DNA of 64,000 bases. It comes from Deferribacter desulfuricans SSM1. GTDB taxonomy: Bacteria > Chrysiogenota > Deferribacteres > Deferribacterales > Deferribacteraceae. The stretch is from NCBI RefSeq assembly GCF_000010985.1, contig NC_013939.1, positions 496,001-560,000 on the forward strand, read 5' to 3'. A model generated the notes under the pieces. It ran no database searches and had not been told where the DNA came from. It saw nothing but the letters and a program-made list of their open reading frames with translations. Below, one piece after another: positions 1 to 64,000 of this stretch. The position numbers and the translations under genes are program-made. Position 1 is the first letter of the stretch. Each line of letters begins with the position of its first letter.

Positions 1-24
1 GTATAGATTAGTTTATTTAATTTA

Positions 25-39
25 TGGCATGGAGTTTGT
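25..39 (+). promoter_or_regulatory. sigma-54-type promoter upstream of flgB
   Basis: TGGCATGGAGTTTGT matches the -24/-12 consensus (TGGCAC-G, then TTGC) with correct GG-to-TG phase; the -12 C is a T. Start of transcription would fall near base 51, just before the strong AAAAGGAGG ribosome site of flgB. Sigma-54 control of rod/basal-body genes is established in several flagellated lineages; its use here is inferred. Confidence 0.6.
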
Positions 40-66
40 TATGTTAGTTTATAAAAGGAGGTTTAA

Positions 67-471
67 ATGGATCTATTTAAGGCTGTAAATATTGATAAGC
101 TATCTTATGCATTAGATGTAACTTCCTATAAAAATAAGGTTATTTCTGAAAATATAGCAAATGTGGACACCCCATTTTATAAAGCCAAAAAGTTGGATTT
201 TAAAGATGCCATGCAGGATGTTATGGGAACTGGGAAAAAACTTCCTCTGAAAGTGACAAATAAATATCATATCTCTGGTAGTAGTGAAAATTTTTCTGTG
301 TCAAATTATGTGAAATATCAAAATAATATGTCTGTTAGAAATGATGGAAATGACGTAAACCTTGATTATGAGATGAGTGAATTGGCTGCAAATGGGATTT
401 TGTTTAACATGTTATCTCAAATTACTGGATATGAGTTTACCAGACTTAAAACATCAATCCAGGGTCGATAG
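67..471 (+). CDS. flgB: flagellar basal-body rod protein FlgB
   Basis: Proximal rod subunit exported by the flagellar type III apparatus and assembled in the periplasm. The 134-residue length is typical. The N-terminal rod signature region (SENIANVDTPFYKAKKLDF, about residues 28-46) and the C-terminal helix ending in an ITGYEF-type motif are both present, as in the FlgB/C/F/G family. The start is fixed by the AAAAGGAGG site seven bases upstream. It is the first gene of a co-directional run flgB-flgC-fliE-fliF-fliG-fliH-fliI-fliJ, with flgC beginning only 11 bases after its stop, so the genes are probably co-transcribed from the sigma-54-type promoter at 25-39. Confidence 0.97.
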   Translation: MDLFKAVNIDKLSYALDVTSYKNKVISENIANVDTPFYKAKKLDFKDAMQDVMGTGKKLPLKVTNKYHISGSSENFSVSNYVKYQNNMSVRNDGNDVNLDYEMSELAANGILFNMLSQITGYEFTRLKTSIQGR

Positions 472-482
472 GGAGGTAGTTT

Positions 483-887
483 ATGAGTTATTTTGATATT
501 TTGAAAATAGCGAGTACAGGTCTTTCTGCACAAAGGATACGTATAAATGTGATATCTTCAAATTTGGCAAATGCGAATACAACAAGGACAGAGGATGGAA
601 CACCTTATCAGAAAAGGGAAGTAATTTTTAGGACTATTTTGGATGGAGAGTTAAGAGGTGGTGTAAGAGTTGAAAAAGTGGTAAGAGATGAAAAACCACC
701 TATCTTGAAGTATGAACCAGGGCATCCTGATGCTAACGAAGAAGGTTATGTTGCTTATCCAAATATCAATCCAATTGAAGAAATGGTTAATATGCTTGAA
801 GCATCAAGAAGTTATGAAGCAAATGTCACAGTTTTAAATACAGCAAAGCAGCTTGCTTTAAAGGCTTTAGAGATTGGAAGAGCATAA
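483..887 (+). CDS. flgC: flagellar basal-body rod protein FlgC
   Basis: Rod subunit that stacks with FlgB and FlgF in the proximal rod. The 134 residues carry the N-terminal flg_bb_rod signature (VISSNLANANTTRTEDGTPYQ, near residues 23-43, interrupted by the usual short insertion) and the C-terminal EASRSYEANVTVLNTAKQL helix typical of FlgC. A GGGAGG ribosome site precedes the ATG. It lies between flgB and fliE, the canonical order. Nothing unusual is seen. Confidence 0.97.
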   Translation: MSYFDILKIASTGLSAQRIRINVISSNLANANTTRTEDGTPYQKREVIFRTILDGELRGGVRVEKVVRDEKPPILKYEPGHPDANEEGYVAYPNINPIEEMVNMLEASRSYEANVTVLNTAKQLALKALEIGRA

Positions 888-941
888 ATTTTAGTATTGA
901 TAGATAAATAAAATGAATGTATACTATTATATGAGGTGCTT

Positions 942-1244
942 ATGTCTGGTATAAATAAAGTTAATTTTCTTTTACCAAATAAGTTAGAGCCAGATAAAAA
1001 GACTGAATCAAAAGAATCGAAAAACGTAGATTTTTCAGAGCTTCTGAAAAATGCAATTAAAGATGTAAATAATGCTCAGTTACAAGCTGATGAAGCTGTT
1101 AAAAAAGTATTGAGTGGTGAAACAAAAGATATTCATGAAACTATGATTGCGTTACAAAAAGCTGATGTTTCTTTAAAGTTGATGTTAGAAGTGAGAAATA
1201 AACTTATAGAGGCTTATCAAGAAATAATGAGAACACAAGTATAA
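942..1244 (+). CDS. fliE: flagellar hook-basal body complex protein FliE
   Basis: Small protein thought to join the MS ring to the rod and an early substrate of flagellar export. The 100 residues contain the FliE core (VDFSELLKNAIKDVNNAQ, then the HETMIALQKADVSLKLMLEVRNKLIEAYQEIMR region). I place the start at the ATG at 942 rather than the GTG at 936, because GAGG at 933-936 is then a correctly spaced ribosome site. It is followed after 15 bases by fliF. Confidence 0.95.
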   Translation: MSGINKVNFLLPNKLEPDKKTESKESKNVDFSELLKNAIKDVNNAQLQADEAVKKVLSGETKDIHETMIALQKADVSLKLMLEVRNKLIEAYQEIMRTQV

Positions 1245-1259
1245 TCTTATGGATAATTT

Positions 1260-2930
1260 ATGGCATTGAAGGATTTTATCAATCAGTTTAAAGCAGTTTT
1301 TAACAGTTTGAGTTTAATTCAAAAAGTTTCTATAGTTACCGCGACTGTTGCAGTATTTTTAACTATTATTGTGTTAGTTATATGGGCTAACAAGCCTGTG
1401 TATAAAACTTTGTATTCAAATTTATCATCAGATGATGCAGCAAAAATTGTTGAAGAATTAAAAGCAAATAAAATTCCTTATGAACTTAAAGATAATGGGA
1501 AAACTATTTTAGTCCCAGAAAAAAATGTTTATGAACTAAGGTTAAATCTTGCACAAAAGGGTTTGCCTTCTGGTGGTGGTGCAGGTTTTGAATTGTTTGA
1601 TAAATCTTCATTTGGTATCTCAGAATTTGCTCAAAATGTTAATTATCAGCGAGCATTACAAGGTGAATTAGCAAGGACAATTAAAAGTTTAGATGAAGTA
1701 GAAGATGCAAGAGTCCATTTAACTTTACCAAAAGAGAGGATATTTGTATCTGAGGAGAGTTCACCTAAGGCGACGGTAGTACTAAAGTTTAGAAATGGTG
1801 CAAATATTAGTCGTGAAAATATAAAAGCGATTGCTTCTTTGGTTGCTGGGGCAGTAAAAGGGCTTACAATTGATAATGTGCAGGTTGTGGATACAAAAGG
1901 GAGGCTTTTGAGTGAATTTTTATCTAAGGATTATGAGCCTCTTTTATTAACCCAAACTCAGTTGGAATATCAAAAGCATATAGAAAAGAATCTTGAAAGT
2001 AAAATAAATTCGATTTTGTCTAGAGTATTAGGTCCAGATAATGCTGTTGCTAAAGTTACAGCTGATATAGATTTTACTAAAAAAGTTGTTTCTAAAGAAG
2101 AATATGATCCAAATCCTGTTTTGAGATCTCAGCAAACAGTAGAAATTGAAAGTAAAAATACTCCAAATGCTCCAGGGGGGACACCGGGAGTATCTTCCAA
2201 TTTAGCAGAACCAAACAACATAAATAATGGCTCTAACTCTGAGTATTCAAAAGCTGAGACTACCCAGAATTTTGAAGTGGGCAAAACTGTTACTAAAGAG
2301 GAAAAGCCAATAGGCGTAGTAAAAAAGATAACAGTTGCAGTTTTGTTAAATGATAAAAAAGTGGTAAAAGAAGAAGGGAAAAAGAGTAAAATAGAGTATG
2401 TCAAATGGACGCCTGAAGAAATAGAAAAGATTAAAAAATTAGTTGAGTCTGCAGCTGGTATTGATGTTAATAGGGGTGATAGGATTGAGGTAACAAATAT
2501 ATCATTTGATACAACTCACGATTTAGAAGTGGCTTCTTTTTATAATAAGCAGGAAAAGATGAGTCTTATATTTACAATTGCAAAATATGTTTTAGCGCTA
2601 TTGATAGTAGTCTTGTTCTACTTCCTTGTTGTAAGACCTATTTTGAAACGACTTGAAACAGTAAGGGAAACAGAAGAGGGGACTTTTGTTGCTGCCGGTG
2701 CTACAGGAAAAGGTGAATCGGTAGATATTAGCATTGGTGAAGAGATTAAATTTCCTAAGACTATAGAGGAATTAGAAAAAGAGATAGAAAATGAGTTAGA
2801 GGAAAGTGCTCCAGTTGATGTTGATACCGTAAAAACTAAAGTTATGTTGAAAAAACTTGAAGAAGCTGCAAATGAAGATCCAGAAACAATAGCTAATTTG
2901 ATAAAAGTATGGATTAAAGGTGGTAGTTGA
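1260..2930 (+). CDS. fliF: flagellar MS-ring protein FliF
   Basis: Inner-membrane ring protein on which the rod, export gate and C-ring are built. The 556 residues have the expected layout: a first membrane helix at about 23-43, a periplasmic YscJ/FliF ring-building region (about 45-250, including GLPSGGGAGFELFD and the DEVEDARVHLTLPKE motif), a variable Asn/Gly-rich linker near 300-325, a second membrane helix near 437-460, and an acidic C-terminal tail that should bind FliG. The stop overlaps the fliG start by one base, so the two are translationally coupled. Confidence 0.97.
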   Translation: MALKDFINQFKAVFNSLSLIQKVSIVTATVAVFLTIIVLVIWANKPVYKTLYSNLSSDDAAKIVEELKANKIPYELKDNGKTILVPEKNVYELRLNLAQKGLPSGGGAGFELFDKSSFGISEFAQNVNYQRALQGELARTIKSLDEVEDARVHLTLPKERIFVSEESSPKATVVLKFRNGANISRENIKAIASLVAGAVKGLTIDNVQVVDTKGRLLSEFLSKDYEPLLLTQTQLEYQKHIEKNLESKINSILSRVLGPDNAVAKVTADIDFTKKVVSKEEYDPNPVLRSQQTVEIESKNTPNAPGGTPGVSSNLAEPNNINNGSNSEYSKAETTQNFEVGKTVTKEEKPIGVVKKITVAVLLNDKKVVKEEGKKSKIEYVKWTPEEIEKIKKLVESAAGIDVNRGDRIEVTNISFDTTHDLEVASFYNKQEKMSLIFTIAKYVLALLIVVLFYFLVVRPILKRLETVRETEEGTFVAAGATGKGESVDISIGEEIKFPKTIEELEKEIENELEESAPVDVDTVKTKVMLKKLEEAANEDPETIANLIKVWIKGGS

Positions 2931-3940
2931 TGGCAGAAGAGAGAGAGCAGCTTAGCGGTATAAAAAAAGCAGCAATCCTATTAATTACGCTTGGGGAAGA
3001 AGTATCTAGTAAGATAATGGCAGAGCTTGATGATGAAGAAGTAGCAGATATTTCAAAAGAGATAGCTCTTACAAAAATAGTTGATCCAGCTGTTGCTGAT
3101 GATGTTGTTGAAGAGTTTTATAATATGTATTTGGCCAAAAAGTTTATTTCTAAGGGTGGTCTTGATTATGCAAAATCAGTTTTGACTAAATCTCTTGGGC
3201 CTGAGCGTGCAAGAAAAATTATAGATAGATTGACTAAACTCCTTGAGCAGTCAACGGGTTTTGAATTTTTAACTAAGATAGATCCAAAGCAACTTGCAAA
3301 ATTTATACAAAATGAGCACCCACAAACAATAGCACTCATTTTAGCTCACTTAGATCCATCTCAAGCAGCTGAAGCTTTAGCTGAGCTGCCAGAAGATTTG
3401 AAAGCTGATGTGGCTTTACGTATAGCTAATTTACAAGATATTTCTCCTGCTGTAATAAAAACATTATCCAAAACTTTGGAAGAGAGATTTGAATCTATTA
3501 GCTCATATAAAGTTGATGTTGGTGGTGTTAAATCTGTTGCTGAGATATTAAATAGAATGGATAGAACTACAGCTAAAACAACATTAGAGAGATTGGAGAA
3601 AGATGCTCCAGAACTCGTGAGTCAGATAAGAGATATGATGTTTACATTTGATGATATCAGAAGACTCGATAATACTGCTATCCAAGAGATTTTGAAGCGT
3701 GCGGATAAAAATACTTTAACTTTAGCACTAAAGGGTGCAGATGAGGAGCTTCAAAATAAATTCTTTTCTAATATGTCTAAAAGAGCCGTTGAGACTATGA
3801 AAGAAGAGATGGAGTATATGGGGCCTGTCAAACTTAAAGAGGTAGAAAAAGCTCAGCATGAAATAGTCCAAATAGTAAGAGAGTTGGATGAAGAAGGTGT
3901 AATAAGTATTTCTGGTGGAGAAGAAGAGCAATACGTATAA
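2930..3940 (+). CDS. fliG: flagellar motor switch protein FliG
   Basis: C-ring switch/torque protein linking FliF to FliM and facing the stator. The 336 residues show the N-terminal FliF-binding domain, the middle domain with the conserved EHPQTIA motif (about residue 127 onward), and the C-terminal domain with charged helices ending in GPVKLKEVEKAQHEIVQ. I choose the ATG at 2930, which overlaps the fliF stop and follows AAAGGTGG, over a TTG three bases earlier. FliM and FliN are not in this window. Confidence 0.97.
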   Translation: MAEEREQLSGIKKAAILLITLGEEVSSKIMAELDDEEVADISKEIALTKIVDPAVADDVVEEFYNMYLAKKFISKGGLDYAKSVLTKSLGPERARKIIDRLTKLLEQSTGFEFLTKIDPKQLAKFIQNEHPQTIALILAHLDPSQAAEALAELPEDLKADVALRIANLQDISPAVIKTLSKTLEERFESISSYKVDVGGVKSVAEILNRMDRTTAKTTLERLEKDAPELVSQIRDMMFTFDDIRRLDNTAIQEILKRADKNTLTLALKGADEELQNKFFSNMSKRAVETMKEEMEYMGPVKLKEVEKAQHEIVQIVRELDEEGVISISGGEEEQYV

Positions 3941-3988
3941 CAGATTGTTACATATTTGTTATTTACTAAACTATAAACTTTTAGGATA

Positions 3989-4768
3989 ATGATGCCAAAA
4001 AAAATAATAAGAGCAGAAGAAAATTATAAAATTGAAAGTTTCAATTTTAAGGTTTTTCGCTCTGTTCAAAGAGGGGTAACCCAATATGTTTTCAAGTCAT
4101 TTGATAGTGATTCTAATTTAGAAGATGATTCAACTATTTCAGGCAAAAATGACAAAATAGAAGAAGTTATAGAAGATACTAAAAAAGACCAAATTGCAAT
4201 AGATAAAGATAATTACAAACCGCAAAACTCAGAACCCATTGATATTGAAGAGGTTAAGTCGAAAGCACGAGAAGAGGGTTACAATGAAGGTTATGAAAAA
4301 GGGCTTCAGAATGGGCTAAAAAAGGCTGAAGAGTATAAAAAAGAGTATGAAGCAAAAAAAGATGATTATTTGGAAGTTTTAAAAAATGGTGTTAGAGAAG
4401 CTATTACTAAAATTGATGAAGTTAAAAAAGCTGTTTTGAGTTTAGATGAGGAGCTTCCAAATATTGTACTAAATTATATCAAAGAGATTATAGGTGTTGA
4501 GAGAAAATTAAATGATGAGCTTATAGTTTCTGTTTTCAAAAAACATATGGAAAAAATAAAGAATGCTACAAATGTGATAATATATGTAAATCCAGATGAT
4601 TTGGATATTTTGAAATCAGAGTTTAATGATTTTGATTTTGTACCTGATGAAAATGTAAACAAGGGTGGCTTTAGAGTAAAAACAAATATAGGTGAGTTTG
4701 ATTTTACAATAGAAACTTTAATGAAAAATTTTGAAAAGACGCTTTATGAAGAAATTGAAACTTCTTAA
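3989..4768 (+). CDS. fliH: flagellar assembly protein FliH
   Basis: Probable regulator and stator-like partner of the export ATPase FliI. The 259 residues have an acidic variable N-terminus, a glycine-spaced helix (EEGYNEGYEKGLQNGLKKAEE, about residues 94-114) that resembles the GxxxG-rich helix of FliH, and a C-terminal FliH/HrpE-like domain. Its position directly before fliI supports the call; FliH sequences are otherwise poorly conserved. Its last 23 bases overlap the chosen fliI start. Confidence 0.88.
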   Translation: MMPKKIIRAEENYKIESFNFKVFRSVQRGVTQYVFKSFDSDSNLEDDSTISGKNDKIEEVIEDTKKDQIAIDKDNYKPQNSEPIDIEEVKSKAREEGYNEGYEKGLQNGLKKAEEYKKEYEAKKDDYLEVLKNGVREAITKIDEVKKAVLSLDEELPNIVLNYIKEIIGVERKLNDELIVSVFKKHMEKIKNATNVIIYVNPDDLDILKSEFNDFDFVPDENVNKGGFRVKTNIGEFDFTIETLMKNFEKTLYEEIETS

Positions 4769-6056
4769 AAATATAAATTTTGATAATTCTGTTGTTGTCA
4801 CTGGTAAAGTTACAAAGATTGTAGGCCTTACTATTGAAGCAGATGGCCCTTTATTAAGTATTGGTACAAGGTGTGAAATTGAGGGTGTTGGTGGGAAAAA
4901 TATTTTAGCTGAGATTGTTGGATTTAAAGATGATAGAGTTATTTTGATGCCCTATGCAGAAAGTGAAGGTATTGCTCCTGGAAGTATTGTTAGAAATGTA
5001 GCCTATGGGAATGTGGTAAAAGTAAGTGAAGAATTATTGGGTAGGGTTTTGGATGGTTTGGGAAGGCCGATAGATAGTAATAGAGTGATTACAAATTATG
5101 AATTAAAAAGTGTTTATACAGAGCCACCTTCCCCTTTGGAGAGGGAAATTATAAAAGATGCAATTCATACAGGTGTTAAAGCTATTGATGCTTTAATTAC
5201 TATTGGTAAAGGGCAGAGGGTTGGTATTTTTGCTGGAAGTGGTGTAGGAAAAAGTGTATTGCTTGGGATGATTGCAAGAAATAGTAGTGCGGATGTAAAT
5301 GTTATTGCATTAATAGGTGAAAGAGGAAGAGAGGTTAGGGAGTTTATAGAAAGGGATCTTGGAGAGGAGGGGCTCAAAAAATCGGTTGTAGTTGTTGCAA
5401 CAAGTGATCAATCCCCTCTTGTGCGAAAAATGGGGGCTTTTGTGGCAACAACAATTGCAGAATATTTTAGAAGTCTTGGCAAAGATGTGATGTTTATGAT
5501 GGATTCTGTTACAAGATTTGCTATGGCTCAAAGAGAAATTGGATTGACTGTAGGTGAGCCTCCGACAACCAAAGGTTATACCCCGTCAGTTTTTGCTTTA
5601 TTGCCAAAGTTACTTGAGCGAGCTGGGACAAAAAAAGGGGAAGGGACAATAACCGGTCTATACACAGTTTTGGTTGAAGGTGACGATCTCAATGATCCTA
5701 TTGCAGATTCTGTAAGGTCTATTATAGATGGTCACATCGTACTTGATAGAAATTTGGCTGCTAAAAATCACTTTCCAGCAATTGATGTGATGATGAGTGC
5801 TAGTAGATTAATGAAAGAAATAGTAGATGAGAGGCATTTTGAAGCTGCCGGAAGACTTAGAGATTTGATAGCAACATATAGAGAAGCTGAAGATTTGATA
5901 AATATTGGAGCTTATGTAAAAGGGAGCAATAAAAAGATTGATGAAGCTATTTTAAAGATAGATTTGATTAACAACTTTTTGAAACAGAAAATAGATGAAA
6001 CATCTCCTTTTGAAGAGACAAAAAAACAGCTTTTTCAATTAGCTGGGGTCAAATAA
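4746..6056 (+). CDS. fliI: flagellum-specific ATP synthase FliI
   Basis: Export ATPase, homologous to F1-ATPase beta, which helps unfold and deliver flagellar export substrates. The P-loop AGSGVGKS lies near residues 163-170, followed by the conserved GERGREVREFIE stretch, a Walker B region (DVMFMMDSVTRFAMA) and GEPPTTKGYTPSVFA. With the start at ATG 4746 it is 436 residues, a normal length. A TTG at 4731 would add five residues but lacks a better ribosome site. It overlaps the end of fliH, implying translational coupling. Confidence 0.96.
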   Translation: MKKLKLLKNINFDNSVVVTGKVTKIVGLTIEADGPLLSIGTRCEIEGVGGKNILAEIVGFKDDRVILMPYAESEGIAPGSIVRNVAYGNVVKVSEELLGRVLDGLGRPIDSNRVITNYELKSVYTEPPSPLEREIIKDAIHTGVKAIDALITIGKGQRVGIFAGSGVGKSVLLGMIARNSSADVNVIALIGERGREVREFIERDLGEEGLKKSVVVVATSDQSPLVRKMGAFVATTIAEYFRSLGKDVMFMMDSVTRFAMAQREIGLTVGEPPTTKGYTPSVFALLPKLLERAGTKKGEGTITGLYTVLVEGDDLNDPIADSVRSIIDGHIVLDRNLAAKNHFPAIDVMMSASRLMKEIVDERHFEAAGRLRDLIATYREAEDLINIGAYVKGSNKKIDEAILKIDLINNFLKQKIDETSPFEETKKQLFQLAGVK

Positions 6057-6061
6057 GCTAA

Positions 6062-6502
6062 ATGAATAAAAAGTTTCCACTCCAGAAAGTTCTTGAGCAT
6101 AGAAATAGGATTTATGAAATTAAGTTGCAGGAATTGGAAAAGCTTAAAATGGAATTATCAAATATAGAAAATGAATTAACTATTTTAGAAGCAGAGTATA
6201 AAAGAATAAGTAATGATGTTTTAAATTTAAAAAATGAAAGTTTACTTATGAAACCGTTGTATGATAAATACTTGTTGAGAGTCGAAAATGCAATAAACAA
6301 TACCAAGAAAAGATTAAAAGATAAAAATGATGAGATAGAACAAAAAAAAGAGGAAGTAGTAAAAGCTTTGAATGATAAGAAAGTGATGGAAAAATTGAAG
6401 GAAAAACATATAATTGATTACAGAAATTTTTTAAAGAAGGAAGAGCTGAAGATGATAGATGAATTGGTAATTACGAGGTTTAAAAATGATAATGAGATTT
6501 AG
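6062..6502 (+). CDS. fliJ: flagellar export protein FliJ
   Basis: The protein is 146 residues, almost wholly predicted alpha-helical coiled coil and rich in Lys/Glu. It begins FPLQKVLEHRNRIYEIKLQELE, as FliJ proteins do. FliJ is the central stalk-like component of the FliHIJ export complex and recycles chaperones. The call rests on this start motif, the length and the position directly after fliI. The last 17 bases overlap the next gene. Confidence 0.87.
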   Translation: MNKKFPLQKVLEHRNRIYEIKLQELEKLKMELSNIENELTILEAEYKRISNDVLNLKNESLLMKPLYDKYLLRVENAINNTKKRLKDKNDEIEQKKEEVVKALNDKKVMEKLKEKHIIDYRNFLKKEELKMIDELVITRFKNDNEI

Positions 6503-6980
6503 TTTAATTTTAGTTATTTTTTTTACTTTTTTGGGCATTACCTTTTCAGAAACAAATTTAGCTGATATAAATAGGATATCAAAGCATCTGAAAGAAAAAG
6601 AGAAACAGCTCCAACTTAAAGAGGAAGAGCTTAAAAAGAAGGAAGAAGAGCTTAAAATGCTCGAAGAAATACTTAATAAAAAGAGCGATGAAATTGATAA
6701 AAAGTTAGCAAAGTTGCAAAAGTTGTATGATGAAATAAAAAAGATTGAAGATGAAGATTTGGATAGGTTGGCAAAATATTATGCTTCTACTAATCCTAAA
6801 TCAGCAGCAAAAATTATTGCTAAAATGGACTTGAATAAAGCGGTACAGCTTTTTAAAAGAATGAGCCCTATGGCTGCAGGTGGTATTTTAAGCCAGATGG
6901 GGAAAATAGATCCTGATAAAGCATCTAAAATAAGTGAGGCTATGACACCTAAGAAAATAGATATAGGGGAAGTGAAATGA
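6486..6980 (+). CDS. MotE-like periplasmic flagellar protein (MgtE-N domain)
   Basis: The 164 residues start with a signal peptide or membrane anchor (about residues 4-21). A long Lys/Glu coiled coil (about 30-95) follows, then a compact MgtE-N-like domain (ASTNPKSAAKIIAKMDLNKAVQLFKRMSPMAAGGILSQM). This architecture, positioned after fliJ, is that of the MotE family of motility proteins, implicated in stator or motor function in other bacteria. Start: ATG at 6486 with GAGG ten bases before. Its stop overlaps the next ATG (ATGA). Confidence 0.75.
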   Translation: MIMRFSLILVIFFTFLGITFSETNLADINRISKHLKEKEKQLQLKEEELKKKEEELKMLEEILNKKSDEIDKKLAKLQKLYDEIKKIEDEDLDRLAKYYASTNPKSAAKIIAKMDLNKAVQLFKRMSPMAAGGILSQMGKIDPDKASKISEAMTPKKIDIGEVK

Positions 6981-7592
6981 AATCATCTGTTATGATGACT
7001 CATGTTGTGAAATTTTTATCGGAATTTGCGTCTGATGAGTTTGATGAGATAAAATCCTATTCAGTTGAAAAAATGATACCAGCTGTTGAGAAATGCGTGG
7101 CAGAGTTTTTAAAATTTATGGTTAAGTTAAAGAACCCAAATAAAATTTTAGAGATTGGAACTGGTGCTGGTTATGCTACTGCTCACCTTGCATTATATGG
7201 GAAAGAGGTTACAACAGTTGAGTACAATCCTGAGAGACTTGAAAAAGCGAAAGATTTCTTAAAAGATTTTGACAATATTACCTTTATTTATGAAAATGCT
7301 AAAGAATATTTGAAAAAGTGTAATGATAAATTTGATTTTGTATTTGTAGATGGGGTAAAAAGGGATTATTTGGAGTATTTTTTTCTATTAAAACCTCATC
7401 TAAATGATGGAGCATTTTTAATTTTTGATGATGTGCTGTTTTATGGTATGGTTTTGGATGAAGATTGTGAGATACCTTTTAAATATAGGAAAACTGTTGA
7501 GATGTTAAGAGAATTTATTTTTGAAATGACCACAAAATATAAAGACAATTGTAATATTTTACCCATTGGGAATGGGCTTTTATTGTTGAATT

Positions 7593-7603
<11 letters not shown>
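6977..7603 (+). CDS. class I SAM O-methyltransferase, TrmR-like
   Basis: The 208 residues have a SAM-binding motif I (EIGTGAGYAT, near 59-68), an acidic end of beta-2 (VEYNPERLEKA) and a metal-site-like DFVFVDGVKRDYLEYF plus IFDDVLFYGMV, as in the Methyltransf_3 O-methyltransferase family. Bacillus TrmR (YrrM) methylates 5-hydroxyuridine at tRNA position 34 and is encoded beside the U32 proteins TrhP. Here the next gene is a U32 protein overlapping by 11 bases, so TrmR is the best guess. A generic small-molecule O-methyltransferase remains possible. Confidence 0.7.
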
Positions 7604-11626
<4,023 letters not shown>

Positions 11627-11689
11627 CTTAAATTTTAACGAAAATAAAAACAATTTTACTTTTTTAAAATTTTTTGTTAGCTTTTTAGT

Positions 11690-11862
11690 GTCGATGCTTC
11701 TGGTGTAGGGGAAGTCCGGTGAAAATCCGGCGCTGTCCCGCAACTGTGAGCTGGACGAAAGCCCATTAAGCCACTGCCGAGAACCTAATATATTTAGGTG
11801 CTCGGTGGGAAGGCGGGCGAGTAGGATGAAGGCGAGCCAGGAGACCCAGCCAGAAGTCAGCG
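11690..11862 (+). ncRNA. cobalamin (AdoCbl) riboswitch
   Basis: Classic B12 element: the core GGGGAAGTCCGGTGAAAATC, the GCTGTCCCGCAACTGT segment, and the B12 box GCCAGGAGACC near 11836-11846. An outer stem is visible, CTTCTGG (11697-11703) pairing with CCAGAAG (11850-11856). It lies 110 bases upstream of btuB and should shut the whole btu operon when adenosylcobalamin is plentiful. Confidence 0.97.
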
Positions 11863-11913
11863 GCAAAACCTTACGAGGATAAGGAGGCCGATATGATAAG
11901 AGATCCTGTTTAA
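11861..11913 (+). promoter_or_regulatory. riboswitch expression platform with a six-codon ORF
   Basis: Just after the aptamer, CGGC (11861-11864) and CCTTA (11869-11873) can pair with TAAGG (11880-11884) and GCCG (11887-11890), burying AAGGAGG (11881-11887). That Shine-Dalgarno sequence precedes ATG 11893 of a six-codon reading frame (MIRDPV, stop at 11911-11913). btuB has its own site further down (AAGGGGG). The hairpin is a plausible translational switch; the minigene's role is unknown. Confidence 0.45.
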
Positions 11914-11972
11914 TTTAACAACTTAAAATCCATCAATCTATTATTTCCATAAAAAACAAATAAGGGGGAAAA

Positions 11973-13877
11973 ATGAATAGAAAAATAGTTGTTTTGTTTC
12001 TTTTGATAAGTTTTAGTATAGTTAATTTCGTTTTTGCTAATGACAAAAAAATAGTAATTTTTGGTGAAAAAATCACCGAAAGTGAGGTAGAAAACAAAGC
12101 AAATGTCATAGTTATTACAAAAGAGGATATTGATAAAATAAATCCTCAAACCGTTTATGATATTTTAGAAACTATTCCAGGAGTAAGTGTAAAATCTTAT
12201 GATTTAAAACACAGCTTAGTAATTATGGGTGGTTTTGATGGTGAAAAAGGTGGTTTAAATAATGTAATAATGTTAAATGGTAGAAGAATTACAAATCCTG
12301 ATATGAGCACTCCTGATTTGTCTTTGATACCGGTTGATATGATAGAAAGAGTAGAAGTTTATTTAGGTGGTGGGAGCGTACTTTTTGGTGATAGAGCTAC
12401 AGGTGGGGCAATAAATATAGTAACTAAGAAGCCTTATAAAAATAGTTTCACTGTAAAAGCTGATGGTGGCTCTTATGGTTATTATAATATTTATGCAGAG
12501 GGTGTTTTTGCAAATGAAAGATACTCTTTTATTATAAACGCAGATAAGCTTGGGATGGAAGGCTATCGTGATAATTCAGAATTTTATTCTGGAACAGTAA
12601 GTGGTCAATTTAGTTATTATTTAGATAAATTGGAAATAACTTTTGATACGCTGTATAATGATCAAAGATATGGATTACCAGGTTCTTTAACTGAAAGTGA
12701 TATTGCAAATTATGGGCGTAAACATTCTAATACGCCACTTGATGGTGGAGATGATTATAGCAAAAGTTTTGGATTAAAACTTTCATATGATTTGAGCGAA
12801 AATAGTAAAATTGTATTTGATAGCAATATAAGGCAAAGGAATAGATCTTACTATTTATATGTAAAAACAAATGATGAATTAAAAACAAAAATATATCAAC
12901 TTTATTATGATTTCAAATTAAACAAGAAAAATTATTCTAATCATTTACAGGTTGGTGTTGAATATGAAAAGGATAATTTGGAAACTGAGAGTACATGGTC
13001 AAGTTCTAAACTTGATAGAAAAAGAAAGGCTGTTTATTTTTATGATACTTTTTCTATAAGTAAAATATTTGGTGAATATGGTTATAGATATTCAAAACTT
13101 AATGATGATTATGATACTTATGACAAGTCAAAAGATACTTCTGAAAAAGCTTATACAGGTGTAATTGGTTATAACATAACTAAAAATCATAAAATATACA
13201 TTAAGTATGATAGAAGTTTTAGATTTCCTACAACTGATGAAATGATTGAATATTCTTTTGTTCAATATGATTATGTTTTAAATGATTCTCTTGATACTCA
13301 GGTCGATAAAACTTATGAAATTGGTTTTAAATCAGATTATAAAAAATACTTTGTTCATTTATCAGTGTATAAGCAGGTTTCAAATAGTGAAATTTTTACA
13401 AATCCTACATATGTTCCATACGCTAATACAAATTTTGATACTGAAAAGAAAGTATTCAATATGAATACAGGCTATGATGATAATAATATTTTGCTGATGT
13501 TGTCCTACAACTATATAGACTCTGTGATAACTGAAGATGGTTATGATGACTCTTTTGTGCCTCTGGTTTCAAAACATACTATAAAAGCAACAGCTGGTTA
13601 TAGAACAAAAGCTGGGTTTGGGGTTTACTACTTTGTAAGGTATTACAGTGATTATTATGTTGGTAATGATTATAAAAACACTTATGACAAAATGGATGGA
13701 TACGCAATTAGTGATTTAAAGCTCGAGTATAAAAAGAAAAATTATGAAATTTATTTCAAGGTAAACAATCTGTTTAATGAACAGTATTATAGTTATGTAA
13801 ATAATTATGGTTATGGGAATAATTATTATCCTGCACCAGAAAGAAATTATATGGCAGGGGTAAAGGTTAAGTTTTAA
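11973..13877 (+). CDS. btuB: TonB-dependent corrinoid receptor (BtuB-like)
   Basis: The 634 residues have a signal peptide (about 1-22) and a plug domain (VIVITKEDIDKINPQTVYDILETIPG ... GGSVLFGDRATGGAINIVTKK). A beta-barrel rich in alternating aromatic strands follows, ending in a phenylalanine (GVKVKF), as outer-membrane barrels do. Control by a B12 riboswitch and the btuFRCD genes behind it identify the substrate class as cobalamin or related corrinoids; the fold alone would not. Its stop overlaps the btuF start (TAATG). Confidence 0.93.
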   Translation: MNRKIVVLFLLISFSIVNFVFANDKKIVIFGEKITESEVENKANVIVITKEDIDKINPQTVYDILETIPGVSVKSYDLKHSLVIMGGFDGEKGGLNNVIMLNGRRITNPDMSTPDLSLIPVDMIERVEVYLGGGSVLFGDRATGGAINIVTKKPYKNSFTVKADGGSYGYYNIYAEGVFANERYSFIINADKLGMEGYRDNSEFYSGTVSGQFSYYLDKLEITFDTLYNDQRYGLPGSLTESDIANYGRKHSNTPLDGGDDYSKSFGLKLSYDLSENSKIVFDSNIRQRNRSYYLYVKTNDELKTKIYQLYYDFKLNKKNYSNHLQVGVEYEKDNLETESTWSSSKLDRKRKAVYFYDTFSISKIFGEYGYRYSKLNDDYDTYDKSKDTSEKAYTGVIGYNITKNHKIYIKYDRSFRFPTTDEMIEYSFVQYDYVLNDSLDTQVDKTYEIGFKSDYKKYFVHLSVYKQVSNSEIFTNPTYVPYANTNFDTEKKVFNMNTGYDDNNILLMLSYNYIDSVITEDGYDDSFVPLVSKHTIKATAGYRTKAGFGVYYFVRYYSDYYVGNDYKNTYDKMDGYAISDLKLEYKKKNYEIYFKVNNLFNEQYYSYVNNYGYGNNYYPAPERNYMAGVKVKF

Positions 13878-14701
13878 TGAGAAAGGTACTTTTTAGAGCT
13901 GCTTTTGTGCAGCTCTTTTTCTTTTTTCTATTTTTAAATAGCTTATTTGCAGAAATAAATAGAGTTGTGTCTGTTGTCCCATCTATTACAAAACAGTTGA
14001 TATATTTTAAAGCACAAGAAACGATTGTTGGTTGTTCATCTTATTGTAAATTAGCAAAAGATACAAATGTGCAGATTGTTGGTAATATTATAAATATAAA
14101 TGTTGAAAAAATATATTCATTGAAACCTGATATTGTCTTTGTGAGTAATATGACGGATGTTAGGGATGTGGAAAAACTAAAAAAACTTGGTATAAAGGCA
14201 GCTGTATTTAGCTATCCAAAATCTATTGAGGAGTTTTTTACACAGGTAAAAGAAATAGGGAAATTAACTGGTTATCAAAAAGCAGCAAATAAAGCGATTA
14301 ATATTTCTAAAAAGTTGTTTGCAGAGCTATCAAATAGATGTAATGCATTAAAAGGGAAAAAAGTTTTTATGGAAATAGGTGTAAAACCCCTTTATTCTGT
14401 CCCAAAGGATACTTATTTAAATGATTTTTTATTGAGGCTTGGTTTAATTAATATTACAGGGAAATTAAAAGATGGGATCATAAATAGAGAGTATGTAATT
14501 AAAGAAAATCCTGATATTATAATGATTATGGATATGGGATACAAAGCAAAGGAGGAGATATCTTATTGGCATAAATTCAAATTTTTAAATGCTGTAAAAA
14601 ATAATAAAATACTTTTATTAGAAGCAGATAAGGTAGCTAGTCCAGCTTTGCCAGAGTTTTTTGAATATTTTAAAAAAATTTTATATAGGATGTGCAAATG
14701 A
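13877..14701 (+). CDS. btuF: cobalamin ABC transporter substrate-binding protein (BtuF-like)
   Basis: The 274 residues have a hydrophobic N-terminal signal sequence (about 8-25) and a periplasmic_BP_2 fold (RVVSVVPSITKQLIYF, EKIYSLKPDIVFVSNMTD, ENPDIIMIMDMG). Family members bind B12 or ferric siderophores and hand them to a BtuCD-type importer. The riboswitch and the neighbouring permease and ATPase argue for corrinoid. Overlaps the next gene by four bases. Confidence 0.87.
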   Translation: MRKVLFRAAFVQLFFFFLFLNSLFAEINRVVSVVPSITKQLIYFKAQETIVGCSSYCKLAKDTNVQIVGNIININVEKIYSLKPDIVFVSNMTDVRDVEKLKKLGIKAAVFSYPKSIEEFFTQVKEIGKLTGYQKAANKAINISKKLFAELSNRCNALKGKKVFMEIGVKPLYSVPKDTYLNDFLLRLGLINITGKLKDGIINREYVIKENPDIIMIMDMGYKAKEEISYWHKFKFLNAVKNNKILLLEADKVASPALPEFFEYFKKILYRMCK

Positions 14702-15213
14702 AAGGGATGGTACATGTTTATACAGGAAATGGAAAAGGGAAGACTACTGCAGCTTTTGGATTAGCATTAAGGGGGATAGGAGCTGGAAAAAGTGTGTATA
14801 TTATTCAATTTATAAAGTCTATGGAATATTCTGAAATAAAGGCATTTAAAAAATATTTCCCTTTTGTACCAATAGAGCAGTTTGGTAGAGGTTGTTTTAT
14901 TATTAATAAACCAGAAAAAGAGGATATTTTAGAAGCTAAAAAAGGATTTGAAAGAGTAAAAGAGCTTTTAAAGAGAAAAGACATAGATATTTTGATTTTG
15001 GATGAAATAAATATTGCTATTTATTATGGGATGATTGATTGTGCAGAATTAATTGAGCAATTAAAAAATAGAAATCAAGAGATGGAAGTTGTAATTACAG
15101 GTAGATATGCAAAAAAAGAGCTAATCGATTTTGCTGATTTGGTTACTGAAATGAAAGAGGTTAAACATTATTATAATAGTGGTGTTAAAGCAAGAGATGG
15201 TATAGAAAGATAA
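14698..15213 (+). CDS. btuR: cob(I)alamin adenosyltransferase (CobO/BtuR type)
   Basis: Transfers adenosyl from ATP to reduced corrinoid, making adenosylcobalamin from imported B12. The 171 residues contain the family P-loop GNGKGKTTAAFGLALRG (about 9-25), the QFIKS motif, the DILILDEINIAI Walker-B-like segment and a C-terminal KHYYNSGVKARDGIE tail. ATG 14698, with AGGA ahead, is preferred to GTG 14692. It sits inside the uptake operon, so salvaged corrinoid is immediately activated and its product feeds back on the riboswitch. Confidence 0.95.
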   Translation: MKGMVHVYTGNGKGKTTAAFGLALRGIGAGKSVYIIQFIKSMEYSEIKAFKKYFPFVPIEQFGRGCFIINKPEKEDILEAKKGFERVKELLKRKDIDILILDEINIAIYYGMIDCAELIEQLKNRNQEMEVVITGRYAKKELIDFADLVTEMKEVKHYYNSGVKARDGIER

Positions 15214-15215
15214 TA

Positions 15216-16169
15216 ATGGATAAAAAAACCTTTTTAAAGAAAATTGGCATATTGTTGATTTTTCTCGGATTATTATTTTTGTTAAATGTTTTCTATAATT
15301 ATGATTTAAAAAAAGTTGATTTGAAAATTTTACAAGTAATTAGACTACCTAGAGCATTACTCGCAATATCTGTTGGTGGCATTTTGTCTGTGTCAGCAGC
15401 AGTTTTACAAGGAGTGTTTAGAAATCCACTTGTAGAAACATATACTTTGGGAATTTCTGGTGGAGCTGGTATAGGTGTAGCTTTAGCTATTTCTTTGGGT
15501 TTAAATAAAATTTTTGGTTATTATGCACTCCCTTTTTTTGGATTTTTGGGCGCTTTAGCTGTCTTTTGGCTGATTTATCAATTTGCTTTGAGGAAAAGAT
15601 TTTTTGAAGTGGACAAAGTATTAATGATAGGTGTGATGATAAGTTTTATTTCATCAGCTTTGCTTATGCTAATTTTATCGCTATCTAAAACTGAGAGTAT
15701 AAATAATGTAATTTACTGGTTGATGGGTTCGTTAGATGAATCTGACTATTTTGTAATTTTTTTAACATTAATTGTATCTTTTATAATTTTGATTGTATTT
15801 GGACTAATTTCAAACCGCTTAAATGGGTTTTTATTGGGGGTAGAAAAGGGGAGTAGTCTTGGTATAGATATTGTGGGGCTTACAAAGCTTACAGTTTTTC
15901 TTGCGTGTTTTTCATGTGCTTTTGCAGTTTCTTCAAGTGGTATTATCCCATTTGTTGGGATTGTTGTCCCACATATTTTAAAGGCAATTTATGGCAATGA
16001 TTTTAGGTTTTTAGTACCAGCATCATTTATTTCAGGTGCTGCGTTTATGTTGTTTGCAGATCTTGTAGCAAAAATAATTATTTCACCAAATGAGCTTCCA
16101 GTTGGTGTTATTACAGGTATTATAGGTGGAATTATCTTTATAAATATTTACAGGAAAAGGCTTAAATGA
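15216..16169 (+). CDS. btuC: cobalamin ABC transporter permease (BtuC-like, FecCD family)
   Basis: Inner-membrane permease of 317 residues with about nine to ten predicted hydrophobic helices. It carries the FecCD hallmarks RLPRALLAISVGGILSVSAA, QGVFRNPLVETYTLGISGGAG and SGIIPFVGIVVPHILK. It forms the channel for substrate delivered by BtuF and powered by BtuD, whose start overlaps its stop. FecCD permeases also serve siderophores; the operon context decides for corrinoid. Confidence 0.92.
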   Translation: MDKKTFLKKIGILLIFLGLLFLLNVFYNYDLKKVDLKILQVIRLPRALLAISVGGILSVSAAVLQGVFRNPLVETYTLGISGGAGIGVALAISLGLNKIFGYYALPFFGFLGALAVFWLIYQFALRKRFFEVDKVLMIGVMISFISSALLMLILSLSKTESINNVIYWLMGSLDESDYFVIFLTLIVSFIILIVFGLISNRLNGFLLGVEKGSSLGIDIVGLTKLTVFLACFSCAFAVSSSGIIPFVGIVVPHILKAIYGNDFRFLVPASFISGAAFMLFADLVAKIIISPNELPVGVITGIIGGIIFINIYRKRLK

Positions 16170-16975
16170 GTTATATTTTAAAAGTAAAGAATTTATGTGC
16201 TGGTTATGAAAATGGTTTTAGTTTGAAAGACATCAATTTTTCTATGAAAAAATCAGAATTTTTAGGACTTATTGGGCCAAATGGTTCAGGAAAATCGACA
16301 TTTTTAAAGACACTAATTGGCACATTGAAAAAATATTCTGGTGAAATTTTTATACAAGATAAAAAAATAGAATCATATTCAAGAAAAGAGTTGAGTAGAT
16401 TAATTGCTTATGTCCCTCAAAAGATTGAAAATGTTGAGATAACTGTTATTGATTATTTAAAGCTTGGCAGATTGCCATATTTTGATAATTTTCAGTTTTT
16501 TGAAAGCAAAAAAGACTTAGATGTAATAAATTACTATATAAGTTTTTTTCAAATAGAAAATTTAATTGATAAGTACTTGTTTCAACTAAGCGGTGGAGAA
16601 CAGCAGATAGTATCAATAGCATCAGCTTTAATTCAGGAGCCAACTCTATTGTTATTAGACGAGCCAACTGCTCATCTTGATATAAATCATCAAATACAAA
16701 TTATGGATATTTTAAAAATATTAAATCAAGAAAAGGGGGTATCAATAGTTATAGTTTTGCATGATTTAAATTTAGCTGCGGAGTATTGTGATAATTTAGT
16801 GTTGTTAAAGAATGGTCATATAGCAGCAAGTGGGAGTCCAGAAGATGTATTAAATTATAAGACTATAGAAAAAGTATATGATATGGTTGTAGTTTCTATG
16901 AAAAATCCTATATCTAATAAACCATTTGTATTACCAGTATCAAAGCTGTTGATGGATAAATATAAAAATGAATAA
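16166..16975 (+). CDS. btuD: cobalamin ABC transporter ATPase (BtuD-like)
   Basis: The 269-residue ABC ATPase has Walker A GPNGSGKST (about 38-46), a Q-loop (VPQKIE), signature LSGGEQQ, Walker B LLLLDEPTAHLD and the switch His in VLHDLNLA. It belongs to the FecE/BtuD subgroup. It overlaps btuC upstream and tonB downstream, so the importer and its energiser are one translational block. Confidence 0.92.
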   Translation: MSYILKVKNLCAGYENGFSLKDINFSMKKSEFLGLIGPNGSGKSTFLKTLIGTLKKYSGEIFIQDKKIESYSRKELSRLIAYVPQKIENVEITVIDYLKLGRLPYFDNFQFFESKKDLDVINYYISFFQIENLIDKYLFQLSGGEQQIVSIASALIQEPTLLLLDEPTAHLDINHQIQIMDILKILNQEKGVSIVIVLHDLNLAAEYCDNLVLLKNGHIAASGSPEDVLNYKTIEKVYDMVVVSMKNPISNKPFVLPVSKLLMDKYKNE

Positions 16976-17762
16976 TTATTCACAAAATAGGTTTTTAATT
17001 ATCTCTATTTTTATATCATTGACATTGCATGGGGTAATTTTAATAAAATATAAAGTTTTTCATATAAACTTTTTCGATAATGATAAAAGTATTACTATTA
17101 ATTTTGAATTTAAGAGAGCAGAAAAAGTAAAAAATGATGTTCCTGAGGGTAAAAAAGCTGCTAAAATTAATAATTTAAATTTTCAAAATAATAATTCTCA
17201 TAAAAATAAAATATTTAAAAAGCCTGATTTAGTGAAAAAACATAAAGAAATTATAAAAAAGAAAATAAAGAATAATATCCAAAAAACTGTAGCTTTTATT
17301 CCTGACAAGCAGATTGAAGTAAAAAAGAGTTCTGTTCAAAAAATAGATGATGTTAAAATTGATAAACAGGGTTTAGCGTCTAATAATCATATAAATAAAG
17401 ATTTTACAGAGGAAAGCAATAAAGTAGTTAAACAAGATGTATCGTTATTACAGGATAAAAAAAATTATAAAAATGAACAGAAATTTTTTGATAGTAATAA
17501 ATATTTTAATTATGTACTCAATTATATTAGAGATAATTTGCCTTATCCTTATCTTGCTAGAAAAAGAGGGATAGAAGGTAGTGTAAAGGTAAAAATTTGG
17601 ATTAATGAGGCTGGAAAAGTTGTTAAAGTGGAACTGTTGCAATCCTCAGGTTTTAAACTGCTTGATAAAAACACTAAGTATTTTTTAACTAAACTAACAT
17701 TAAAAGAAAAACCACCTTATGAAGTAAATTTTACCCTAACTCTCGAATATAAGTTATTGTAA
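16968..17762 (+). CDS. tonB: TonB-like energy transducer
   Basis: The 264 residues have one N-terminal membrane helix (about 8-27, with the SxxxH-type pattern SLTLHGVIL), a long Lys/Asn-rich periplasmic spacer (about 45-175) and a C-terminal TonB domain (YPYLARKRGIEGSVKVKIWI ... VVKVELLQSSGFKLLDK). TonB spans the periplasm to energise outer-membrane receptors such as BtuB. The spacer is basic rather than Pro-rich, which is unusual next to textbook TonB. No exbB/exbD follow; they must be elsewhere. Confidence 0.9.
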   Translation: MNNYSQNRFLIISIFISLTLHGVILIKYKVFHINFFDNDKSITINFEFKRAEKVKNDVPEGKKAAKINNLNFQNNNSHKNKIFKKPDLVKKHKEIIKKKIKNNIQKTVAFIPDKQIEVKKSSVQKIDDVKIDKQGLASNNHINKDFTEESNKVVKQDVSLLQDKKNYKNEQKFFDSNKYFNYVLNYIRDNLPYPYLARKRGIEGSVKVKIWINEAGKVVKVELLQSSGFKLLDKNTKYFLTKLTLKEKPPYEVNFTLTLEYKLL

Positions 17763-17808
17763 ATTAACAATTATTAGAAATTCACTCCTGGTAATTACTG
17801 GATATTTT

Positions 17809-17835
17809 GTCATTAAGAGGCCAGCGAAGTAATCT
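17809..17835. repeat. half copy of dispersed palindromic repeat
   Basis: GTCATTAAGAGGCCAGCGAAGTAATCT resembles the right half of the complete elements at 18551, 36793 and 43735. It is followed by a GCTGTTGCAATAA motif that also flanks other copies. The stretch 17763-17921 otherwise holds no gene. Confidence 0.6.
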
Positions 17836-17921
17836 TAAAAAGCTGTTGCAATAAATTTCAGCTGATAATTTGTTTGCTATTATTTTTAGTTATGTTAAAA
17901 TTTATTAAAGGGGGTTTTGTG

Positions 17922-18104
17922 ATGTATTCTGGGGATTCATTTTTTTATGTTATAGGGATGATCATTGTAGCAATCATTATTTTTATAATAGCTAGAGAAT
18001 TTAACTGTTGGTATTGGAAGATTAATAAAAGATTGCAATTGCTTGAAGAAATTAATCAAAACTTAAAGGAGCTTTTGGAGTTACAAAAGAGGCAGAAAGG
18101 TTAG
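17922..18104 (+). CDS. small single-helix membrane protein, unknown function
   Basis: The 60 residues comprise one hydrophobic helix (about 8-25), then a basic/aromatic motif EFNCWYWKINKR and a short amphipathic coiled coil (LQLLEEINQNLKELLEL). Short proteins with a CWYWKIN-like motif occur in many bacteria without known function; I recognise the pattern but cannot name a role. The start at ATG 17922 is supported by AAAGGGGG upstream. A longer start at 17874 lacks a ribosome site. Confidence 0.65.
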   Translation: MYSGDSFFYVIGMIIVAIIIFIIAREFNCWYWKINKRLQLLEEINQNLKELLELQKRQKG

Positions 18105-18257
18105 ATTTAGATAAGTGAATATAATTTTAAAGGTATTAGAGAGGACTGAATTTTTTTCTTTATGATCTATGTTTTTGCTTAAATGTTGCAAATTGTTATT
18201 AGGAGAAGTTGAATGTAATTTTGCGTTGTTCTACACCTCTTTTTATTTAAGTAGAAA

Positions 18258-18307
18258 TTGACAAAGGGTTATGAGCTGGATATATAAAATTGTTCTTAAT
18301 AAACAAT
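18258..18307 (+). promoter_or_regulatory. sigma-70 promoter plus palindromic operator candidate
   Basis: TTGACA (18258-18263), 17 bases, TATATA (18281-18286). Just downstream is the inverted repeat ATTGTT...AACAAT (18289-18307), placed where a repressor would block transcription of the small gene at 18324. Confidence 0.6.
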
Positions 18308-18323
18308 TAGTTTGGTGGAAAAT

Positions 18324-18506
18324 ATGACTAGGAAAAAATTATTGGATAAAAAAATATCAGAGAAACTTTCGCTGGACTCAGAAAAGGACAAGCCGATTAC
18401 CTTTTTCGGTTCAAGACTCTTGACGGACTCAGAAATAGAATCTTTAAGGAAAAAGGCGGAACAAGCGGATCAATTTTACAAAGAATTTTTTAGCAAGCAG
18501 AATTAA
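18324..18506 (+). CDS. small hydrophilic protein, unknown function
   Basis: The 60 residues are highly charged, without signal peptide or membrane segment. The protein contains PITFFGSRLLTDSEIESLRKKAEQADQFY; the C-terminal half looks helical. I do not recognise the family. It has its own strong promoter and candidate operator (18258-18307) and a GGTGG ribosome site before ATG 18324. It stands alone between the corrinoid operon and the CRISPR locus, close to the far end of array 1. It may be a small regulator or stress protein; nothing in the sequence proves this. Confidence 0.55.
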   Translation: MTRKKLLDKKISEKLSLDSEKDKPITFFGSRLLTDSEIESLRKKAEQADQFYKEFFSKQN

Positions 18507-18550
18507 AACTAAAATATACCCGTTGCAAATAATAATTGCTTAAACACCTC

Positions 18551-18625
18551 AGATTGCTTCGCTAACGCTCGCAATGACTGCTTTTTTGGGTCATTGCGAG
18601 GCAACATTAGTTGCCGAAGCAATCT
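18551..18625. repeat. dispersed palindromic repeat, copy 1
   Basis: A 75-base imperfect palindrome: AGATTGCTTCG...GCAATGAC on the left, and GTCATTGCGAG...CGAAGCAATCT on the right. Similar elements are at 36793-36865 and 43735-43796. The surrounding 18507-18730 contains nothing else recognisable before the first CRISPR repeat. Confidence 0.8.
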
Positions 18626-18730
18626 CAAAACTTTAATAATATCAGAAAATTGTTCCCTTGTGCAACAGCCTCTTATCATCCTAAAAATGAGAACCTTTCG
18701 ACGCAGGATAAATAGGAAAATAATACAAAT

Positions 18731-20696
18731 AATTCAATTCCTCTTAGGCACTCTAAAAACCAGAAATAACAGGTTCAATCAAAGTATATGATAGAAAGTT
18801 TCAATTCCTCTTAGGCACTCTAAAAACAGAGTTAATTTTTTGTTGTACTCTTGTTCAAGGTACTGTTTCAATTCCTCTTAGGCACTCTAAAAACCAATCA
18901 AATCAAAAGCTGAGTATGTTGTATCTACTACAGTTTCAATTCCTCTTAGGCACTCTAAAAACATGTCCCAGGTTTTGTTTATTTGTTAGTGGATAGGAGT
19001 TTCAATTCCTCTTAGGCACTCTAAAAACCAAGTATTGATGCAGTAGCTTGTGAGGTGGGTGATGGTTTCAATTTCTCTTAGGCACTCTAAAAACGCTCCT
19101 CAAGACTCATCTTGACAATTTGACGACCATGTTTCAATTCCTCTTAGGCACTCTAAAAACAAGAGCTTGAGAAGGGACTCGAAAGGTTTCTTGCAGTCAG
19201 TTTCAATTCCTCTTAGGCACTCTAAAAACGTGAAAATCCATCTCGGGGATAAAGAGGAAATAAAAGAGTTTCAATTCCTCTTAGGCACTCTAAAAACTAT
19301 TAAATCGTTTATACTTGATGTTGCAGATGTGCTGTTTCAATTCCTCATAGGCACTCTAAAAACTTTCAAAGAGAATAAAAAGATAATTCTAACTGAAGAT
19401 GGTTTCAATTCCTCATAGGCACTCTAAAAACAATATTTATATGAAATCATTGAATCAAAAGATAACAAGTTTCAATTCCTCATAGGCACTCTAAAAACCT
19501 CACTGTGTTTTAGAAATTAGAAGCTTAAAAAATGGGTTTCAATTCCTCTTAGGCACTCTAAAAACTTTTTATACCATTGATTAGCTCGTTGTTCGATATT
19601 GTGTTTCAATTCCTCTTAGGCACTCTAAAAACCCGCTTATCGCTGCAGCTGTCAAAACGGGGAAAGATAGTTTCAATTCCTCTTAGGCACTCTAAAAACC
19701 TCTGCACAAAGCTTGTTATCAGGCTCGGCGAACAGGGGTTTCAATTCCTCTTAGGCACTCTAAAAACCTATAGCAATTTCATCCTTGTCTTTCATTAGGG
19801 AAGTTTCAATTCCTCTTAGGCACTCTAAAAACAAATATCTAAAGTTACTTTACGAATAGGAAACCATTGTTTCAATTCCTCTTAGGCACTCTAAAAACAA
19901 AGAAAACTAATGAAGGGGGTAGTTATGAAATATAAGTTTCAATTCCTCTTAGGCACTCTAAAAACATATTTATTGCATAAACGAAAATAATGATGGAAAT
20001 GGTTTCAATTCCTCTTAGGCACTCTAAAAACATGGGCTTTTGTTGCCATAAAAGCATATCTATTTTGTTTCAATTCCTCTTAGGCACTCTAAAAACCCAA
20101 CCCTTTTCCATAAATAGTTATATTACAGTCTCTGTTTCAATTCCTCTTAGGCACTCTAAAAACTACATCAGTTCAATCTCCCGTTGTTTTTCAATTGTTG
20201 TTTCAATTCCTCTTAGGCACTCTAAAAACAGAAAAGATTAATCAATTTGGGGTTACTGTTCAATTGTTTCAATTCCTCTTAGGCACTCTAAAAACTTTTA
20301 AAATTGTATCCACCATATTGGTCTTCAATGGCGTTTCAATTCCTCTTAGGCACTCTAAAAACTTGAACAAATTCTGCAAGGTTGGTCTGAACAAGATACG
20401 TTTCAATTCCTCTTAGGCACTCTAAAAACGAAAACATTCAGAAATGAACATTGTGAATGGTATTCGTTTCAATTCCTCTTAGGCACTCTAAAAACTTGAC
20501 ATAGAAGTTGAACAAGGAAGTGATACAAGTCTGTTTCAATTCCTCTTAGGCACTCTAAAAACATATATAACATCAGAATCTTTAAACCAACGCGGAAAAG
20601 TTTCAATTCCTCTTAGGCACTCTAAAAACTATATTATATAAAGAAAACAGACCATCCTTGTAGATAGTTTCAATTCCTCTTAGGCACTCTAAAAAC
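18731..20696 (-). CRISPR. CRISPR array 1 (30 repeats, 29 spacers)
   Basis: Thirty 30-base repeats at a period of 64-69 bases; spacers of 34-39 bases, mostly 36-37. Plus-strand repeat: GTTTCAATTCCTC, TTAGG, CACTCTAAAAAC. Read on the minus strand it ends ATTGAAAC, the usual type I 5' handle, so transcription is leftward. The leftmost repeat (18731) is degenerate in its first two bases, as expected at the trailer end. Repeats at 19334, 19402 and 19469 carry CATAGG (array 2 type) instead of CTTAGG. The repeat at 19067 has one C-to-T change. Confidence 0.99.
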
Positions 20697-20926
20697 CCTT
20701 ATCCCTACGAAATATCAAATTGTCAAACATCTTTGATAAATCTACTAATTTTATTATACAAAATTTTGAAAAATGTGTCAAATTTAAAGTGATTTTTAGT
20801 CGACCTCTAATCTTGTAAAAAAACCTGGAGATCGACAACTGATTGATACATATAAATGAATACAATATTTCTATGGTTTTCTAATAAAAAAATTTTTAGA
20901 AAAATATCAAAAATAATGGGGGTCGA
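20697..20926 (-). promoter_or_regulatory. CRISPR leader 1
   Basis: The 230 bases between the newest repeat of array 1 and the cas3 stop. Minus-strand promoter: TTGACA (20781-20776), 17 bases, TATAAT (20758-20753), so pre-crRNA starts about 50 bases before the first repeat. Three GTCGAC-like boxes (20799-20804, ATCGAC 20831-20836, 20922-20927) form inverted repeats around the promoter's upstream side. Most of it is repeated in leader 2. Confidence 0.9.
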
Positions 20927-23263
20927 CTAAAAACTAAAAAATAGCCCGCCTTTTACTTTAAAACCAGTTTCTAAATCATAATACTCATGTATGTTTTCAT
21001 ACGGAACAAAATAAAAATTGTTTTCAATTGGTGGTGGATTGTCTTTAATTGGAACTGATACAACAAATTTATAAAAGTCTGATTTTATACTGTCAAATGC
21101 CTTTTTTCTTTCAAATAAATCCTGTAACTGCCATATTTTTGTATATTCTTCCCATACTTTTTTGGCTTCATTATCAATTTCAATAAAAACATCTTCCTTA
21201 TAGTAGTCTTCTTTTATTAAAACAAAATCTTCAATAGATTTAATCTTGTCTTTTTCTTTTTCTGCTGAAAACTTTAGTGTGTATAGCATTTCTAGCATAT
21301 CTAAGGAGACTTTGTCAGATTTTATTTGCTTTATTTTTTCAAAATACTTATTTACTAAACCTATAAACTCTTTCTCTGAATAAATTTCTTTTTCAAGAAT
21401 TTCATCTGTAGCATTTATCAAAACAGAATCATATATGTATGAACTATAAGATCTGTTATTTTTATCATCAAAAAGTTTTACTATATAAAATTTACCTTTT
21501 TCTTTTTTTCCTTCTCTGTTACACCTACCAGCAGATTGATTTAAACTGTCAAAAGGTGCAAAATCTCTGTAAACAATGTCAAAATCAATATCTACGCCTG
21601 CTTCTACGAGTTGTGTTGAAACTGCAATTCTTTTATTATGGTTTTTCAACTCTTTAATTCTTTTTAGTCTTTCTTTTGGAATAATATGAGTCGATAAAAA
21701 TATTATTTCATCTTTGAAATCTTTTTTAAGAAATTCAAAAAGCATTTTAGCAGAACTTACAGTATTCATTATAAAAAGATAAGTTTTGTTATCTTCTATA
21801 TTTAAATTTGAGTAGAACAGCTCAATAGTCTGCTGTGTTTTATTTATAAAAACATCGTATCGATCTATATGTTCAAAATAATCTTTGCTTGCAAGCTCAA
21901 TATATTTCTTTTTTTCAAAAATCATTGGCTGAGTAGCTGTTGAAAAGATAATATAAAAATTAAATTTTTCTGCCATTCGGCATAATACTTCTTTTATTAG
22001 TAACCAATACTTATGGGGAATAGACTGAATTTCATCTAAAATGGCTACAGAGTTTGCTAATCTATGAAATTTTCTGAGCATTTTATTTTTATTTCCTATG
22101 AGTGAGTAAAAAAACTGTAAAAATGTTGTAGTAATTATTTTAGAATTCCAACCTTCAATTAAAAGCCTTGAAGTATTATAATCAAACTCATCAACTTTTG
22201 ATTTATAGCTAAAACCAGTCAAATGGTGATGTTTTAAAAGAATTGAGCTGTCTAGATTTATGTCGTTTTCTTTTAAAACATTTTCAAAAACACTAAAATT
22301 TTGTTCAATAATAGAAAGGAAAGGCAAGCAGTAGATAATCTTTAGGTTTATTCCTTTTTCTTTTTTTAATTTTTCTGCTATTTTTAAAGCTGTTTTAAAT
22401 GAGATAAGTGTTTTTCCAAGTCCTGTTGGAAGGGTTAAGGTATAAATTTTCTGATTTATATCTATTTCTTTTTCTGCAACTTCTTTGTAGGCTTTTTTCC
22501 TGAGGTTTATAATCTCTGTTTCTTCAAAAGAAAGATTTTTTACGAAATTATCAACGATTTCCGGTTTTATTTGAATGTCTTTAAAAAGTATATTTTTATC
22601 TGTTTTTATACCTACATCTGATTTGTCTGCATCAAGAATTAGAGAAAACATAAAAACTGTATTTATGTAGTAATCAATTGATTTTTCATCTTTGAGTTTT
22701 CTAATAAATCTTCTTATTTTTCTTAAAGTTTGCTTTATTTGCTGAAAATCTATTTCTTCGAAAGAAAAATTGATTAAGTTTTTATCGCAAGTTTCCACAT
22801 TTTGTAGAAAATTTTTAAATTTTTCTTTATCGATTGAGTTTATCTGAGTTTGTAAAATTTTTATATCTTCTTCTTCAATAACTAAATCATTTAAAAAGTC
22901 TTTAAGGTTTGAATGATGGCGTTTAGGTAAAATGTATGACAATGAAAGGAGAAAAGGGTTATCTATATTTTTAGACTTTAAATATCTATCAGTTAAAAAA
23001 AGTCCAGCTATTCCACCCAAATGGGCATGTTTTGTCTCTAATTTATTTTTTAATTCTTTATCACCAAGAATATAATCTTGAAAAAATTGTGTAGATTTTC
23101 CTATGTCATGGGAAAAGGTTATGATTGTTAATATATCTTTTAAAATTTTGTCATTAATAGAAATTTCTGAATAATATTTATTGGCTAATTCTATAACTTG
23201 TGAAGTATGCTTTTCTAACAGCCTGTCAGGATGGGAATGGAGTTTTGAATTAATATACTTCAT
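20927..23263 (-). CDS. cas3: CRISPR-associated nuclease/helicase Cas3 (HD + SF2)
   Basis: Degrades target DNA recruited by Cascade. The 778 residues have an N-terminal HD nuclease domain (SHDIGK at 51-56, KHAHLGG near 78-84, KRHHSN near 114-119) fused to an SF2 helicase. The helicase has Walker A TGLGKT at about 280-285, DEIQ near 410 in place of DEAD/H, the ATQP motif, and QSAGRCNREG as motif VI. All catalytic motifs look intact. It is the last gene of the cas cluster. Its start overlaps the toxin gene by 14 bases, so its translation may depend on the toxin-antitoxin transcript. Confidence 0.97.
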   Translation of the reverse strand: MKYINSKLHSHPDRLLEKHTSQVIELANKYYSEISINDKILKDILTIITFSHDIGKSTQFFQDYILGDKELKNKLETKHAHLGGIAGLFLTDRYLKSKNIDNPFLLSLSYILPKRHHSNLKDFLNDLVIEEEDIKILQTQINSIDKEKFKNFLQNVETCDKNLINFSFEEIDFQQIKQTLRKIRRFIRKLKDEKSIDYYINTVFMFSLILDADKSDVGIKTDKNILFKDIQIKPEIVDNFVKNLSFEETEIINLRKKAYKEVAEKEIDINQKIYTLTLPTGLGKTLISFKTALKIAEKLKKEKGINLKIIYCLPFLSIIEQNFSVFENVLKENDINLDSSILLKHHHLTGFSYKSKVDEFDYNTSRLLIEGWNSKIITTTFLQFFYSLIGNKNKMLRKFHRLANSVAILDEIQSIPHKYWLLIKEVLCRMAEKFNFYIIFSTATQPMIFEKKKYIELASKDYFEHIDRYDVFINKTQQTIELFYSNLNIEDNKTYLFIMNTVSSAKMLFEFLKKDFKDEIIFLSTHIIPKERLKRIKELKNHNKRIAVSTQLVEAGVDIDFDIVYRDFAPFDSLNQSAGRCNREGKKEKGKFYIVKLFDDKNNRSYSSYIYDSVLINATDEILEKEIYSEKEFIGLVNKYFEKIKQIKSDKVSLDMLEMLYTLKFSAEKEKDKIKSIEDFVLIKEDYYKEDVFIEIDNEAKKVWEEYTKIWQLQDLFERKKAFDSIKSDFYKFVVSVPIKDNPPPIENNFYFVPYENIHEYYDLETGFKVKGGLFFSF

Positions 23264-23522
23264 CGTGATGTCCTATATCTATTAAAACTATTTCTTTTTT
23301 TACAATTACAAAAGTTAAAATAATTCTATAGCTCATAGTGATTGAAACTGAATATTTATCTTTAAATTTTCCTTTTAACTTATGAAGTCTTAAAGATGGA
23401 TGATGTGGGTCTAACTCTAAAAGTTTCAAAACTTTTTTATATCTTGGTATTAAATCTTTATGCTTTTTTAAAAATTCTTTTTCTCTTTTTAGATAGATTT
23501 CTGTAAAAACGAGGGAATACAA
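23250..23522 (-). CDS. RelE/YafQ-family mRNA interferase-like toxin
   Basis: The 90-residue basic protein has the RelE/ParE pattern: N-terminal helices (EKEFLKKHKDLIPRYKKVLKLL), the SLRLHKLKGKFKDKYSVSITMSYRIIL core with conserved Leu-Lys-Gly and Arg, and a terminal IDIGHHDEVY strand. YafQ-like toxins end with similar Gly-His-His/Asp-Tyr residues and cleave mRNA at the ribosome. It starts with TTG immediately after the antitoxin stop and overlaps cas3 downstream. No frameshift is visible, so it is likely active. Confidence 0.87.
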   Translation of the reverse strand: MYSLVFTEIYLKREKEFLKKHKDLIPRYKKVLKLLELDPHHPSLRLHKLKGKFKDKYSVSITMSYRIILTFVIVKKEIVLIDIGHHDEVY

Positions 23523-23771
23523 CTAAATACCTAACCTCTGGAAATGTTCTTCTGCAGTTTCTTTTATATATCTTCCTTTTTTATAATCTTCTTCTGCTTC
23601 TTTAATAATCTTATCAAGTTCTGCTTCTTTTAATTTCTCATATTCTTCAACGGGAAGGATTACAAATTTCTTTTTTCCTCTTACAGTAATGAAAACTTCG
23701 TTATATTTTTTTATAAGTTTTTCAACGAATGAAATTCCTTTTGTTTTTAAATCATTAGCTGATAATATCAT
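23523..23771 (-). CDS. Phd/YefM-like antitoxin
   Basis: The 82 residues have an N-terminal Phd/YefM DNA-binding fold (SANDLKTKGISFVEKLIKKYNEVFITVRGKKKFVILPVEEYEKLKE) and a charged C-terminal tail (DYKKGRYIKETAEEHFQRLGI) of the kind that wraps the partner toxin. It has its own ribosome site (AGAGG), a TATAAA -10, and a perfect palindrome upstream, consistent with autorepression. It lies between cas5 and the toxin. Confidence 0.85.
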   Translation of the reverse strand: MILSANDLKTKGISFVEKLIKKYNEVFITVRGKKKFVILPVEEYEKLKEAELDKIIKEAEEDYKKGRYIKETAEEHFQRLGI

Positions 23772-23780
23772 AAAAACCTC

Positions 23781-23815
23781 TTTATAGCATTTACATTAAT
23801 ACTAAATATAGTATT
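23781..23815 (-). promoter_or_regulatory. toxin-antitoxin promoter and operator
   Basis: The minus-strand -10 TATAAA is at 23786-23781. AATACTA-N4-TAGTATT at 23798-23815 is a perfect seven-base-arm palindrome covering the -35 position, the expected place for antitoxin/toxin complex binding. It lies in the 71-base gap between cas5 and the antitoxin. Confidence 0.65.
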
Positions 23816-23842
23816 TTCTTATTACTTTGTAAAGTTTATAAT

Positions 23843-24535
23843 TTAAAAGAAAGAAACGATTTTATCTTCAATTTTATAGCAATTTTTGAAATTACCTTCT
23901 AACTTTTGACCGTTAAGCTCCATGATTACATCTTCATATTTTAAAACCTCTCTATTTTGGTTCATATCTATTGGGAGTTTTTCTTTAAAATATTTTTTCC
24001 CTTCTTCAACTTCTATATTTTCAACATTTTTTGAAAGAATTGCCGAATTTACAAAGTCAGCATTACCAGTAGGTTCTGCTTTAAAAGCTCCTATATATTT
24101 GAAATTTGCAAGCAAATTTGCAAGTCCTAAAGATAAAGTGTAGTAAGTTTCTTTATTTTTAACTCTCTGAATTAGTTTATTAAACAAATCTTCATTATTG
24201 ATGTTTACATAAAATCTGTACGCTGGATTTCTTAGAAATTCTGTTTTTATCTGCGTTCTTGACTTTATTAAATGAAAACTGTTAGAGTTTTTAGTATCAA
24301 TTAGGTTTATTGTCATTCTTGTTTTCTTTATAGGATTTAATATTTGAATGGCTATTTTAGTAGTTTTAACATTTAGATATTGAAGATACTCATTTTTTCC
24401 AAATCCTAAAATCGCTCCTAACATTCCATAAACTGCTGTAGGTGGTGGAACAGAAAATGTCAATGGTGAAGATGTTGTATAAAACTTTTTAAAATGTCCA
24501 AAATCTCCCCAAATATCAAAGACTAATACTTTCAT
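23843..24535 (-). CDS. cas5: Cas5 (type I-B)
   Basis: Cascade subunit that caps the 5' handle of crRNA. The 230 residues begin KVLVFDIWGDFGHFKKFYTTSSP and continue with the typical Cas5 glycine-rich PPPTAVYGMLGAILGF (about 30-45). A second beta-rich part includes NPIKKTRMTINLIDTKN. The start codon overlaps the stop of a 16-codon remnant frame (ATGA). In standard I-B operons cas5 directly follows cas7; here a broken nucleotidyltransferase gene separates them. Confidence 0.92.
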   Translation of the reverse strand: MKVLVFDIWGDFGHFKKFYTTSSPLTFSVPPPTAVYGMLGAILGFGKNEYLQYLNVKTTKIAIQILNPIKKTRMTINLIDTKNSNSFHLIKSRTQIKTEFLRNPAYRFYVNINNEDLFNKLIQRVKNKETYYTLSLGLANLLANFKYIGAFKAEPTGNADFVNSAILSKNVENIEVEEGKKYFKEKLPIDMNQNREVLKYEDVIMELNGQKLEGNFKNCYKIEDKIVSFF

Positions 24536-24582
24536 TTATCAAATTCCTTTTTAGAAAAAAATTTATATTCTCGTTCAGACAT
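24532..24582 (-). pseudogene. short remnant frame, possible HEPN (DUF86) start
   Basis: A 16-codon frame (MSEREYKFFSKKEFDK) begins inside the end of the repaired nucleotidyltransferase frame and stops in the cas5 start. HEPN/DUF86 partners of MNT proteins often begin with a similar Ser-x-Arg-x-Tyr-Lys pattern in just this overlapping position. I suggest the rest of a HEPN toxin gene was deleted. The match is short and tentative. Confidence 0.35.
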
Positions 24583-24872
24583 TTATTGCCTCTCCATATA
24601 TATATTTTTTCAATTCTTTTCTTACAGCTTCTTTTATTACTAAATCTACTTTCTTTCCAAACAATTCTTCCAAATAAAATTTCAATCCCATATAGTTTAT
24701 AAAATGTTTTCTTCCCTTTTTCAAACTCTACTAATATATCAATATCGCTATCTGGAGTTTGTTCTCCTCTAACATAAGAGCCAAAAATATATAAATTCTT
24801 AACTCCAAACCTTTCTTTTATCTCTTTTTTATGCTTCTTCAAAAGCTGTTTAATATCTTCTAATGTCTTCAT
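24575..24872 (-). pseudogene. MNT-type nucleotidyltransferase (MntA-like), frameshifted
   Basis: The first 54 or so residues are a clear minimal nucleotidyltransferase: IFGSYVRGEQTPDSDIDILVEF with the GS-x9-D-x-D catalytic pattern. After VEFEKG the open frame turns to non-homologous sequence and ends at 24516. Dropping one base in the A/G-rich run near 24713-24721 restores a family-like end (YMGLKFYLEELFGKKVDLV ... YIYGEAINV) stopping at 24575. So the gene is broken by a single-base insertion, or the base is a sequencing error. MNT proteins are antitoxins that AMPylate HEPN ribonucleases. It sits between cas7 and cas5. Confidence 0.8.
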
Positions 24873-24886
24873 AGTTTAAAATAAAT

Positions 24887-25792
24887 CTAAATTTCTATTT
24901 TTTCAAAGTTTATTTTCTCTGAAGAAAAATCTTTATTCAGTCTTAAATTTCTGTCAATTTTATATAAAACTTTTTCAATTTTATCTGCTTCTTCTTCTAA
25001 TGCATATATGAGTTCATCAATATTCAGAATAAAGTCATCAGTGCTTCTAAGCTCTTCATCTGCTTTTTCAGATTCGAGTTTTATATATCTGTGTAATTCT
25101 CCAATATGTGAATGAACCTCATTTTTATAAATAACTTCTATTAGGAGTCTTGGTATTTGTTCGTTTTTTGAGCGGGTGATAAGATTTTTTGTTCCTTCCC
25201 ACATCCCTTTTTTTAGATATTCTAAGTCTGTATCTGTTAATTTTGTTGTTTTTGCAGCATTTTCGTTTGCAACTCCATGAAATGCTATTAGAGAATAGGG
25301 CAAAATCCATTCTTCTCTGAATGTTTTTTGTTCTTTCCCAGCTGTTGAGGCAAAAGCACCTGTCCCTTTGATATATTCTAGCTTTACTCTATGAAGTGAT
25401 TGTCCCATATTAAACTGAACTGCACCTGTATAGGTAATTGAACTATCTTTGTTTTTCCCAGTTGTAATAGGGATTGTACCACCAAACAGTCTGACATCGA
25501 TACACTCATTTAATATTTTTTCAGGATTATTTTCAAAATCTTTTGCTCTTGCTTTTGCATCTTGGATTTTACCATTTTCATCAGCAATTTCTCTAACAAA
25601 AATTTCCAGTCCCTCAAAATCTTTTAAATAGTCCCTTATAGTTCTTTTCAGTCTTACATCTGTAACGATATTTTTCCCAGTTTCTTCATCAATTCGTGGT
25701 TTGTTTTCATCATTTGGATCTCCGTTTGGGTTAGCAAAGCTAACATCATATAAAAATAGATATTCTCTTCGATTTTTAATAATTTCACTCAT
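24887..25792 (-). CDS. cas7: Cas7 (Csh2 family, type I-B)
   Basis: Backbone subunit of Cascade that coats the crRNA spacer. The 301 residues start with the Csh2 signature (REYLFLYDVSFANPNGDPNDENKPRID, about 9-35), then VTDVRLKRTIRDYL and GAVQFNMGQSLHRV, with the HGVANENAAKTT stretch near the middle. A good AAGGAG site precedes the ATG. It follows cas8b by 42 bases. Confidence 0.96.
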   Translation of the reverse strand: MSEIIKNRREYLFLYDVSFANPNGDPNDENKPRIDEETGKNIVTDVRLKRTIRDYLKDFEGLEIFVREIADENGKIQDAKARAKDFENNPEKILNECIDVRLFGGTIPITTGKNKDSSITYTGAVQFNMGQSLHRVKLEYIKGTGAFASTAGKEQKTFREEWILPYSLIAFHGVANENAAKTTKLTDTDLEYLKKGMWEGTKNLITRSKNEQIPRLLIEVIYKNEVHSHIGELHRYIKLESEKADEELRSTDDFILNIDELIYALEEEADKIEKVLYKIDRNLRLNKDFSSEKINFEKIEI

Positions 25793-25834
25793 GACCTTAC
25801 TCCTTTTTTTTATAATTTTACTATAAAAATTATT

Positions 25835-27511
25835 TCATTCTTCTTTTTCATAAATAATATTTGCAACTTCTTTTGATAGTGCCATTCCAGAAGCAAAATA
25901 GAAATTTATTTCATCTATTGTTAAACCAAATTTTTCTTGAGCTAAAAATTCTTTTGATATTTCCTTTGTTAATTCTTGTTTACCTTTATCAAATCTTTCA
26001 TATTCCATAAGCTTGTTAATCACTTTAGGTAGTAAACCTTTTATATTCTCTTCATTCATTTTTAGACCTTTAAGATTTTTAAAAAAAGGTGTGCTTTCTC
26101 TTTCCTGTCCTTGAATGTTTAAAAGCATCTGAGTTAAAGCTCCAAGTAAGAAAATACCTCTTTTAGCAGGAGTATTTAAAGATTTTCCTACTTTTTCGAA
26201 AATCTTATCGAATTTTGTCTTTTCCATTTTATTCTCCTCACAGTTTATTAAACAAAGCTCTTCAAAAAAATTAATATTCATTAGAGCATCTATTACTGTA
26301 TAGTTGAAATTTTTATTATTTAAAAAATCACTTCTTATTTTTCTGTTAAATATTTGAATAAGAGTTTTAAAATTGAGCTTACCACTTCTAAAAATTTTAT
26401 CTATTACTTCAAAAAAAAGCTTATCAAACTCTTTTAAAAATTCATTAAGTTTAGCAAAAGTGTAATTTTGCTCAAAAATTCTGTCAATTTTGGTTTTTGT
26501 CTCATATATGAAATGAATTCTTGAGGGAAAAACATCTTCTATTAAAAGCAAAATTCTCTCTGCTGCATTATCTTTTTTTAGGAACAGAAAATAAAAGCTC
26601 ACAACATCTTTATAATCTTTGATAATATCAAGGATTTCTTCTTTGTCTCCAGTTATTGTTTTTCTTTGCTCATTTGTCAGTTTTTGGATTTTTTCTTCTG
26701 AGGTTAAAATCTCATTTATTTCATCAAGAGCCTCAGGAACATTAAGAATCATTTTTGGAATGAGATAATAGGTTTTACTGTAAAAGTTATATTTGAGGTG
26801 TTCTTCTACAAATTTTTTGGCAAAATCCACTTTTAAAAAGCACTTCTCACAAATAGGGAAATTCTTCCAAGCCTCTTTTTTGTTAAATCCGCCTGTGATG
26901 TAGCATTCTTTATCAAGGGTGTAAAATTTGTAAATTTGTGAAGTTGTAAACACTTCTTCTTTTTTCTCTCCACAGACGCTGCAAACTGCATCTTTTTTTG
27001 AAATCTCTTTTATTTTATTTAAATAATCTTCAAGTAAAATTTTCTTAAAGTCTGGATTTTCTATTTCATAGAGATATTTTCCATCAATTTTAATAGTTAA
27101 AATTTTGTTATCTTTTGTTTGTTGATTTAGTTCTTCTAATTTTTTAATAATTTCATCTTTGTTTTTTACAAGTTCATTATAAATGTTTTTAATTTCTATG
27201 ATGTTGTTGTGACCTTCAAGCCATTTCAGAAGTTTTTTTGTAAATGTTTTTTCTGGTTCTGTAACTCTTGAAGTTGGGGAAAAATCAGGTGCGTTTGAGC
27301 CAGAAGCTCTTTTATAAAGGTAAATATAAGGAGATTCAGCTTTAAACTCTTCTACTGAAAGTTTTTGAAAATTCAAATCCTTATCAAACTCTAATGCCCA
27401 GACTACTTTGTATGTTCCGCTGCTATCAGGATTTTCTATAAGAATATCAATCGGAGTTTTATTTTCCTTTTCTAAAAGTATCTCTCCTAAATCTTTAATA
27501 GCTGTCAACAT
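25835..27511 (-). CDS. cas8b: Cas8b (Csh1-like large Cascade subunit)
   Basis: The 558-residue large subunit is expected to recognise the PAM and recruit Cas3. The N-terminal half has a zinc-finger-like arrangement (CSVCGEKKEEV then FPICEKCFLKVDFAKKF, about residues 185-235), a feature of Cas8b/Csh1/TM1802 proteins. The rest is helical, ending KEVANIIYEKEE. Identification rests on the zinc motif, length and position between cas6 and cas7; Cas8 sequences diverge quickly. Confidence 0.9.
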   Translation of the reverse strand: MLTAIKDLGEILLEKENKTPIDILIENPDSSGTYKVVWALEFDKDLNFQKLSVEEFKAESPYIYLYKRASGSNAPDFSPTSRVTEPEKTFTKKLLKWLEGHNNIIEIKNIYNELVKNKDEIIKKLEELNQQTKDNKILTIKIDGKYLYEIENPDFKKILLEDYLNKIKEISKKDAVCSVCGEKKEEVFTTSQIYKFYTLDKECYITGGFNKKEAWKNFPICEKCFLKVDFAKKFVEEHLKYNFYSKTYYLIPKMILNVPEALDEINEILTSEEKIQKLTNEQRKTITGDKEEILDIIKDYKDVVSFYFLFLKKDNAAERILLLIEDVFPSRIHFIYETKTKIDRIFEQNYTFAKLNEFLKEFDKLFFEVIDKIFRSGKLNFKTLIQIFNRKIRSDFLNNKNFNYTVIDALMNINFFEELCLINCEENKMEKTKFDKIFEKVGKSLNTPAKRGIFLLGALTQMLLNIQGQERESTPFFKNLKGLKMNEENIKGLLPKVINKLMEYERFDKGKQELTKEISKEFLAQEKFGLTIDEINFYFASGMALSKEVANIIYEKEE

Positions 27512-28271
27512 ATTTTTCCCTTTTTATTGTATTATTTAATATTTCTACCATTCCAAAACCTTGGGAGTTTTTCGCTCCAAGACCTGCGTCATAAACAGTT
27601 TTAAAAAGTTCAGGGATTGTTTTTATCTTAAAAGTTCCTTCATAGGCTTCTATTGGAAAATCTTTGTATTTGAATAATACTTTTTTTGTTTTTATTGGCT
27701 GTATTTCAATTGGAAACTCTGAAATCTCTTCACCTGTAATGATTTCAAATTTTTTTCTTAGATTTTCTTTTATTAAATATTGGAATTCAGGTTCACTTGG
27801 TGAGTAGTATCTATAATATTTTTTTCCATTTTCAAAAGTTTTATAAGCAGTTATTGGAGATAATGTTTTTATTATAAAATCTTCTTCAAAGTATGGGTTT
27901 TGGAGAACTTCTATACTTTCAAGATAAAGTGGATTTTTACCTAAAAAAATATTTTCTTTTTTCAAAAATGTTTCCCCCCAATTTTTTGTAAAGTCATTTA
28001 TAGCCGAAGAAATAAAAATAGTTATTGGAGTTTTATATTTAATTTTTGTGATTTTACTTTTTTCTCTGATAAGCTCAAAATATTTGGATTGAATTTTTGA
28101 GAAAGTAAATAGTTTAAACTGCCTTTTGTAATAAAAAAAGCCAATTTCATGAAGAAAATTTGCAAGTGGAGTAGGAAGATTATTATAAAACATACTTTGA
28201 AGTAAATAATTGTGATGAATAGGCAAAATTATATATTCGTTATCAGAATTAAATAAAAGCTTTATTTTCAT
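27495..28271 (-). CDS. cas6: Cas6 pre-crRNA endoribonuclease
   Basis: Cuts pre-crRNA within each repeat and leaves the ATTGAAAC handle. The 258 residues have two RAMP-type halves and the C-terminal glycine-rich loop (GLGAKNSQGFGMVEIL) characteristic of Cas6. A His in the N-terminal part (LPIHHNYLLQS, about 17-27) is a candidate catalytic residue. The gene has a private promoter whose -10 lies six bases before the ATG, so interference genes may be expressed separately from cas4-1-2. Confidence 0.94.
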   Translation of the reverse strand: MKIKLLFNSDNEYIILPIHHNYLLQSMFYNNLPTPLANFLHEIGFFYYKRQFKLFTFSKIQSKYFELIREKSKITKIKYKTPITIFISSAINDFTKNWGETFLKKENIFLGKNPLYLESIEVLQNPYFEEDFIIKTLSPITAYKTFENGKKYYRYYSPSEPEFQYLIKENLRKKFEIITGEEISEFPIEIQPIKTKKVLFKYKDFPIEAYEGTFKIKTIPELFKTVYDAGLGAKNSQGFGMVEILNNTIKREKYVDSY

Positions 28272-28277
28272 AATAAT

Positions 28278-28305
28278 ATTTTAACATATACTTTTAACTT
28301 TTCAA
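28278..28305 (-). promoter_or_regulatory. cas6 promoter (leaderless type)
   Basis: Minus strand TTGAAA (28305-28300), 16 bases, TAAAAT (28283-28278), then six bases and the cas6 ATG (28271). There is no Shine-Dalgarno sequence between. Confidence 0.55.
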
Positions 28306-28315
28306 CAATAGTTGA

Positions 28316-28582
28316 TTAAAAAAATAAATCTTCATGTGAAGGCTTTGATATACCGATAGAATCTCTTTCATAATATTTTTTTGTTCTGAATTTATAAATC
28401 AATACAGAGTCTTCATTTTCATCCATTATATCTTTTAATTCGTCAGTAAGTATACGGAGATTTGCTTCTGTTATTTCTCCTTCGAAAACGCTATTTTGAA
28501 CCCAAGTTAAATATTTTTTGCAAGTTTTATGAAATTTTTGCACCCTTTTTTCATTTGCATCATATACTAATATTATAAACAT
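28316..28582 (-). CDS. cas2: Cas2 spacer-acquisition protein
   Basis: The 88 residues have a ferredoxin-like fold with the N-terminal beta strand IILVYDANEKRVQKFHKTCKKYL carrying the conserved Asp8. The middle is WVQNSVFEGEIT, and the end has a SIGISKPSHEDLFF tail. It forms the Cas1-Cas2 integrase scaffold. It begins four bases after cas1. Confidence 0.97.
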   Translation of the reverse strand: MFIILVYDANEKRVQKFHKTCKKYLTWVQNSVFEGEITEANLRILTDELKDIMDENEDSVLIYKFRTKKYYERDSIGISKPSHEDLFF

Positions 28583-28585
28583 TTA

Positions 28586-29578
28586 TCACCAATTAGTTAT
28601 AAATGGTTTGTAAATATCTTCTTTTAAAAAGTGTTTATAAAGTTTGTAACACTCTAATCTGATAAGTTTTCTATAAGAAACTTTTCCTATATTTTTATAA
28701 TTTATTGTTGTAGCTAATTTTTCTTCAAATAATTTTATAAAGATTTGTCTTCCTTTTTCGTTTAAATAAGTAAAATCAATTTCTTGTTCAAAATGTTTTA
28801 GCTGTATTTGCTTTTTGTTAATGAGGCTAAAAATTACTCTATCAACTATTATTGGTTTGAAAACTTCAGCTAAATCCAAATTTAAACTAAAACTGCGTTG
28901 GTTGGTTTCGTGGAGATAGCCGATTCTAGGGTCAAGATGTGTTCTATAAATTTGAGATAGAATTGTAGTATATATCAGTGAGTTGCCAAAACTTATTAGG
29001 GCATTTATTGGGTTTTCGGGTGGTCTTTTAGTCCTTTTATCGAAATAAAAATCTTCAAAGTTTAAGATTACATTAAAGGCATCATAATATATTTTTCTTA
29101 TTTCACCCTCGAGAGCCATTAAAGATGAGATACTTGATTTATTGTTTATTTTTTTTGATTTTTCTTCTATTTGTTCAATATATGGTGTTATTTTTTCTAA
29201 TTTTGTTTTTTTATAGTAATTGAGATTTTTTAAAATGTTTGATAATCCTCCACTTACAAAACTTTTTGCTAAAAATAGTCGTTCTTCTTTATTTAAATAA
29301 AATTCTGCTTGTTTCAAAATTATGATGCCGGCATTTAAGTATTCTCTTGGATAATAACTTCCAATGTAATATCCATAGTAGTTGTAAAAGTATAAAGGTA
29401 TTTTGTTTTTTGTTAAAAATTCAAGCGCTCTTTTATTTATATCGATTTCACCAAAAACATGTATTTCAGATACTGCATTTATTGGTATTGTCTTTTTTTC
29501 GTTATCCTTGATGAAAAATAAGGTGTTATCTTTTCTTTTTAATTCGCCGTCATTAAATATATATATTGGTTTCTTCAT
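28586..29578 (-). CDS. cas1: Cas1 integrase (type I-B)
   Basis: Catalyses spacer insertion at the leader-repeat junction. The 330 residues show ALEGEIRKIYYDAF (metal-binding Glu), PENPINALISFGNSLIYT, and LHETNQRSFSLNLDLAEVFKPIIVDR with the metal-binding His and Asp/Glu. The N-terminal beta domain starts PIYIFNDGELKRKDNTLFF. All active-site motifs are intact, so acquisition is presumably functional. Confidence 0.98.
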   Translation of the reverse strand: MKKPIYIFNDGELKRKDNTLFFIKDNEKKTIPINAVSEIHVFGEIDINKRALEFLTKNKIPLYFYNYYGYYIGSYYPREYLNAGIIILKQAEFYLNKEERLFLAKSFVSGGLSNILKNLNYYKKTKLEKITPYIEQIEEKSKKINNKSSISSLMALEGEIRKIYYDAFNVILNFEDFYFDKRTKRPPENPINALISFGNSLIYTTILSQIYRTHLDPRIGYLHETNQRSFSLNLDLAEVFKPIIVDRVIFSLINKKQIQLKHFEQEIDFTYLNEKGRQIFIKLFEEKLATTINYKNIGKVSYRKLIRLECYKLYKHFLKEDIYKPFITNW

Positions 29579-29584
29579 GATGTT

Positions 29585-30079
29585 CTAACTCCAGCACATC
29601 TCTTTATAAGCGCAATTTTTACAATAATGGATTTTTGTTGCTTTTGGAGGCTTATCCATATTTAGTATTTTATTAATATTACTTATTGCATTTTTAAGTT
29701 CATTTTCGATTTCTTTTGTCAAAAATATTTTTTTCTTTTTTCTCTCTTCAGGGAACAAAAGCTCACCCGATAAATTTATTCCCTTTTGCTTTAAAAAATA
29801 TAAGTAAAAAGCAATTTGCATAGTTGCACTTTTTAAGTATTTTGAAGATTTTTTGATTTCACCAATAACTTTTTTACCAGGCAAGATATCTATTTTTATT
29901 GTATTATCGATAATAAATTCTTTTTTTTGCTTTTTGTAGTAGAAATCATGAATATGCCTTCCTAAAGCTAAAAAGTCGTTTTCCTGATCTGCTTCTATGG
30001 AATGACCAATAAACCATACTTCTCGTGGACAGATATAATAATACCAAATAAGAGTTCCGTTGATATTAACTGTATCCAT
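29585..30079 (-). CDS. cas4: Cas4 exonuclease
   Basis: RecB-like Fe-S nuclease that trims and PAM-selects prespacers. The 164 residues have a first Cys in IWYYYICPREVW (about 17), the GRHIHDF motif, GEIKKSSKYLKSA with the catalytic Glu-x-Lys, MQIAFYLYF (QhxxY motif), and the C-terminal three-Cys cluster HYCKNCAYKEMCW. It heads the cas gene set, only about 50 bases from the trailer end of array 2. A TATATT -10 lies six bases before the ATG. Confidence 0.96.
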   Translation of the reverse strand: MDTVNINGTLIWYYYICPREVWFIGHSIEADQENDFLALGRHIHDFYYKKQKKEFIIDNTIKIDILPGKKVIGEIKKSSKYLKSATMQIAFYLYFLKQKGINLSGELLFPEERKKKKIFLTKEIENELKNAISNINKILNMDKPPKATKIHYCKNCAYKEMCWS

Positions 30080-30085
30080 ATTATT

Positions 30086-30091
30086 AATATA
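30086..30091 (-). promoter_or_regulatory. -10 element for cas4 (leaderless type)
   Basis: TATATT on the minus strand, six bases before the cas4 ATG at 30079. No convincing -35 is seen at normal distance; read-through from array 2 is an alternative source of transcript. Confidence 0.4.
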
Positions 30092-30128
30092 AAATTAATG
30101 GATATTAGTAAAAGCTTTTATTTAATTA

Positions 30129-31564
30129 ACTTCAAATCCTTTAAGGCACTTTAAAAACAAAGAACTTGAGAAGGAAGTTTATATTGATCTACCTTGTTTC
30201 AAATCCTTTTAGGCACTCTAAAAACTCAACCAATCTATATTAGTCCGAATTATATTCATTTGAGTTTCAATTCCTCATAGGCACTCTAAAAACTGATGAA
30301 TGAGGAAATACCAATTTCGCCTGATGATCGTTTCAATTCCTCATAGGCACTCTAAAAACAAAAACAAAAGATAAGGCAATCGCAAAACGCCTATTGTTTC
30401 AATTCCTCATAGGCACTCTAAAAACTTGATGAAGCTCAAAAAATATTCGATAGGAAATTTTAGTTTCAATTCCTCATAGGCACTCTAAAAACTAACAAAT
30501 AGTGAATCAGATTCAGTTTACAAATGATGTTTCAATTCCTCATAGGCACTCTAAAAACTAACAAATAGTGAATCAGATTCAGTTTACAAATGATGTTTCA
30601 ATTCCTCATAGGCACTCTAAAAACATAATAGGCATTACTGTAATAAATAAAGTAGTTAAAAGTTTCAATTCCTCATAGGCACTCTAAAAACGAAAAATTA
30701 GGAAAAGCACGCTAAAAAGCGTGCTTTTTGTTTCAATTCCTCATAGGCACTCTAAAAACTTGTCAATCCAAATATTACAGTTGTGCAATTTGCGCAACGT
30801 TTCAATTCCTCATAGGCACTCTAAAAACAATTGTACAAATCTGTAATTTTCTTTTTGTTGTTTAGGTTTCAATTCCTCATAGGCACTCTAAAAACTTGTC
30901 AAATAAATAACTAATGTAATTGTGCAAATCTGGTTTCAATTCCTCATAGGCACTCTAAAAACAGACTCAACGACGGTTTTATGGAGCATTATAGATGGTT
31001 GTTTCAATTCCTCATAGGCACTCTAAAAACGATGGTTTGACCTTCAAAACCTTGCGAACGAAATTATTGTTTCAATTCCTCATAGGCACTCTAAAAACTT
31101 CCAAAAAACTTGTGGGGTTGGAAGAAGCAGGAAAAGTTTCAATTCCTCATAGGCACTCTAAAAACTTGCAACCCTTCATGCTTTGAACTTTGTTCAAAGC
31201 GAAAGTTTCAATTCCTCATAGGCACTCTAAAAACAAGGGGCTCAAAGCGTGGAATAATAAAAGAGTTTTCGTTTCAATTCCTCATAGGCACTCTAAAAAC
31301 TAATAGCTCTTCTTGGTCCGCTATTAACAGCAAAGTCGTTTCAATTCCTCATAGGCACTCTAAAAACGAACGCGCTCATATCTATGGACATCTTTTAAAC
31401 CCGTTTCAATTCCTCATAGGCACTCTAAAAACATTTCTGGACTCTATGGACATAATGGACACTTTTTTGTTTCAATTCCTCATAGGCACTCTAAAAACAA
31501 AACCCGACGCCATTATTAATGTCATCGGGTTTTCGTTTCAATTCCTCATAGGCACTCTAAAAAC
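30129..31564 (-). CRISPR. CRISPR array 2 (22 repeats, 21 spacers)
   Basis: 30-base repeats differing from array 1 mainly by CATAGG for CTTAGG; period 65-69. The two leftmost repeats (30129 and 30196) are degenerate, marking the trailer end, so transcription runs leftward from the leader at 31565 toward cas4. One spacer-repeat unit is duplicated exactly (spacers at 30493 and 30559). Three spacers contain strong hairpins (see findings). Confidence 0.99.
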
Positions 31565-31804
31565 CCCTTATCCCTATGAAGTATCGAATTGTCAAACATC
31601 TTTGATAAATCTATTAATTTTATTATACAAAATTTTGAAAAGTATGTCAAATTTAAAGCAATTTTTAGTCGACCTGTAATCTTGTAAAAAAACCTGGAGA
31701 TCGACAATTAATTGATACCTATAATTAAATATAAGATTTTTATGGTTTTCTAATAAAAAAAATTTCCTTAAAAAACATTAAAAATTGCGAGATTGACTAA
31801 TTTA
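31565..31804 (-). promoter_or_regulatory. CRISPR leader 2
   Basis: Homologous to leader 1 over about 230 bases. The minus-strand promoter TTGACA (31650-31645), 17 bases, TATAAT (31627-31622) is conserved while surrounding bases vary. GTCGAC (31668-31673) and ATCGAC (31700-31705) boxes are kept; the third is degraded. From here to 31870 nothing else is seen. Confidence 0.9.
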
Positions 31805-31870
31805 AGTGTTAGGCAGTTAAAAATAACTTTTTAGATATTGCATATCATCAATTTGCAAAGACCAAAATAC

Positions 31871-32641
31871 TTAAACTGAAATGAGATTTTGATACTCTTT
31901 TATAAAGTTTTCTTTTTTTGGGGAGTGGGCTTCAAAATTATCTATTTTTGTATAAATACAGGAGAGCATAAGTCTTTTGTATTGTTTATCACCGTAAAGT
32001 GTATCTCCCAAAATTGGAAATCCCAAAAATGATAGATGTGCTCTTATCTGATGTCTTGTTGCTTTAAAAATAGTGATTTCAAGTAGTGAGTAATTTTTAT
32101 CTGAATTAATGACCTTTATATTTGAAAGGTGTTCAAGGTCAATCTCTTCTAACACTTTTACTTTTTTTCTTTTTTTGTAAACGATTTTGTTAAAAACAAT
32201 TGTATCCTCTGGGAAATTGCCAATTACAACAGCTAGATATTTTTTCAAAACATTCTCTGGTTTATATCCATCTTTTATTGCTGCAATAACTCCATCCGTT
32301 TCAAAGTCAAGCCTTGAAATAAGTTTATATTCTTTAAAATGTTCTGAAACAATGTCTGAAATCGTTAAAGAGTCTTCTAATTTGTGTCTTTCTGTATGCA
32401 TAAAAGGTGGTTTGTAGAGAAATATTACATTTTCATAATTTGAAATAATAAATTCGTCTAAATTATATTCTATTTTTTTTATATCAATGTTGAGGCTTAT
32501 GTGATGGTTTTCAATATTTGTTATTTCTAGATTTTCTTTTGCGAATTTACCATCAATTAATACTTTTTTCTCTTTTATATATTTTTTAGCTAATCTTTTT
32601 GAAATATTGAATTGTTGTGAGAGATAATCAACTAATTTCAT
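31871..32641 (-). CDS. RluA-family pseudouridine synthase
   Basis: The 256 residues have an S4-like N-terminal RNA-binding segment (SKRLAKKYIKEKKVLIDGKFA, about 14-34) and the catalytic motif RLDFETDG with Asp112. The C-terminal RHQIRAHLSFLGFPILGDTLYG block is typical of RluA/RluC/RluD enzymes, which isomerise uridines in rRNA or tRNA. The ATG at 32641 overlaps the lrgB stop (ATGA). An upstream in-frame start at 32707 lies inside lrgB and is unlikely. The exact RNA target cannot be told from sequence. Confidence 0.92.
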   Translation of the reverse strand: MKLVDYLSQQFNISKRLAKKYIKEKKVLIDGKFAKENLEITNIENHHISLNIDIKKIEYNLDEFIISNYENVIFLYKPPFMHTERHKLEDSLTISDIVSEHFKEYKLISRLDFETDGVIAAIKDGYKPENVLKKYLAVVIGNFPEDTIVFNKIVYKKRKKVKVLEEIDLEHLSNIKVINSDKNYSLLEITIFKATRHQIRAHLSFLGFPILGDTLYGDKQYKRLMLSCIYTKIDNFEAHSPKKENFIKEYQNLISV

Positions 32642-33339
32642 AATAATTTGTATATAATATAAAAAATTATTGGTGTAAATATAGCTGTTGCAATGCCATT
32701 TAAACATATTGCAAGTGAGCTTGATGCTCCTTCTAATTCTCCTTCTTCAAAGGCTCTTGCTGTTCCTATACCGTGTGAAGCGCTACCAATTGCAAGACCC
32801 ACAGCAACTTTGTTTTTTATACCAGTTAATTTCAGAAAAGCTGGCCCGATTACAGCACCAAGCACTCCTGTAGCAATAACTATCGCAGCAGTTAAAGATG
32901 GAATCCCTCCAATCTTTTTTGAAATCCCCATTGCTATTGGTGTTGTTACAGATTTAGGAGCAATTGAAGCAACCACCACTTTTGAAGCTCCAAGTAATTT
33001 TGCAGTTAGTGCAGCGGATAATATACCAACAATACTACCGATTATTATACTAATTATAATTGATATACCTCTTTTTTTGATCTCTTCAAATTGTAAATAA
33101 AGTGGTACACCGAGAGCTACTACTGATGGCCCAAGGAAAAAGCTGATAATTTTAGCACCTTTGAAATATGTATGATAATCAAGGTTTATCAGTTTTAATA
33201 ACAAAATAAGTGATGTTATTGATATTAAAACTGGATTAAAAAGTATAAATCTGTATTTATTGTATAATTTGGAAGCTAAATAGAACACTAAGAATGTTAT
33301 CATTACAGAAAAGATTGGATTTTCAATTATTGCTTTCAT
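32638..33339 (-). CDS. lrgB: LrgB/CidB-family membrane protein
   Basis: The 233 residues are mostly hydrophobic, with about seven to eight predicted helices. Family motifs present: FFLGPSVVALGVPLY, ASIAPKSVTTPIAMGISKKIGG and GLAIGSASHGIGTARAFEEGE. With LrgA it forms a holin/antiholin-like complex, in some bacteria linked to pyruvate uptake or cell-death control. It overlaps both neighbours, so lrgA-lrgB-RluA is one operon. Confidence 0.93.
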   Translation of the reverse strand: MKAIIENPIFSVMITFLVFYLASKLYNKYRFILFNPVLISITSLILLLKLINLDYHTYFKGAKIISFFLGPSVVALGVPLYLQFEEIKKRGISIIISIIIGSIVGILSAALTAKLLGASKVVVASIAPKSVTTPIAMGISKKIGGIPSLTAAIVIATGVLGAVIGPAFLKLTGIKNKVAVGLAIGSASHGIGTARAFEEGELEGASSSLAICLNGIATAIFTPIIFYIIYKLL

Positions 33340-33673
33340 TTTTTTTGTCCATTATTTGTTGTACTTTGCCTACTATGAAAAGAACGGCCAATGTGCTAAA
33401 AAAATAGGAAATAACAATAGGGATAAACTCTTTTTTTATCAAATCAAAATATATCATTATCCCTACACCGGGCGGGACAAATAAAAAAGCCATATTTTTT
33501 ACAAGGACATCTGCTGCAGGCTTTACACTTTCTAATTTAATTAGATTTGTTTTTAATGAAATTGTTAAAAGAATCATACCGATGACATTACCAGGAATAG
33601 GGATATTTAAGAGAGTTGAAATTGTATCACCGATAAAAAGGTATAAAAAAATGATAGTTAATGATTTAACCAT
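33323..33673 (-). CDS. lrgA: LrgA/CidA-family membrane protein
   Basis: The 116 residues have four predicted helices with the LrgA patterns IPIPGNVIGMILLTISL and NMAFLFVPPGVGIM. It is the holin-like partner of LrgB. The start is ATG 33673. A promoter TTGAAA-N17-TATATA ends six bases before it and there is no ribosome site, suggesting a leaderless mRNA. Confidence 0.92.
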   Translation of the reverse strand: MVKSLTIIFLYLFIGDTISTLLNIPIPGNVIGMILLTISLKTNLIKLESVKPAADVLVKNMAFLFVPPGVGIMIYFDLIKKEFIPIVISYFFSTLAVLFIVGKVQQIMDKKNESNN

Positions 33674-33679
33674 GAAATT

Positions 33680-33708
33680 TATATATCAAAAATAAAAAGA
33701 TGTTTCAA
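33680..33708 (-). promoter_or_regulatory. lrgA promoter (leaderless type)
   Basis: Minus strand TTGAAA (33708-33703), 17 bases, TATATA (33685-33680), six bases, ATG at 33673. Confidence 0.6.
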
Positions 33709-33784
33709 TATATAAATGAATTAGCATATTGTAAAATATATTGAAGTTAATAGAATTAATTATTCAAGATTGTTTTCAACTTTC

Positions 33785-33813
33785 TTGAATTAATGTTTGT
33801 TTGCAATTATAAT
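33785..33813 (+). promoter_or_regulatory. radC promoter (leaderless type)
   Basis: TTGAAT (33785-33790), 17 bases, TATAAT (33808-33813), six bases, ATG at 33820. No Shine-Dalgarno sequence is present. Confidence 0.65.
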
Positions 33814-33819
33814 GTGACT

Positions 33820-34491
33820 ATGAAGAAAGAGAAACCTCATTATCTAGGACACAGAAAAAGGTTGAAAGAGCGATTTGTAAATAATCCATCATCACTTGCT
33901 GATTATGAGATAGTTGAGTTGTTGCTGGGATATGTAGTAAGAGGTAAAGATGTTAAACCTCAGGCAAAAAATATCTTAGCACATGTAGGTGGCATCCAGA
34001 ATATTTTTAAAATATCTGATGATATTGAAGGGGTAGGGAGTGAAACCGTTTTATTTTTTAATATTATTAAAGATTTGTTTAGAAGATGTGAATATTCAAA
34101 TCTTAGAGAAAATGAAACTATCTTAAATTCCCCTACTGCAGTATTTAAGTTTTTAAAGTTTGAGGTTGGATTTGATGATGTTGAAAAATTAATTGCTGTT
34201 TTTTTAGATTCCAAAGGGCGTATAAAAGAATATAAAGTTTTAAGTAGTGGAAGTGTTAATGAATCTTATTTCCCACCTAAAGAACTTGCAAAGCAAGCTC
34301 TGGTAAGAGATGCTGTGGCAGTTATCCTTGCTCATAATCATCCATCTGGTAATTTAAAACCATCTCAGAGTGACATCAGATATACTAAAAATGTAAAAAA
34401 TGCGCTTGAATTAGTTGATATTGCATTAGTTGATCATATAATTGTAACAAAAAATGGATTTTTATCTTTTAAACAGGAGGAGCTATTATGA
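33820..34491 (+). CDS. radC: RadC/JAB-domain protein
   Basis: The 223 residues have an N-terminal UPF0758 helical region (HRKRLKERFVNNPSSLADYEIVELLLGYVV) and a JAMM metalloprotease-like site: AHNHPSGNLKPSQSD, with the metal-binding His-x-His and Asp intact. RadC was named for a repair phenotype that was later attributed elsewhere; its real role is unsettled. The start at 33820 is set by the promoter six bases upstream. An in-frame ATG at 33793 lies inside the promoter and is rejected. It overlaps the next gene by four bases. Confidence 0.93.
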   Translation: MKKEKPHYLGHRKRLKERFVNNPSSLADYEIVELLLGYVVRGKDVKPQAKNILAHVGGIQNIFKISDDIEGVGSETVLFFNIIKDLFRRCEYSNLRENETILNSPTAVFKFLKFEVGFDDVEKLIAVFLDSKGRIKEYKVLSSGSVNESYFPPKELAKQALVRDAVAVILAHNHPSGNLKPSQSDIRYTKNVKNALELVDIALVDHIIVTKNGFLSFKQEELL

Positions 34492-35861
34492 ATAGGTTGT
34501 TTGTAGTTTGTTTAATGTTAATATTATTTGCGACGAATTTGTTTGCTGCAAAAGTGGATATCTACAGAGATTTCGTTTTTTATGAAACGACATTAAAAAA
34601 TGGATTTATTGGCTTTAATAAAGATGTGGATGTCAGGTGTAATGGTAAAAGTGTAAATTTGGTTACTGAAAACACGTTAAAATTAAAATGTTTTTTGTGT
34701 GATTTATATAATAAAAAAAATGAATTAACAAAGGAATCAGAAAAATTAAGTTCAGAGTTAAAACTCATTGATAGCACAATAAAAAATGTAAAGCTTAATT
34801 CTAATGAGTTTTTACAGTTTAATATAAAAGTTGCTGATGAGATAAGTAATATAAAGAGTAAACAGCAGGATTTGTTGTATGAAATTAATAAAATAAATAA
34901 TCTTTTTTCAAAATCTGCACCGGATAATGTCCCATATTTTGTTCAAGATGAAAATTGCTCATTAGTTAAAATGAAATTCTCAGGTGTTAGTTTTAACATT
35001 GTAAATCAGTTGAATGTGGAAAATATTGCAGGGGATAAAGCTAAATTGAGGATTATTAAAAAAGCAAAGATAGTCAATAAAAGTGGGGTTGATATAGTTG
35101 CTGATGAAGCAAAATTAATGTTTAAAAGCAGTAGTTCATTTCAGGGTGAATTAAGTTTTAATCCTTGGGTTGTAAATATTTTTGAACCCTTTAAAAGATT
35201 TTTAAAATCAAAATCTGTACAAAAGAGTGATGTCTTTGAATCAAAAGAGGAGATTGTAGATAAGGGTAATCGTGAATATTTAATCAAAAACTTTGTTTTG
35301 CCCGCAAATGGTAAAGAAAAAGATTTTATTTTAAATAGTGCTGTGAAAATAGGGGATTATGAATTAATTACATATCCTTATTTAAATAAAAACGTTTTTA
35401 GGGAAATTAGTTTTGAGCTCCCTTTTGATTTGGAAAGCAATAGTTGGACTGTCAGTATAGGTGATGAACAGTTTTCTAATATTACAGGAAAACAGGTTAA
35501 AAATAGATATAAGCTTTTAGCAGGTAAATTATACGATGTTAAAGTAGAAAGAAAGAGAATTTTGGATTTTGAAGAAAGCGCTGGTTTTTTTGGTAATAAA
35601 AAGAGGATTAATGATGGTTATATTATTACACTTACTAATATTTCAAATATAAACAGTTACTCACTAAAAGTAGTTGATAGAGTTCCAGTTTCTAAAAATG
35701 AAAAGATTGAAGTTAAAGATGTAAAGGTTAGCGAAGATAAATGCTCAATCAACAGTGAGGGGAAAGTAGAATGTAATATAGTACTGCCACCAAACAAATC
35801 GATTGATATAAAGGTTACTTTTACTATCTTATATGATAAAGATGTCGAAATAACTTATTGA
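34488..35861 (+). CDS. secreted DUF4139-like protein
   Basis: The 457 residues have a clear signal peptide (about 1-20, ending LFA-A) and a short beta-rich N-terminal part with a CFLC pair near residue 69. A coiled coil follows (about 75-140), then a long beta-sandwich region. The C-terminal LTNISNINSYSLKVVDRVPVSKNEKIEV stretch resembles the DUF4139 (mucoidy inhibitor A-like) domain. Function is unknown; location is periplasmic or outer envelope. A strong AGGAGG precedes the start, within radC. Confidence 0.7.
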   Translation: MNRLFVVCLMLILFATNLFAAKVDIYRDFVFYETTLKNGFIGFNKDVDVRCNGKSVNLVTENTLKLKCFLCDLYNKKNELTKESEKLSSELKLIDSTIKNVKLNSNEFLQFNIKVADEISNIKSKQQDLLYEINKINNLFSKSAPDNVPYFVQDENCSLVKMKFSGVSFNIVNQLNVENIAGDKAKLRIIKKAKIVNKSGVDIVADEAKLMFKSSSSFQGELSFNPWVVNIFEPFKRFLKSKSVQKSDVFESKEEIVDKGNREYLIKNFVLPANGKEKDFILNSAVKIGDYELITYPYLNKNVFREISFELPFDLESNSWTVSIGDEQFSNITGKQVKNRYKLLAGKLYDVKVERKRILDFEESAGFFGNKKRINDGYIITLTNISNINSYSLKVVDRVPVSKNEKIEVKDVKVSEDKCSINSEGKVECNIVLPPNKSIDIKVTFTILYDKDVEITY

Positions 35862-35868
35862 GGTTCGT

Positions 35869-36756
35869 ATGAAAATATTTTTAACTGGTGGTACAGGTTT
35901 TGTTGGTACAGAAATTTTAAAATATGCTCTATCAAAAGATTATGAAGTTACTCTGCTTGTTCGAAACCCTGATAAGGTAAAGGTTAAAAATGATAGAATA
36001 GATATAGTTGTTGGTGATGTTTTAAAACCTAAGACTTACCTTGATAAACTAAATAATGTTGATTGTGTTGTTCATCTTGTGGGAATTATTAGAGAAATTC
36101 CAAAAGAAGGTGTAACGTTTCAAAGATATCATTTTGAAGCTACTAAAATGATTGTGGATGCTGCTAAAGAGGGTGATGTAAAACGATTTATTCACATGTC
36201 TGCTAATGGAGCAAGAAGCGAAGCTATTACAGATTATCACAAAACAAAATATTTGGCTGAAGAGTATGTTAGAAATTCTGGTTTGACGTATACTATTTTT
36301 AAGCCTTCTGTGATCTATGGACCAGGTGATTCTTTTATAAATATGTTAAACGATTTTTTGAAGAAAACCCCAGTTTTTAGCTATTTTGGGGATGGAAGTT
36401 ATTCTATGCAGCCTGTATATGTCGCTGATGTTGCTAAAATATTTGTAGATGCTATTGAAAATAGTGATACATTCAATAAAACATTTACTGTGTGCGGGCC
36501 AGAAGTTTTAAGTTATAAAGAATTGTTAAGATTGATTTGTGAAGTTACTAATAGAAAAAGGCTGTTTATCCCAGTCCCAGAATTTATAATAAGCTTTATG
36601 ATTACATTGTTTGGAAAGTTTCAATGGTTTCCTCTAACAAGAGATCAATTTGAAATGCTTAGAGAGGGTAATACTTGCGAAAATATGGAAATTTATAAAT
36701 TACTTCAATTTGAGCCAAAAAACATTAAAGATACTTTAAAGAAATATTTAAAATAA
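35869..36756 (+). CDS. NDUFA9-like atypical SDR (NAD(P)-binding epimerase family)
   Basis: The 295 residues have a Rossmann motif TGGTGFVG (residues 6-13) and VVHLVGIIRE, HMSANGARSEAITDYHKTKYLAEEYVR with the Tyr-x3-Lys pair, and KPSVIYGPGDSF. This matches the complex I NDUFA9/39-kDa-like group of SDRs, several of which bind ubiquinone or act on isoprenoid quinones. The substrate here is unknown. Starts eight bases after the preceding gene; GAGG is present. Last plus-strand gene before convergent pyrE. Confidence 0.82.
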   Translation: MKIFLTGGTGFVGTEILKYALSKDYEVTLLVRNPDKVKVKNDRIDIVVGDVLKPKTYLDKLNNVDCVVHLVGIIREIPKEGVTFQRYHFEATKMIVDAAKEGDVKRFIHMSANGARSEAITDYHKTKYLAEEYVRNSGLTYTIFKPSVIYGPGDSFINMLNDFLKKTPVFSYFGDGSYSMQPVYVADVAKIFVDAIENSDTFNKTFTVCGPEVLSYKELLRLICEVTNRKRLFIPVPEFIISFMITLFGKFQWFPLTRDQFEMLREGNTCENMEIYKLLQFEPKNIKDTLKKYLK

Positions 36757-36792
36757 AAAGCTGACTAAAGGCGGTCACAATTTATAATAATA

Positions 36793-36865
36793 AGATTGCT
36801 TAGGGGCATTCGCCCCTCGCAAAGACAGAGGAATAAAGTTATTGCAAGCATTAGCGAAGCAATCT
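36793..36865. repeat. dispersed palindromic repeat, copy 2
   Basis: AGATTGCTTAGG...CGCCCCTCGC on the left and TTATTGCAAGCATTAGCGAAGCAATCT on the right. Outside it, AAAAAGC (36755-36761) and GCTTTTT (36875-36881) form an outer inverted repeat, as though the element sits in the loop of a terminator between two convergent genes. Confidence 0.75.
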
Positions 36866-36883
36866 GAGGAAATGGCTTTTTGT

Positions 36884-37462
36884 TTACTTCTTTAGAAAAC
36901 GACTTCCAGGTTTTTCAATAGGTACACCTTGTTTACAAAGAGGACAATTCTCTGGCTCATAAGTTTCTACATTTATTCTAAGTAGAGGGTAAAATTCGTA
37001 GTCAAATTTTGCGTTACCATTGCTTCTATCAATCAGACTGCATATAGCAACCACTTCAGCGCCATGTTCTAAAACAGCATCTATACACTCTTTTGTGGAC
37101 TTCCCTGTTGTTACCACATCTTCGGCAATAATGACTTTTTCCCCTTTTTCTAAAGTAAACCCTCTCCTGAGAGTCATTTTACCATCTACTCTTTCAGTGA
37201 AAATTGCTCTTTTTTTCAAAAGTCTTGCTAATTCGTATCCAAACCTAATCCCACCAATGGCAGGACTAACAACTGTTACAAAATTCAGATGGTATATATC
37301 CTTTACGAGCTCTTTAATAATCTCTTCTGCAATTACTGGGTATTGCATTACAAGGGCTGATTGTAAATATGTATCACTGTGAAGACCTGAGGATAATAAA
37401 AAGTGCCCTTTTAATAGTGCGTTGTGTCTTTTGTAAATTTCTAAGATTTCATTTTTATCCAT
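36884..37462 (-). CDS. pyrE: orotate phosphoribosyltransferase
   Basis: Makes OMP from orotate and PRPP in pyrimidine synthesis. The 192 residues have HFLLSSGLHSDTYLQ, an RRGFTLEKGEKVIIAEDVVTTGKSTKE PRPP-binding motif (about 98-124), and an unusual C-terminal Cys pair (ENCPLCKQG) seen in the longer archaeal/thermophile-type PyrE. Overlaps pyrF by eight bases, so the last two steps of UMP synthesis are co-translated. Confidence 0.96.
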   Translation of the reverse strand: MDKNEILEIYKRHNALLKGHFLLSSGLHSDTYLQSALVMQYPVIAEEIIKELVKDIYHLNFVTVVSPAIGGIRFGYELARLLKKRAIFTERVDGKMTLRRGFTLEKGEKVIIAEDVVTTGKSTKECIDAVLEHGAEVVAICSLIDRSNGNAKFDYEFYPLLRINVETYEPENCPLCKQGVPIEKPGSRFLKK

Positions 37463-38150
37463 TAAGCTCCTCCTTAATCAGTTTTACTGTGTATTTTGGA
37501 TCTTGTGATTGAGTTATTGGTCTGCCAATTACCATAAAATCTGTACCCATCTTTTTAGCATCTTTTGGGGTAACAACCCTTTTTTGGTCATCAATATTAT
37601 TAGTAGCAAGCCTAATCCCTGGGGTTATAGTAAGAAATTCTTCACCAAGATGTTTCTTTATAAGAGGTGTTTCTTTTGCTGAAGAAACCACTCCATCAAG
37701 ACCTGCCTCTCTTCCAATTTTTGCTAAATGTAAAACATAGTCAGCAGAATTATTGAAGTTTATATTATATTGATTTAAATAATTTTCATCAAGAGAAGTT
37801 AATAATGTAACACCAATTATTAAAACATCACTATTTATAGATTTTACAGCGGCTACTGTTTCTTTAATCATGTCATAGCCACCCTGTATGTGCAGGTTAA
37901 ACATAAAAACACCTTTTTTGGCTGCGGCCAGAGCAGCTTTTTTGACAGTATTTGGAATGTCGTGAAATTTTAGATCAAGAAAAACTTTTTTATTTTTTGA
38001 TACTAAATAATCAATCAGTTTTTCTCCGATTGATAAATATGCTTCTAATCCAATTTTATAAAATGTTATTTCTTTATCTAATGTTTCTACAATATTTTTT
38101 CCATCATCAAAATCTGAAAAATCAAGAGCAACTATTATCTCTGGTTTCAT
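37455..38150 (-). CDS. pyrF: orotidine-5'-phosphate decarboxylase
   Basis: Decarboxylates OMP to UMP. The 231 residues have EIIVALDFSD, the catalytic FLDLKFHDIPNT (Asp-x-Lys-x2-Asp), GVTLLTS, and the phosphate-binding TPGIR and VIGRPIT. The start at ATG 38150 follows GGGGGAGAT. A much longer in-frame extension up to 38315 runs back through the nifJ terminator and is spurious. Confidence 0.96.
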   Translation of the reverse strand: MKPEIIVALDFSDFDDGKNIVETLDKEITFYKIGLEAYLSIGEKLIDYLVSKNKKVFLDLKFHDIPNTVKKAALAAAKKGVFMFNLHIQGGYDMIKETVAAVKSINSDVLIIGVTLLTSLDENYLNQYNINFNNSADYVLHLAKIGREAGLDGVVSSAKETPLIKKHLGEEFLTITPGIRLATNNIDDQKRVVTPKDAKKMGTDFMVIGRPITQSQDPKYTVKLIKEELNG

Positions 38151-38166
38151 ATCTCCCCCTAAACAT

Positions 38167-38190
38167 AAAAAAAGCGGGGATTTACCCCGC
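38167..38190 (-). terminator. rho-independent terminator after nifJ
   Basis: On the minus strand, GCGGGG-TAAAT-CCCCGC is followed by seven T. It separates nifJ (ends 38194) from pyrF (starts 38150); some read-through into pyrFE is possible. Confidence 0.9.
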
Positions 38191-38193
38191 CTA

Positions 38194-41100
38194 TTAATTT
38201 TCTTCAGAACACTCCATCTTTGTTGATAATTGTTTGTAAATGCTAAATCTTCTTTTAATGGTTTCGTCAAGAAATTCGGCAAGCATTTTTGCCCTTTCTG
38301 GGAACATCTTAGCAACAGCTCTAAATCTGTTTTCAGCTTTTAGGAATTCAGAAACAGATTTTTTCAACTCTTTTGTATCAAGTTGAAGTGGATTTTTACC
38401 CTGTTCTGTAAGTCTTGGGTCAAATCTATAAAGTAGCCAGTATCCAGATTGAACTGCTAACCTTTGATGCTCAACCCCTTTACTCATATCAATACCGTGA
38501 GCTATACAGTGGCAATTTGCTATAATGATAGATGGACCATCATAGCTTTCTGCTTCAACAAAAGCTTTTATACACTGTGCAGGATTAGAAAGTGATACCT
38601 GAGCAACATAAACATGGCCATAACTCATAGCCATCATACCAAGATCTTTTTTAGGGTTTTCTTTACCACTAAATGCAAATTTAGCAAATGCACCGATGTT
38701 AGTAGCTTTTGATGACTGTCCACCAGTGTTTGAGTAAACCTCTGTATCAAGGACAAGGATGTTTACGTTATTTTTTTGAGCTAACACATGGTCTAAGCCA
38801 CCATAACCTATGTCATAAGCCCACCCATCTCCACCAATAATCCATACAGATTTTTTGATTAGATAATCAGCAACATCATAAAGTAATTTAGCTTTATCAT
38901 CATCAAGCCCTTTGAGTATTTCTTTAAGTTTAGCAACTCTTTCTCTCTGTTTTTCAACTCCAACTTGGTCAGATTGATCTGCATTAAGGATTTCTTCAGC
39001 TAAATCTGCTCCAACTTTATCTTTTAATTCGGTTAATAACTCAGTAGCTTGTTGTTTAAATTTTTCTACAGCCAAACTCATTCCAAGACCAAATTCTGCA
39101 TTATCTTCAAAAAGTGAATTTGACCAAGCTGGGCCTCTGCCATCAGCTCTTTTTGTGTAAGGTGTTGTTGGGAGGTTACCACCATAGATTGATGAACAAC
39201 CTGTAGCATTGGCAATAATTGCTCTATCTCCAAAAAGATGTGTAACAAGTCTTACATATGGTGTTTCACCACAACCAGCACAGGCTCCAGAAAATTCAAA
39301 CAGATGTGGAGCAAGCTGACTACCTTTTAATGTGGCTTTATTGTATTTTGAGTAATCTAAATCAGGGATTGTTAAGAAAAATTCCCAATTTTTACTTTCT
39401 TGTTCTCTAATAGGTGGTTGAGGAACCATATTGATTGCTTTTTTAGTTGGATCAGTTTTACTTTTAGCAGGACAGTTGTAAACGCAAGCACCACAACCTG
39501 TACAATCTTCAACTGATACCTGGATAGTAAATTTCATACCTGCAAACTCTTTGCCTTTTGCATCTACTGCTTTAAATGTTTCTGGTGCATTTTCTAAATA
39601 TTTTGGATCATAAACCTTCATCCTAATTGTAGCGTGCGGACATACAAATGAGCAGATACCACACTGAATACAAACCTCTGGATCCCATTCAGGAACATTT
39701 AGAGCAATATTTCTCTTTTCATATTTTGATGTGCCTGTTGGATAAGTTCCATCATCTGGAAGCCATGAAACAGGTACATCATCCCCTTCCATCGCAATCA
39801 TTTTGCTAATAGCTTTTCTAACTATTTCTGGTGCATCTGGATTGTCTATATACTTATGCATTTTTGTATTGGATGTGATCTGTTTTGGATAGTTTACTTC
39901 GTAAACTTCATTCATTCCAGCTTCTACAGCTTTAATGTTCATATTAACTACTTCATCACCGTATTTTCCATAAGTTTTCTTGATAGCGTCTTTAATAGCA
40001 TCAACTGCTTTATCAAATGGGATAACATTTGATATTTTAAAGAATGCAGTTTGAAGAATTACATTTACTCTTCCACCAAGGCCTATTTCTTCTGCTATTT
40101 TGTTTGCATTTATTACATAAAATTTAGCTTCTTTTTCAATAATTTGTTCTTGAACCTCTTTTGGAAGTTTATCCCATACTTCATCTTTTGTATAGATACT
40201 GTTGAGCAAGAATATTCCACCCTTTTTGAGTGGTTTTAAAATTTCATACTGCTCTAAGAATGAGAAATTGTGACATGCAACAAAGTCAGCTTCTTGTATT
40301 AGGTAAGAACTTCTAATTGGTTTTTTACCGAATCTTACATGGGAAACAGTCATTGAACCAGATTTCTTAGAGTCATACACAAAGTAAGCCTGAACAAAGT
40401 TATCTGTCAATTCACCAATAATTTTTGCAGAGTTTTTGTTTGCTCCAACTGTACCATCTGAGCCTAGGCCATAAAACATACCGTTGAAAACATCATCCTG
40501 AGGTGTAAGCCAATTTGGATCATAATCAAGACTTTTAAAGGTAACATCATCTTTGATACCAACAGAGAAACCGTTGATTGGTTCATCTTTATCGAGATTG
40601 TCAAATACTGCCTTAACCATAGCAGGTGTGAAGTCTTTTGAACCTAAGCCGTATCTTCCTCCAACGATTACAGGGTATCTATCGAAGTTAACCATCTTTT
40701 TCTGCATTGCTTCGCCAATTGCAGTTCTAACATCTAAATAAAGTGGTTCGCCAAGAGAACCTGGCTCTTTTGTCCTATCAAGAACAGCTATCTTCTTAAC
40801 AGTTTTTGGAAGTGCATTTATAAAAGCTTCAAGAGGGAATGGTCTATAAAGCCTTATTTTTATTACGCCTACTTTTTCCCCTTGAGAGTTTAAATATTCG
40901 ACTGTTTCGTGTGTTACATCAGCGCCAGAACCCATAATTACAATAACTTTTTCTGCATCAGGAGCGCCAACATAATCTACAAGATTGTATCTTCTTCCTG
41001 TAAGCTCAAAAAATTTGTCCATCTGTTTTTGAACAATTTCAGGCACTTTTTCGTAATATTTATTTACAGCTTCTCTACTTTGGAAGAAAACATCTGGGTT

Positions 41101-41763
41101 TTGTGAGGTCCCTTTAATAACTGGTTTTTCTGGATTCAATGCTCTTTCTTTGTGTTTTCTAACTAACTCATCATCAATCATTACTCTCATATCATCGTGA
41201 GAAAGCTGCTCTATTTTTTGAATTTCGTGAGATGTTCTAAAGCCATCAAAGAAATGTAAGAAAGGTACTCTTGATTCCAAAGTAGAAGCCTGTGCAATTA
41301 AAGCAAAATCCATTACTTCTTGTGGATTGTTAGATGCAAGTAATGCCCAGCCAGTTTGTCTACATGCCATTACGTCTGAATGATCACCAAAAATTGATAA
41401 TGCATGTGTAGCAACAGCCCTTGCACTTACATGGAAAACTGTCGGAGTTAGCTCTCCGGCAATTTTATACATATTTGGGATCATTAATAGAAGACCCTGA
41501 GATGCGGTAAATGTTGTGGTCAAAGCACCAGCTGAAAGTGAACCGTGGCATGCACCTGCTGCACCACCTTCTGATTGCATTTCTATTACTTTAGGTACAG
41601 TACCCCATATATTCTTTTGTCCTTTTGCGCTCATTTCATCGGCCAATTCACCCATAACTGAGGAAGGTGTAATTGGATAAATTGCTATTACCTCGTTTGT
41701 TGCGTGAGCCACGTAAGCGGCTGCAGTATTACCATCTACGTTTACGTATTTTCTTTGAGACAT
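38194..41763 (-). CDS. nifJ: pyruvate:ferredoxin (flavodoxin) oxidoreductase
   Basis: Single-chain 1189-residue enzyme that interconverts pyruvate + CoA and acetyl-CoA + CO2 with ferredoxin. The order is alpha domain (AAYVAHATNEVIAIYPITPSSVMGELAD), gamma domain, a two-cluster ferredoxin domain (CIQCGICSFVCPH; CTGCGACVYNCPA), then the TPP domain (GCSSIYGGN, IGGDGWAYDIGYGGLDH) with extra Cys in GACAGCGE. Start is ATG 41763 with AAGGAGG. Strong promoter at 41801-41829, plus its own terminator: monocistronic, probably highly expressed. Confidence 0.98.
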   Translation of the reverse strand: MSQRKYVNVDGNTAAAYVAHATNEVIAIYPITPSSVMGELADEMSAKGQKNIWGTVPKVIEMQSEGGAAGACHGSLSAGALTTTFTASQGLLLMIPNMYKIAGELTPTVFHVSARAVATHALSIFGDHSDVMACRQTGWALLASNNPQEVMDFALIAQASTLESRVPFLHFFDGFRTSHEIQKIEQLSHDDMRVMIDDELVRKHKERALNPEKPVIKGTSQNPDVFFQSREAVNKYYEKVPEIVQKQMDKFFELTGRRYNLVDYVGAPDAEKVIVIMGSGADVTHETVEYLNSQGEKVGVIKIRLYRPFPLEAFINALPKTVKKIAVLDRTKEPGSLGEPLYLDVRTAIGEAMQKKMVNFDRYPVIVGGRYGLGSKDFTPAMVKAVFDNLDKDEPINGFSVGIKDDVTFKSLDYDPNWLTPQDDVFNGMFYGLGSDGTVGANKNSAKIIGELTDNFVQAYFVYDSKKSGSMTVSHVRFGKKPIRSSYLIQEADFVACHNFSFLEQYEILKPLKKGGIFLLNSIYTKDEVWDKLPKEVQEQIIEKEAKFYVINANKIAEEIGLGGRVNVILQTAFFKISNVIPFDKAVDAIKDAIKKTYGKYGDEVVNMNIKAVEAGMNEVYEVNYPKQITSNTKMHKYIDNPDAPEIVRKAISKMIAMEGDDVPVSWLPDDGTYPTGTSKYEKRNIALNVPEWDPEVCIQCGICSFVCPHATIRMKVYDPKYLENAPETFKAVDAKGKEFAGMKFTIQVSVEDCTGCGACVYNCPAKSKTDPTKKAINMVPQPPIREQESKNWEFFLTIPDLDYSKYNKATLKGSQLAPHLFEFSGACAGCGETPYVRLVTHLFGDRAIIANATGCSSIYGGNLPTTPYTKRADGRGPAWSNSLFEDNAEFGLGMSLAVEKFKQQATELLTELKDKVGADLAEEILNADQSDQVGVEKQRERVAKLKEILKGLDDDKAKLLYDVADYLIKKSVWIIGGDGWAYDIGYGGLDHVLAQKNNVNILVLDTEVYSNTGGQSSKATNIGAFAKFAFSGKENPKKDLGMMAMSYGHVYVAQVSLSNPAQCIKAFVEAESYDGPSIIIANCHCIAHGIDMSKGVEHQRLAVQSGYWLLYRFDPRLTEQGKNPLQLDTKELKKSVSEFLKAENRFRAVAKMFPERAKMLAEFLDETIKRRFSIYKQLSTKMECSEEN

Positions 41764-41800
41764 CAAAAACCTCCTTATTGAAATTTATCAAAGATAAAAT

Positions 41801-41829
41801 TTTATAGCACCTTAATAGGCTTCAGTCAA
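41801..41829 (-). promoter_or_regulatory. nifJ promoter
   Basis: Minus strand TTGACT (41829-41824), 17 bases, TATAAA (41806-41801); start about 30 bases before the ATG. Confidence 0.75.
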
Positions 41830-41915
41830 ACAATTTTCATTGATTTTTCAGTATTTAAAACTCACTAAATATAGAATTTCGTTTTAAAGTTATGGTCAAA
41901 TTTTTATAAAAATTC

Positions 41916-41944
41916 TTGCAAAAAAAAGATTGTAATGATATAAG
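41916..41944 (+). promoter_or_regulatory. acyl-CoA ligase promoter
   Basis: TTGCAA (41916-41921), 17 bases, TATAAG (41939-41944), with a GGGGTG ribosome site before ATG 41996. Divergent from nifJ. Confidence 0.6.
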
Positions 41945-41995
41945 TTTGCTGAAGCTTTATAAAATTTAGTAAAATTAAACAAGATGGGGTGATAT

Positions 41996-43651
41996 ATGAA
42001 AGATTTTAGTTTTATTGAACAAACGATTGGTGATTATTTAAAATATATAGCAAAAGAGTATTCAGATAATGAAGCAGTAGTTTATCCATTTAGAAATTTA
42101 AGGATGACTTATAGAGAACTTGATGAATATACAGATAAATTAGCTTATGCTTTATTAAAGTTAGGTGTTAAAAAGGGGGATCATGTAGCAATCTGGGCTA
42201 ATAATATTCCAGAGTGGATTTACCTTTTATTTGCTACAGCTAAAATTGGAGCAGTCCTTGTAACAGTTAATACTCTTTATCGAGAAAGAGAGTTGGAATA
42301 TTTGTTGAAACAATCGGACAGTAAATTTTTGTTTTTGGTGGAAAAATATAAAACGTTAAATTATGTTGAGACTCTTTATAACATTTATCCAGAACTTAAA
42401 GAGTCTAAAAAATCAGATAAATTCCCTTTGTTGGAAAAGGTAATCATATTTGATGAGAGACAATTTGATGGTATAATGAAATTTTCTGATTTGGTTAAAA
42501 TGGGAGATGATATTGATTATAAAAAGTTAAATGAAGTTATGAATTCTTTGCACTTTGATGATGTTATCAATATGCAGTACACATCAGGAACTACTGGTTT
42601 CCCAAAGGGTGTAATGCTTACGCATTATAATATTTTAAACAATGCTTATGCTATAGGCCATGTAATGAATTTTACAGATAAAGATAGATTATGTATTCCA
42701 GTGCCTTTTTTCCACTGTTTTGGATTGGTTTTAAGTATTCTAGTATGTTTGACACATGGTGCAACAATGGTGCCGGTTGAAAATTTTAATCCGATAGAGG
42801 TTTTAAAAACTGTGGAAAAAGAAAGATGTACAGCATTGCACGGTGTCCCTACAATGTTTATTTCTGAGCTTCAAGTTTTAGAGCACGAAAAATTTGATAT
42901 ATCTTCACTTCGTACAGGTATAATGGCTGGATCACCATGCCCTGTAGAGGTCATGAGGAAAGTGATGGAAGTTATGAATATGAGTGAAATAACGATTGTT
43001 TATGGACAGACAGAAGCTTCTCCAGGAATAACACAAACGAGAGTTGATGATGATATTGAAAAGCGGGTTGCAACGGTTGGTAAAGAGCTTCCGGGAGTGG
43101 AAGTAAAAATTGTAGACCCAACGACAGGCAAAGAGTGTCCACCTAATGTTGCTGGTGAGCTGTGTGCTAGAGGATATAATGTGATGAAAGGGTATTATAA
43201 AATGGAAGAAGCCACCAAAAAAGCTATAGATGAAGATGGTTGGTTACACACAGGTGATTTAGCTCTAAAAACTGAAGATGGTTATTATGTGATTACTGGA
43301 AGAATAAAAGATATGATAATAAGGGGTGGGGAAAATATTTATCCTAAAGAGATAGAAGATTTTCTTTATACTTATGATGCTATTGAAGATGTGCAGATTG
43401 TAGGTGTTCCTGATAAAAAATATGGTGAAGAAGTTATGGCTTTTATAAAATTGAAACCGAAATACAGAGGTAAAGTAACTCCTGATGATATTAGAGCATT
43501 TTGCAAAGGTAAAATTGCTGATTATAAAATACCAAAATATATAGAGTTTGTTGATGAATATCCTATGACAGCAAGTGGTAAGATTCAAAAATATAAATTA
43601 CGTGAGATGGCGATAGATAAACTAAATTTAGAACCAGTGCTGAATAAATAG
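41996..43651 (+). CDS. AMP-dependent fatty acyl-CoA ligase
   Basis: The 551-residue member of the ANL superfamily has a P-loop-like YTSGTTGFPKGVMLTH (about 195-210), YGQTEASPGI, DGWLHTGDLA, GRIKDMIIRGGENIYP and the catalytic Lys in TASGKIQKYKLRE near the C-terminus. The set fits medium/long-chain acyl-CoA synthetases of the FadD/YngI type. It adenylates a carboxylate with ATP, then forms the CoA thioester. Substrate chain length cannot be read from sequence. Confidence 0.9.
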   Translation: MKDFSFIEQTIGDYLKYIAKEYSDNEAVVYPFRNLRMTYRELDEYTDKLAYALLKLGVKKGDHVAIWANNIPEWIYLLFATAKIGAVLVTVNTLYRERELEYLLKQSDSKFLFLVEKYKTLNYVETLYNIYPELKESKKSDKFPLLEKVIIFDERQFDGIMKFSDLVKMGDDIDYKKLNEVMNSLHFDDVINMQYTSGTTGFPKGVMLTHYNILNNAYAIGHVMNFTDKDRLCIPVPFFHCFGLVLSILVCLTHGATMVPVENFNPIEVLKTVEKERCTALHGVPTMFISELQVLEHEKFDISSLRTGIMAGSPCPVEVMRKVMEVMNMSEITIVYGQTEASPGITQTRVDDDIEKRVATVGKELPGVEVKIVDPTTGKECPPNVAGELCARGYNVMKGYYKMEEATKKAIDEDGWLHTGDLALKTEDGYYVITGRIKDMIIRGGENIYPKEIEDFLYTYDAIEDVQIVGVPDKKYGEEVMAFIKLKPKYRGKVTPDDIRAFCKGKIADYKIPKYIEFVDEYPMTASGKIQKYKLREMAIDKLNLEPVLNK

Positions 43652-43734
43652 TGGAATGTTGCCAATATTTTTAAAAAATTAGACTGTTGTGCAATAGTCT
43701 AAAGTGTTAATAATAATAAAGATAAGATTGCTTC

Positions 43735-43796
43735 GTCGCATTTGCTCCTCGCAATGACTGGGAAATTTGTCATTGCGAGCGTTAGTGAATCAATCT
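43735..43796. repeat. dispersed palindromic repeat, copy 3
   Basis: AGATTGCTTCG...CGCAATGAC and GTCATTGCGAGCGTTAGTGAATCAATCT. The left flank has a small palindrome (AGACT-GTTGTGCAA-TAGTCT) and the right flank TTGTGCAATAACC. The 357-base gap 43652-44008 also holds a GAATGGCGGGGTCGAAATGAC stretch at about 43872-43892 that looks like another repeat type, and the trkH promoter. Confidence 0.75.
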
Positions 43797-43974
43797 AGCA
43801 TATTTAGTATCTATTTTTGTGCAATAACCTCAATATATTAAAAAATTTTACACTAAGCATCTCCCATACTGAATGGCGGGGTCGAAATGACTAATAAATT
43901 GGTTATTGTGCTATAATGAAGCAATTTGGTTTATTGAAGCATCTATTAATGAACAACTCTATTGATTATTAAAG

Positions 43975-44002
43975 TTGACATTAATCTAAAAAGTAATATT
44001 AT
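43975..44002 (+). promoter_or_regulatory. trkH promoter (leaderless type)
   Basis: TTGACA (43975-43980), 16 bases, TATTAT (43997-44002), six bases, ATG at 44009. No ribosome site precedes the ATG. Confidence 0.65.
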
Positions 44003-44008
44003 TCGCGC

Positions 44009-45289
44009 ATGAAAAAAATAAAATTAAGTCCTTGGACTTATCTTATTTTGACTTTTTTGATATTAATTTTTGTTGGTTCAATACTTTTAAAATTAAAAGG
44101 GACTTATAATGGTAATTTAAGCTACATAGATGCATTGTTTACTTCTACTTCGGCAGTATGTGTAACAGGTTTAATTGTAACAAATACGTCTAATTTTACT
44201 CTATTTGGACAATCTATTATTTTACTATTAATTCAATTAGGAGCTCTTGGGATAATGACATTGAGCTCATCTTTATATATTTTTCTCCGTGGCGAACTAG
44301 GGCTTGATCAAAGGATAATGGTTGCAAAAATAACAGATGTTTTTGCACTTCATGAAGTTGAAAATATTTTAGTGTATATAATCAAGTACACATTTATCAT
44401 AGAGTTGATAGGAGCAATCTTGTTAAGTGTTGGTTTTTTATTGCAGGGGTTTCATTTATCAAGTGCTGTTTATTATGGGATCTTTCATTCTATCTCTGCT
44501 TTTTGTAATGCTGGTTTCTCAACTTTTGATGATAGTCTAATTAATTCTAATGCTATAGTTAAAATTACAACAATGTGTCTGATTATATTAGGAGGTATAG
44601 GTTATTACGTTATATATGATCTACAAAAAAGTTTTCAAAAAAAAGTAAGACTGAAGTTGCATACTAAAGTTGTATTAATGACAACATTTTTATTAATAAT
44701 AGTTGGTTTTTTAGTTTTTAGTATAATAGAAAAAGAGATGGGAATTGTGGATGGTTTTTTTCAATCAGTTACTGCAAGAACAGCTGGGTTTAATTCTGTT
44801 GATTTAGGTCAGTTGCATAATATTAGTAAGTTTATGTTGATTATTTTAATGATAATTGGAGCTTCACCTGGTTCAACTGGTGGTGGTGTGAAAACAACAA
44901 CTTTTTTCATTGCGTTTGTATCAATTTTGCGTGTTATAAAAGGGGAGAATAAAATAATAATTTTTAAAAGACAGATACCTTATCAAACGATTCTTAGAGC
45001 GTTTGCATTAATTTTTCTTTATTTGGCTGTTGATGTTGTTTCAACATTGATTTTATTGTATTTTTACAATTACGATTTTTTAGAGATGTTATTTGAGGTA
45101 ACATCTGCACTTAGTACTGTTGGTTTAAGTTTAGGTATAACAACAAAGTTAACTATGGCAGGGAAGATCGTTATAATTTGTTGTATGTTTTTGGGAAGAG
45201 TTGGGCCTGCAGCTCTTGTAATGGCTATGTTGGGGAAAGAAAAGAGAACTTTTGTACAATATCCAGAAGAAAAGGTAGTGTTGGGGTGA
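44009..45289 (+). CDS. trkH: TrkH/KtrB-family potassium uptake membrane subunit
   Basis: The 426 residues form four membrane-pore-membrane repeats, each with a selectivity-filter glycine: TSAVCVTGLIV, SAFCNAGFSTF, TARTAGFNSVD and TSALSTVGLSLG. The GASPGSTGGGVKTTT segment is typical for the third repeat. Size and single-RCK-gene partner favour KtrB type over the longer TrkH. The gating partner follows after three bases. It is probably translated from a leaderless mRNA. Confidence 0.94.
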   Translation: MKKIKLSPWTYLILTFLILIFVGSILLKLKGTYNGNLSYIDALFTSTSAVCVTGLIVTNTSNFTLFGQSIILLLIQLGALGIMTLSSSLYIFLRGELGLDQRIMVAKITDVFALHEVENILVYIIKYTFIIELIGAILLSVGFLLQGFHLSSAVYYGIFHSISAFCNAGFSTFDDSLINSNAIVKITTMCLIILGGIGYYVIYDLQKSFQKKVRLKLHTKVVLMTTFLLIIVGFLVFSIIEKEMGIVDGFFQSVTARTAGFNSVDLGQLHNISKFMLIILMIIGASPGSTGGGVKTTTFFIAFVSILRVIKGENKIIIFKRQIPYQTILRAFALIFLYLAVDVVSTLILLYFYNYDFLEMLFEVTSALSTVGLSLGITTKLTMAGKIVIICCMFLGRVGPAALVMAMLGKEKRTFVQYPEEKVVLG

Positions 45290-45292
45290 TTT

Positions 45293-45952
45293 ATGTTTGA
45301 AAAAGCAAAGGATGTTTTGGTTATTGGTTTAGGTATTTTTGGTTATGAGTTAGCTGTTAAATTGGCCAAAGAGGGTTTAAATGTATTAGCTGTTGATAAA
45401 AACACTAAAATTATTAATCAAATCAAGGATGAAGTTACAGATGCCCTTGTTGCTGATGCTGCAAATGAAGATGCCTTAAAAGAGTTATCGGTGGATAAGT
45501 TTGATAAAATAATTTTGGGTCTAAGTAGCAATTTTGAGAGTTTAATATTGTGTATTACTTATTTAAGAAAATTGGGAGCAAAAAATATTATAGCAAAAGC
45601 AAGCACAAATATACAAAAGGAGATTTTACTCAAAATTGGTGCAGATGAGGTTATTTTACCAGAAAAAGAGATTGCCACAAAGCTTGCAGAAAAGATTGCA
45701 AGACCGAATATATTGGACTTTTTTGAATTAGGTGATGAAACGGCTGTGGCTACAATAAAAGTACCCGAAAAATTTTATAATAAAAGTTTAGCAGAGATTG
45801 ATTTGAGAAGGAAACATAATATTACAGCAATTATTTTAATTAGAGATGGTAGAGCTAAACTTATAAAAGATGCCTCTTTAAAATTGGAAAAAGGTGATGA
45901 ATTAGTTGTTGCAGGTGAAGAAGATTCAATAAAAAAGGTTTTTTCAAAATAA
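45293..45952 (+). CDS. trkA: TrkA/KtrA-family regulatory subunit (RCK)
   Basis: The 219-residue cytosolic regulator has an N-terminal Rossmann RCK_N domain (VLVIGLGIFGYELA, GLGxFG near 12-17; acidic end AVDKN; VADAANEDALKEL) and a C-terminal RCK_C domain (FYNKSLAEIDLRRKHNITAIILIRDGR). It binds nucleotides and gates the potassium channel encoded just upstream. Same operon. Confidence 0.94.
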   Translation: MFEKAKDVLVIGLGIFGYELAVKLAKEGLNVLAVDKNTKIINQIKDEVTDALVADAANEDALKELSVDKFDKIILGLSSNFESLILCITYLRKLGAKNIIAKASTNIQKEILLKIGADEVILPEKEIATKLAEKIARPNILDFFELGDETAVATIKVPEKFYNKSLAEIDLRRKHNITAIILIRDGRAKLIKDASLKLEKGDELVVAGEEDSIKKVFSK

Positions 45953-45957
45953 AATGT

Positions 45958-45989
45958 TGGGCCATTGTGAGACTATTCACAACGGCCCA
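45958..45989. terminator. bidirectional hairpin between convergent genes
   Basis: TGGGCCATTGTGA pairs with TCACAACGGCCCA (one mismatch) around a short loop, between the trkA stop and the fprA stop. The T-tract is weak on both sides, so this may be a shared but inefficient terminator. Confidence 0.6.
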
Positions 45990-45994
45990 TAAAT

Positions 45995-47200
45995 TTAGTT
46001 ACCTTCTAAAACTTTTAATGCAAATTCTCGACCCCATTCTTTTGCTTTTTCTAACTCTTCTTCTGATGGAGTCATTTTAACCTTAAAAGCAGGTAGTGGT
46101 AGTTTCATCCTCATTGTTTTTAAAACATCTTCAGTCATTTTTATACCTTCACCACTCCAACCATAAGAACCAAATGCTCCAGCTTTTCTGTTAGCAACAT
46201 TTAATACAACGAGATTAGCAAAGAGTGTAAATATAGGTTTTGCAGCTTTTGCATTTAATGTTGGTGAGCCGATTAATAATCCGTGAGAAATTTCAATTTC
46301 ATCAATGATATCGTTCATATTATCAGTAGCTGCATCAAACATTTTTACTTTTACACTGGTTTCCTCAATCCCTTCTTTTATTTTGTCAGCTAGCATTTTT
46401 GTATTACCATAAGCGGTGCCATAAACAATGGTAATTTGTGTATAAGGGTTGTTTAGGTAATATCTATCTGCCTGTTCTTTATAGAAATTTAGATAATAGT
46501 CAATATCTTCTCTTAAAACAGGTCCATGAGAAGGGCAAACCATATCTATTTGAATCCCTTCAATTTTTTTAAATGCCTTTAAAATATGCTCTTTGTATGG
46601 TCTCATTATCATGCTATAGTAGAATCTAAAAGCAGCTTTTGCTTCTTCTTTATTTTCTAATTTATCATTAAAAAGATTATAATCGCAGTAATGAGCACCA
46701 AGGAAATCACATGGAAACAGGATATGGTCTTCTATAAGATAGGTAAACATGGTATCTGGCCAGTGTAAGAAAGGTGTGTGATAAAATGTTAATGTTTTAC
46801 CGCCAAGATCTATAGAATCACCGTCAGTTACAGCTCTACCATTATATTCTTTATTTATTATATTATCTACAAAGGACTTAGCAGTTTTTGAATAGATTAC
46901 CTCGATATTAGGGTTTCTTTCGACAATTGCTGGTAAAGCACCTGAGTGATCAGGCTCGTTATGGTTTAAAATAATGTAATCTATTTCACTAACTGGGCAA
47001 ACTTCTTCTATGGTCTTTATATATTCTTCAGTAAAATTTTTCTTGTTAGCTTCTATTAAGGCTTTTTTCTTTTCACCTATTACTAAGTAGCTATTATAAG
47101 TAGTTCCATGTTCTGTTGGGATCACTATGTCAAATATTTCAAGTTCTGGATCAAAAACACCTACCCAGTAGATATTATCTTTTATTTTTACTGCACCCAT
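45995..47200 (-). CDS. fprA: A-type flavodiiron protein (O2/NO reductase)
   Basis: The 401 residues have a metallo-beta-lactamase-like diiron domain with the HNEPDHSG site (His-x-Glu-x-Asp-His, about 79-86), HWPDTMFTY, CDFLGAH and CPSHGPV. A C-terminal flavodoxin domain follows (IVYGTAYGNTKMLADKI near 253). It reduces oxygen to water (or NO to N2O) using electrons from rubredoxin, encoded directly upstream. The start at ATG 47200 follows GGAGGTGG; a GTG two codons earlier is less likely. A hairpin terminator just before the ribosome site may dampen expression relative to rubredoxin. Confidence 0.95.
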   Translation of the reverse strand: MGAVKIKDNIYWVGVFDPELEIFDIVIPTEHGTTYNSYLVIGEKKKALIEANKKNFTEEYIKTIEEVCPVSEIDYIILNHNEPDHSGALPAIVERNPNIEVIYSKTAKSFVDNIINKEYNGRAVTDGDSIDLGGKTLTFYHTPFLHWPDTMFTYLIEDHILFPCDFLGAHYCDYNLFNDKLENKEEAKAAFRFYYSMIMRPYKEHILKAFKKIEGIQIDMVCPSHGPVLREDIDYYLNFYKEQADRYYLNNPYTQITIVYGTAYGNTKMLADKIKEGIEETSVKVKMFDAATDNMNDIIDEIEISHGLLIGSPTLNAKAAKPIFTLFANLVVLNVANRKAGAFGSYGWSGEGIKMTEDVLKTMRMKLPLPAFKVKMTPSEEELEKAKEWGREFALKVLEGN

Positions 47201-47220
47201 TTCCACCTCCTCAAAAAGAA

Positions 47221-47239
47221 AAGGGGCTTAAAGCCCCTT
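47221..47239 (-). terminator. terminator/attenuator between rubredoxin and flavodiiron genes
   Basis: Minus strand AAGGGGC-TTTAA-GCCCCTT, then TTCTTTTT. It ends about ten bases before the fprA ribosome site, so fprA needs read-through. Confidence 0.8.
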
Positions 47240-47246
47240 GTTTTAA

Positions 47247-47405
47247 TTAATCTTGTGGCTCAAAAGCCTCTTTGCTAGCTCCACACTCTGGACATACCCA
47301 ATCTTCTGGTATATCTTCAAATGCAGTACCTGGCTCTACTCCATTATCAGGATCACCAATTTCTGGATCATAAATCCAACCGCATATTGTACAAACGTAT
47401 TTCAT
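47247..47405 (-). CDS. rubredoxin
   Basis: Small one-iron electron carrier of 52 residues: [15 protein letters not shown], then [18 protein letters not shown], giving the two Cys-x2-Cys-Gly iron ligand pairs. All four cysteines and the aromatic core are present. It would pass electrons to the flavodiiron protein encoded 47 bases downstream. A GGAGGTG ribosome site and a consensus promoter precede it. Confidence 0.98.
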
Positions 47406-47428
47406 CTTTCACCTCCTATTTTAGAATT

Positions 47429-47457
47429 ATTATAAATTACAGCGTATATTTTGTCAA
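47429..47457 (-). promoter_or_regulatory. rubredoxin promoter (consensus)
   Basis: Minus strand TTGACA (47457-47452), 17 bases, TATAAT (47434-47429): a perfect sigma-70 match. The -35 overlaps the last codons of nrnA. Confidence 0.85.
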
Positions 47458-48449
47458 ATACTTTTTATTTCTGTATTAGATAAATCGATGCCCAATTTTT
47501 TCAATAGACGTTTTTTTAGTATATCTAAAATATTTTTATAATCTCTATCTTTTAATGGGATTTGTCCTCCTGCTGATTTCATATGCCCCCCTCCAGTACC
47601 TAAATTGCGTACAATTTGTAAAGCAATTGTTCCCACTTTTTTTCTCATTGATTTGCAACGCAATGAAAAATAGCACATATCATCAATATACCCTATTACA
47701 AACGTCCATTTTATATCACGCATTCTTAATAAAAAGTCTGAGGTTTCTGCAATCAAATCAGCATTTCTTACCTCATCCAAATTGCAAAAAATAAGGTCAT
47801 CAATTATTTCACTGTTTTCTATAGCTTTTTTCATATTTTTAAAATAATATTTTGGTAGTTCTGGGGACTCAATCTTTGAAAGTTTGTTTAGTGAAATCTT
47901 TGGTAGTAAAAAGCTCATCATTTCAAGATCTATCTTAGAGTTACTTCTTGCTGAGCCAATTGTGTCAGTTTTTATCCCATAGTATAAAGCAGTAGATACA
48001 TATCTGTCAGGGTTCAAATCTAAGCTTTTTATATATTCTGTTATAATTGTTGATGTTGATCCAACTTCGCTTCTAACATCGTATATTTTTGCTTTTGAAG
48101 TTGCTTTTCTAAAGTTGTGATGATCAATGACAATATGTGGAAAATAACCTTTTGGGATGTAAACATTTCCTGCGGTAGGTTGTGAATCTACCAAAATGAG
48201 TACGTCATAACGAGAGAAGTTTAACTTTTTTGATTTGTGCATATCTATTTTACATTCTTTTACTAGCTCTCGGTTTTCAGCTCTGCCTATAAGTCCATCA
48301 TATGCGATTGTGCATCTTTTTTTGTAAATTGAATGCAAAATGTATTTTAAACCGTTTGCTGATGCGATTGTATCTGGATCAGGGTTGTTGTGGGTTAATA
48401 TAAGTATCTTTCTTGCTGGTTTTACCAGCTCTAATATTTTATCTATCAT
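47454..48449 (-). CDS. nrnA: DHH-family phosphoesterase (NrnA-like)
   Basis: The 331 residues have DHH motifs: ILTHNNPDPDTIASANGL (about 18-35), LILVDSQPTAGN, the signature IDHHNF and a C-terminal DHHA1 glycine-rich region (GTGGGHMKSAGGQIP). Family members degrade nanoRNA and 3'-phosphoadenosine 5'-phosphate; related forms act on cyclic dinucleotide products. The first motif has Asn in place of the usual His of HxxPDGD-type sites, but the remaining ligands are kept. Overlaps the gene upstream by four bases. Confidence 0.85.
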   Translation of the reverse strand: MIDKILELVKPARKILILTHNNPDPDTIASANGLKYILHSIYKKRCTIAYDGLIGRAENRELVKECKIDMHKSKKLNFSRYDVLILVDSQPTAGNVYIPKGYFPHIVIDHHNFRKATSKAKIYDVRSEVGSTSTIITEYIKSLDLNPDRYVSTALYYGIKTDTIGSARSNSKIDLEMMSFLLPKISLNKLSKIESPELPKYYFKNMKKAIENSEIIDDLIFCNLDEVRNADLIAETSDFLLRMRDIKWTFVIGYIDDMCYFSLRCKSMRKKVGTIALQIVRNLGTGGGHMKSAGGQIPLKDRDYKNILDILKKRLLKKLGIDLSNTEIKSI

Positions 48450-49471
48450 TTTGAAAAATCTATTATAAGTTGCCCTTCAGCAAAATTTATAATATTGTAA
48501 TTACTATTATTTTTCAAGAGTTTTAACTTTGCTATAAGATTTTCTAAGCTCAAAACGGTAGTAACATCATAAACTGCTTCATCCATTGAAAATGATTTTA
48601 TTTTAACTTCATCTATATAATGTCTGTTTGTTAATTCTTCTAAAAACTTTTGAATAGTGTTAAAATCCTTAAAATTAATAAATGTGATTGTTATGTTTTG
48701 TTGTACTTTTTCAATTTTTGGTAGTTCGATATAATTTGTTTTAATATAATTGAGTGCTTTATCTATTGATGACATAAGCGAATCTTTAATACATTCAGTC
48801 ATATCAGGAAGTGATTTTGTGGATATAATTTTGATTGTTTTAAATTTTTTAGTTTTAGTATAGGTTTCAACTTTTAGCTCTGTTTTACATCCAATATTGT
48901 TTAATGAGTTTTGTAACTTTTTATAAGTAAAAATAATGAGATATCTAGCATCGTTTTTTGCAAACTCATTTAAAATATCATCATAAGAGGGGTTAGGTGG
49001 GAGATTAAAAGTAAAACTATCTTGGTATTTGAGTGATAAGTTATAGTGGTTAAACAGTTTATTTAAATCGTCAGGACTTATATTTTCTGGGGTATTTTCA
49101 AAGTAATATACAACGGATTGTTTGAGTGTGTTAAAAAATAATGGGAGATCGTCAACAGTAATTTCGTCAACATCAACTATCATATGATAATAAACGGTAT
49201 AATCCTTAACATATCTATCTAAAATCTTATAAGATTTTACAAATCGAATATATTCATTAGTGATTTCAGGTATTTTATTTTTATCAAGAGTTACGTTTTC
49301 AAAATGTTTTTTGATTGCTTCGATTAAGGCATTGTCAAGAGCTTTTCTATCTGCAGTTTTAAGGTCATTATTTTCAATTACTGCATTTCCAATGCTTTCA
49401 TAAATTGCTGCATTGCATATATTTATTATGCTAAGAATCGTTAGAAATATAATAAGCAATAGTTTTTTCAA
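48446..49471 (-). CDS. secreted protein of unknown function
   Basis: The 341 residues have a signal peptide (about 1-22, ...NICNA-A). The YESIGNAVIENNDLKTADRKALDNALIEAIKKHF segment (about 24-57) resembles the N-terminal domain of FlgT/LPP20-like envelope proteins. The remainder has alternating alpha/beta repeats and one Cys. The TTG start at 49471 follows GAGG and overlaps the preceding gene by 41 bases, so the two are coupled. Likely periplasmic; function not recognisable. Confidence 0.6.
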   Translation of the reverse strand: MKKLLLIIFLTILSIINICNAAIYESIGNAVIENNDLKTADRKALDNALIEAIKKHFENVTLDKNKIPEITNEYIRFVKSYKILDRYVKDYTVYYHMIVDVDEITVDDLPLFFNTLKQSVVYYFENTPENISPDDLNKLFNHYNLSLKYQDSFTFNLPPNPSYDDILNEFAKNDARYLIIFTYKKLQNSLNNIGCKTELKVETYTKTKKFKTIKIISTKSLPDMTECIKDSLMSSIDKALNYIKTNYIELPKIEKVQQNITITFINFKDFNTIQKFLEELTNRHYIDEVKIKSFSMDEAVYDVTTVLSLENLIAKLKLLKNNSNYNIINFAEGQLIIDFSK

Positions 49472-50417
49472 TTGAATCCTCTAATTCTGTATAATTTTTC
49501 CAACCTAAGTCATTGTATACCTTGTCTAAAGAAATAGTTGAATATAAAATTTTGTCAATTGGATAATCAATTTTTTGGTTGTAGTTTAAACCAAACCTTT
49601 TTTGCAATATCTGTTTTGATATGTCAATAAAATCACCAACTGAGATATTGAAACCACCTAAATTATAAATATCGAAAGTCTTTTCAGTTTTTATCCCTGT
49701 TTCTAATCCATATATTAAATCATCATAATAAATAATATTAATCTGTGATTTTATAGAGATAGGTAGATTAATAGGTTCATTTATAGCAAGCTTTGATAAA
49801 ATGTGTGTAGGTATATTGTTATGTTTGCAGCCCGGTCCAAAATAACTTGAAGCTCTAAATACTGTTACAGGCAACCCATAATTTAAACTCATTGTTTTTA
49901 ATATCATTTCATTGGAAGCGTGTAAGCTCCCTTTTAAATTTTCTGGGTTGAGACAATCTTGCTCTGAAAAATTTTTATCTTTATTTCCATAAACATCTGC
50001 TGAGCTTATATATATGATTTTTTTATCTTTTAGATTATTCCAGGATTTTATAGCTTGTGTAGCAATTGATATACATGTTTTTAAGTTGTCTGTTAGATTA
50101 TGACTTTTATTACTAAATAGATCCAAATTGCTATCAAATGCAAAAGCATAAATAATATCAATTTTGCCTGATAGATAGGTGGAGAAGAACCCTTTTTTTT
50201 CATTTAAAATAGACTCTAAAAAGTGAATATCGGTTATATCCTTTTTTAAATAGTTTATATTACTGTAGTTTTCTAAAACTTTCTTATTAGAAATATATTT
50301 TTTATCAGATTCATTATCAACAGCCAAGATGTTGTACATTGGAAAATTGTTAGCTAAAAAAACTGATAAGTGACAACCTAAATAACCAAGAGCGCCACTT
50401 ATTAATATGTTTTTCAC
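49431..50417 (-). CDS. SDR-family epimerase/dehydratase homologue with altered active site
   Basis: The 328-residue extended SDR has Rossmann motif GALGYLG (residues 8-14), IIYISSADVYG, VFRASSYFGPG and YNLGGFNISVGDFI, as in UDP-sugar epimerases. The catalytic YxxxK position reads LHASN (in GSLHASNEMILK): Tyr is replaced by Leu and Lys by Asn. It may be catalytically dead, binding nucleotide sugars, or use other residues. It lies between lptD and a secreted protein, so an envelope polysaccharide role is plausible. Confidence 0.8.
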   Translation of the reverse strand: MKNILISGALGYLGCHLSVFLANNFPMYNILAVDNESDKKYISNKKVLENYSNINYLKKDITDIHFLESILNEKKGFFSTYLSGKIDIIYAFAFDSNLDLFSNKSHNLTDNLKTCISIATQAIKSWNNLKDKKIIYISSADVYGNKDKNFSEQDCLNPENLKGSLHASNEMILKTMSLNYGLPVTVFRASSYFGPGCKHNNIPTHILSKLAINEPINLPISIKSQINIIYYDDLIYGLETGIKTEKTFDIYNLGGFNISVGDFIDISKQILQKRFGLNYNQKIDYPIDKILYSTISLDKVYNDLGWKNYTELEDSIEKTIAYYISNDS

Positions 50418-52564
50418 TTTTTGTAAATCTCCCTGCTTGTATTTCCTAGCCCTTTTAACCCTATGATAATGTAAAATATGTTTTCATATTTGTCACTAAT
50501 ATTTGAGTTACTTATATCTGTTATAGATTTTCTGGTGTATTTAACCCCTATTGACCAACAATCTTTATTGTATATTAATGTGGTAACCATTTCGTTTGTT
50601 GATAATGAATTATTAAAATATTTTAATTTACTATTAATTCCTGATTTTTTGAGAGAAAATGAAAGGTCAATTTTTTTTGTTGAATAACCAATGGTATTAG
50701 TCCATGAAGTATTTTCTTCAGTGGTTATATTTTTGTCAAATATATACTCAATGCTTAAGTAAAATTTGTTTATTGTTAATTTAATCTGGTCTTTATTATA
50801 AAAAGGTTCTTTTTCATAATAATCAAAATCGGCTTTTTTATAATAAGAAAAAGTTTGTTCGATAGATTTTTTGTATTTATAATCTAAAAGATAAGTTAAT
50901 GGTTCGAATCTGCTATCAGTTTTGGCCAAATTGTATTTTTGAGAAAATTCAAGTTTCAAAGACCAGCTTGCAGCCTTAAAATAATTTGTTTGTGTATATT
51001 TATAGTAGTTTTCTTCTGATATTCTATCATATTCTATTAAATCTGGTGTTGCAGTTTGATCTAAGTAAGGTGTTTGACTAAATTCGAAACTGTTGTATAT
51101 GGAGTGTTTAAAATTTTTGTAATTTTTATATATTTCGTTTAATTCCAATTTAAGAGAAATGTTGTAAAAGTTTCTGTTTATCGAATCGCTGTTTGCAGAT
51201 AGTTTTAAGAGAGAGTTTTCATTATCATCGATATCTGAAAATTGATAATTAAAATCATGCCATCTTGTAAAATATTGCGTATAGCTTGGTGTGAATGTAG
51301 CAATTTTTATATTTATAGGTTTATATAGTTTTATTTTTAGATGTTCTCTTTTGTATTGCTTTATTGATTGATAATAATTATTTTGGATTGTGTTGATGAA
51401 AGATGTATATCTGATATCATTATAGTCAAAGTAATAGTCAATTTTCAGAAGGTTTAAGTTTAAACTGTTTTTTTCGAAAATTATTTGTGGCTTGCGGTAG
51501 ATATGTTCTTTTTGGTAGCCGTCAGTAATATCATAAAATTGCATATCATCTCTTAAAATAAAAGATATATTTGAGTATTTGGTGTTATAAACCAGTCTTG
51601 CATCAGCTTTAAATTTGTTATCATCATTTTGTTGTATGAAATTATTTAATGAGTACTCTTGAAAGTCGTTTAAGTATTCAAAATCGCTTACGTAATCTAT
51701 ATTAGCTTTCAAATTTAAGTTATCAAATATATTTTTGTTTATTTCTGTGAATATTCTCCAACGTTCATCTTTTATGAACTGAATGTCCTTGTCTTTTAAA
51801 TAATCAGCATAAATATAAACATTTTCATCCAATGATGGTTTATATCTAAATTCTAAATTATACTGAAACCCTTTTTGAGCAAAATAGTTGATTCCAGCTG
51901 TTAAATCTTTATCAACATCAATGTTTAAAAAGTATTTAGGTGTAATAAAAAAACCTTTGTTTGAACTATAACCAATATCTGGGACTAAGAATCCTGATTC
52001 CCTCTTCTCTTTGATTGGCCATAGAAAATAAGGGATATAAAGAATAGGTATATCTTTTATATTTGCAAAAGCAGATTTACTATAAAAATACTCACCATAA
52101 TCTATTCTTGCGTGTTTACTTGTAAAAGACCAGTCAGGGTTATCCCCTTTACAGGTTGTTAATTTAGCATTTTTTAAGATAAAACTTTTTTCAGCAATTT
52201 TGTTTATCTCTTTTGCTGAAAAATAGTGGTAAGGCGCATAAAACCCTTTAGCTTCTTTTATTATGCCAGTTTGATTATCTAGATAAATTTTTAAATATTT
52301 AGCATTTAAATAGTTTTCATTACTGTCTGTGAAAGTAATATTATCAAAAGCTTCGACTAAGTTAGAGTTTTTATAATATATTATTTTGTCAGCAGTCAGT
52401 GTAACCCCTTTATAAAGAAGGATAACATCACCTTTAGCTATTGTTGTGTTTTTATCCTGATTGGTTACAGATTTTGCTTCAAGTATTACATTTTCCTGTG
52501 CAAAAGCAATGTATGAAAAAGTTAAAAAAAGTACTAAAAAAAATATGTTATACTTCTTTAACAA
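50414..52564 (-). CDS. lptD: LPS-assembly protein LptD (OstA)
   Basis: The 716-residue outer-membrane protein inserts LPS into the outer leaflet. It has a signal peptide (about 1-22), an N-terminal OstA/LptA-like beta-jellyroll (ILEAKSVTNQDKNTTIAKGDVILLYKGVTLTADKIIYY), then the LptD hallmark IKDIPILYIPYFLWPIKEKRESGFLVPDIGYSSNKG (about 170-205) leading into a barrel. Only one Cys is visible near the jellyroll end (TTCKGDNPDWSF), with another late, so disulfide wiring may differ from E. coli. Its start overlaps folC. Confidence 0.94.
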   Translation of the reverse strand: MLKKYNIFFLVLFLTFSYIAFAQENVILEAKSVTNQDKNTTIAKGDVILLYKGVTLTADKIIYYKNSNLVEAFDNITFTDSNENYLNAKYLKIYLDNQTGIIKEAKGFYAPYHYFSAKEINKIAEKSFILKNAKLTTCKGDNPDWSFTSKHARIDYGEYFYSKSAFANIKDIPILYIPYFLWPIKEKRESGFLVPDIGYSSNKGFFITPKYFLNIDVDKDLTAGINYFAQKGFQYNLEFRYKPSLDENVYIYADYLKDKDIQFIKDERWRIFTEINKNIFDNLNLKANIDYVSDFEYLNDFQEYSLNNFIQQNDDNKFKADARLVYNTKYSNISFILRDDMQFYDITDGYQKEHIYRKPQIIFEKNSLNLNLLKIDYYFDYNDIRYTSFINTIQNNYYQSIKQYKREHLKIKLYKPINIKIATFTPSYTQYFTRWHDFNYQFSDIDDNENSLLKLSANSDSINRNFYNISLKLELNEIYKNYKNFKHSIYNSFEFSQTPYLDQTATPDLIEYDRISEENYYKYTQTNYFKAASWSLKLEFSQKYNLAKTDSRFEPLTYLLDYKYKKSIEQTFSYYKKADFDYYEKEPFYNKDQIKLTINKFYLSIEYIFDKNITTEENTSWTNTIGYSTKKIDLSFSLKKSGINSKLKYFNNSLSTNEMVTTLIYNKDCWSIGVKYTRKSITDISNSNISDKYENIFYIIIGLKGLGNTSREIYKK

Positions 52565-53684
52565 TGTCTTTTATCTCCTGGCAAAAGAATAACGAACCGC
52601 AAACAAGTATATCATTATTTTTTGATAACTCAATAGCTTTTCTGAGTGCATCTTTCTTGTTTTTGATTTTAAAGAGGTTTTTGTGCTCGATTCTTACTTC
52701 ATTGATAACAAGAGTTCTTTCGTTGTTCATTTCGGTTACAATTACGATGTTTTTTTTATTTACCATGTAATTAATGATTTTAGTAAAATTTCTATCCTTT
52801 GTGCATGAATATAGGATTGTTATTTTCTCTTTAAAATTTTTTAAAAGCTCCACAATACCGTTAAAATTGTGGGCTCCATCAAAAATAAAATTTTTATATT
52901 TCTCAAATCTACAATTTGGTAATGAAATACTCGAGATATCATATTTTAGGTTTAGATAGTTTACTATTAAACAGACTAAAGAAATATTTTTATAATAGGG
53001 GTTAGGAAAATATTTTTTATATAAGTTATATGTATTTTCGTCTGGTGTGATAATATCTATTGTTGGAAAGTTATTTTTTATCAAATCTAAAATTTTAGAG
53101 TTGTTATGCCCTAAAAAAACTTTTTCATTGTTCTTTATTATTGCTATTTTTTCATTAGCAATATCTTCTAGCCTGCTTCCTAAAAACTGTTCATGATCTA
53201 GAGCGATTGTGGTGATTACAGGTATTTTATTATTTAAAATGTTGGTTGCATCAAATTTACCACCCATACCTGTTTCAATAATTGAAAAATCTGGCGATAA
53301 TTCAGAAAAATATATAAGTGCTATCAATGTTAAAGCTTCAAAGTATGTGAGATTGTATTTCTTTATAAAGCTTAATAAATCATAAAAATAGTTGTTAAAA
53401 GTATCTATATCTATTTGTTTAGAATTATATATGATTCTTTCAGTTATATTTTTAAGGTGTGGTGAGGTGTATAAGGCAACATTGTATCCGTTATTTATTA
53501 AAATTTGATATAGAGTATGAGCTGTTGTCCCTTTTCCATTTGTTCCTGCTATATGAATTATTGTACCTAACTTTTTTTCATTAAAGCCTAAATCTCTAAG
53601 GGCAAAATTTATCCTATTAAGAGTTAAATCAATAGATTTATATTCTGAAATATTTTGAAAAAACTTTTCAAATGCTGTTATCAG
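52548..53684 (-). CDS. folC: folylpolyglutamate synthase FolC, non-standard start codon
   Basis: Adds glutamates to folate. Family sequence runs from [20 protein letters not shown] through the P-loop [34 protein letters not shown], and the magnesium-binding [18 protein letters not shown], to a C-terminal [14 protein letters not shown] domain. No ATG, GTG or TTG lies in frame before the P-loop. The best start is CTG 53684 (or the next codon, ATA), eight bases after a GGAG. A TTG at 53327 would lose the P-loop. About 378 residues, slightly short for FolC. Overlaps accD by four bases. Confidence 0.88.
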
Positions 53685-54529
53685 CCAAAATACTCCAACA
53701 ATTTGGATATAGTGTTTTTCCAGTCTTTTCTATGTAATACCATATCCACCATTCCATGTTCAAGTAGAAATTCTGACCTTTGAAACCCTTCGGGTAGTTT
53801 TTGTCTTATTGTCTGTTCGATAACTCTTGGACCGGCAAAGCCTATCAAAGCTTTTGGCTCAGCAATAATTACATCACCTAGCATTGCATAACTTGCTGTT
53901 ACACCACCTGTTGTTGGGTCGGTTAAAATTGAGATATGAGCAAGTCCGGCTTTCTCCAACTTTTTTAAAGCTGCAGAAGTTTTAGCCATCTGCATAAGTG
54001 ATAAGATACTTTCCTGCATTCTTGCTCCACCTGAGCAACTGATAGTGATAACGTGATTTTTGTTGACAATAGCTGATTCTATTAATCTGGTAATTTTTTC
54101 TCCCACGACACTACCCATTGAGCCGCCTAAAAAGTAAAATTCCATTGCGCCAATATGCACACTTTTTTTGTTTATAGTAGCAATACCGCTTATAAAAGCT
54201 TCATTGATACCAGTTTTTTTAATTGCTGATTTTAGTCTATCGGGATATCTTTTTGTATCTTTAAATTTTAACGGGTCTTTTGATATTAGATTTTTATCTA
54301 TTTCTACGAAGGAACCTTCATCAATAATAATTTTTATTTTATCCATTGCACTAATTCTAAAATGGTAGTCACAGTTTGGACATGTATGAAAGTTTCTTTC
54401 TATCTCTTTTTTATAGTTTATTTCACCGCATTCAGGGCATTTTAGCCAAATGTTTTCTTTTATATCTTTTTTACTACCAAGTGTTTTTACTTTTTTTATC
54501 TTATCAAAAAGAAAATCTTTTAAACCCAC
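53681..54529 (-). CDS. accD: acetyl-CoA carboxylase carboxyltransferase subunit beta
   Basis: First committed step of fatty-acid synthesis, with AccA/B/C elsewhere. The 282 residues have an N-terminal zinc ribbon ([23 protein letters not shown], about 30-52) and a crotonase-like core ([53 protein letters not shown]). GTG start with GGAGG seven bases before. Folate and malonyl-CoA genes are paired as accD-folC in many genomes. Confidence 0.97.
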
Positions 54530-54620
54530 TTTCTACCTCCAGTGTTCGCTAAACTAAACTAATTAGATTATTGTGAACAGTAAATCAATGATAAAAGCTG
54601 AAGCAATATTCATGGTTTTG

Positions 54621-54866
54621 CTATTTTTTGTTATTCGTTAGGAATCTGATAATGGCATTTCTTTCGGAACTGTTTACATTTGCACCATAGCTGTTCATCT
54701 TTTTAATAATTTTTTTCCATCCTTTTTTATTTAATTTCTTTTTAAAAATAATCTCTGTTCCGTGACAGTTTGTGCATTTTGTGTAAAAAATATCTTCATC
54801 AGACATGGAATATACTAATGTTGTTAAAAAGATAGAAAATAATAAAATTAACACTATTTTTTTCAT
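54621..54866 (-). CDS. small periplasmic cytochrome c
   Basis: The 81 residues have a signal peptide (about 1-18) and one haem-c site CTNCHG (about 29-34). The C-terminal half (WKKIIKKMNSYGANVNSSERNAIIRFL) contains a Met that can be the distal ligand. Short monohaem cytochromes like this shuttle electrons in the periplasm. The start at ATG 54866 follows GGAGGA. It is divergent from fliD; their promoters share the 54867-54940 gap. Confidence 0.88.
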   Translation of the reverse strand: MKKIVLILLFSIFLTTLVYSMSDEDIFYTKCTNCHGTEIIFKKKLNKKGWKKIIKKMNSYGANVNSSERNAIIRFLTNNKK

Positions 54867-54886
54867 TGGATCCTCCGAAAAAGTTC

Positions 54887-54913
54887 TAAAGATTTTATAC
54901 ATTATGTCGATAA
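54887..54913 (+). promoter_or_regulatory. sigma-28 (FliA) promoter of fliD operon
   Basis: TAAAGATT, 11 bases, GTCGATAA: one mismatch from the TAAAGTTT-N11-GCCGATAA consensus in each box. It is placed 27 bases before the fliD ATG. Confidence 0.85.
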
Positions 54914-54940
54914 ATAAATCAAGACATGGAGGTTGGATCT

Positions 54941-57523
54941 ATGGATGCGCTAAGGATTGGCGGCATAATGAGTGGTTTAGATACAAATAGCATCGTTGAT
55001 ACACTGGTGAAGCAGGCAAGAATCCCTATAGATAATTTACAAGCAAAATATGATTTAAAAACGTTGGAAAAAAATGTTTATCAGGATATCAGCACAGATT
55101 TGGTTAATTTAAAAACCGATTTATTATCATTAAAACTTCAAGCAACTTTTAAAAATATGACAGCTTCTTCATCCAATACTTCCATTTTATCAGCAACAGC
55201 TACAAGTGAAGCTTCTGTAGGTACTCATACAATAAAGATTAATTCAATTGCTCAAAATTCTTATTGGTTTAGTAATTTTACTCATGCAAAGCTTGTTGAA
55301 AGTGGTGCAGGTATTACCTCTATTTCAGGTAAGCCATCTGAACAGATAGAGGGGTTGCACAATATAGATATTTATCAAAATGGTTCTGTATATGTAGCTC
55401 ATGATAAAATTGAATTGTTAAATCAGCCTTATGTCACAAAATATAATGGTTCTTCAATTGCTGATGCTGACGCAGAGGGCAACCTAACTGTAAATAAATC
55501 TGGGACAATATCTTTTGATTATAATGGTAATAGCGTAAATGTTTCAGTATCAGCTAATAGTGGTGATAGTTTAAATAGTGTAGCTAAAAGTATTCAAGAT
55601 CAATTAAATAGTCAGATTAATAATTTAGAAAATACATCTGGAATCCAGTATGTGTCAGTTAAAGCTAATTATGATGGTTCAAACTGGTCTTTAGCAGTAT
55701 ATAAATTGAAAGCAGATGATAAAAGTTTTTCAATCTCTTCTGATGGAGCAGGTTTAGGTTTATCTTCTGTGACTAAAACTACAGCGAAATATATAGACAA
55801 TTATATGGCTGCAAATGACTTGGGTTCTTTATTGACCAAGATAAATGACACTAATGGTGCTTTAATAGATGGAGTTACTTTAAGTGCTGATAGTGGTTTG
55901 GCTGTTGGTTCATTAAAAATAGTTCAAGATGCGACATTAAATACTAATTATGCAACAAAGACAAAAGTATTAGGAAATACAGTTAGCTCTGGCTCTGGCT
56001 TAGATACCTCAGTGGTTGGTTTACAAAATGCAGGTTTTTTAAATACAGTAGATTCAAGCATAAATGGAACTTTTACGATTAATGGGGTTCAAATTACAAT
56101 TGATGATTATACCAGTATTTCTGTAAACGATTTACTTGCAAAGATAAATAGCTCTGGTGCTGGTGTGACTGCATATTATGACAGCTCTAATGATAGAATT
56201 GTTTTAGAGTCCAATGAGGAAGGCTCAAGTAATATATCTTTAGGTGATATATCTGATACTAGTAATGCTTTAACTGTATTAAGGTTATCTGTTGCAGAAG
56301 GTGCAACAATTTCTCAAGGCTCCACTAACGGAAATATAGACCCAACAGAAAAACTTAATAGTGCTGGCTTAAATGATACAGTAACTTCAGGGATAGTCAC
56401 AGTAAATGGAGTTTCTATCTATGTAGATGCATTAAATGATAGCTTGAATGATGTGATTTATAAAATAAATAATTCTGGTGCTGGAGTAACTTTAAGTTAT
56501 GATTCAACATCTGATAAGGTTTTTGTGAAGTCAAGGGATGTGGATAAAATAACCTTTGGATCAGTGAATGATACAAGTAATCTTTTGGAAGTGTTAAATC
56601 TTACTGATGACACGAATGTGGAAAAATCTATGGGGTATGAAGGTGAGTATGCTTCGGTAAATGTTGATGGTATTGATTATATTAGAAAAAGTAATAAAAT
56701 AGATGATATAATACCTGGTGTAACATTAAATCTATTAAATGCATCCACTGAAACAGTTACTTTAAATGTTTCTGTTGATACTGAAAAGGCAGTAGATGCA
56801 GTGGCTACCTTTATCAGTCATTATAATGCTTTGGTGGAGAAACTTAATCCACCAGAGCTTGATGATGAAGATAAAAAATATTTAGATGCTTTAACAGATG
56901 ATGAAAAATCCAAAATGAGCGAAGAGGAGGTGAAACAGTACGAAGAAAATTGGAAAAAATTTAATACTTACGAGATTATTAGAAAAAGCTCTGAATTGCG
57001 TAGTTTAAAGCAAAATTTGAGATCCAACCTCTTAAGCAATATTATAGGTTTAAATGGTAAATATGATTCATTGGTTGATATCGGTATTGATATTGCTGGT
57101 GATGGAAATATTGAAATTGAAAAGAAAGGGTATTTATTGGTGGATAGTTCAGATTTTGATACTATCAAAAAGAAACTTCAGGAAAATACTCAGTTTTTGG
57201 ATGCGTTGAAAAACAATCCAGATGATGTGTATAAGCTTTTTGCGGCAAATGATGATAATGTGCAAGGGTGGGCAAGAAGGTACGAATCTATAATTAATCA
57301 ATATGTTTCCACAAATGGGGTGATAGACTTAAAAATTAAACCTTTTGGAAGTATTGATAGAGAGTTGTACACACTTGCAAAACAGATTGATACTAAAGAA
57401 AGATATGTGGAATCTTATTTAAACAGGTTGTGGCAAAAGTTTTCTAATATGGAGCAAATAATTGCAAATTTGCAAGAGCAGGGTACTTATATAACCCAGC
57501 TTTTAGCAAAACAAGGGTCTTAA
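54941..57523 (+). CDS. fliD: flagellar hook-associated protein 2 (filament cap) FliD
   Basis: Cap protein that folds flagellin at the filament tip. The 860 residues have an N-terminal FliD_N domain (RIGGIMSGLDTNSIVDTLVKQARIP) and a C-terminal FliD_C domain (DAVATFISHYNALVEKLN ... YLNRLWQKFSNMEQIIANLQEQ). Between them lies an expanded surface region with at least two tandem hook-IN-like repeats of about 100 residues (NGVQITID...INSSGAGVTAYYDSSND and NGVSIYVD...INNSGAGVTLSYDSTSD). The protein is longer than most FliD. The start at ATG 54941 follows GGAGG. Confidence 0.95.
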   Translation: MDALRIGGIMSGLDTNSIVDTLVKQARIPIDNLQAKYDLKTLEKNVYQDISTDLVNLKTDLLSLKLQATFKNMTASSSNTSILSATATSEASVGTHTIKINSIAQNSYWFSNFTHAKLVESGAGITSISGKPSEQIEGLHNIDIYQNGSVYVAHDKIELLNQPYVTKYNGSSIADADAEGNLTVNKSGTISFDYNGNSVNVSVSANSGDSLNSVAKSIQDQLNSQINNLENTSGIQYVSVKANYDGSNWSLAVYKLKADDKSFSISSDGAGLGLSSVTKTTAKYIDNYMAANDLGSLLTKINDTNGALIDGVTLSADSGLAVGSLKIVQDATLNTNYATKTKVLGNTVSSGSGLDTSVVGLQNAGFLNTVDSSINGTFTINGVQITIDDYTSISVNDLLAKINSSGAGVTAYYDSSNDRIVLESNEEGSSNISLGDISDTSNALTVLRLSVAEGATISQGSTNGNIDPTEKLNSAGLNDTVTSGIVTVNGVSIYVDALNDSLNDVIYKINNSGAGVTLSYDSTSDKVFVKSRDVDKITFGSVNDTSNLLEVLNLTDDTNVEKSMGYEGEYASVNVDGIDYIRKSNKIDDIIPGVTLNLLNASTETVTLNVSVDTEKAVDAVATFISHYNALVEKLNPPELDDEDKKYLDALTDDEKSKMSEEEVKQYEENWKKFNTYEIIRKSSELRSLKQNLRSNLLSNIIGLNGKYDSLVDIGIDIAGDGNIEIEKKGYLLVDSSDFDTIKKKLQENTQFLDALKNNPDDVYKLFAANDDNVQGWARRYESIINQYVSTNGVIDLKIKPFGSIDRELYTLAKQIDTKERYVESYLNRLWQKFSNMEQIIANLQEQGTYITQLLAKQGS

Positions 57524-57533
57524 AGGGGGTGTT

Positions 57534-57953
57534 ATGAAAAATCCTATTAAAACATATTTAAAAAATGAGATTGAAGGTGCTACAAAAGGGAAGCTGGTTT
57601 TACTTTTGTATGATGGTACTATAAAGTATATGAAGTTGGCTTGCAAGTATATCGATGAAAAAAATATTCCTGAAGCTCATATGAATATTGTAAAAGCAGA
57701 GAATATTATTTATGAGCTGATGTCTACTCTCAATATGGAAGAGGGTGGTGAAATAGCTGAAAATTTATTAAAACTTTATGATTTTATGGTTTATCAACTG
57801 ATTATGGCAAATAAAGATAAGGATAAAAGTAAGATTGAGTCAGTTATAAAGTTGATGATGGTTTTGAGAGAAGGGTGGAAACAGATTGTAGAAAAAGAAG
57901 AAAAAGCTGATACTAGTGAGGTTGTTAAGAAAAAAATAAATATATCGGGTTAA
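57534..57953 (+). CDS. fliS: flagellin export chaperone FliS
   Basis: The 139-residue helical protein has the FliS pattern YLKNEIEGATKGKLVLLLYDGTIKYMKLACKYIDE and AHMNIVKAENIIYELMSTLNMEEGGEIAENLLKLYDFMVYQL. It binds the C-terminus of flagellin and stops it polymerising in the cytosol. It starts ten bases after fliD with a GGGGGTG site. Confidence 0.96.
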   Translation: MKNPIKTYLKNEIEGATKGKLVLLLYDGTIKYMKLACKYIDEKNIPEAHMNIVKAENIIYELMSTLNMEEGGEIAENLLKLYDFMVYQLIMANKDKDKSKIESVIKLMMVLREGWKQIVEKEEKADTSEVVKKKINISG

Positions 57954-57955
57954 CT

Positions 57956-58264
57956 ATGACCATTAATTTTGATGGTAACATAATTAATTTTAAACAGAAG
58001 ATTCAAGAGTTAGGGCGAAAAAGGGGTTCTCCGGTTAATGAAAAGAGGGCTGAATCTACGACTACAAAAACTCAGATTGTGGATATTGTTAAAATAAAGA
58101 ATGAAAACTGGTTGGCAGCTAATATTGATGTGAAGAGTGAGGAAGAAGCAAAAAGGGTAGTGGAAGATTTGCAGAATCTATTTGAAAAAGACAGTAAAAA
58201 AGCTTTACTTGCCCATGATAATGCAAATGCTGACAAGGTATTAAAGTTTTACCCTTTTGAATAA
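57956..58264 (+). CDS. flagellar-operon protein of unknown function
   Basis: The 102 residues have a basic N-terminus, a central VDIVKIKNENWLAANIDVKSEEEAKRVVEDLQNLFE segment and a C-terminal ALLAHDNANADKVLKFYPFE. Short proteins ending in a similar Ala-His/Gln-x-Asn-x5-Val-Leu pattern are found beside flagellar genes, but I cannot assign one. It follows fliS by two bases and so shares the sigma-28 operon. A flagellin-associated or regulatory role is guesswork. Confidence 0.65.
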   Translation: MTINFDGNIINFKQKIQELGRKRGSPVNEKRAESTTTKTQIVDIVKIKNENWLAANIDVKSEEEAKRVVEDLQNLFEKDSKKALLAHDNANADKVLKFYPFE

Positions 58265-58323
58265 AAATTATTTAATACCCTATTTTTCCTTGATAATTAC
58301 AAAAAAATCTATACAGTATTTTT

Positions 58324-58626
58324 ATGCCAAAAAATAGCTTTTTAATAGTTGCAGAAAATCTTTTAAAATTTTTAGATGAACTTTTAGTTATGGAAATGAA
58401 CGAAGATTTTTATTTAAAGATAGAGATGTATCAAAACTTTTTAAATCAGCTTTTACAAATTGTAAATAAGTTTGATAGTATGGATGAAGAATCTAAATCT
58501 ATTCTAATGGAAATTAATGATAAAAATAACGCTTTATTGGAAAGATTGAAAAAAGCTCAAGCAGAAATAAAATCTGGGATTCAGAAAACTAATAAAAAAG
58601 AGAAATTAAAGAAATATTATAGTTAA
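58324..58626 (+). CDS. FliT/FlgN-like flagellar chaperone candidate
   Basis: The 100 residues are all helical, with heptad-like leucines (ENLLKFLDELLVMEMNEDFYLKIEMYQNFLNQLLQIV, ILMEINDKNNALLERLKKAQ). Size, fold and location downstream of fliD-fliS fit FliT, the FliD chaperone, but FliT proteins share little sequence and FlgN is equally possible. Start ATG 58324; no strong ribosome site. Confidence 0.5.
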   Translation: MPKNSFLIVAENLLKFLDELLVMEMNEDFYLKIEMYQNFLNQLLQIVNKFDSMDEESKSILMEINDKNNALLERLKKAQAEIKSGIQKTNKKEKLKKYYS

Positions 58627-58636
58627 AGGGTTGATA

Positions 58637-59311
58637 ATGAAAAATGGTAATAATTTGAAAAGTAAACAGTATCTAATAGATGAAATAAAAGCTGGTGATA
58701 CTTGGCGAATATTTAAGATATTATCAGAATTTGTGGAGGGGTTTGAGCATTTGTCAGGTGTTGAGCCTGCAGTAAGTATATTTGGCTCTGCAAGAGTAAA
58801 AGAGGGGCATAGAGATTATCGTAAAGCCAGGGAGCTTGGCAACTTGTTGGCAGATGAAGGTATTACAGTTATTACTGGTGGTGGACCAGGGATTATGGAA
58901 GCTGCAAATAGAGGTGCGGCTGAGGCTGGTGGAAGGTCAATCGGGATAAATATTGAACTCCCTTTTGAGCAGAAGCCAAACCCCTATGCAAATAAAGTAA
59001 TTACTTTCAACTATTTCTTTGTTAGAAAGGTTATGTTGGTAAAATATGCGAGTGCTTTTGTTATTTTTCCTGGTGGCTTTGGCACTATGGATGAGTTTTT
59101 TGAAGCTTTGACGCTGATTCAAACAAGAAAAATATTACCTTTCCCTTTAATCCTGGTGGATAGCGAATATTGGGGCGGTTTAATAAGCTGGATTAAAAAT
59201 ACCATGTTGACCGAGGGGTTCATATCACCTGAGGATTTAAATTTAATTCAGATTAAAGATGATGTTAGAGATATTGTTGGTGTTATAAAATCGTTTTTGT
59301 CTATGTATTGA
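58637..59311 (+). CDS. LOG-family nucleotide 5'-monophosphate nucleosidase
   Basis: The 224 residues have SIFGSARVKEGH, the signature ITGGGPGIMEAANRGAAEAGGRSIGINIELP (with GGGPGIMEA) and FPGGFGTMDEFFEAL, i.e. the PGGxGTxxE motif. LOG/YgdH proteins hydrolyse nucleoside monophosphates; plant homologues release cytokinins. The start at ATG 58637 follows AAAGGG. It lies 10 bases after the FliT-like gene, so it may ride on the flagellar operon without a flagellar role. Confidence 0.9.
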   Translation: MKNGNNLKSKQYLIDEIKAGDTWRIFKILSEFVEGFEHLSGVEPAVSIFGSARVKEGHRDYRKARELGNLLADEGITVITGGGPGIMEAANRGAAEAGGRSIGINIELPFEQKPNPYANKVITFNYFFVRKVMLVKYASAFVIFPGGFGTMDEFFEALTLIQTRKILPFPLILVDSEYWGGLISWIKNTMLTEGFISPEDLNLIQIKDDVRDIVGVIKSFLSMY

Positions 59312-59327
59312 TAAATAATTAAAAATT

Positions 59328-61544
59328 TTAATTTGATTTTTTATGGTTAATTGGGATTGTAATTTTAAATTTTGTGTATTTGCCTGGTTCTGAATCAACT
59401 TCAATTTTACCGTTTAATTCATCCACAAAAATTTTAACCGCATATAACCCTATCCCTGTTCCTTTCTCTTTTTTTGTGGTGAAAAATGGTTCGAAAATTT
59501 TGTCTTTAATCTCTTTTGGGATACCTTGTCCATTGTCTATTACTTCGATAATCAAGTTGTTGTTCTCAACAGATTTTTTCAAAACAACTTTTCCATCATT
59601 GCCCATTACAGCATCTTTGGCATTTAAAAGAAGATTTAATAATGTTTGGGTTAGTTTGTTATCATTTATTTCTAGAGTTACACCTTCTCCTTCTAAAATC
59701 ATTTCAAATTTTATTTCACTACCAAGTAATTGTCTAAAAAACTCTTCTTTAGATCTTAAAAAATTATCTATAAAAACGACTTTTGTTTCATTCCCAATAT
59801 TTGAAAGGTTTAATAAAGATTTTAGATAATTAGAAGATTCTTCAGTGATATTTAGGATTTTATCAAGAATATTTTTGTTTTTTTCATTTAATGAACTATC
59901 TAACTTAAGTAATGTAGTATAATTTACAATTACACTCAAAATATTATTTATATCGTGAACAACACTTGTTACAATGTTTGAAATGATTTCATCCCTTTGT
60001 ATTTCTTGTATGATTTTTTGTTGTTTGATTTTTTCTGTATTGTCAATCAAGATTATCAGATAATATACTTTTTCTGCAGTTATTATTTTTTTAATATATA
60101 AATCGAAAATATAACCTTCTGCAACATCTCTTATATCATAAAATATAAACTCTTCTTCATTCATTTTTTTAAATTTGTTCAAATAATCAAGAATATTTTC
60201 ATTTAAATTGCTTAAATAAATATTGGAATCGTTGATTTTAAAAATAATTTTTGATTTTTTGTTTATAAAAACCAGCTCGTTATCTATTAAGATTATTCCA
60301 TTTGGTGAATTTTCGATTATTGCATAAAAGAGGTTTTCGTATAAAATTCTTGAGTTGATTGTATCAAGTAATTCTGTCAAATCTTGTCCAAAAAATACAC
60401 ATTGCGAATTACTACTATTTAACGGATAAATATCAAGTAGTAAGGTTTTTGTTTTATTGCTTTTAATAGTTGTTATAAAATTTTCAATTTTTGTTTTTTC
60501 GATCATACATTTTTCTCTAATTTTTTCATATTCATCAAAAATTTCTTTTAAGTGTTTTGGTTTTTCAATCCCTGTAATTAACTCGGCCCCTTTATTCCAG
60601 AAAATAATGTTTCCATTTTTATTTATTGTAAAAACTACAAATGAAGGGATGTTGATAACTGCGCTCAGAAAAGAGTTATAGTCTCTTAATCTTCTGTTCG
60701 ACCTTAGTGATAAAAGAAATATTATTGTTAAAAATATTAATGAAACCGTAATAACTGTAAAAATAATTATGTAGGTTAAATAATCCTGGAGAGTAATCGG
60801 TTTGGTAATATAAAACCATTTGTTGACTAATTCGTTTAATTTGTTTGACTTTTTCAATTCCACTATATGTTGATTTAACATTTTTTGTAGTGCTGAATTT
60901 TTTTTAGGCAAAAGATATGCAATATCTGATTCTGCTAAAAAGAGTGGTCTCTTTTTGATTGATAATATCTTATATTTTCCTCTAAATTTTGTGTAAATGA
61001 GATTAAGAGAATTGTAATAGTCGTTTATAAGCCAATCTATATAGCCGTATTCCAATGCTTTGAAAGAATCAAGAGTACTATCAAAGATGTTTACATTTAG
61101 ATCATTATATTTATCCATTTGTTCTACAATGTATTTATGGCCTGTTGCTTTTCTTTTTACACCTACTCTAAGTTTAAATAAGTCTTCAAATGAATAATTT
61201 TTATTGTAAGGAATAACAGCTACTAAACCTGAATGTAAATATGGGATAGTAAACAGCCCAAATTTTTTTCTCTCTTCTGTAACATAAATTGAACCCACTG
61301 CAATATCACATTTTTCATGCTTTACTGCGTCTAATAATCCAGGAAAAGTAGTTTGGATAAAATCGCAATCTAATTTATATTTAGTGCAAAATGAGCTGAT
61401 AATATCATAATCAAAACCTCTTAACTCACCATACATATCTCTATAAATAAAAGGCTCATATTCCGCATAATATATTTTAATTTCATTACTGTGAGCCATT
61501 ATTGTTGAAAGGAAAAATACAAATATAAAAACAAATTTCTTCAT
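59328..61544 (-). CDS. sensor histidine kinase with periplasmic solute-binding domain
   Basis: The 738 residues have a signal peptide (about 1-20), an SBP_bac_3-type ligand domain (about 20-250; IYYAEYEPFIYRD, GFDYDIISSFC, DIAVGSIYVTEERKKFGLF) and a membrane helix (about 262-290). Two PAS-like regions follow, then HisKA (VVHDINNILSVIVNYT, phospho-His) and HATPase_c (LLNLLLNAKDAVMG, DNGQGIPKEI, GTGIGLYAVK). It probably senses an amino-acid-like solute. No response regulator gene is adjacent. ATG 61544 lies six bases after a TATAAT, with no ribosome site. Confidence 0.9.
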   Translation of the reverse strand: MKKFVFIFVFFLSTIMAHSNEIKIYYAEYEPFIYRDMYGELRGFDYDIISSFCTKYKLDCDFIQTTFPGLLDAVKHEKCDIAVGSIYVTEERKKFGLFTIPYLHSGLVAVIPYNKNYSFEDLFKLRVGVKRKATGHKYIVEQMDKYNDLNVNIFDSTLDSFKALEYGYIDWLINDYYNSLNLIYTKFRGKYKILSIKKRPLFLAESDIAYLLPKKNSALQKMLNQHIVELKKSNKLNELVNKWFYITKPITLQDYLTYIIIFTVITVSLIFLTIIFLLSLRSNRRLRDYNSFLSAVINIPSFVVFTINKNGNIIFWNKGAELITGIEKPKHLKEIFDEYEKIREKCMIEKTKIENFITTIKSNKTKTLLLDIYPLNSSNSQCVFFGQDLTELLDTINSRILYENLFYAIIENSPNGIILIDNELVFINKKSKIIFKINDSNIYLSNLNENILDYLNKFKKMNEEEFIFYDIRDVAEGYIFDLYIKKIITAEKVYYLIILIDNTEKIKQQKIIQEIQRDEIISNIVTSVVHDINNILSVIVNYTTLLKLDSSLNEKNKNILDKILNITEESSNYLKSLLNLSNIGNETKVVFIDNFLRSKEEFFRQLLGSEIKFEMILEGEGVTLEINDNKLTQTLLNLLLNAKDAVMGNDGKVVLKKSVENNNLIIEVIDNGQGIPKEIKDKIFEPFFTTKKEKGTGIGLYAVKIFVDELNGKIEVDSEPGKYTKFKITIPINHKKSN

Positions 61545-61550
61545 ATCATC

Positions 61551-61556
61551 ATTATA
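61551..61556 (-). promoter_or_regulatory. -10 element of the kinase gene (leaderless type)
   Basis: TATAAT on the minus strand, six bases before the ATG at 61544. The -35 region is poor. Confidence 0.45.
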
Positions 61557-61694
61557 ACATACAATTGGAAAAATAAAAACAAATTTCAATAAAAATTATC
61601 TTGTTATAACTTATTGTAGTTAAAAGCTAATTTCATTGTGAGATTTTTGTCTTAATTATTCAAAATTATTTTAAAGTTTTTTAAGTAAATTCCC

Positions 61695-61760
61695 TTGACA
61701 CCTATGGCATGTATCATGTATTATTTGTTATGAAATGGAATAAAATGGAATAAAATGTTA
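61695..61760 (+). promoter_or_regulatory. dcw promoter and MraZ operator repeats
   Basis: TTGACA (61695-61700), 18 bases, TATTAT (61719-61724). TGGAA at 61736-61740 and 61746-61750 repeat with a ten-base period, as part of AATGGAATAA AATGGAATAA. This matches the spacing of MraZ-binding boxes (TGGGN repeats at ten bases), although with A for G. Likely autorepression site. Confidence 0.65.
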
Positions 61761-62224
61761 TGAAAATCACGAGTAGTTTTAAAGGGAAATCAGTTCATAC
61801 TATAAATGAGTCTGGTAGAATCAGTATCCCTGCGAAATTTAGAGATGTATTGAAAACAAAGTATAATGAAGATTCACTTGTTTTAGTTAATCTTGGGAAA
61901 TATTTAGCAGCCTATCCAGTAAAAGAGTGGGAAAAAGTTGAATCCAAATTTGAAGAAAATCCTCCAAAAAACAAACAGGCTGCAAAATTGATGAGAAAAC
62001 TATTTTCCACAGCAGAAGATTGTAGTTTAGATAGATTGGGTAGGATACTTATTCCTCCCCATTTAAGAAATGGTGTTGGTCTAAATGGCGAATGCGTGAT
62101 TGTCGGTATGATGAATAAAATTGAAATATGGCCTAAAGATGTTTGGGAGTCTGAAGTTGAAGATACGGATATGAGTACTCTCATGGAAGAGATTAACGAT
62201 ATCTACCCAGAAATAACTTTGTAA
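61760..62224 (+). CDS. mraZ: transcriptional regulator MraZ
   Basis: First gene of the division and cell wall cluster; DNA-binding ring-shaped regulator. The 154 residues have two AbrB-like halves, each with a DxxGRxxIP-type motif: NESGRISIPAKFRDVLK (about 17-33) and CSLDRLGRILIPPHLR (about 88-103). Direct TGGAA repeats just upstream fit autoregulation. The ribosome site is weak. Confidence 0.96.
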   Translation: MKITSSFKGKSVHTINESGRISIPAKFRDVLKTKYNEDSLVLVNLGKYLAAYPVKEWEKVESKFEENPPKNKQAAKLMRKLFSTAEDCSLDRLGRILIPPHLRNGVGLNGECVIVGMMNKIEIWPKDVWESEVEDTDMSTLMEEINDIYPEITL

Positions 62225-62225
62225 A

Positions 62226-63146
62226 ATGCATAAGCCAGTTTTGTATAACGAGCTGATATCTTTTTTTAAGGGATTAAAAAATGGAGTGATAGTGGATTGT
62301 ACTGGTGGTGGAGGAGGACATGCAGAAGGTATTTTAAAAGAGATTAAACCTGAGAGGTTGATTATTTTGGATAGAGATGAGGATGCTATCAAAAGATTAA
62401 ATGAGAAATTTAAAGGTATGGAGAATGTTGAGATTTATAAAAGTAATTTTTCTGAGATAGATAGTGTTTTGCAAAGTTTAAAAATAGAGAAAGTAAATGG
62501 CTTGTATGCAGATTTTGGAGTTTCAAACTTTCATCTTTTGGACTCGAAAAGAGGGTTTTCTTTTAGAAGGAATGGTCCCTTGGACATGAGGATGGATAAA
62601 AGTTTATATCTTACAGCAGAAAAAGTTGTAAATGAATATTCTGCTGAGACTTTAAAGAATATTTTTAGAAAATTTGGGGAAGAGCGGTTTGCATCAAAGA
62701 TTGCAGATGCTATTGTCAAAACAAGGAAAAGTAAAAGGATTACAACAACACTTGAACTTGCAGAAATAGTTAAAAACGCTATTCCAGAGAGATTTCATAA
62801 ACCGGGTGTTCATCCTGCAACAAAAGTTTTTATGGCGTTGAGAATATTTATAAATAATGAACTGGAAAGTATCGAATCTTTGTTAAAAAAACTCCCTACA
62901 ATTGTTGATAAAGGGGGAATTGTTGCTTTTATATCCTTTCATTCCCTTGAAGATCGTCTTGTAAAAGAGTATCTACAATATTATGAAAAGAGTTGTATTT
63001 GCCCACCTGACTATCCTGTGTGTAATTGTGATAAAGAGAAACAGTTTAAGATTTTAACAAAAAAACCAATTACCCCAACAGAAAAAGAGATAACTGAAAA
63101 CCCTTTGAGCAGAAGTGCAAAAATGAGGGTAGGGGTAAGGGTATGA
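62226..63146 (+). CDS. rsmH: 16S rRNA (cytosine1402-N4)-methyltransferase RsmH
   Basis: The 306 residues have the SAM site VDCTGGGGGHAEGIL (about 19-33), ADFGVSNFHLLDSKRGFSF, GPLDMRMDK, HPATKVFMALRIFINNELE and SFHSLEDRLVKEY, all RsmH hallmarks. A Cys-rich stretch near the end (CICPPDYPVCNC) is common in the family. Starts one base after the mraZ stop codon; its stop overlaps the next start. Confidence 0.97.
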   Translation: MHKPVLYNELISFFKGLKNGVIVDCTGGGGGHAEGILKEIKPERLIILDRDEDAIKRLNEKFKGMENVEIYKSNFSEIDSVLQSLKIEKVNGLYADFGVSNFHLLDSKRGFSFRRNGPLDMRMDKSLYLTAEKVVNEYSAETLKNIFRKFGEERFASKIADAIVKTRKSKRITTTLELAEIVKNAIPERFHKPGVHPATKVFMALRIFINNELESIESLLKKLPTIVDKGGIVAFISFHSLEDRLVKEYLQYYEKSCICPPDYPVCNCDKEKQFKILTKKPITPTEKEITENPLSRSAKMRVGVRV

Positions 63147-63439
63147 GTAAGATTATTGCCTTAACACTTAAAAGTGTTGAAACTATTATCCTAAAAAAGA
63201 TTTTATTGGTTGTATTGATTATTGCTATTGTTTTTTCCATTGTTGTTGTGAAAGTAAAAAGTTTAGAGCTGGGTTATGAGATAGAAGATTTAAAAAAGGT
63301 TACATTTTCTAAGCAGATAGAATTGGAGAAGTTTGAGAAAAAATTAGCATATTTGAAAAGCACAGAAAGATTGCTTGAAAAATCTAAGCAATTTGGTCTT
63401 GCTATACCTGATCCTAAAAGGGTTTATTATGTTAAGTGA
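63143..63439 (+). CDS. ftsL: FtsL-like cell-division protein
   Basis: The 98 residues have a short basic cytosolic end, one membrane helix (about 20-40) and a periplasmic leucine-zipper-like coiled coil (LELGYEIEDLKKVTFSKQIELEKFEKKLAYL), ending GLAIPDPKRVYYV. Size, topology and position between rsmH and ftsI identify FtsL, which is hardly conserved in sequence. Overlaps both neighbours. Confidence 0.85.
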   Translation: MSKIIALTLKSVETIILKKILLVVLIIAIVFSIVVVKVKSLELGYEIEDLKKVTFSKQIELEKFEKKLAYLKSTERLLEKSKQFGLAIPDPKRVYYVK

Positions 63440-64000
63440 AAGAGGTAAAATAGGATTTGTAACATTTATTGTTTTAGTCATGTTTACCGTAGTAATAGGC
63501 AGGTTGGCCTATCTTCAACTTTATAAGCATGAATACTATGCAAAACTATCTAAAAAACAGTCAATAGAGGAAGTTAGAATAAGATCAGATAGAGCAAAAA
63601 TTTTTGATAGAAATGGTGTTGTGATTGCCAAAGATATTAAAAAGGCTTCTGTGTTTATTTATGGCTTAAATAAAAGTGAAGAAAAATATTTGAAAAGAAA
63701 GTTGAGAAGATTTGGTATTTACAAAAAGGATATTGCTCCTGGATTTCACTGGCTCAAAAGGAACGTAGATGTAGAAGAGGCCGAAAAGTTAAAGAGATTG
63801 TCTGATAGCATCGATTATTTTGTAAATAGTAAGCGATTTTACCCCTATTTAAATACTTTTTCGCAAATTTTAGGTTTCACAGGTGTAGATAATCAAGGGT
63901 TGTATGGTGTTGAAGGTGTATATGAAAGAAAATTGACTGGAGAAGAAATTTTGTATTCAGTTTTGAAAGATAGCAGAGGGCAATTGATTACCCATCAAGA
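63429..64000 (+). CDS. ftsI: division transpeptidase FtsI/PBP3 (partial, runs off window)
   Basis: About 190 codons are present. A short cytosolic start (LSERGKIGF), a membrane helix (about 9-27, ending GRLAYLQLYKHEYY) and the class B PBP N-terminal region follow, with SDRAKIFDRNGVVIAKDIK and, later, YPYLNTFSQILGFTGVDNQGLYGVEGVYE, typical of FtsI pedestal domains. The transpeptidase active site lies beyond the window. ATG 63429 lies inside the end of ftsL. Confidence 0.93.
   Translation, partial: MLSERGKIGFVTFIVLVMFTVVIGRLAYLQLYKHEYYAKLSKKQSIEEVRIRSDRAKIFDRNGVVIAKDIKKASVFIYGLNKSEEKYLKRKLRRFGIYKKDIAPGFHWLKRNVDVEEAEKLKRLSDSIDYFVNSKRFYPYLNTFSQILGFTGVDNQGLYGVEGVYERKLTGEEILYSVLKDSRGQLITHQ

Follow-up and report, generated by a model that had tools for sequence, protein, structure and literature searches.

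The window analysed herein is a stretch of 64,000 nucleotides from Deferribacter desulfuricans SSM1, whose genome comprises 2.54 Mb in two contigs (2,234,389 and 308,544 bases). It has a G+C content of 30% and contains two CRISPR arrays flanking a cas operon. The features discussed below are the following, with positions counted from the first letter of the window:

18731..20696, minus strand: CRISPR array 1, 30 repeats and 29 spacers, none of them with a strong hairpin
20753..20781, minus strand: promoter into array 1, TTGACA-17-TATAAT, 12 of 12 matches
20799..20836, no strand assigned: copy of the leader element before array 1, core at 20800-20835, 103 bp before the first repeat
20927..30079, minus strand: type I-B cas operon, between arrays 1 and 2
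20927-23263, minus strand: cas3
23843-24535, minus strand: cas5
24516-24872, minus strand: gene for an MNT-type nucleotidyltransferase
24887-25792, minus strand: cas7
25835-27511, minus strand: cas8b/TM1802
27495-28271, minus strand: cas6
28316-28582, minus strand: cas2, a small ORF adjoining cas1, named from position and size only
28586-29578, minus strand: cas1
29585-30079, minus strand: cas4
30129..31564, minus strand: CRISPR array 2, 22 repeats and 21 spacers, sense repeat GTTTTTAGAGTGCCTATGAGGAATTGAAAC
30692..30729, minus strand: spacer S13, folding energy -15.9 kcal/mol
31166..31204, minus strand: spacer S6, folding energy -11.0 kcal/mol, without a U-tract
31499..31534, minus strand: spacer S1, folding energy -16.7 kcal/mol, U-tract TTTTGTTTTTAG
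31565..31785, minus strand: leader of array 2, sharing 89% identity with its counterpart before array 1 over 220 aligned bases
31622..31650, minus strand: promoter into array 2, TTGACA-17-TATAAT, 12 of 12 matches
31668..31705, no strand assigned: leader element of array 2, GTCGACC-N24-GATCGAC, with a 36-bp core at 31669-31704, 104 bp before the first repeat

Cas8b/Csh1, Cas7/Csh2, Cas5b, Cas3, Cas6, Cas1b and Cas4 all exceeded the curated profile cut-offs (bit scores: TIGR02556 488.3, TIGR02591 260.3, TIGR02590 297.8, TIGR02592 153.5, TIGR01587 133.6, TIGR01877 142.8, TIGR03641 443.7, TIGR00372 87.9). With this gene set, near-identical repeats, and a conserved leader and promoter all present, the system is a type I-B CRISPR-Cas system. 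It resembles known systems with cas8b (TM1802/Csh1) in having I-B genes beside the array, a 30-nt repeat matching the Rfam CRISPR-DR2 model, a promoter-bearing leader and spacers of 35-39 nt; it differs from them in the hairpins carried by 3 of the 21 spacers of array 2, and we noticed no other oddity in the array. Between cas7 and cas5, the operon also encodes a 118-aa MNT-type nucleotidyltransferase (NTP_transf_2), which is MntA-like yet scores below the MntA cut-off. The region of cas2-cas1-cas4 and array (28316-31030) shares 71% DNA identity over 2.8 kb with positions 790-3511 of a contig from a Persephonella MAG (L131), where the repeat is identical, and the cas2-cas1-cas4 part (28326-30068) is 74% identical to a contig from a Hydrogenothermaceae MAG (L135). 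Such DNA identity suggests that the system was transferred between such bacteria.

The reading direction of the arrays matters for everything that follows. Both leaders lie at the right end of their arrays and match each other, both contain promoters with 12 of 12 matches, degenerate repeats occupy the left ends (in array 2, the trailer repeats at 30129 and 30196), the cas operon shares the strand of the promoters, and in its minus-strand reading the repeat ends in ATTGAAAC, the usual I-B handle. All of these features indicate that arrays 1 and 2 are transcribed on the minus strand, from right to left. The Rfam CRISPR-DR2 model matches the repeat of array 2 on the plus strand, which we took as the convention of the model. 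Reading array 2 from right to left makes the spacer at 31499 the leader-proximal and newest one, S1, while those at 31166 and 30692 become S6 and S13, respectively.

Some further traits of the spacer content deserve a comment. The spacers at 30493 and 30559 are identical and belong to consecutive repeat-spacer units (30463-30594), i.e., to a unit duplication. Neighbouring spacers also have motifs in common (30829-30932 and 31368-31468): AATTGTRCAAATCTG is found in the spacers at 30829 and 30896, and TCTATGGACAT in those at 31368 and 31433. Motif-sharing pairs with a score of at least 12 numbered 5, against 2.6 expected from shuffles, and overall such sharing was not above the shuffles. Three of the six first-listed motif-sharing pairs were adjacent spacers, and repeated capture from one region would give such pairs.

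Upstream of the promoter, the leaders of both arrays carry an element of 38 bp with palindromic ends, GTCGACC-N24-GRTCGAC; between the ends, most copies contain TGCAAAAA or a near variant of it. The exact core pattern occurs at three places in the genome of D. desulfuricans, and all three lie 103-104 bp before an array: array 1, array 2 and an array on the plasmid, the last of these places being G000:C2:86492-86527. This third array, found on the second contig of 308 kb (G000:C2:82000-91000; L168 3627-4388), has 12 repeats GTTTATATTGTACCTATCAGGAGTTGAAAC; its repeat differs from that of arrays 1 and 2, and the leader element is what it has in common with them. The pattern stood 101-150 bp before the first repeat in 16 of the 32 array pieces with 30-nt repeats and at least 250 nt upstream in their locus, one of them with a divergent interior (L117), and was absent within 600 bp upstream of the pieces with 37-nt repeats, 29 of which had at least 250 nt upstream. 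By their titles, the loci bearing the element (L043, L048, L061, L093, L102, L103, L104, L114, L117, L119, L122, L124, L129, L153, L159) belong to Bacillota (Clostridium, Anoxybacillus, Paenibacillus and others), Chloroflexota and Aquificota. Across 1.16 Mb of loci, the pattern matched 22 times: 17 matches stood no more than 600 bp upstream of a called array, and five did not (L044, two in L081, L112, L150). An alignment of 17 chosen copies contained 20 invariant columns, 10 of which were not imposed by the search pattern. The pattern was also present in 18 of 23 genomes tried, where some matches had unrelated interiors. In the window and in L104, the interior has the opposite orientation with respect to the array. 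The element might be a leader-recognition or regulatory site. A narrow literature search returned no paper attributable to it, and the matches of one candidate were primers.

The initial annotation had pointed to strong stems in three spacers of array 2, and inverted repeats were indeed present in all of them, although that of S6 is modest. S13 contains a hairpin of 11 bp with a loop of 4 (30703-30728), S6 one of 9 bp with a loop of 3 (31180-31200), and in S1 nine perfect outer pairs surround a longer imperfect stem (31499-31533). All three spacers are of normal length (36-39 nt) and have intact repeats on either side. We compared the 50 spacers of arrays 1 and 2 with 500 dinucleotide shuffles each. 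No shuffle folded as low as S1 (z -5.79) or S13 (z -6.65), while S6 reached a z of -2.49 (p 0.012; stem-length p 0.007 with 300 shuffles). The z values shift with the shuffles, a second run giving -5.15, -6.99 and -2.6 for S1, S13 and S6, respectively. With 50 spacers tested, S1 and S13 stand out and S6 alone would not. None of the remaining spacers of arrays 1 and 2 had a z below -2.0; the spacers at 31301 and 19095 have stems of 7 bp (p 0.010) and 6 bp (p 0.027), and the energy of neither is low. In the plasmid array, no spacer of 11 fell below -1.8. At 65 C, the whole spacers S1 and S13 are predicted to be still folded (-7.0 and -8.2 kcal/mol).

That S1 and S13 (the third and first of these spacers by coordinate) look like intrinsic terminators had also been proposed, and a d'Aubenton-Carafa type score combining hairpin and U-tract (terminator called at d > 0) bore this out. 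S1 scored +8.7 in the sense direction and -20.8 in the antisense one, and S13 scored +6.8 and +23.8, respectively, while S6, with -93.9 and -65.0 at best, does not score as an intrinsic terminator. The best value for the other spacers, among 94 spacer-and-strand scores, was -18.8. For comparison, 50 ORF ends chosen in the window gave two scores above zero (45.9 and 38.0); the sense score of S1 is modest, far under both of these gene ends. A simple terminator scan reported S13 on both strands and did not report S1. The G+C cores of S1 and S13 (-11.9 and -10.9) are similar to those of the two positive gene-end hairpins (-11.6 and -12.2). Any hairpin ending a spacer at its 3' side has its U-tract prolonged by GTTTTTAG, the start of the sense repeat; S1 gains from this, everything beyond TTTT in its U-tract being the start of the next repeat. 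Along the direction of array transcription, S1 and S13 thus have the scores of intrinsic terminators, and S6 is a plain hairpin. S1 and S13 have in common with Rho-independent terminators a G+C-rich stem with a short loop, an A-tract and a U-tract on its flanks and a positive sense score. Unlike such terminators, they are embedded in spacers, between CRISPR repeats, the repeat supplies part of the U-tract of S1, and termination at them is a prediction from sequence.

We then consider where these spacers could have come from. Because type I-B PAMs are diverse according to the accessible part of a large spacer-selection study (PMC8482600), no PAM was assumed in our searches; neither 'terminat' nor 'secondary structure' turns up in that part of the study. 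With up to 3 mismatches, S1, S6 and S13 matched only the array itself in 50 genomes of the phylum, including that of D. desulfuricans, and blastn gave no protospacer for them in 50,697 phage records or in 72,556 plasmid records. Exact patterns of 24-27 nt and of 19 nt from the three spacers yielded no protospacer in IMG/VR, and a 20-nt piece of S4 had no match there. The sole viral match of 19 nt, to the core of S1, falls within an ORF of contig L167 and has no hairpin arms; it is probably a chance match. The stem of S13 matched 25 phage records and 205 plasmid records, all at E values of 0.01 or above; judging from the best 20 of the 25 and the best 10 of the 205, these are hairpins of similar sequence and not protospacers. 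Among the matches listed, some are intergenic and some lie under genes. One of them, in the Lactobacillus phage JCL1032 (25 of 27 positions, E 0.01), lies 2 bases past the end of the last ORF, which is where a terminator would be, and it is not a protospacer either. Since no protospacer was found, we can only infer that S1 and S13 derive from terminators of invaders, as the initial annotation had suggested; such an origin is plausible.

Could the hairpins simply be chance palindromes of coding or other DNA, and not terminators at all? S6, with its modest z and no U-tract, fits such a possibility, and so does the only exact viral match to the S1 core, situated in an ORF without the hairpin arms. 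However, S1 and S13 lie beyond all 500 of their shuffles and carry A- and U-tracts on either side of a G+C core in the manner of terminators, and we consider this explanation unlikely.

Overall, we think that S1, S6 and S13 are probably ordinary I-B spacers, two of which, S1 and S13, were taken from terminators of invaders without any preference for such DNA, with partial termination as a possible consequence. The usual Cas4-Cas1-Cas2 adaptation, having no preference for terminators, would have captured S1 and S13 from intergenic intrinsic terminators of mobile elements that lie outside the collections searched. The hairpins would then form in the pre-crRNA ahead of Cas6 cutting and might lead to partial pausing or termination and to poorly loaded crRNAs. 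Premature termination of the pre-crRNA in the sense direction is, therein, possible at both S1 and S13. Its leader-proximal place and the extension of its U-tract by the GTTTTTAG of the repeat would make the effect of S1, on the 20 spacers following it, the largest; if S1 terminates well, all 20 spacers behind it would be attenuated.

A further reading is that S1, as an acquired terminator, largely silences array 2, the newest immunisation having switched off the older memory. In favour of it, S1 stands first in the array and has a positive sense score, its U-tract is lengthened to TTTTGTTTTTAG by the repeat, folding predictions keep its hairpin intact at 65 C, and no boxA motif was recognised by eye in the leader. 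However, the sense score of S1 is well under those of the gene ends at 38.0 and 45.9, the silencing is a prediction from sequence, and antitermination of CRISPR arrays has been reported in other bacteria (Stringer et al. 2020, cited in the accessible parts of PMC10883916 and PMC7862264). We regard a largely silenced array as unlikely, and it is quite unlikely that S1 is a captured sense terminator shutting down the 20 later spacers, leaving the array poisoned by its last acquisition.

The literature, as far as the accessible parts of the cited papers go, provides some background for such effects. Structure in an array reduces crRNA yield for Cas12a (PMC6610086), terminators and hairpins keep extraneous crRNAs in check in type II-C (PMC12080349), boxA elements overcome the polarity of long arrays (PMC7862264), and premature termination has been discussed for archaeal arrays (PMC10883916). 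The Cas12a and type II-C cases (PMC6610086, PMC12080349) resemble ours in that structure in or near a spacer cuts crRNA yield or targeting, and one of the hairpins tested there was itself a predicted terminator. They belong to class 2, unlike the I-B system described here, and we found in the accessible parts of these papers no experiment on a natural I-B array with spacers of this kind. Among the matches listed by our literature search, no title dealt with terminator-derived spacers in natural arrays.

Our reading that adaptation took S1 and S13 without preference could be set against spacers from other organisms. From a genome collection we gathered arrays with the same repeat core, at least 95 array pieces with 1901 spacers among the matches listed; the sample is not random, and the loci, of 8 kb at most, truncate the arrays that run past them. 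We left out 6 of the 95 pieces, holding 31 spacers, whose called repeat was shorter than 28 nt, together with 2 spacers that contained N or fell outside 28-46 nt and with 6 duplicates; 1862 unique spacers from 89 pieces in 79 loci were kept. The background consisted of 37-nt windows, for which the loop limit was one base shorter than for the spacers. Phage windows came from seven phage records (297 kb) that had been retrieved because they weakly matched these spacers; the listed places of such matches were masked, apart from a second weak match in L165. Host windows were the non-array parts of the surveyed loci. The G+C content was 41.5% in the survey spacers, 40.0% in the phage, 39.8% in the host and 33.2% in the spacers of our window. 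Terminators were scored on either strand, with the sequences set in the repeat context of the window.

Terminator scores above zero were obtained for 12 of the 1862 spacers (0.64%), against 24 of 4000 phage windows (0.60%, Fisher p 0.86) and 18 of 4000 host windows (0.45%, Fisher p 0.33). Terminator-like spacers are thus as common in the sampled related arrays as in random phage DNA, and this equality of rates gives no support to the earlier suggestion that acquisition favours terminators. Five of the 12 were oriented in the sense direction and seven in the antisense one, against 16 and 10 in phage windows (p 0.31), with no significant depletion of sense terminators. They occupy scattered positions in their arrays, and two pieces (L080 with 65 spacers, L159 with 69) hold two each.

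The same suggestion had been extended to hairpin DNA in general, and here the outcome was divided. Low folding energy was not enriched: 14 of 1862 spacers had a z of -4 or below, against 18 of 3000 phage windows (p 0.59), and one spacer had a z of -5 or below, against four of 3000 windows; z -6 was reached by 3 of 3000 random phage windows. Perfect stems of at least 9 bp, a cruder measure, were enriched. They occurred in 10 of 1862 spacers (0.54%), where shuffles gave an expectation of 1.6, and their share was about twice that in phage windows (0.226%, binomial p 0.011) and host windows (0.256%, p 0.024). In one run, S13 (z -6.99) was more extreme than all 1862 survey spacers, and S1 (z -5.15) was exceeded by one of them (-5.4). 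Such z values are inflated in A+T-rich sequence, as exemplified by a spacer from outside the survey (L170) with a z of -5.6 at only -3.8 kcal/mol. The L170 array, from a Persephonella MAG and with a repeat one base off that of array 2, also has a hairpin spacer, AAATATAGGGGGGTCTGAAAAAAGACCCCCCCTTA, of -20.3 kcal/mol and z -4.6.

Array 2 itself is somewhat unusual. At a rate of 0.6%, the chance of two or more terminator-like spacers is 0.035 among the 49 distinct spacers of arrays 1 and 2, uncorrected for the array having been picked by its hairpins, and 0.006 among the 20 distinct spacers of array 2, again an array picked for its hairpins. Perfect stems of at least 9 bp are present in 3 of the 49 distinct spacers, and all three belong to array 2; with the same choice of array, p is 0.0002 when phage windows serve as the reference and 0.0024 when the other spacers do. 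Array 1 and the plasmid array, which belong to the same genome and carry the same leader element, have no hairpin spacers of this kind.

These stems, together with the excess over shuffles, phage and host in the survey, are what speaks for an adaptation machinery that prefers hairpin or terminator DNA, whether in Cas4-Cas1-Cas2 or in a nuclease feeding it, through uptake of DNA that extrudes as cruciforms or hairpins or that stalls forks or polymerase at terminators. However, terminator-scored spacers (12 of 1862 against 24 of 4000) and folding z equal the phage background at both thresholds, and the two other arrays of the genome have no such spacer despite their leader element. We find a preference of this kind very unlikely; long perfect palindromes may be in excess, slightly in the other arrays and markedly in array 2. 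That the hairpins were selected in place as attenuators biasing crRNA output to new spacers is extremely improbable: the accessible part of a model paper does propose that termination within the array enriches young spacers, but it concerns repeat hairpins (PMC5749868), and the 12 terminator-like survey spacers show no enrichment of sense over antisense (5 and 7 of 1862) and are found at scattered positions.

We return to the probable reading, ordinary spacers that captured terminators without preference. Since spacers are copied into a transcribed unit regardless of their content, regulatory signals of invaders can enter the array. Our survey quantifies such capture of terminators at 12 of 1862 spacers in the sampled arrays, a rate that random phage DNA also gives, which argues against any special uptake of terminators. 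With a terminator-like spacer first in line, array 2 makes the cost of terminator capture measurable in one experiment. If S1 did prove to shut down the spacers behind it, terminators of invaders would be decoys that silence older memory.
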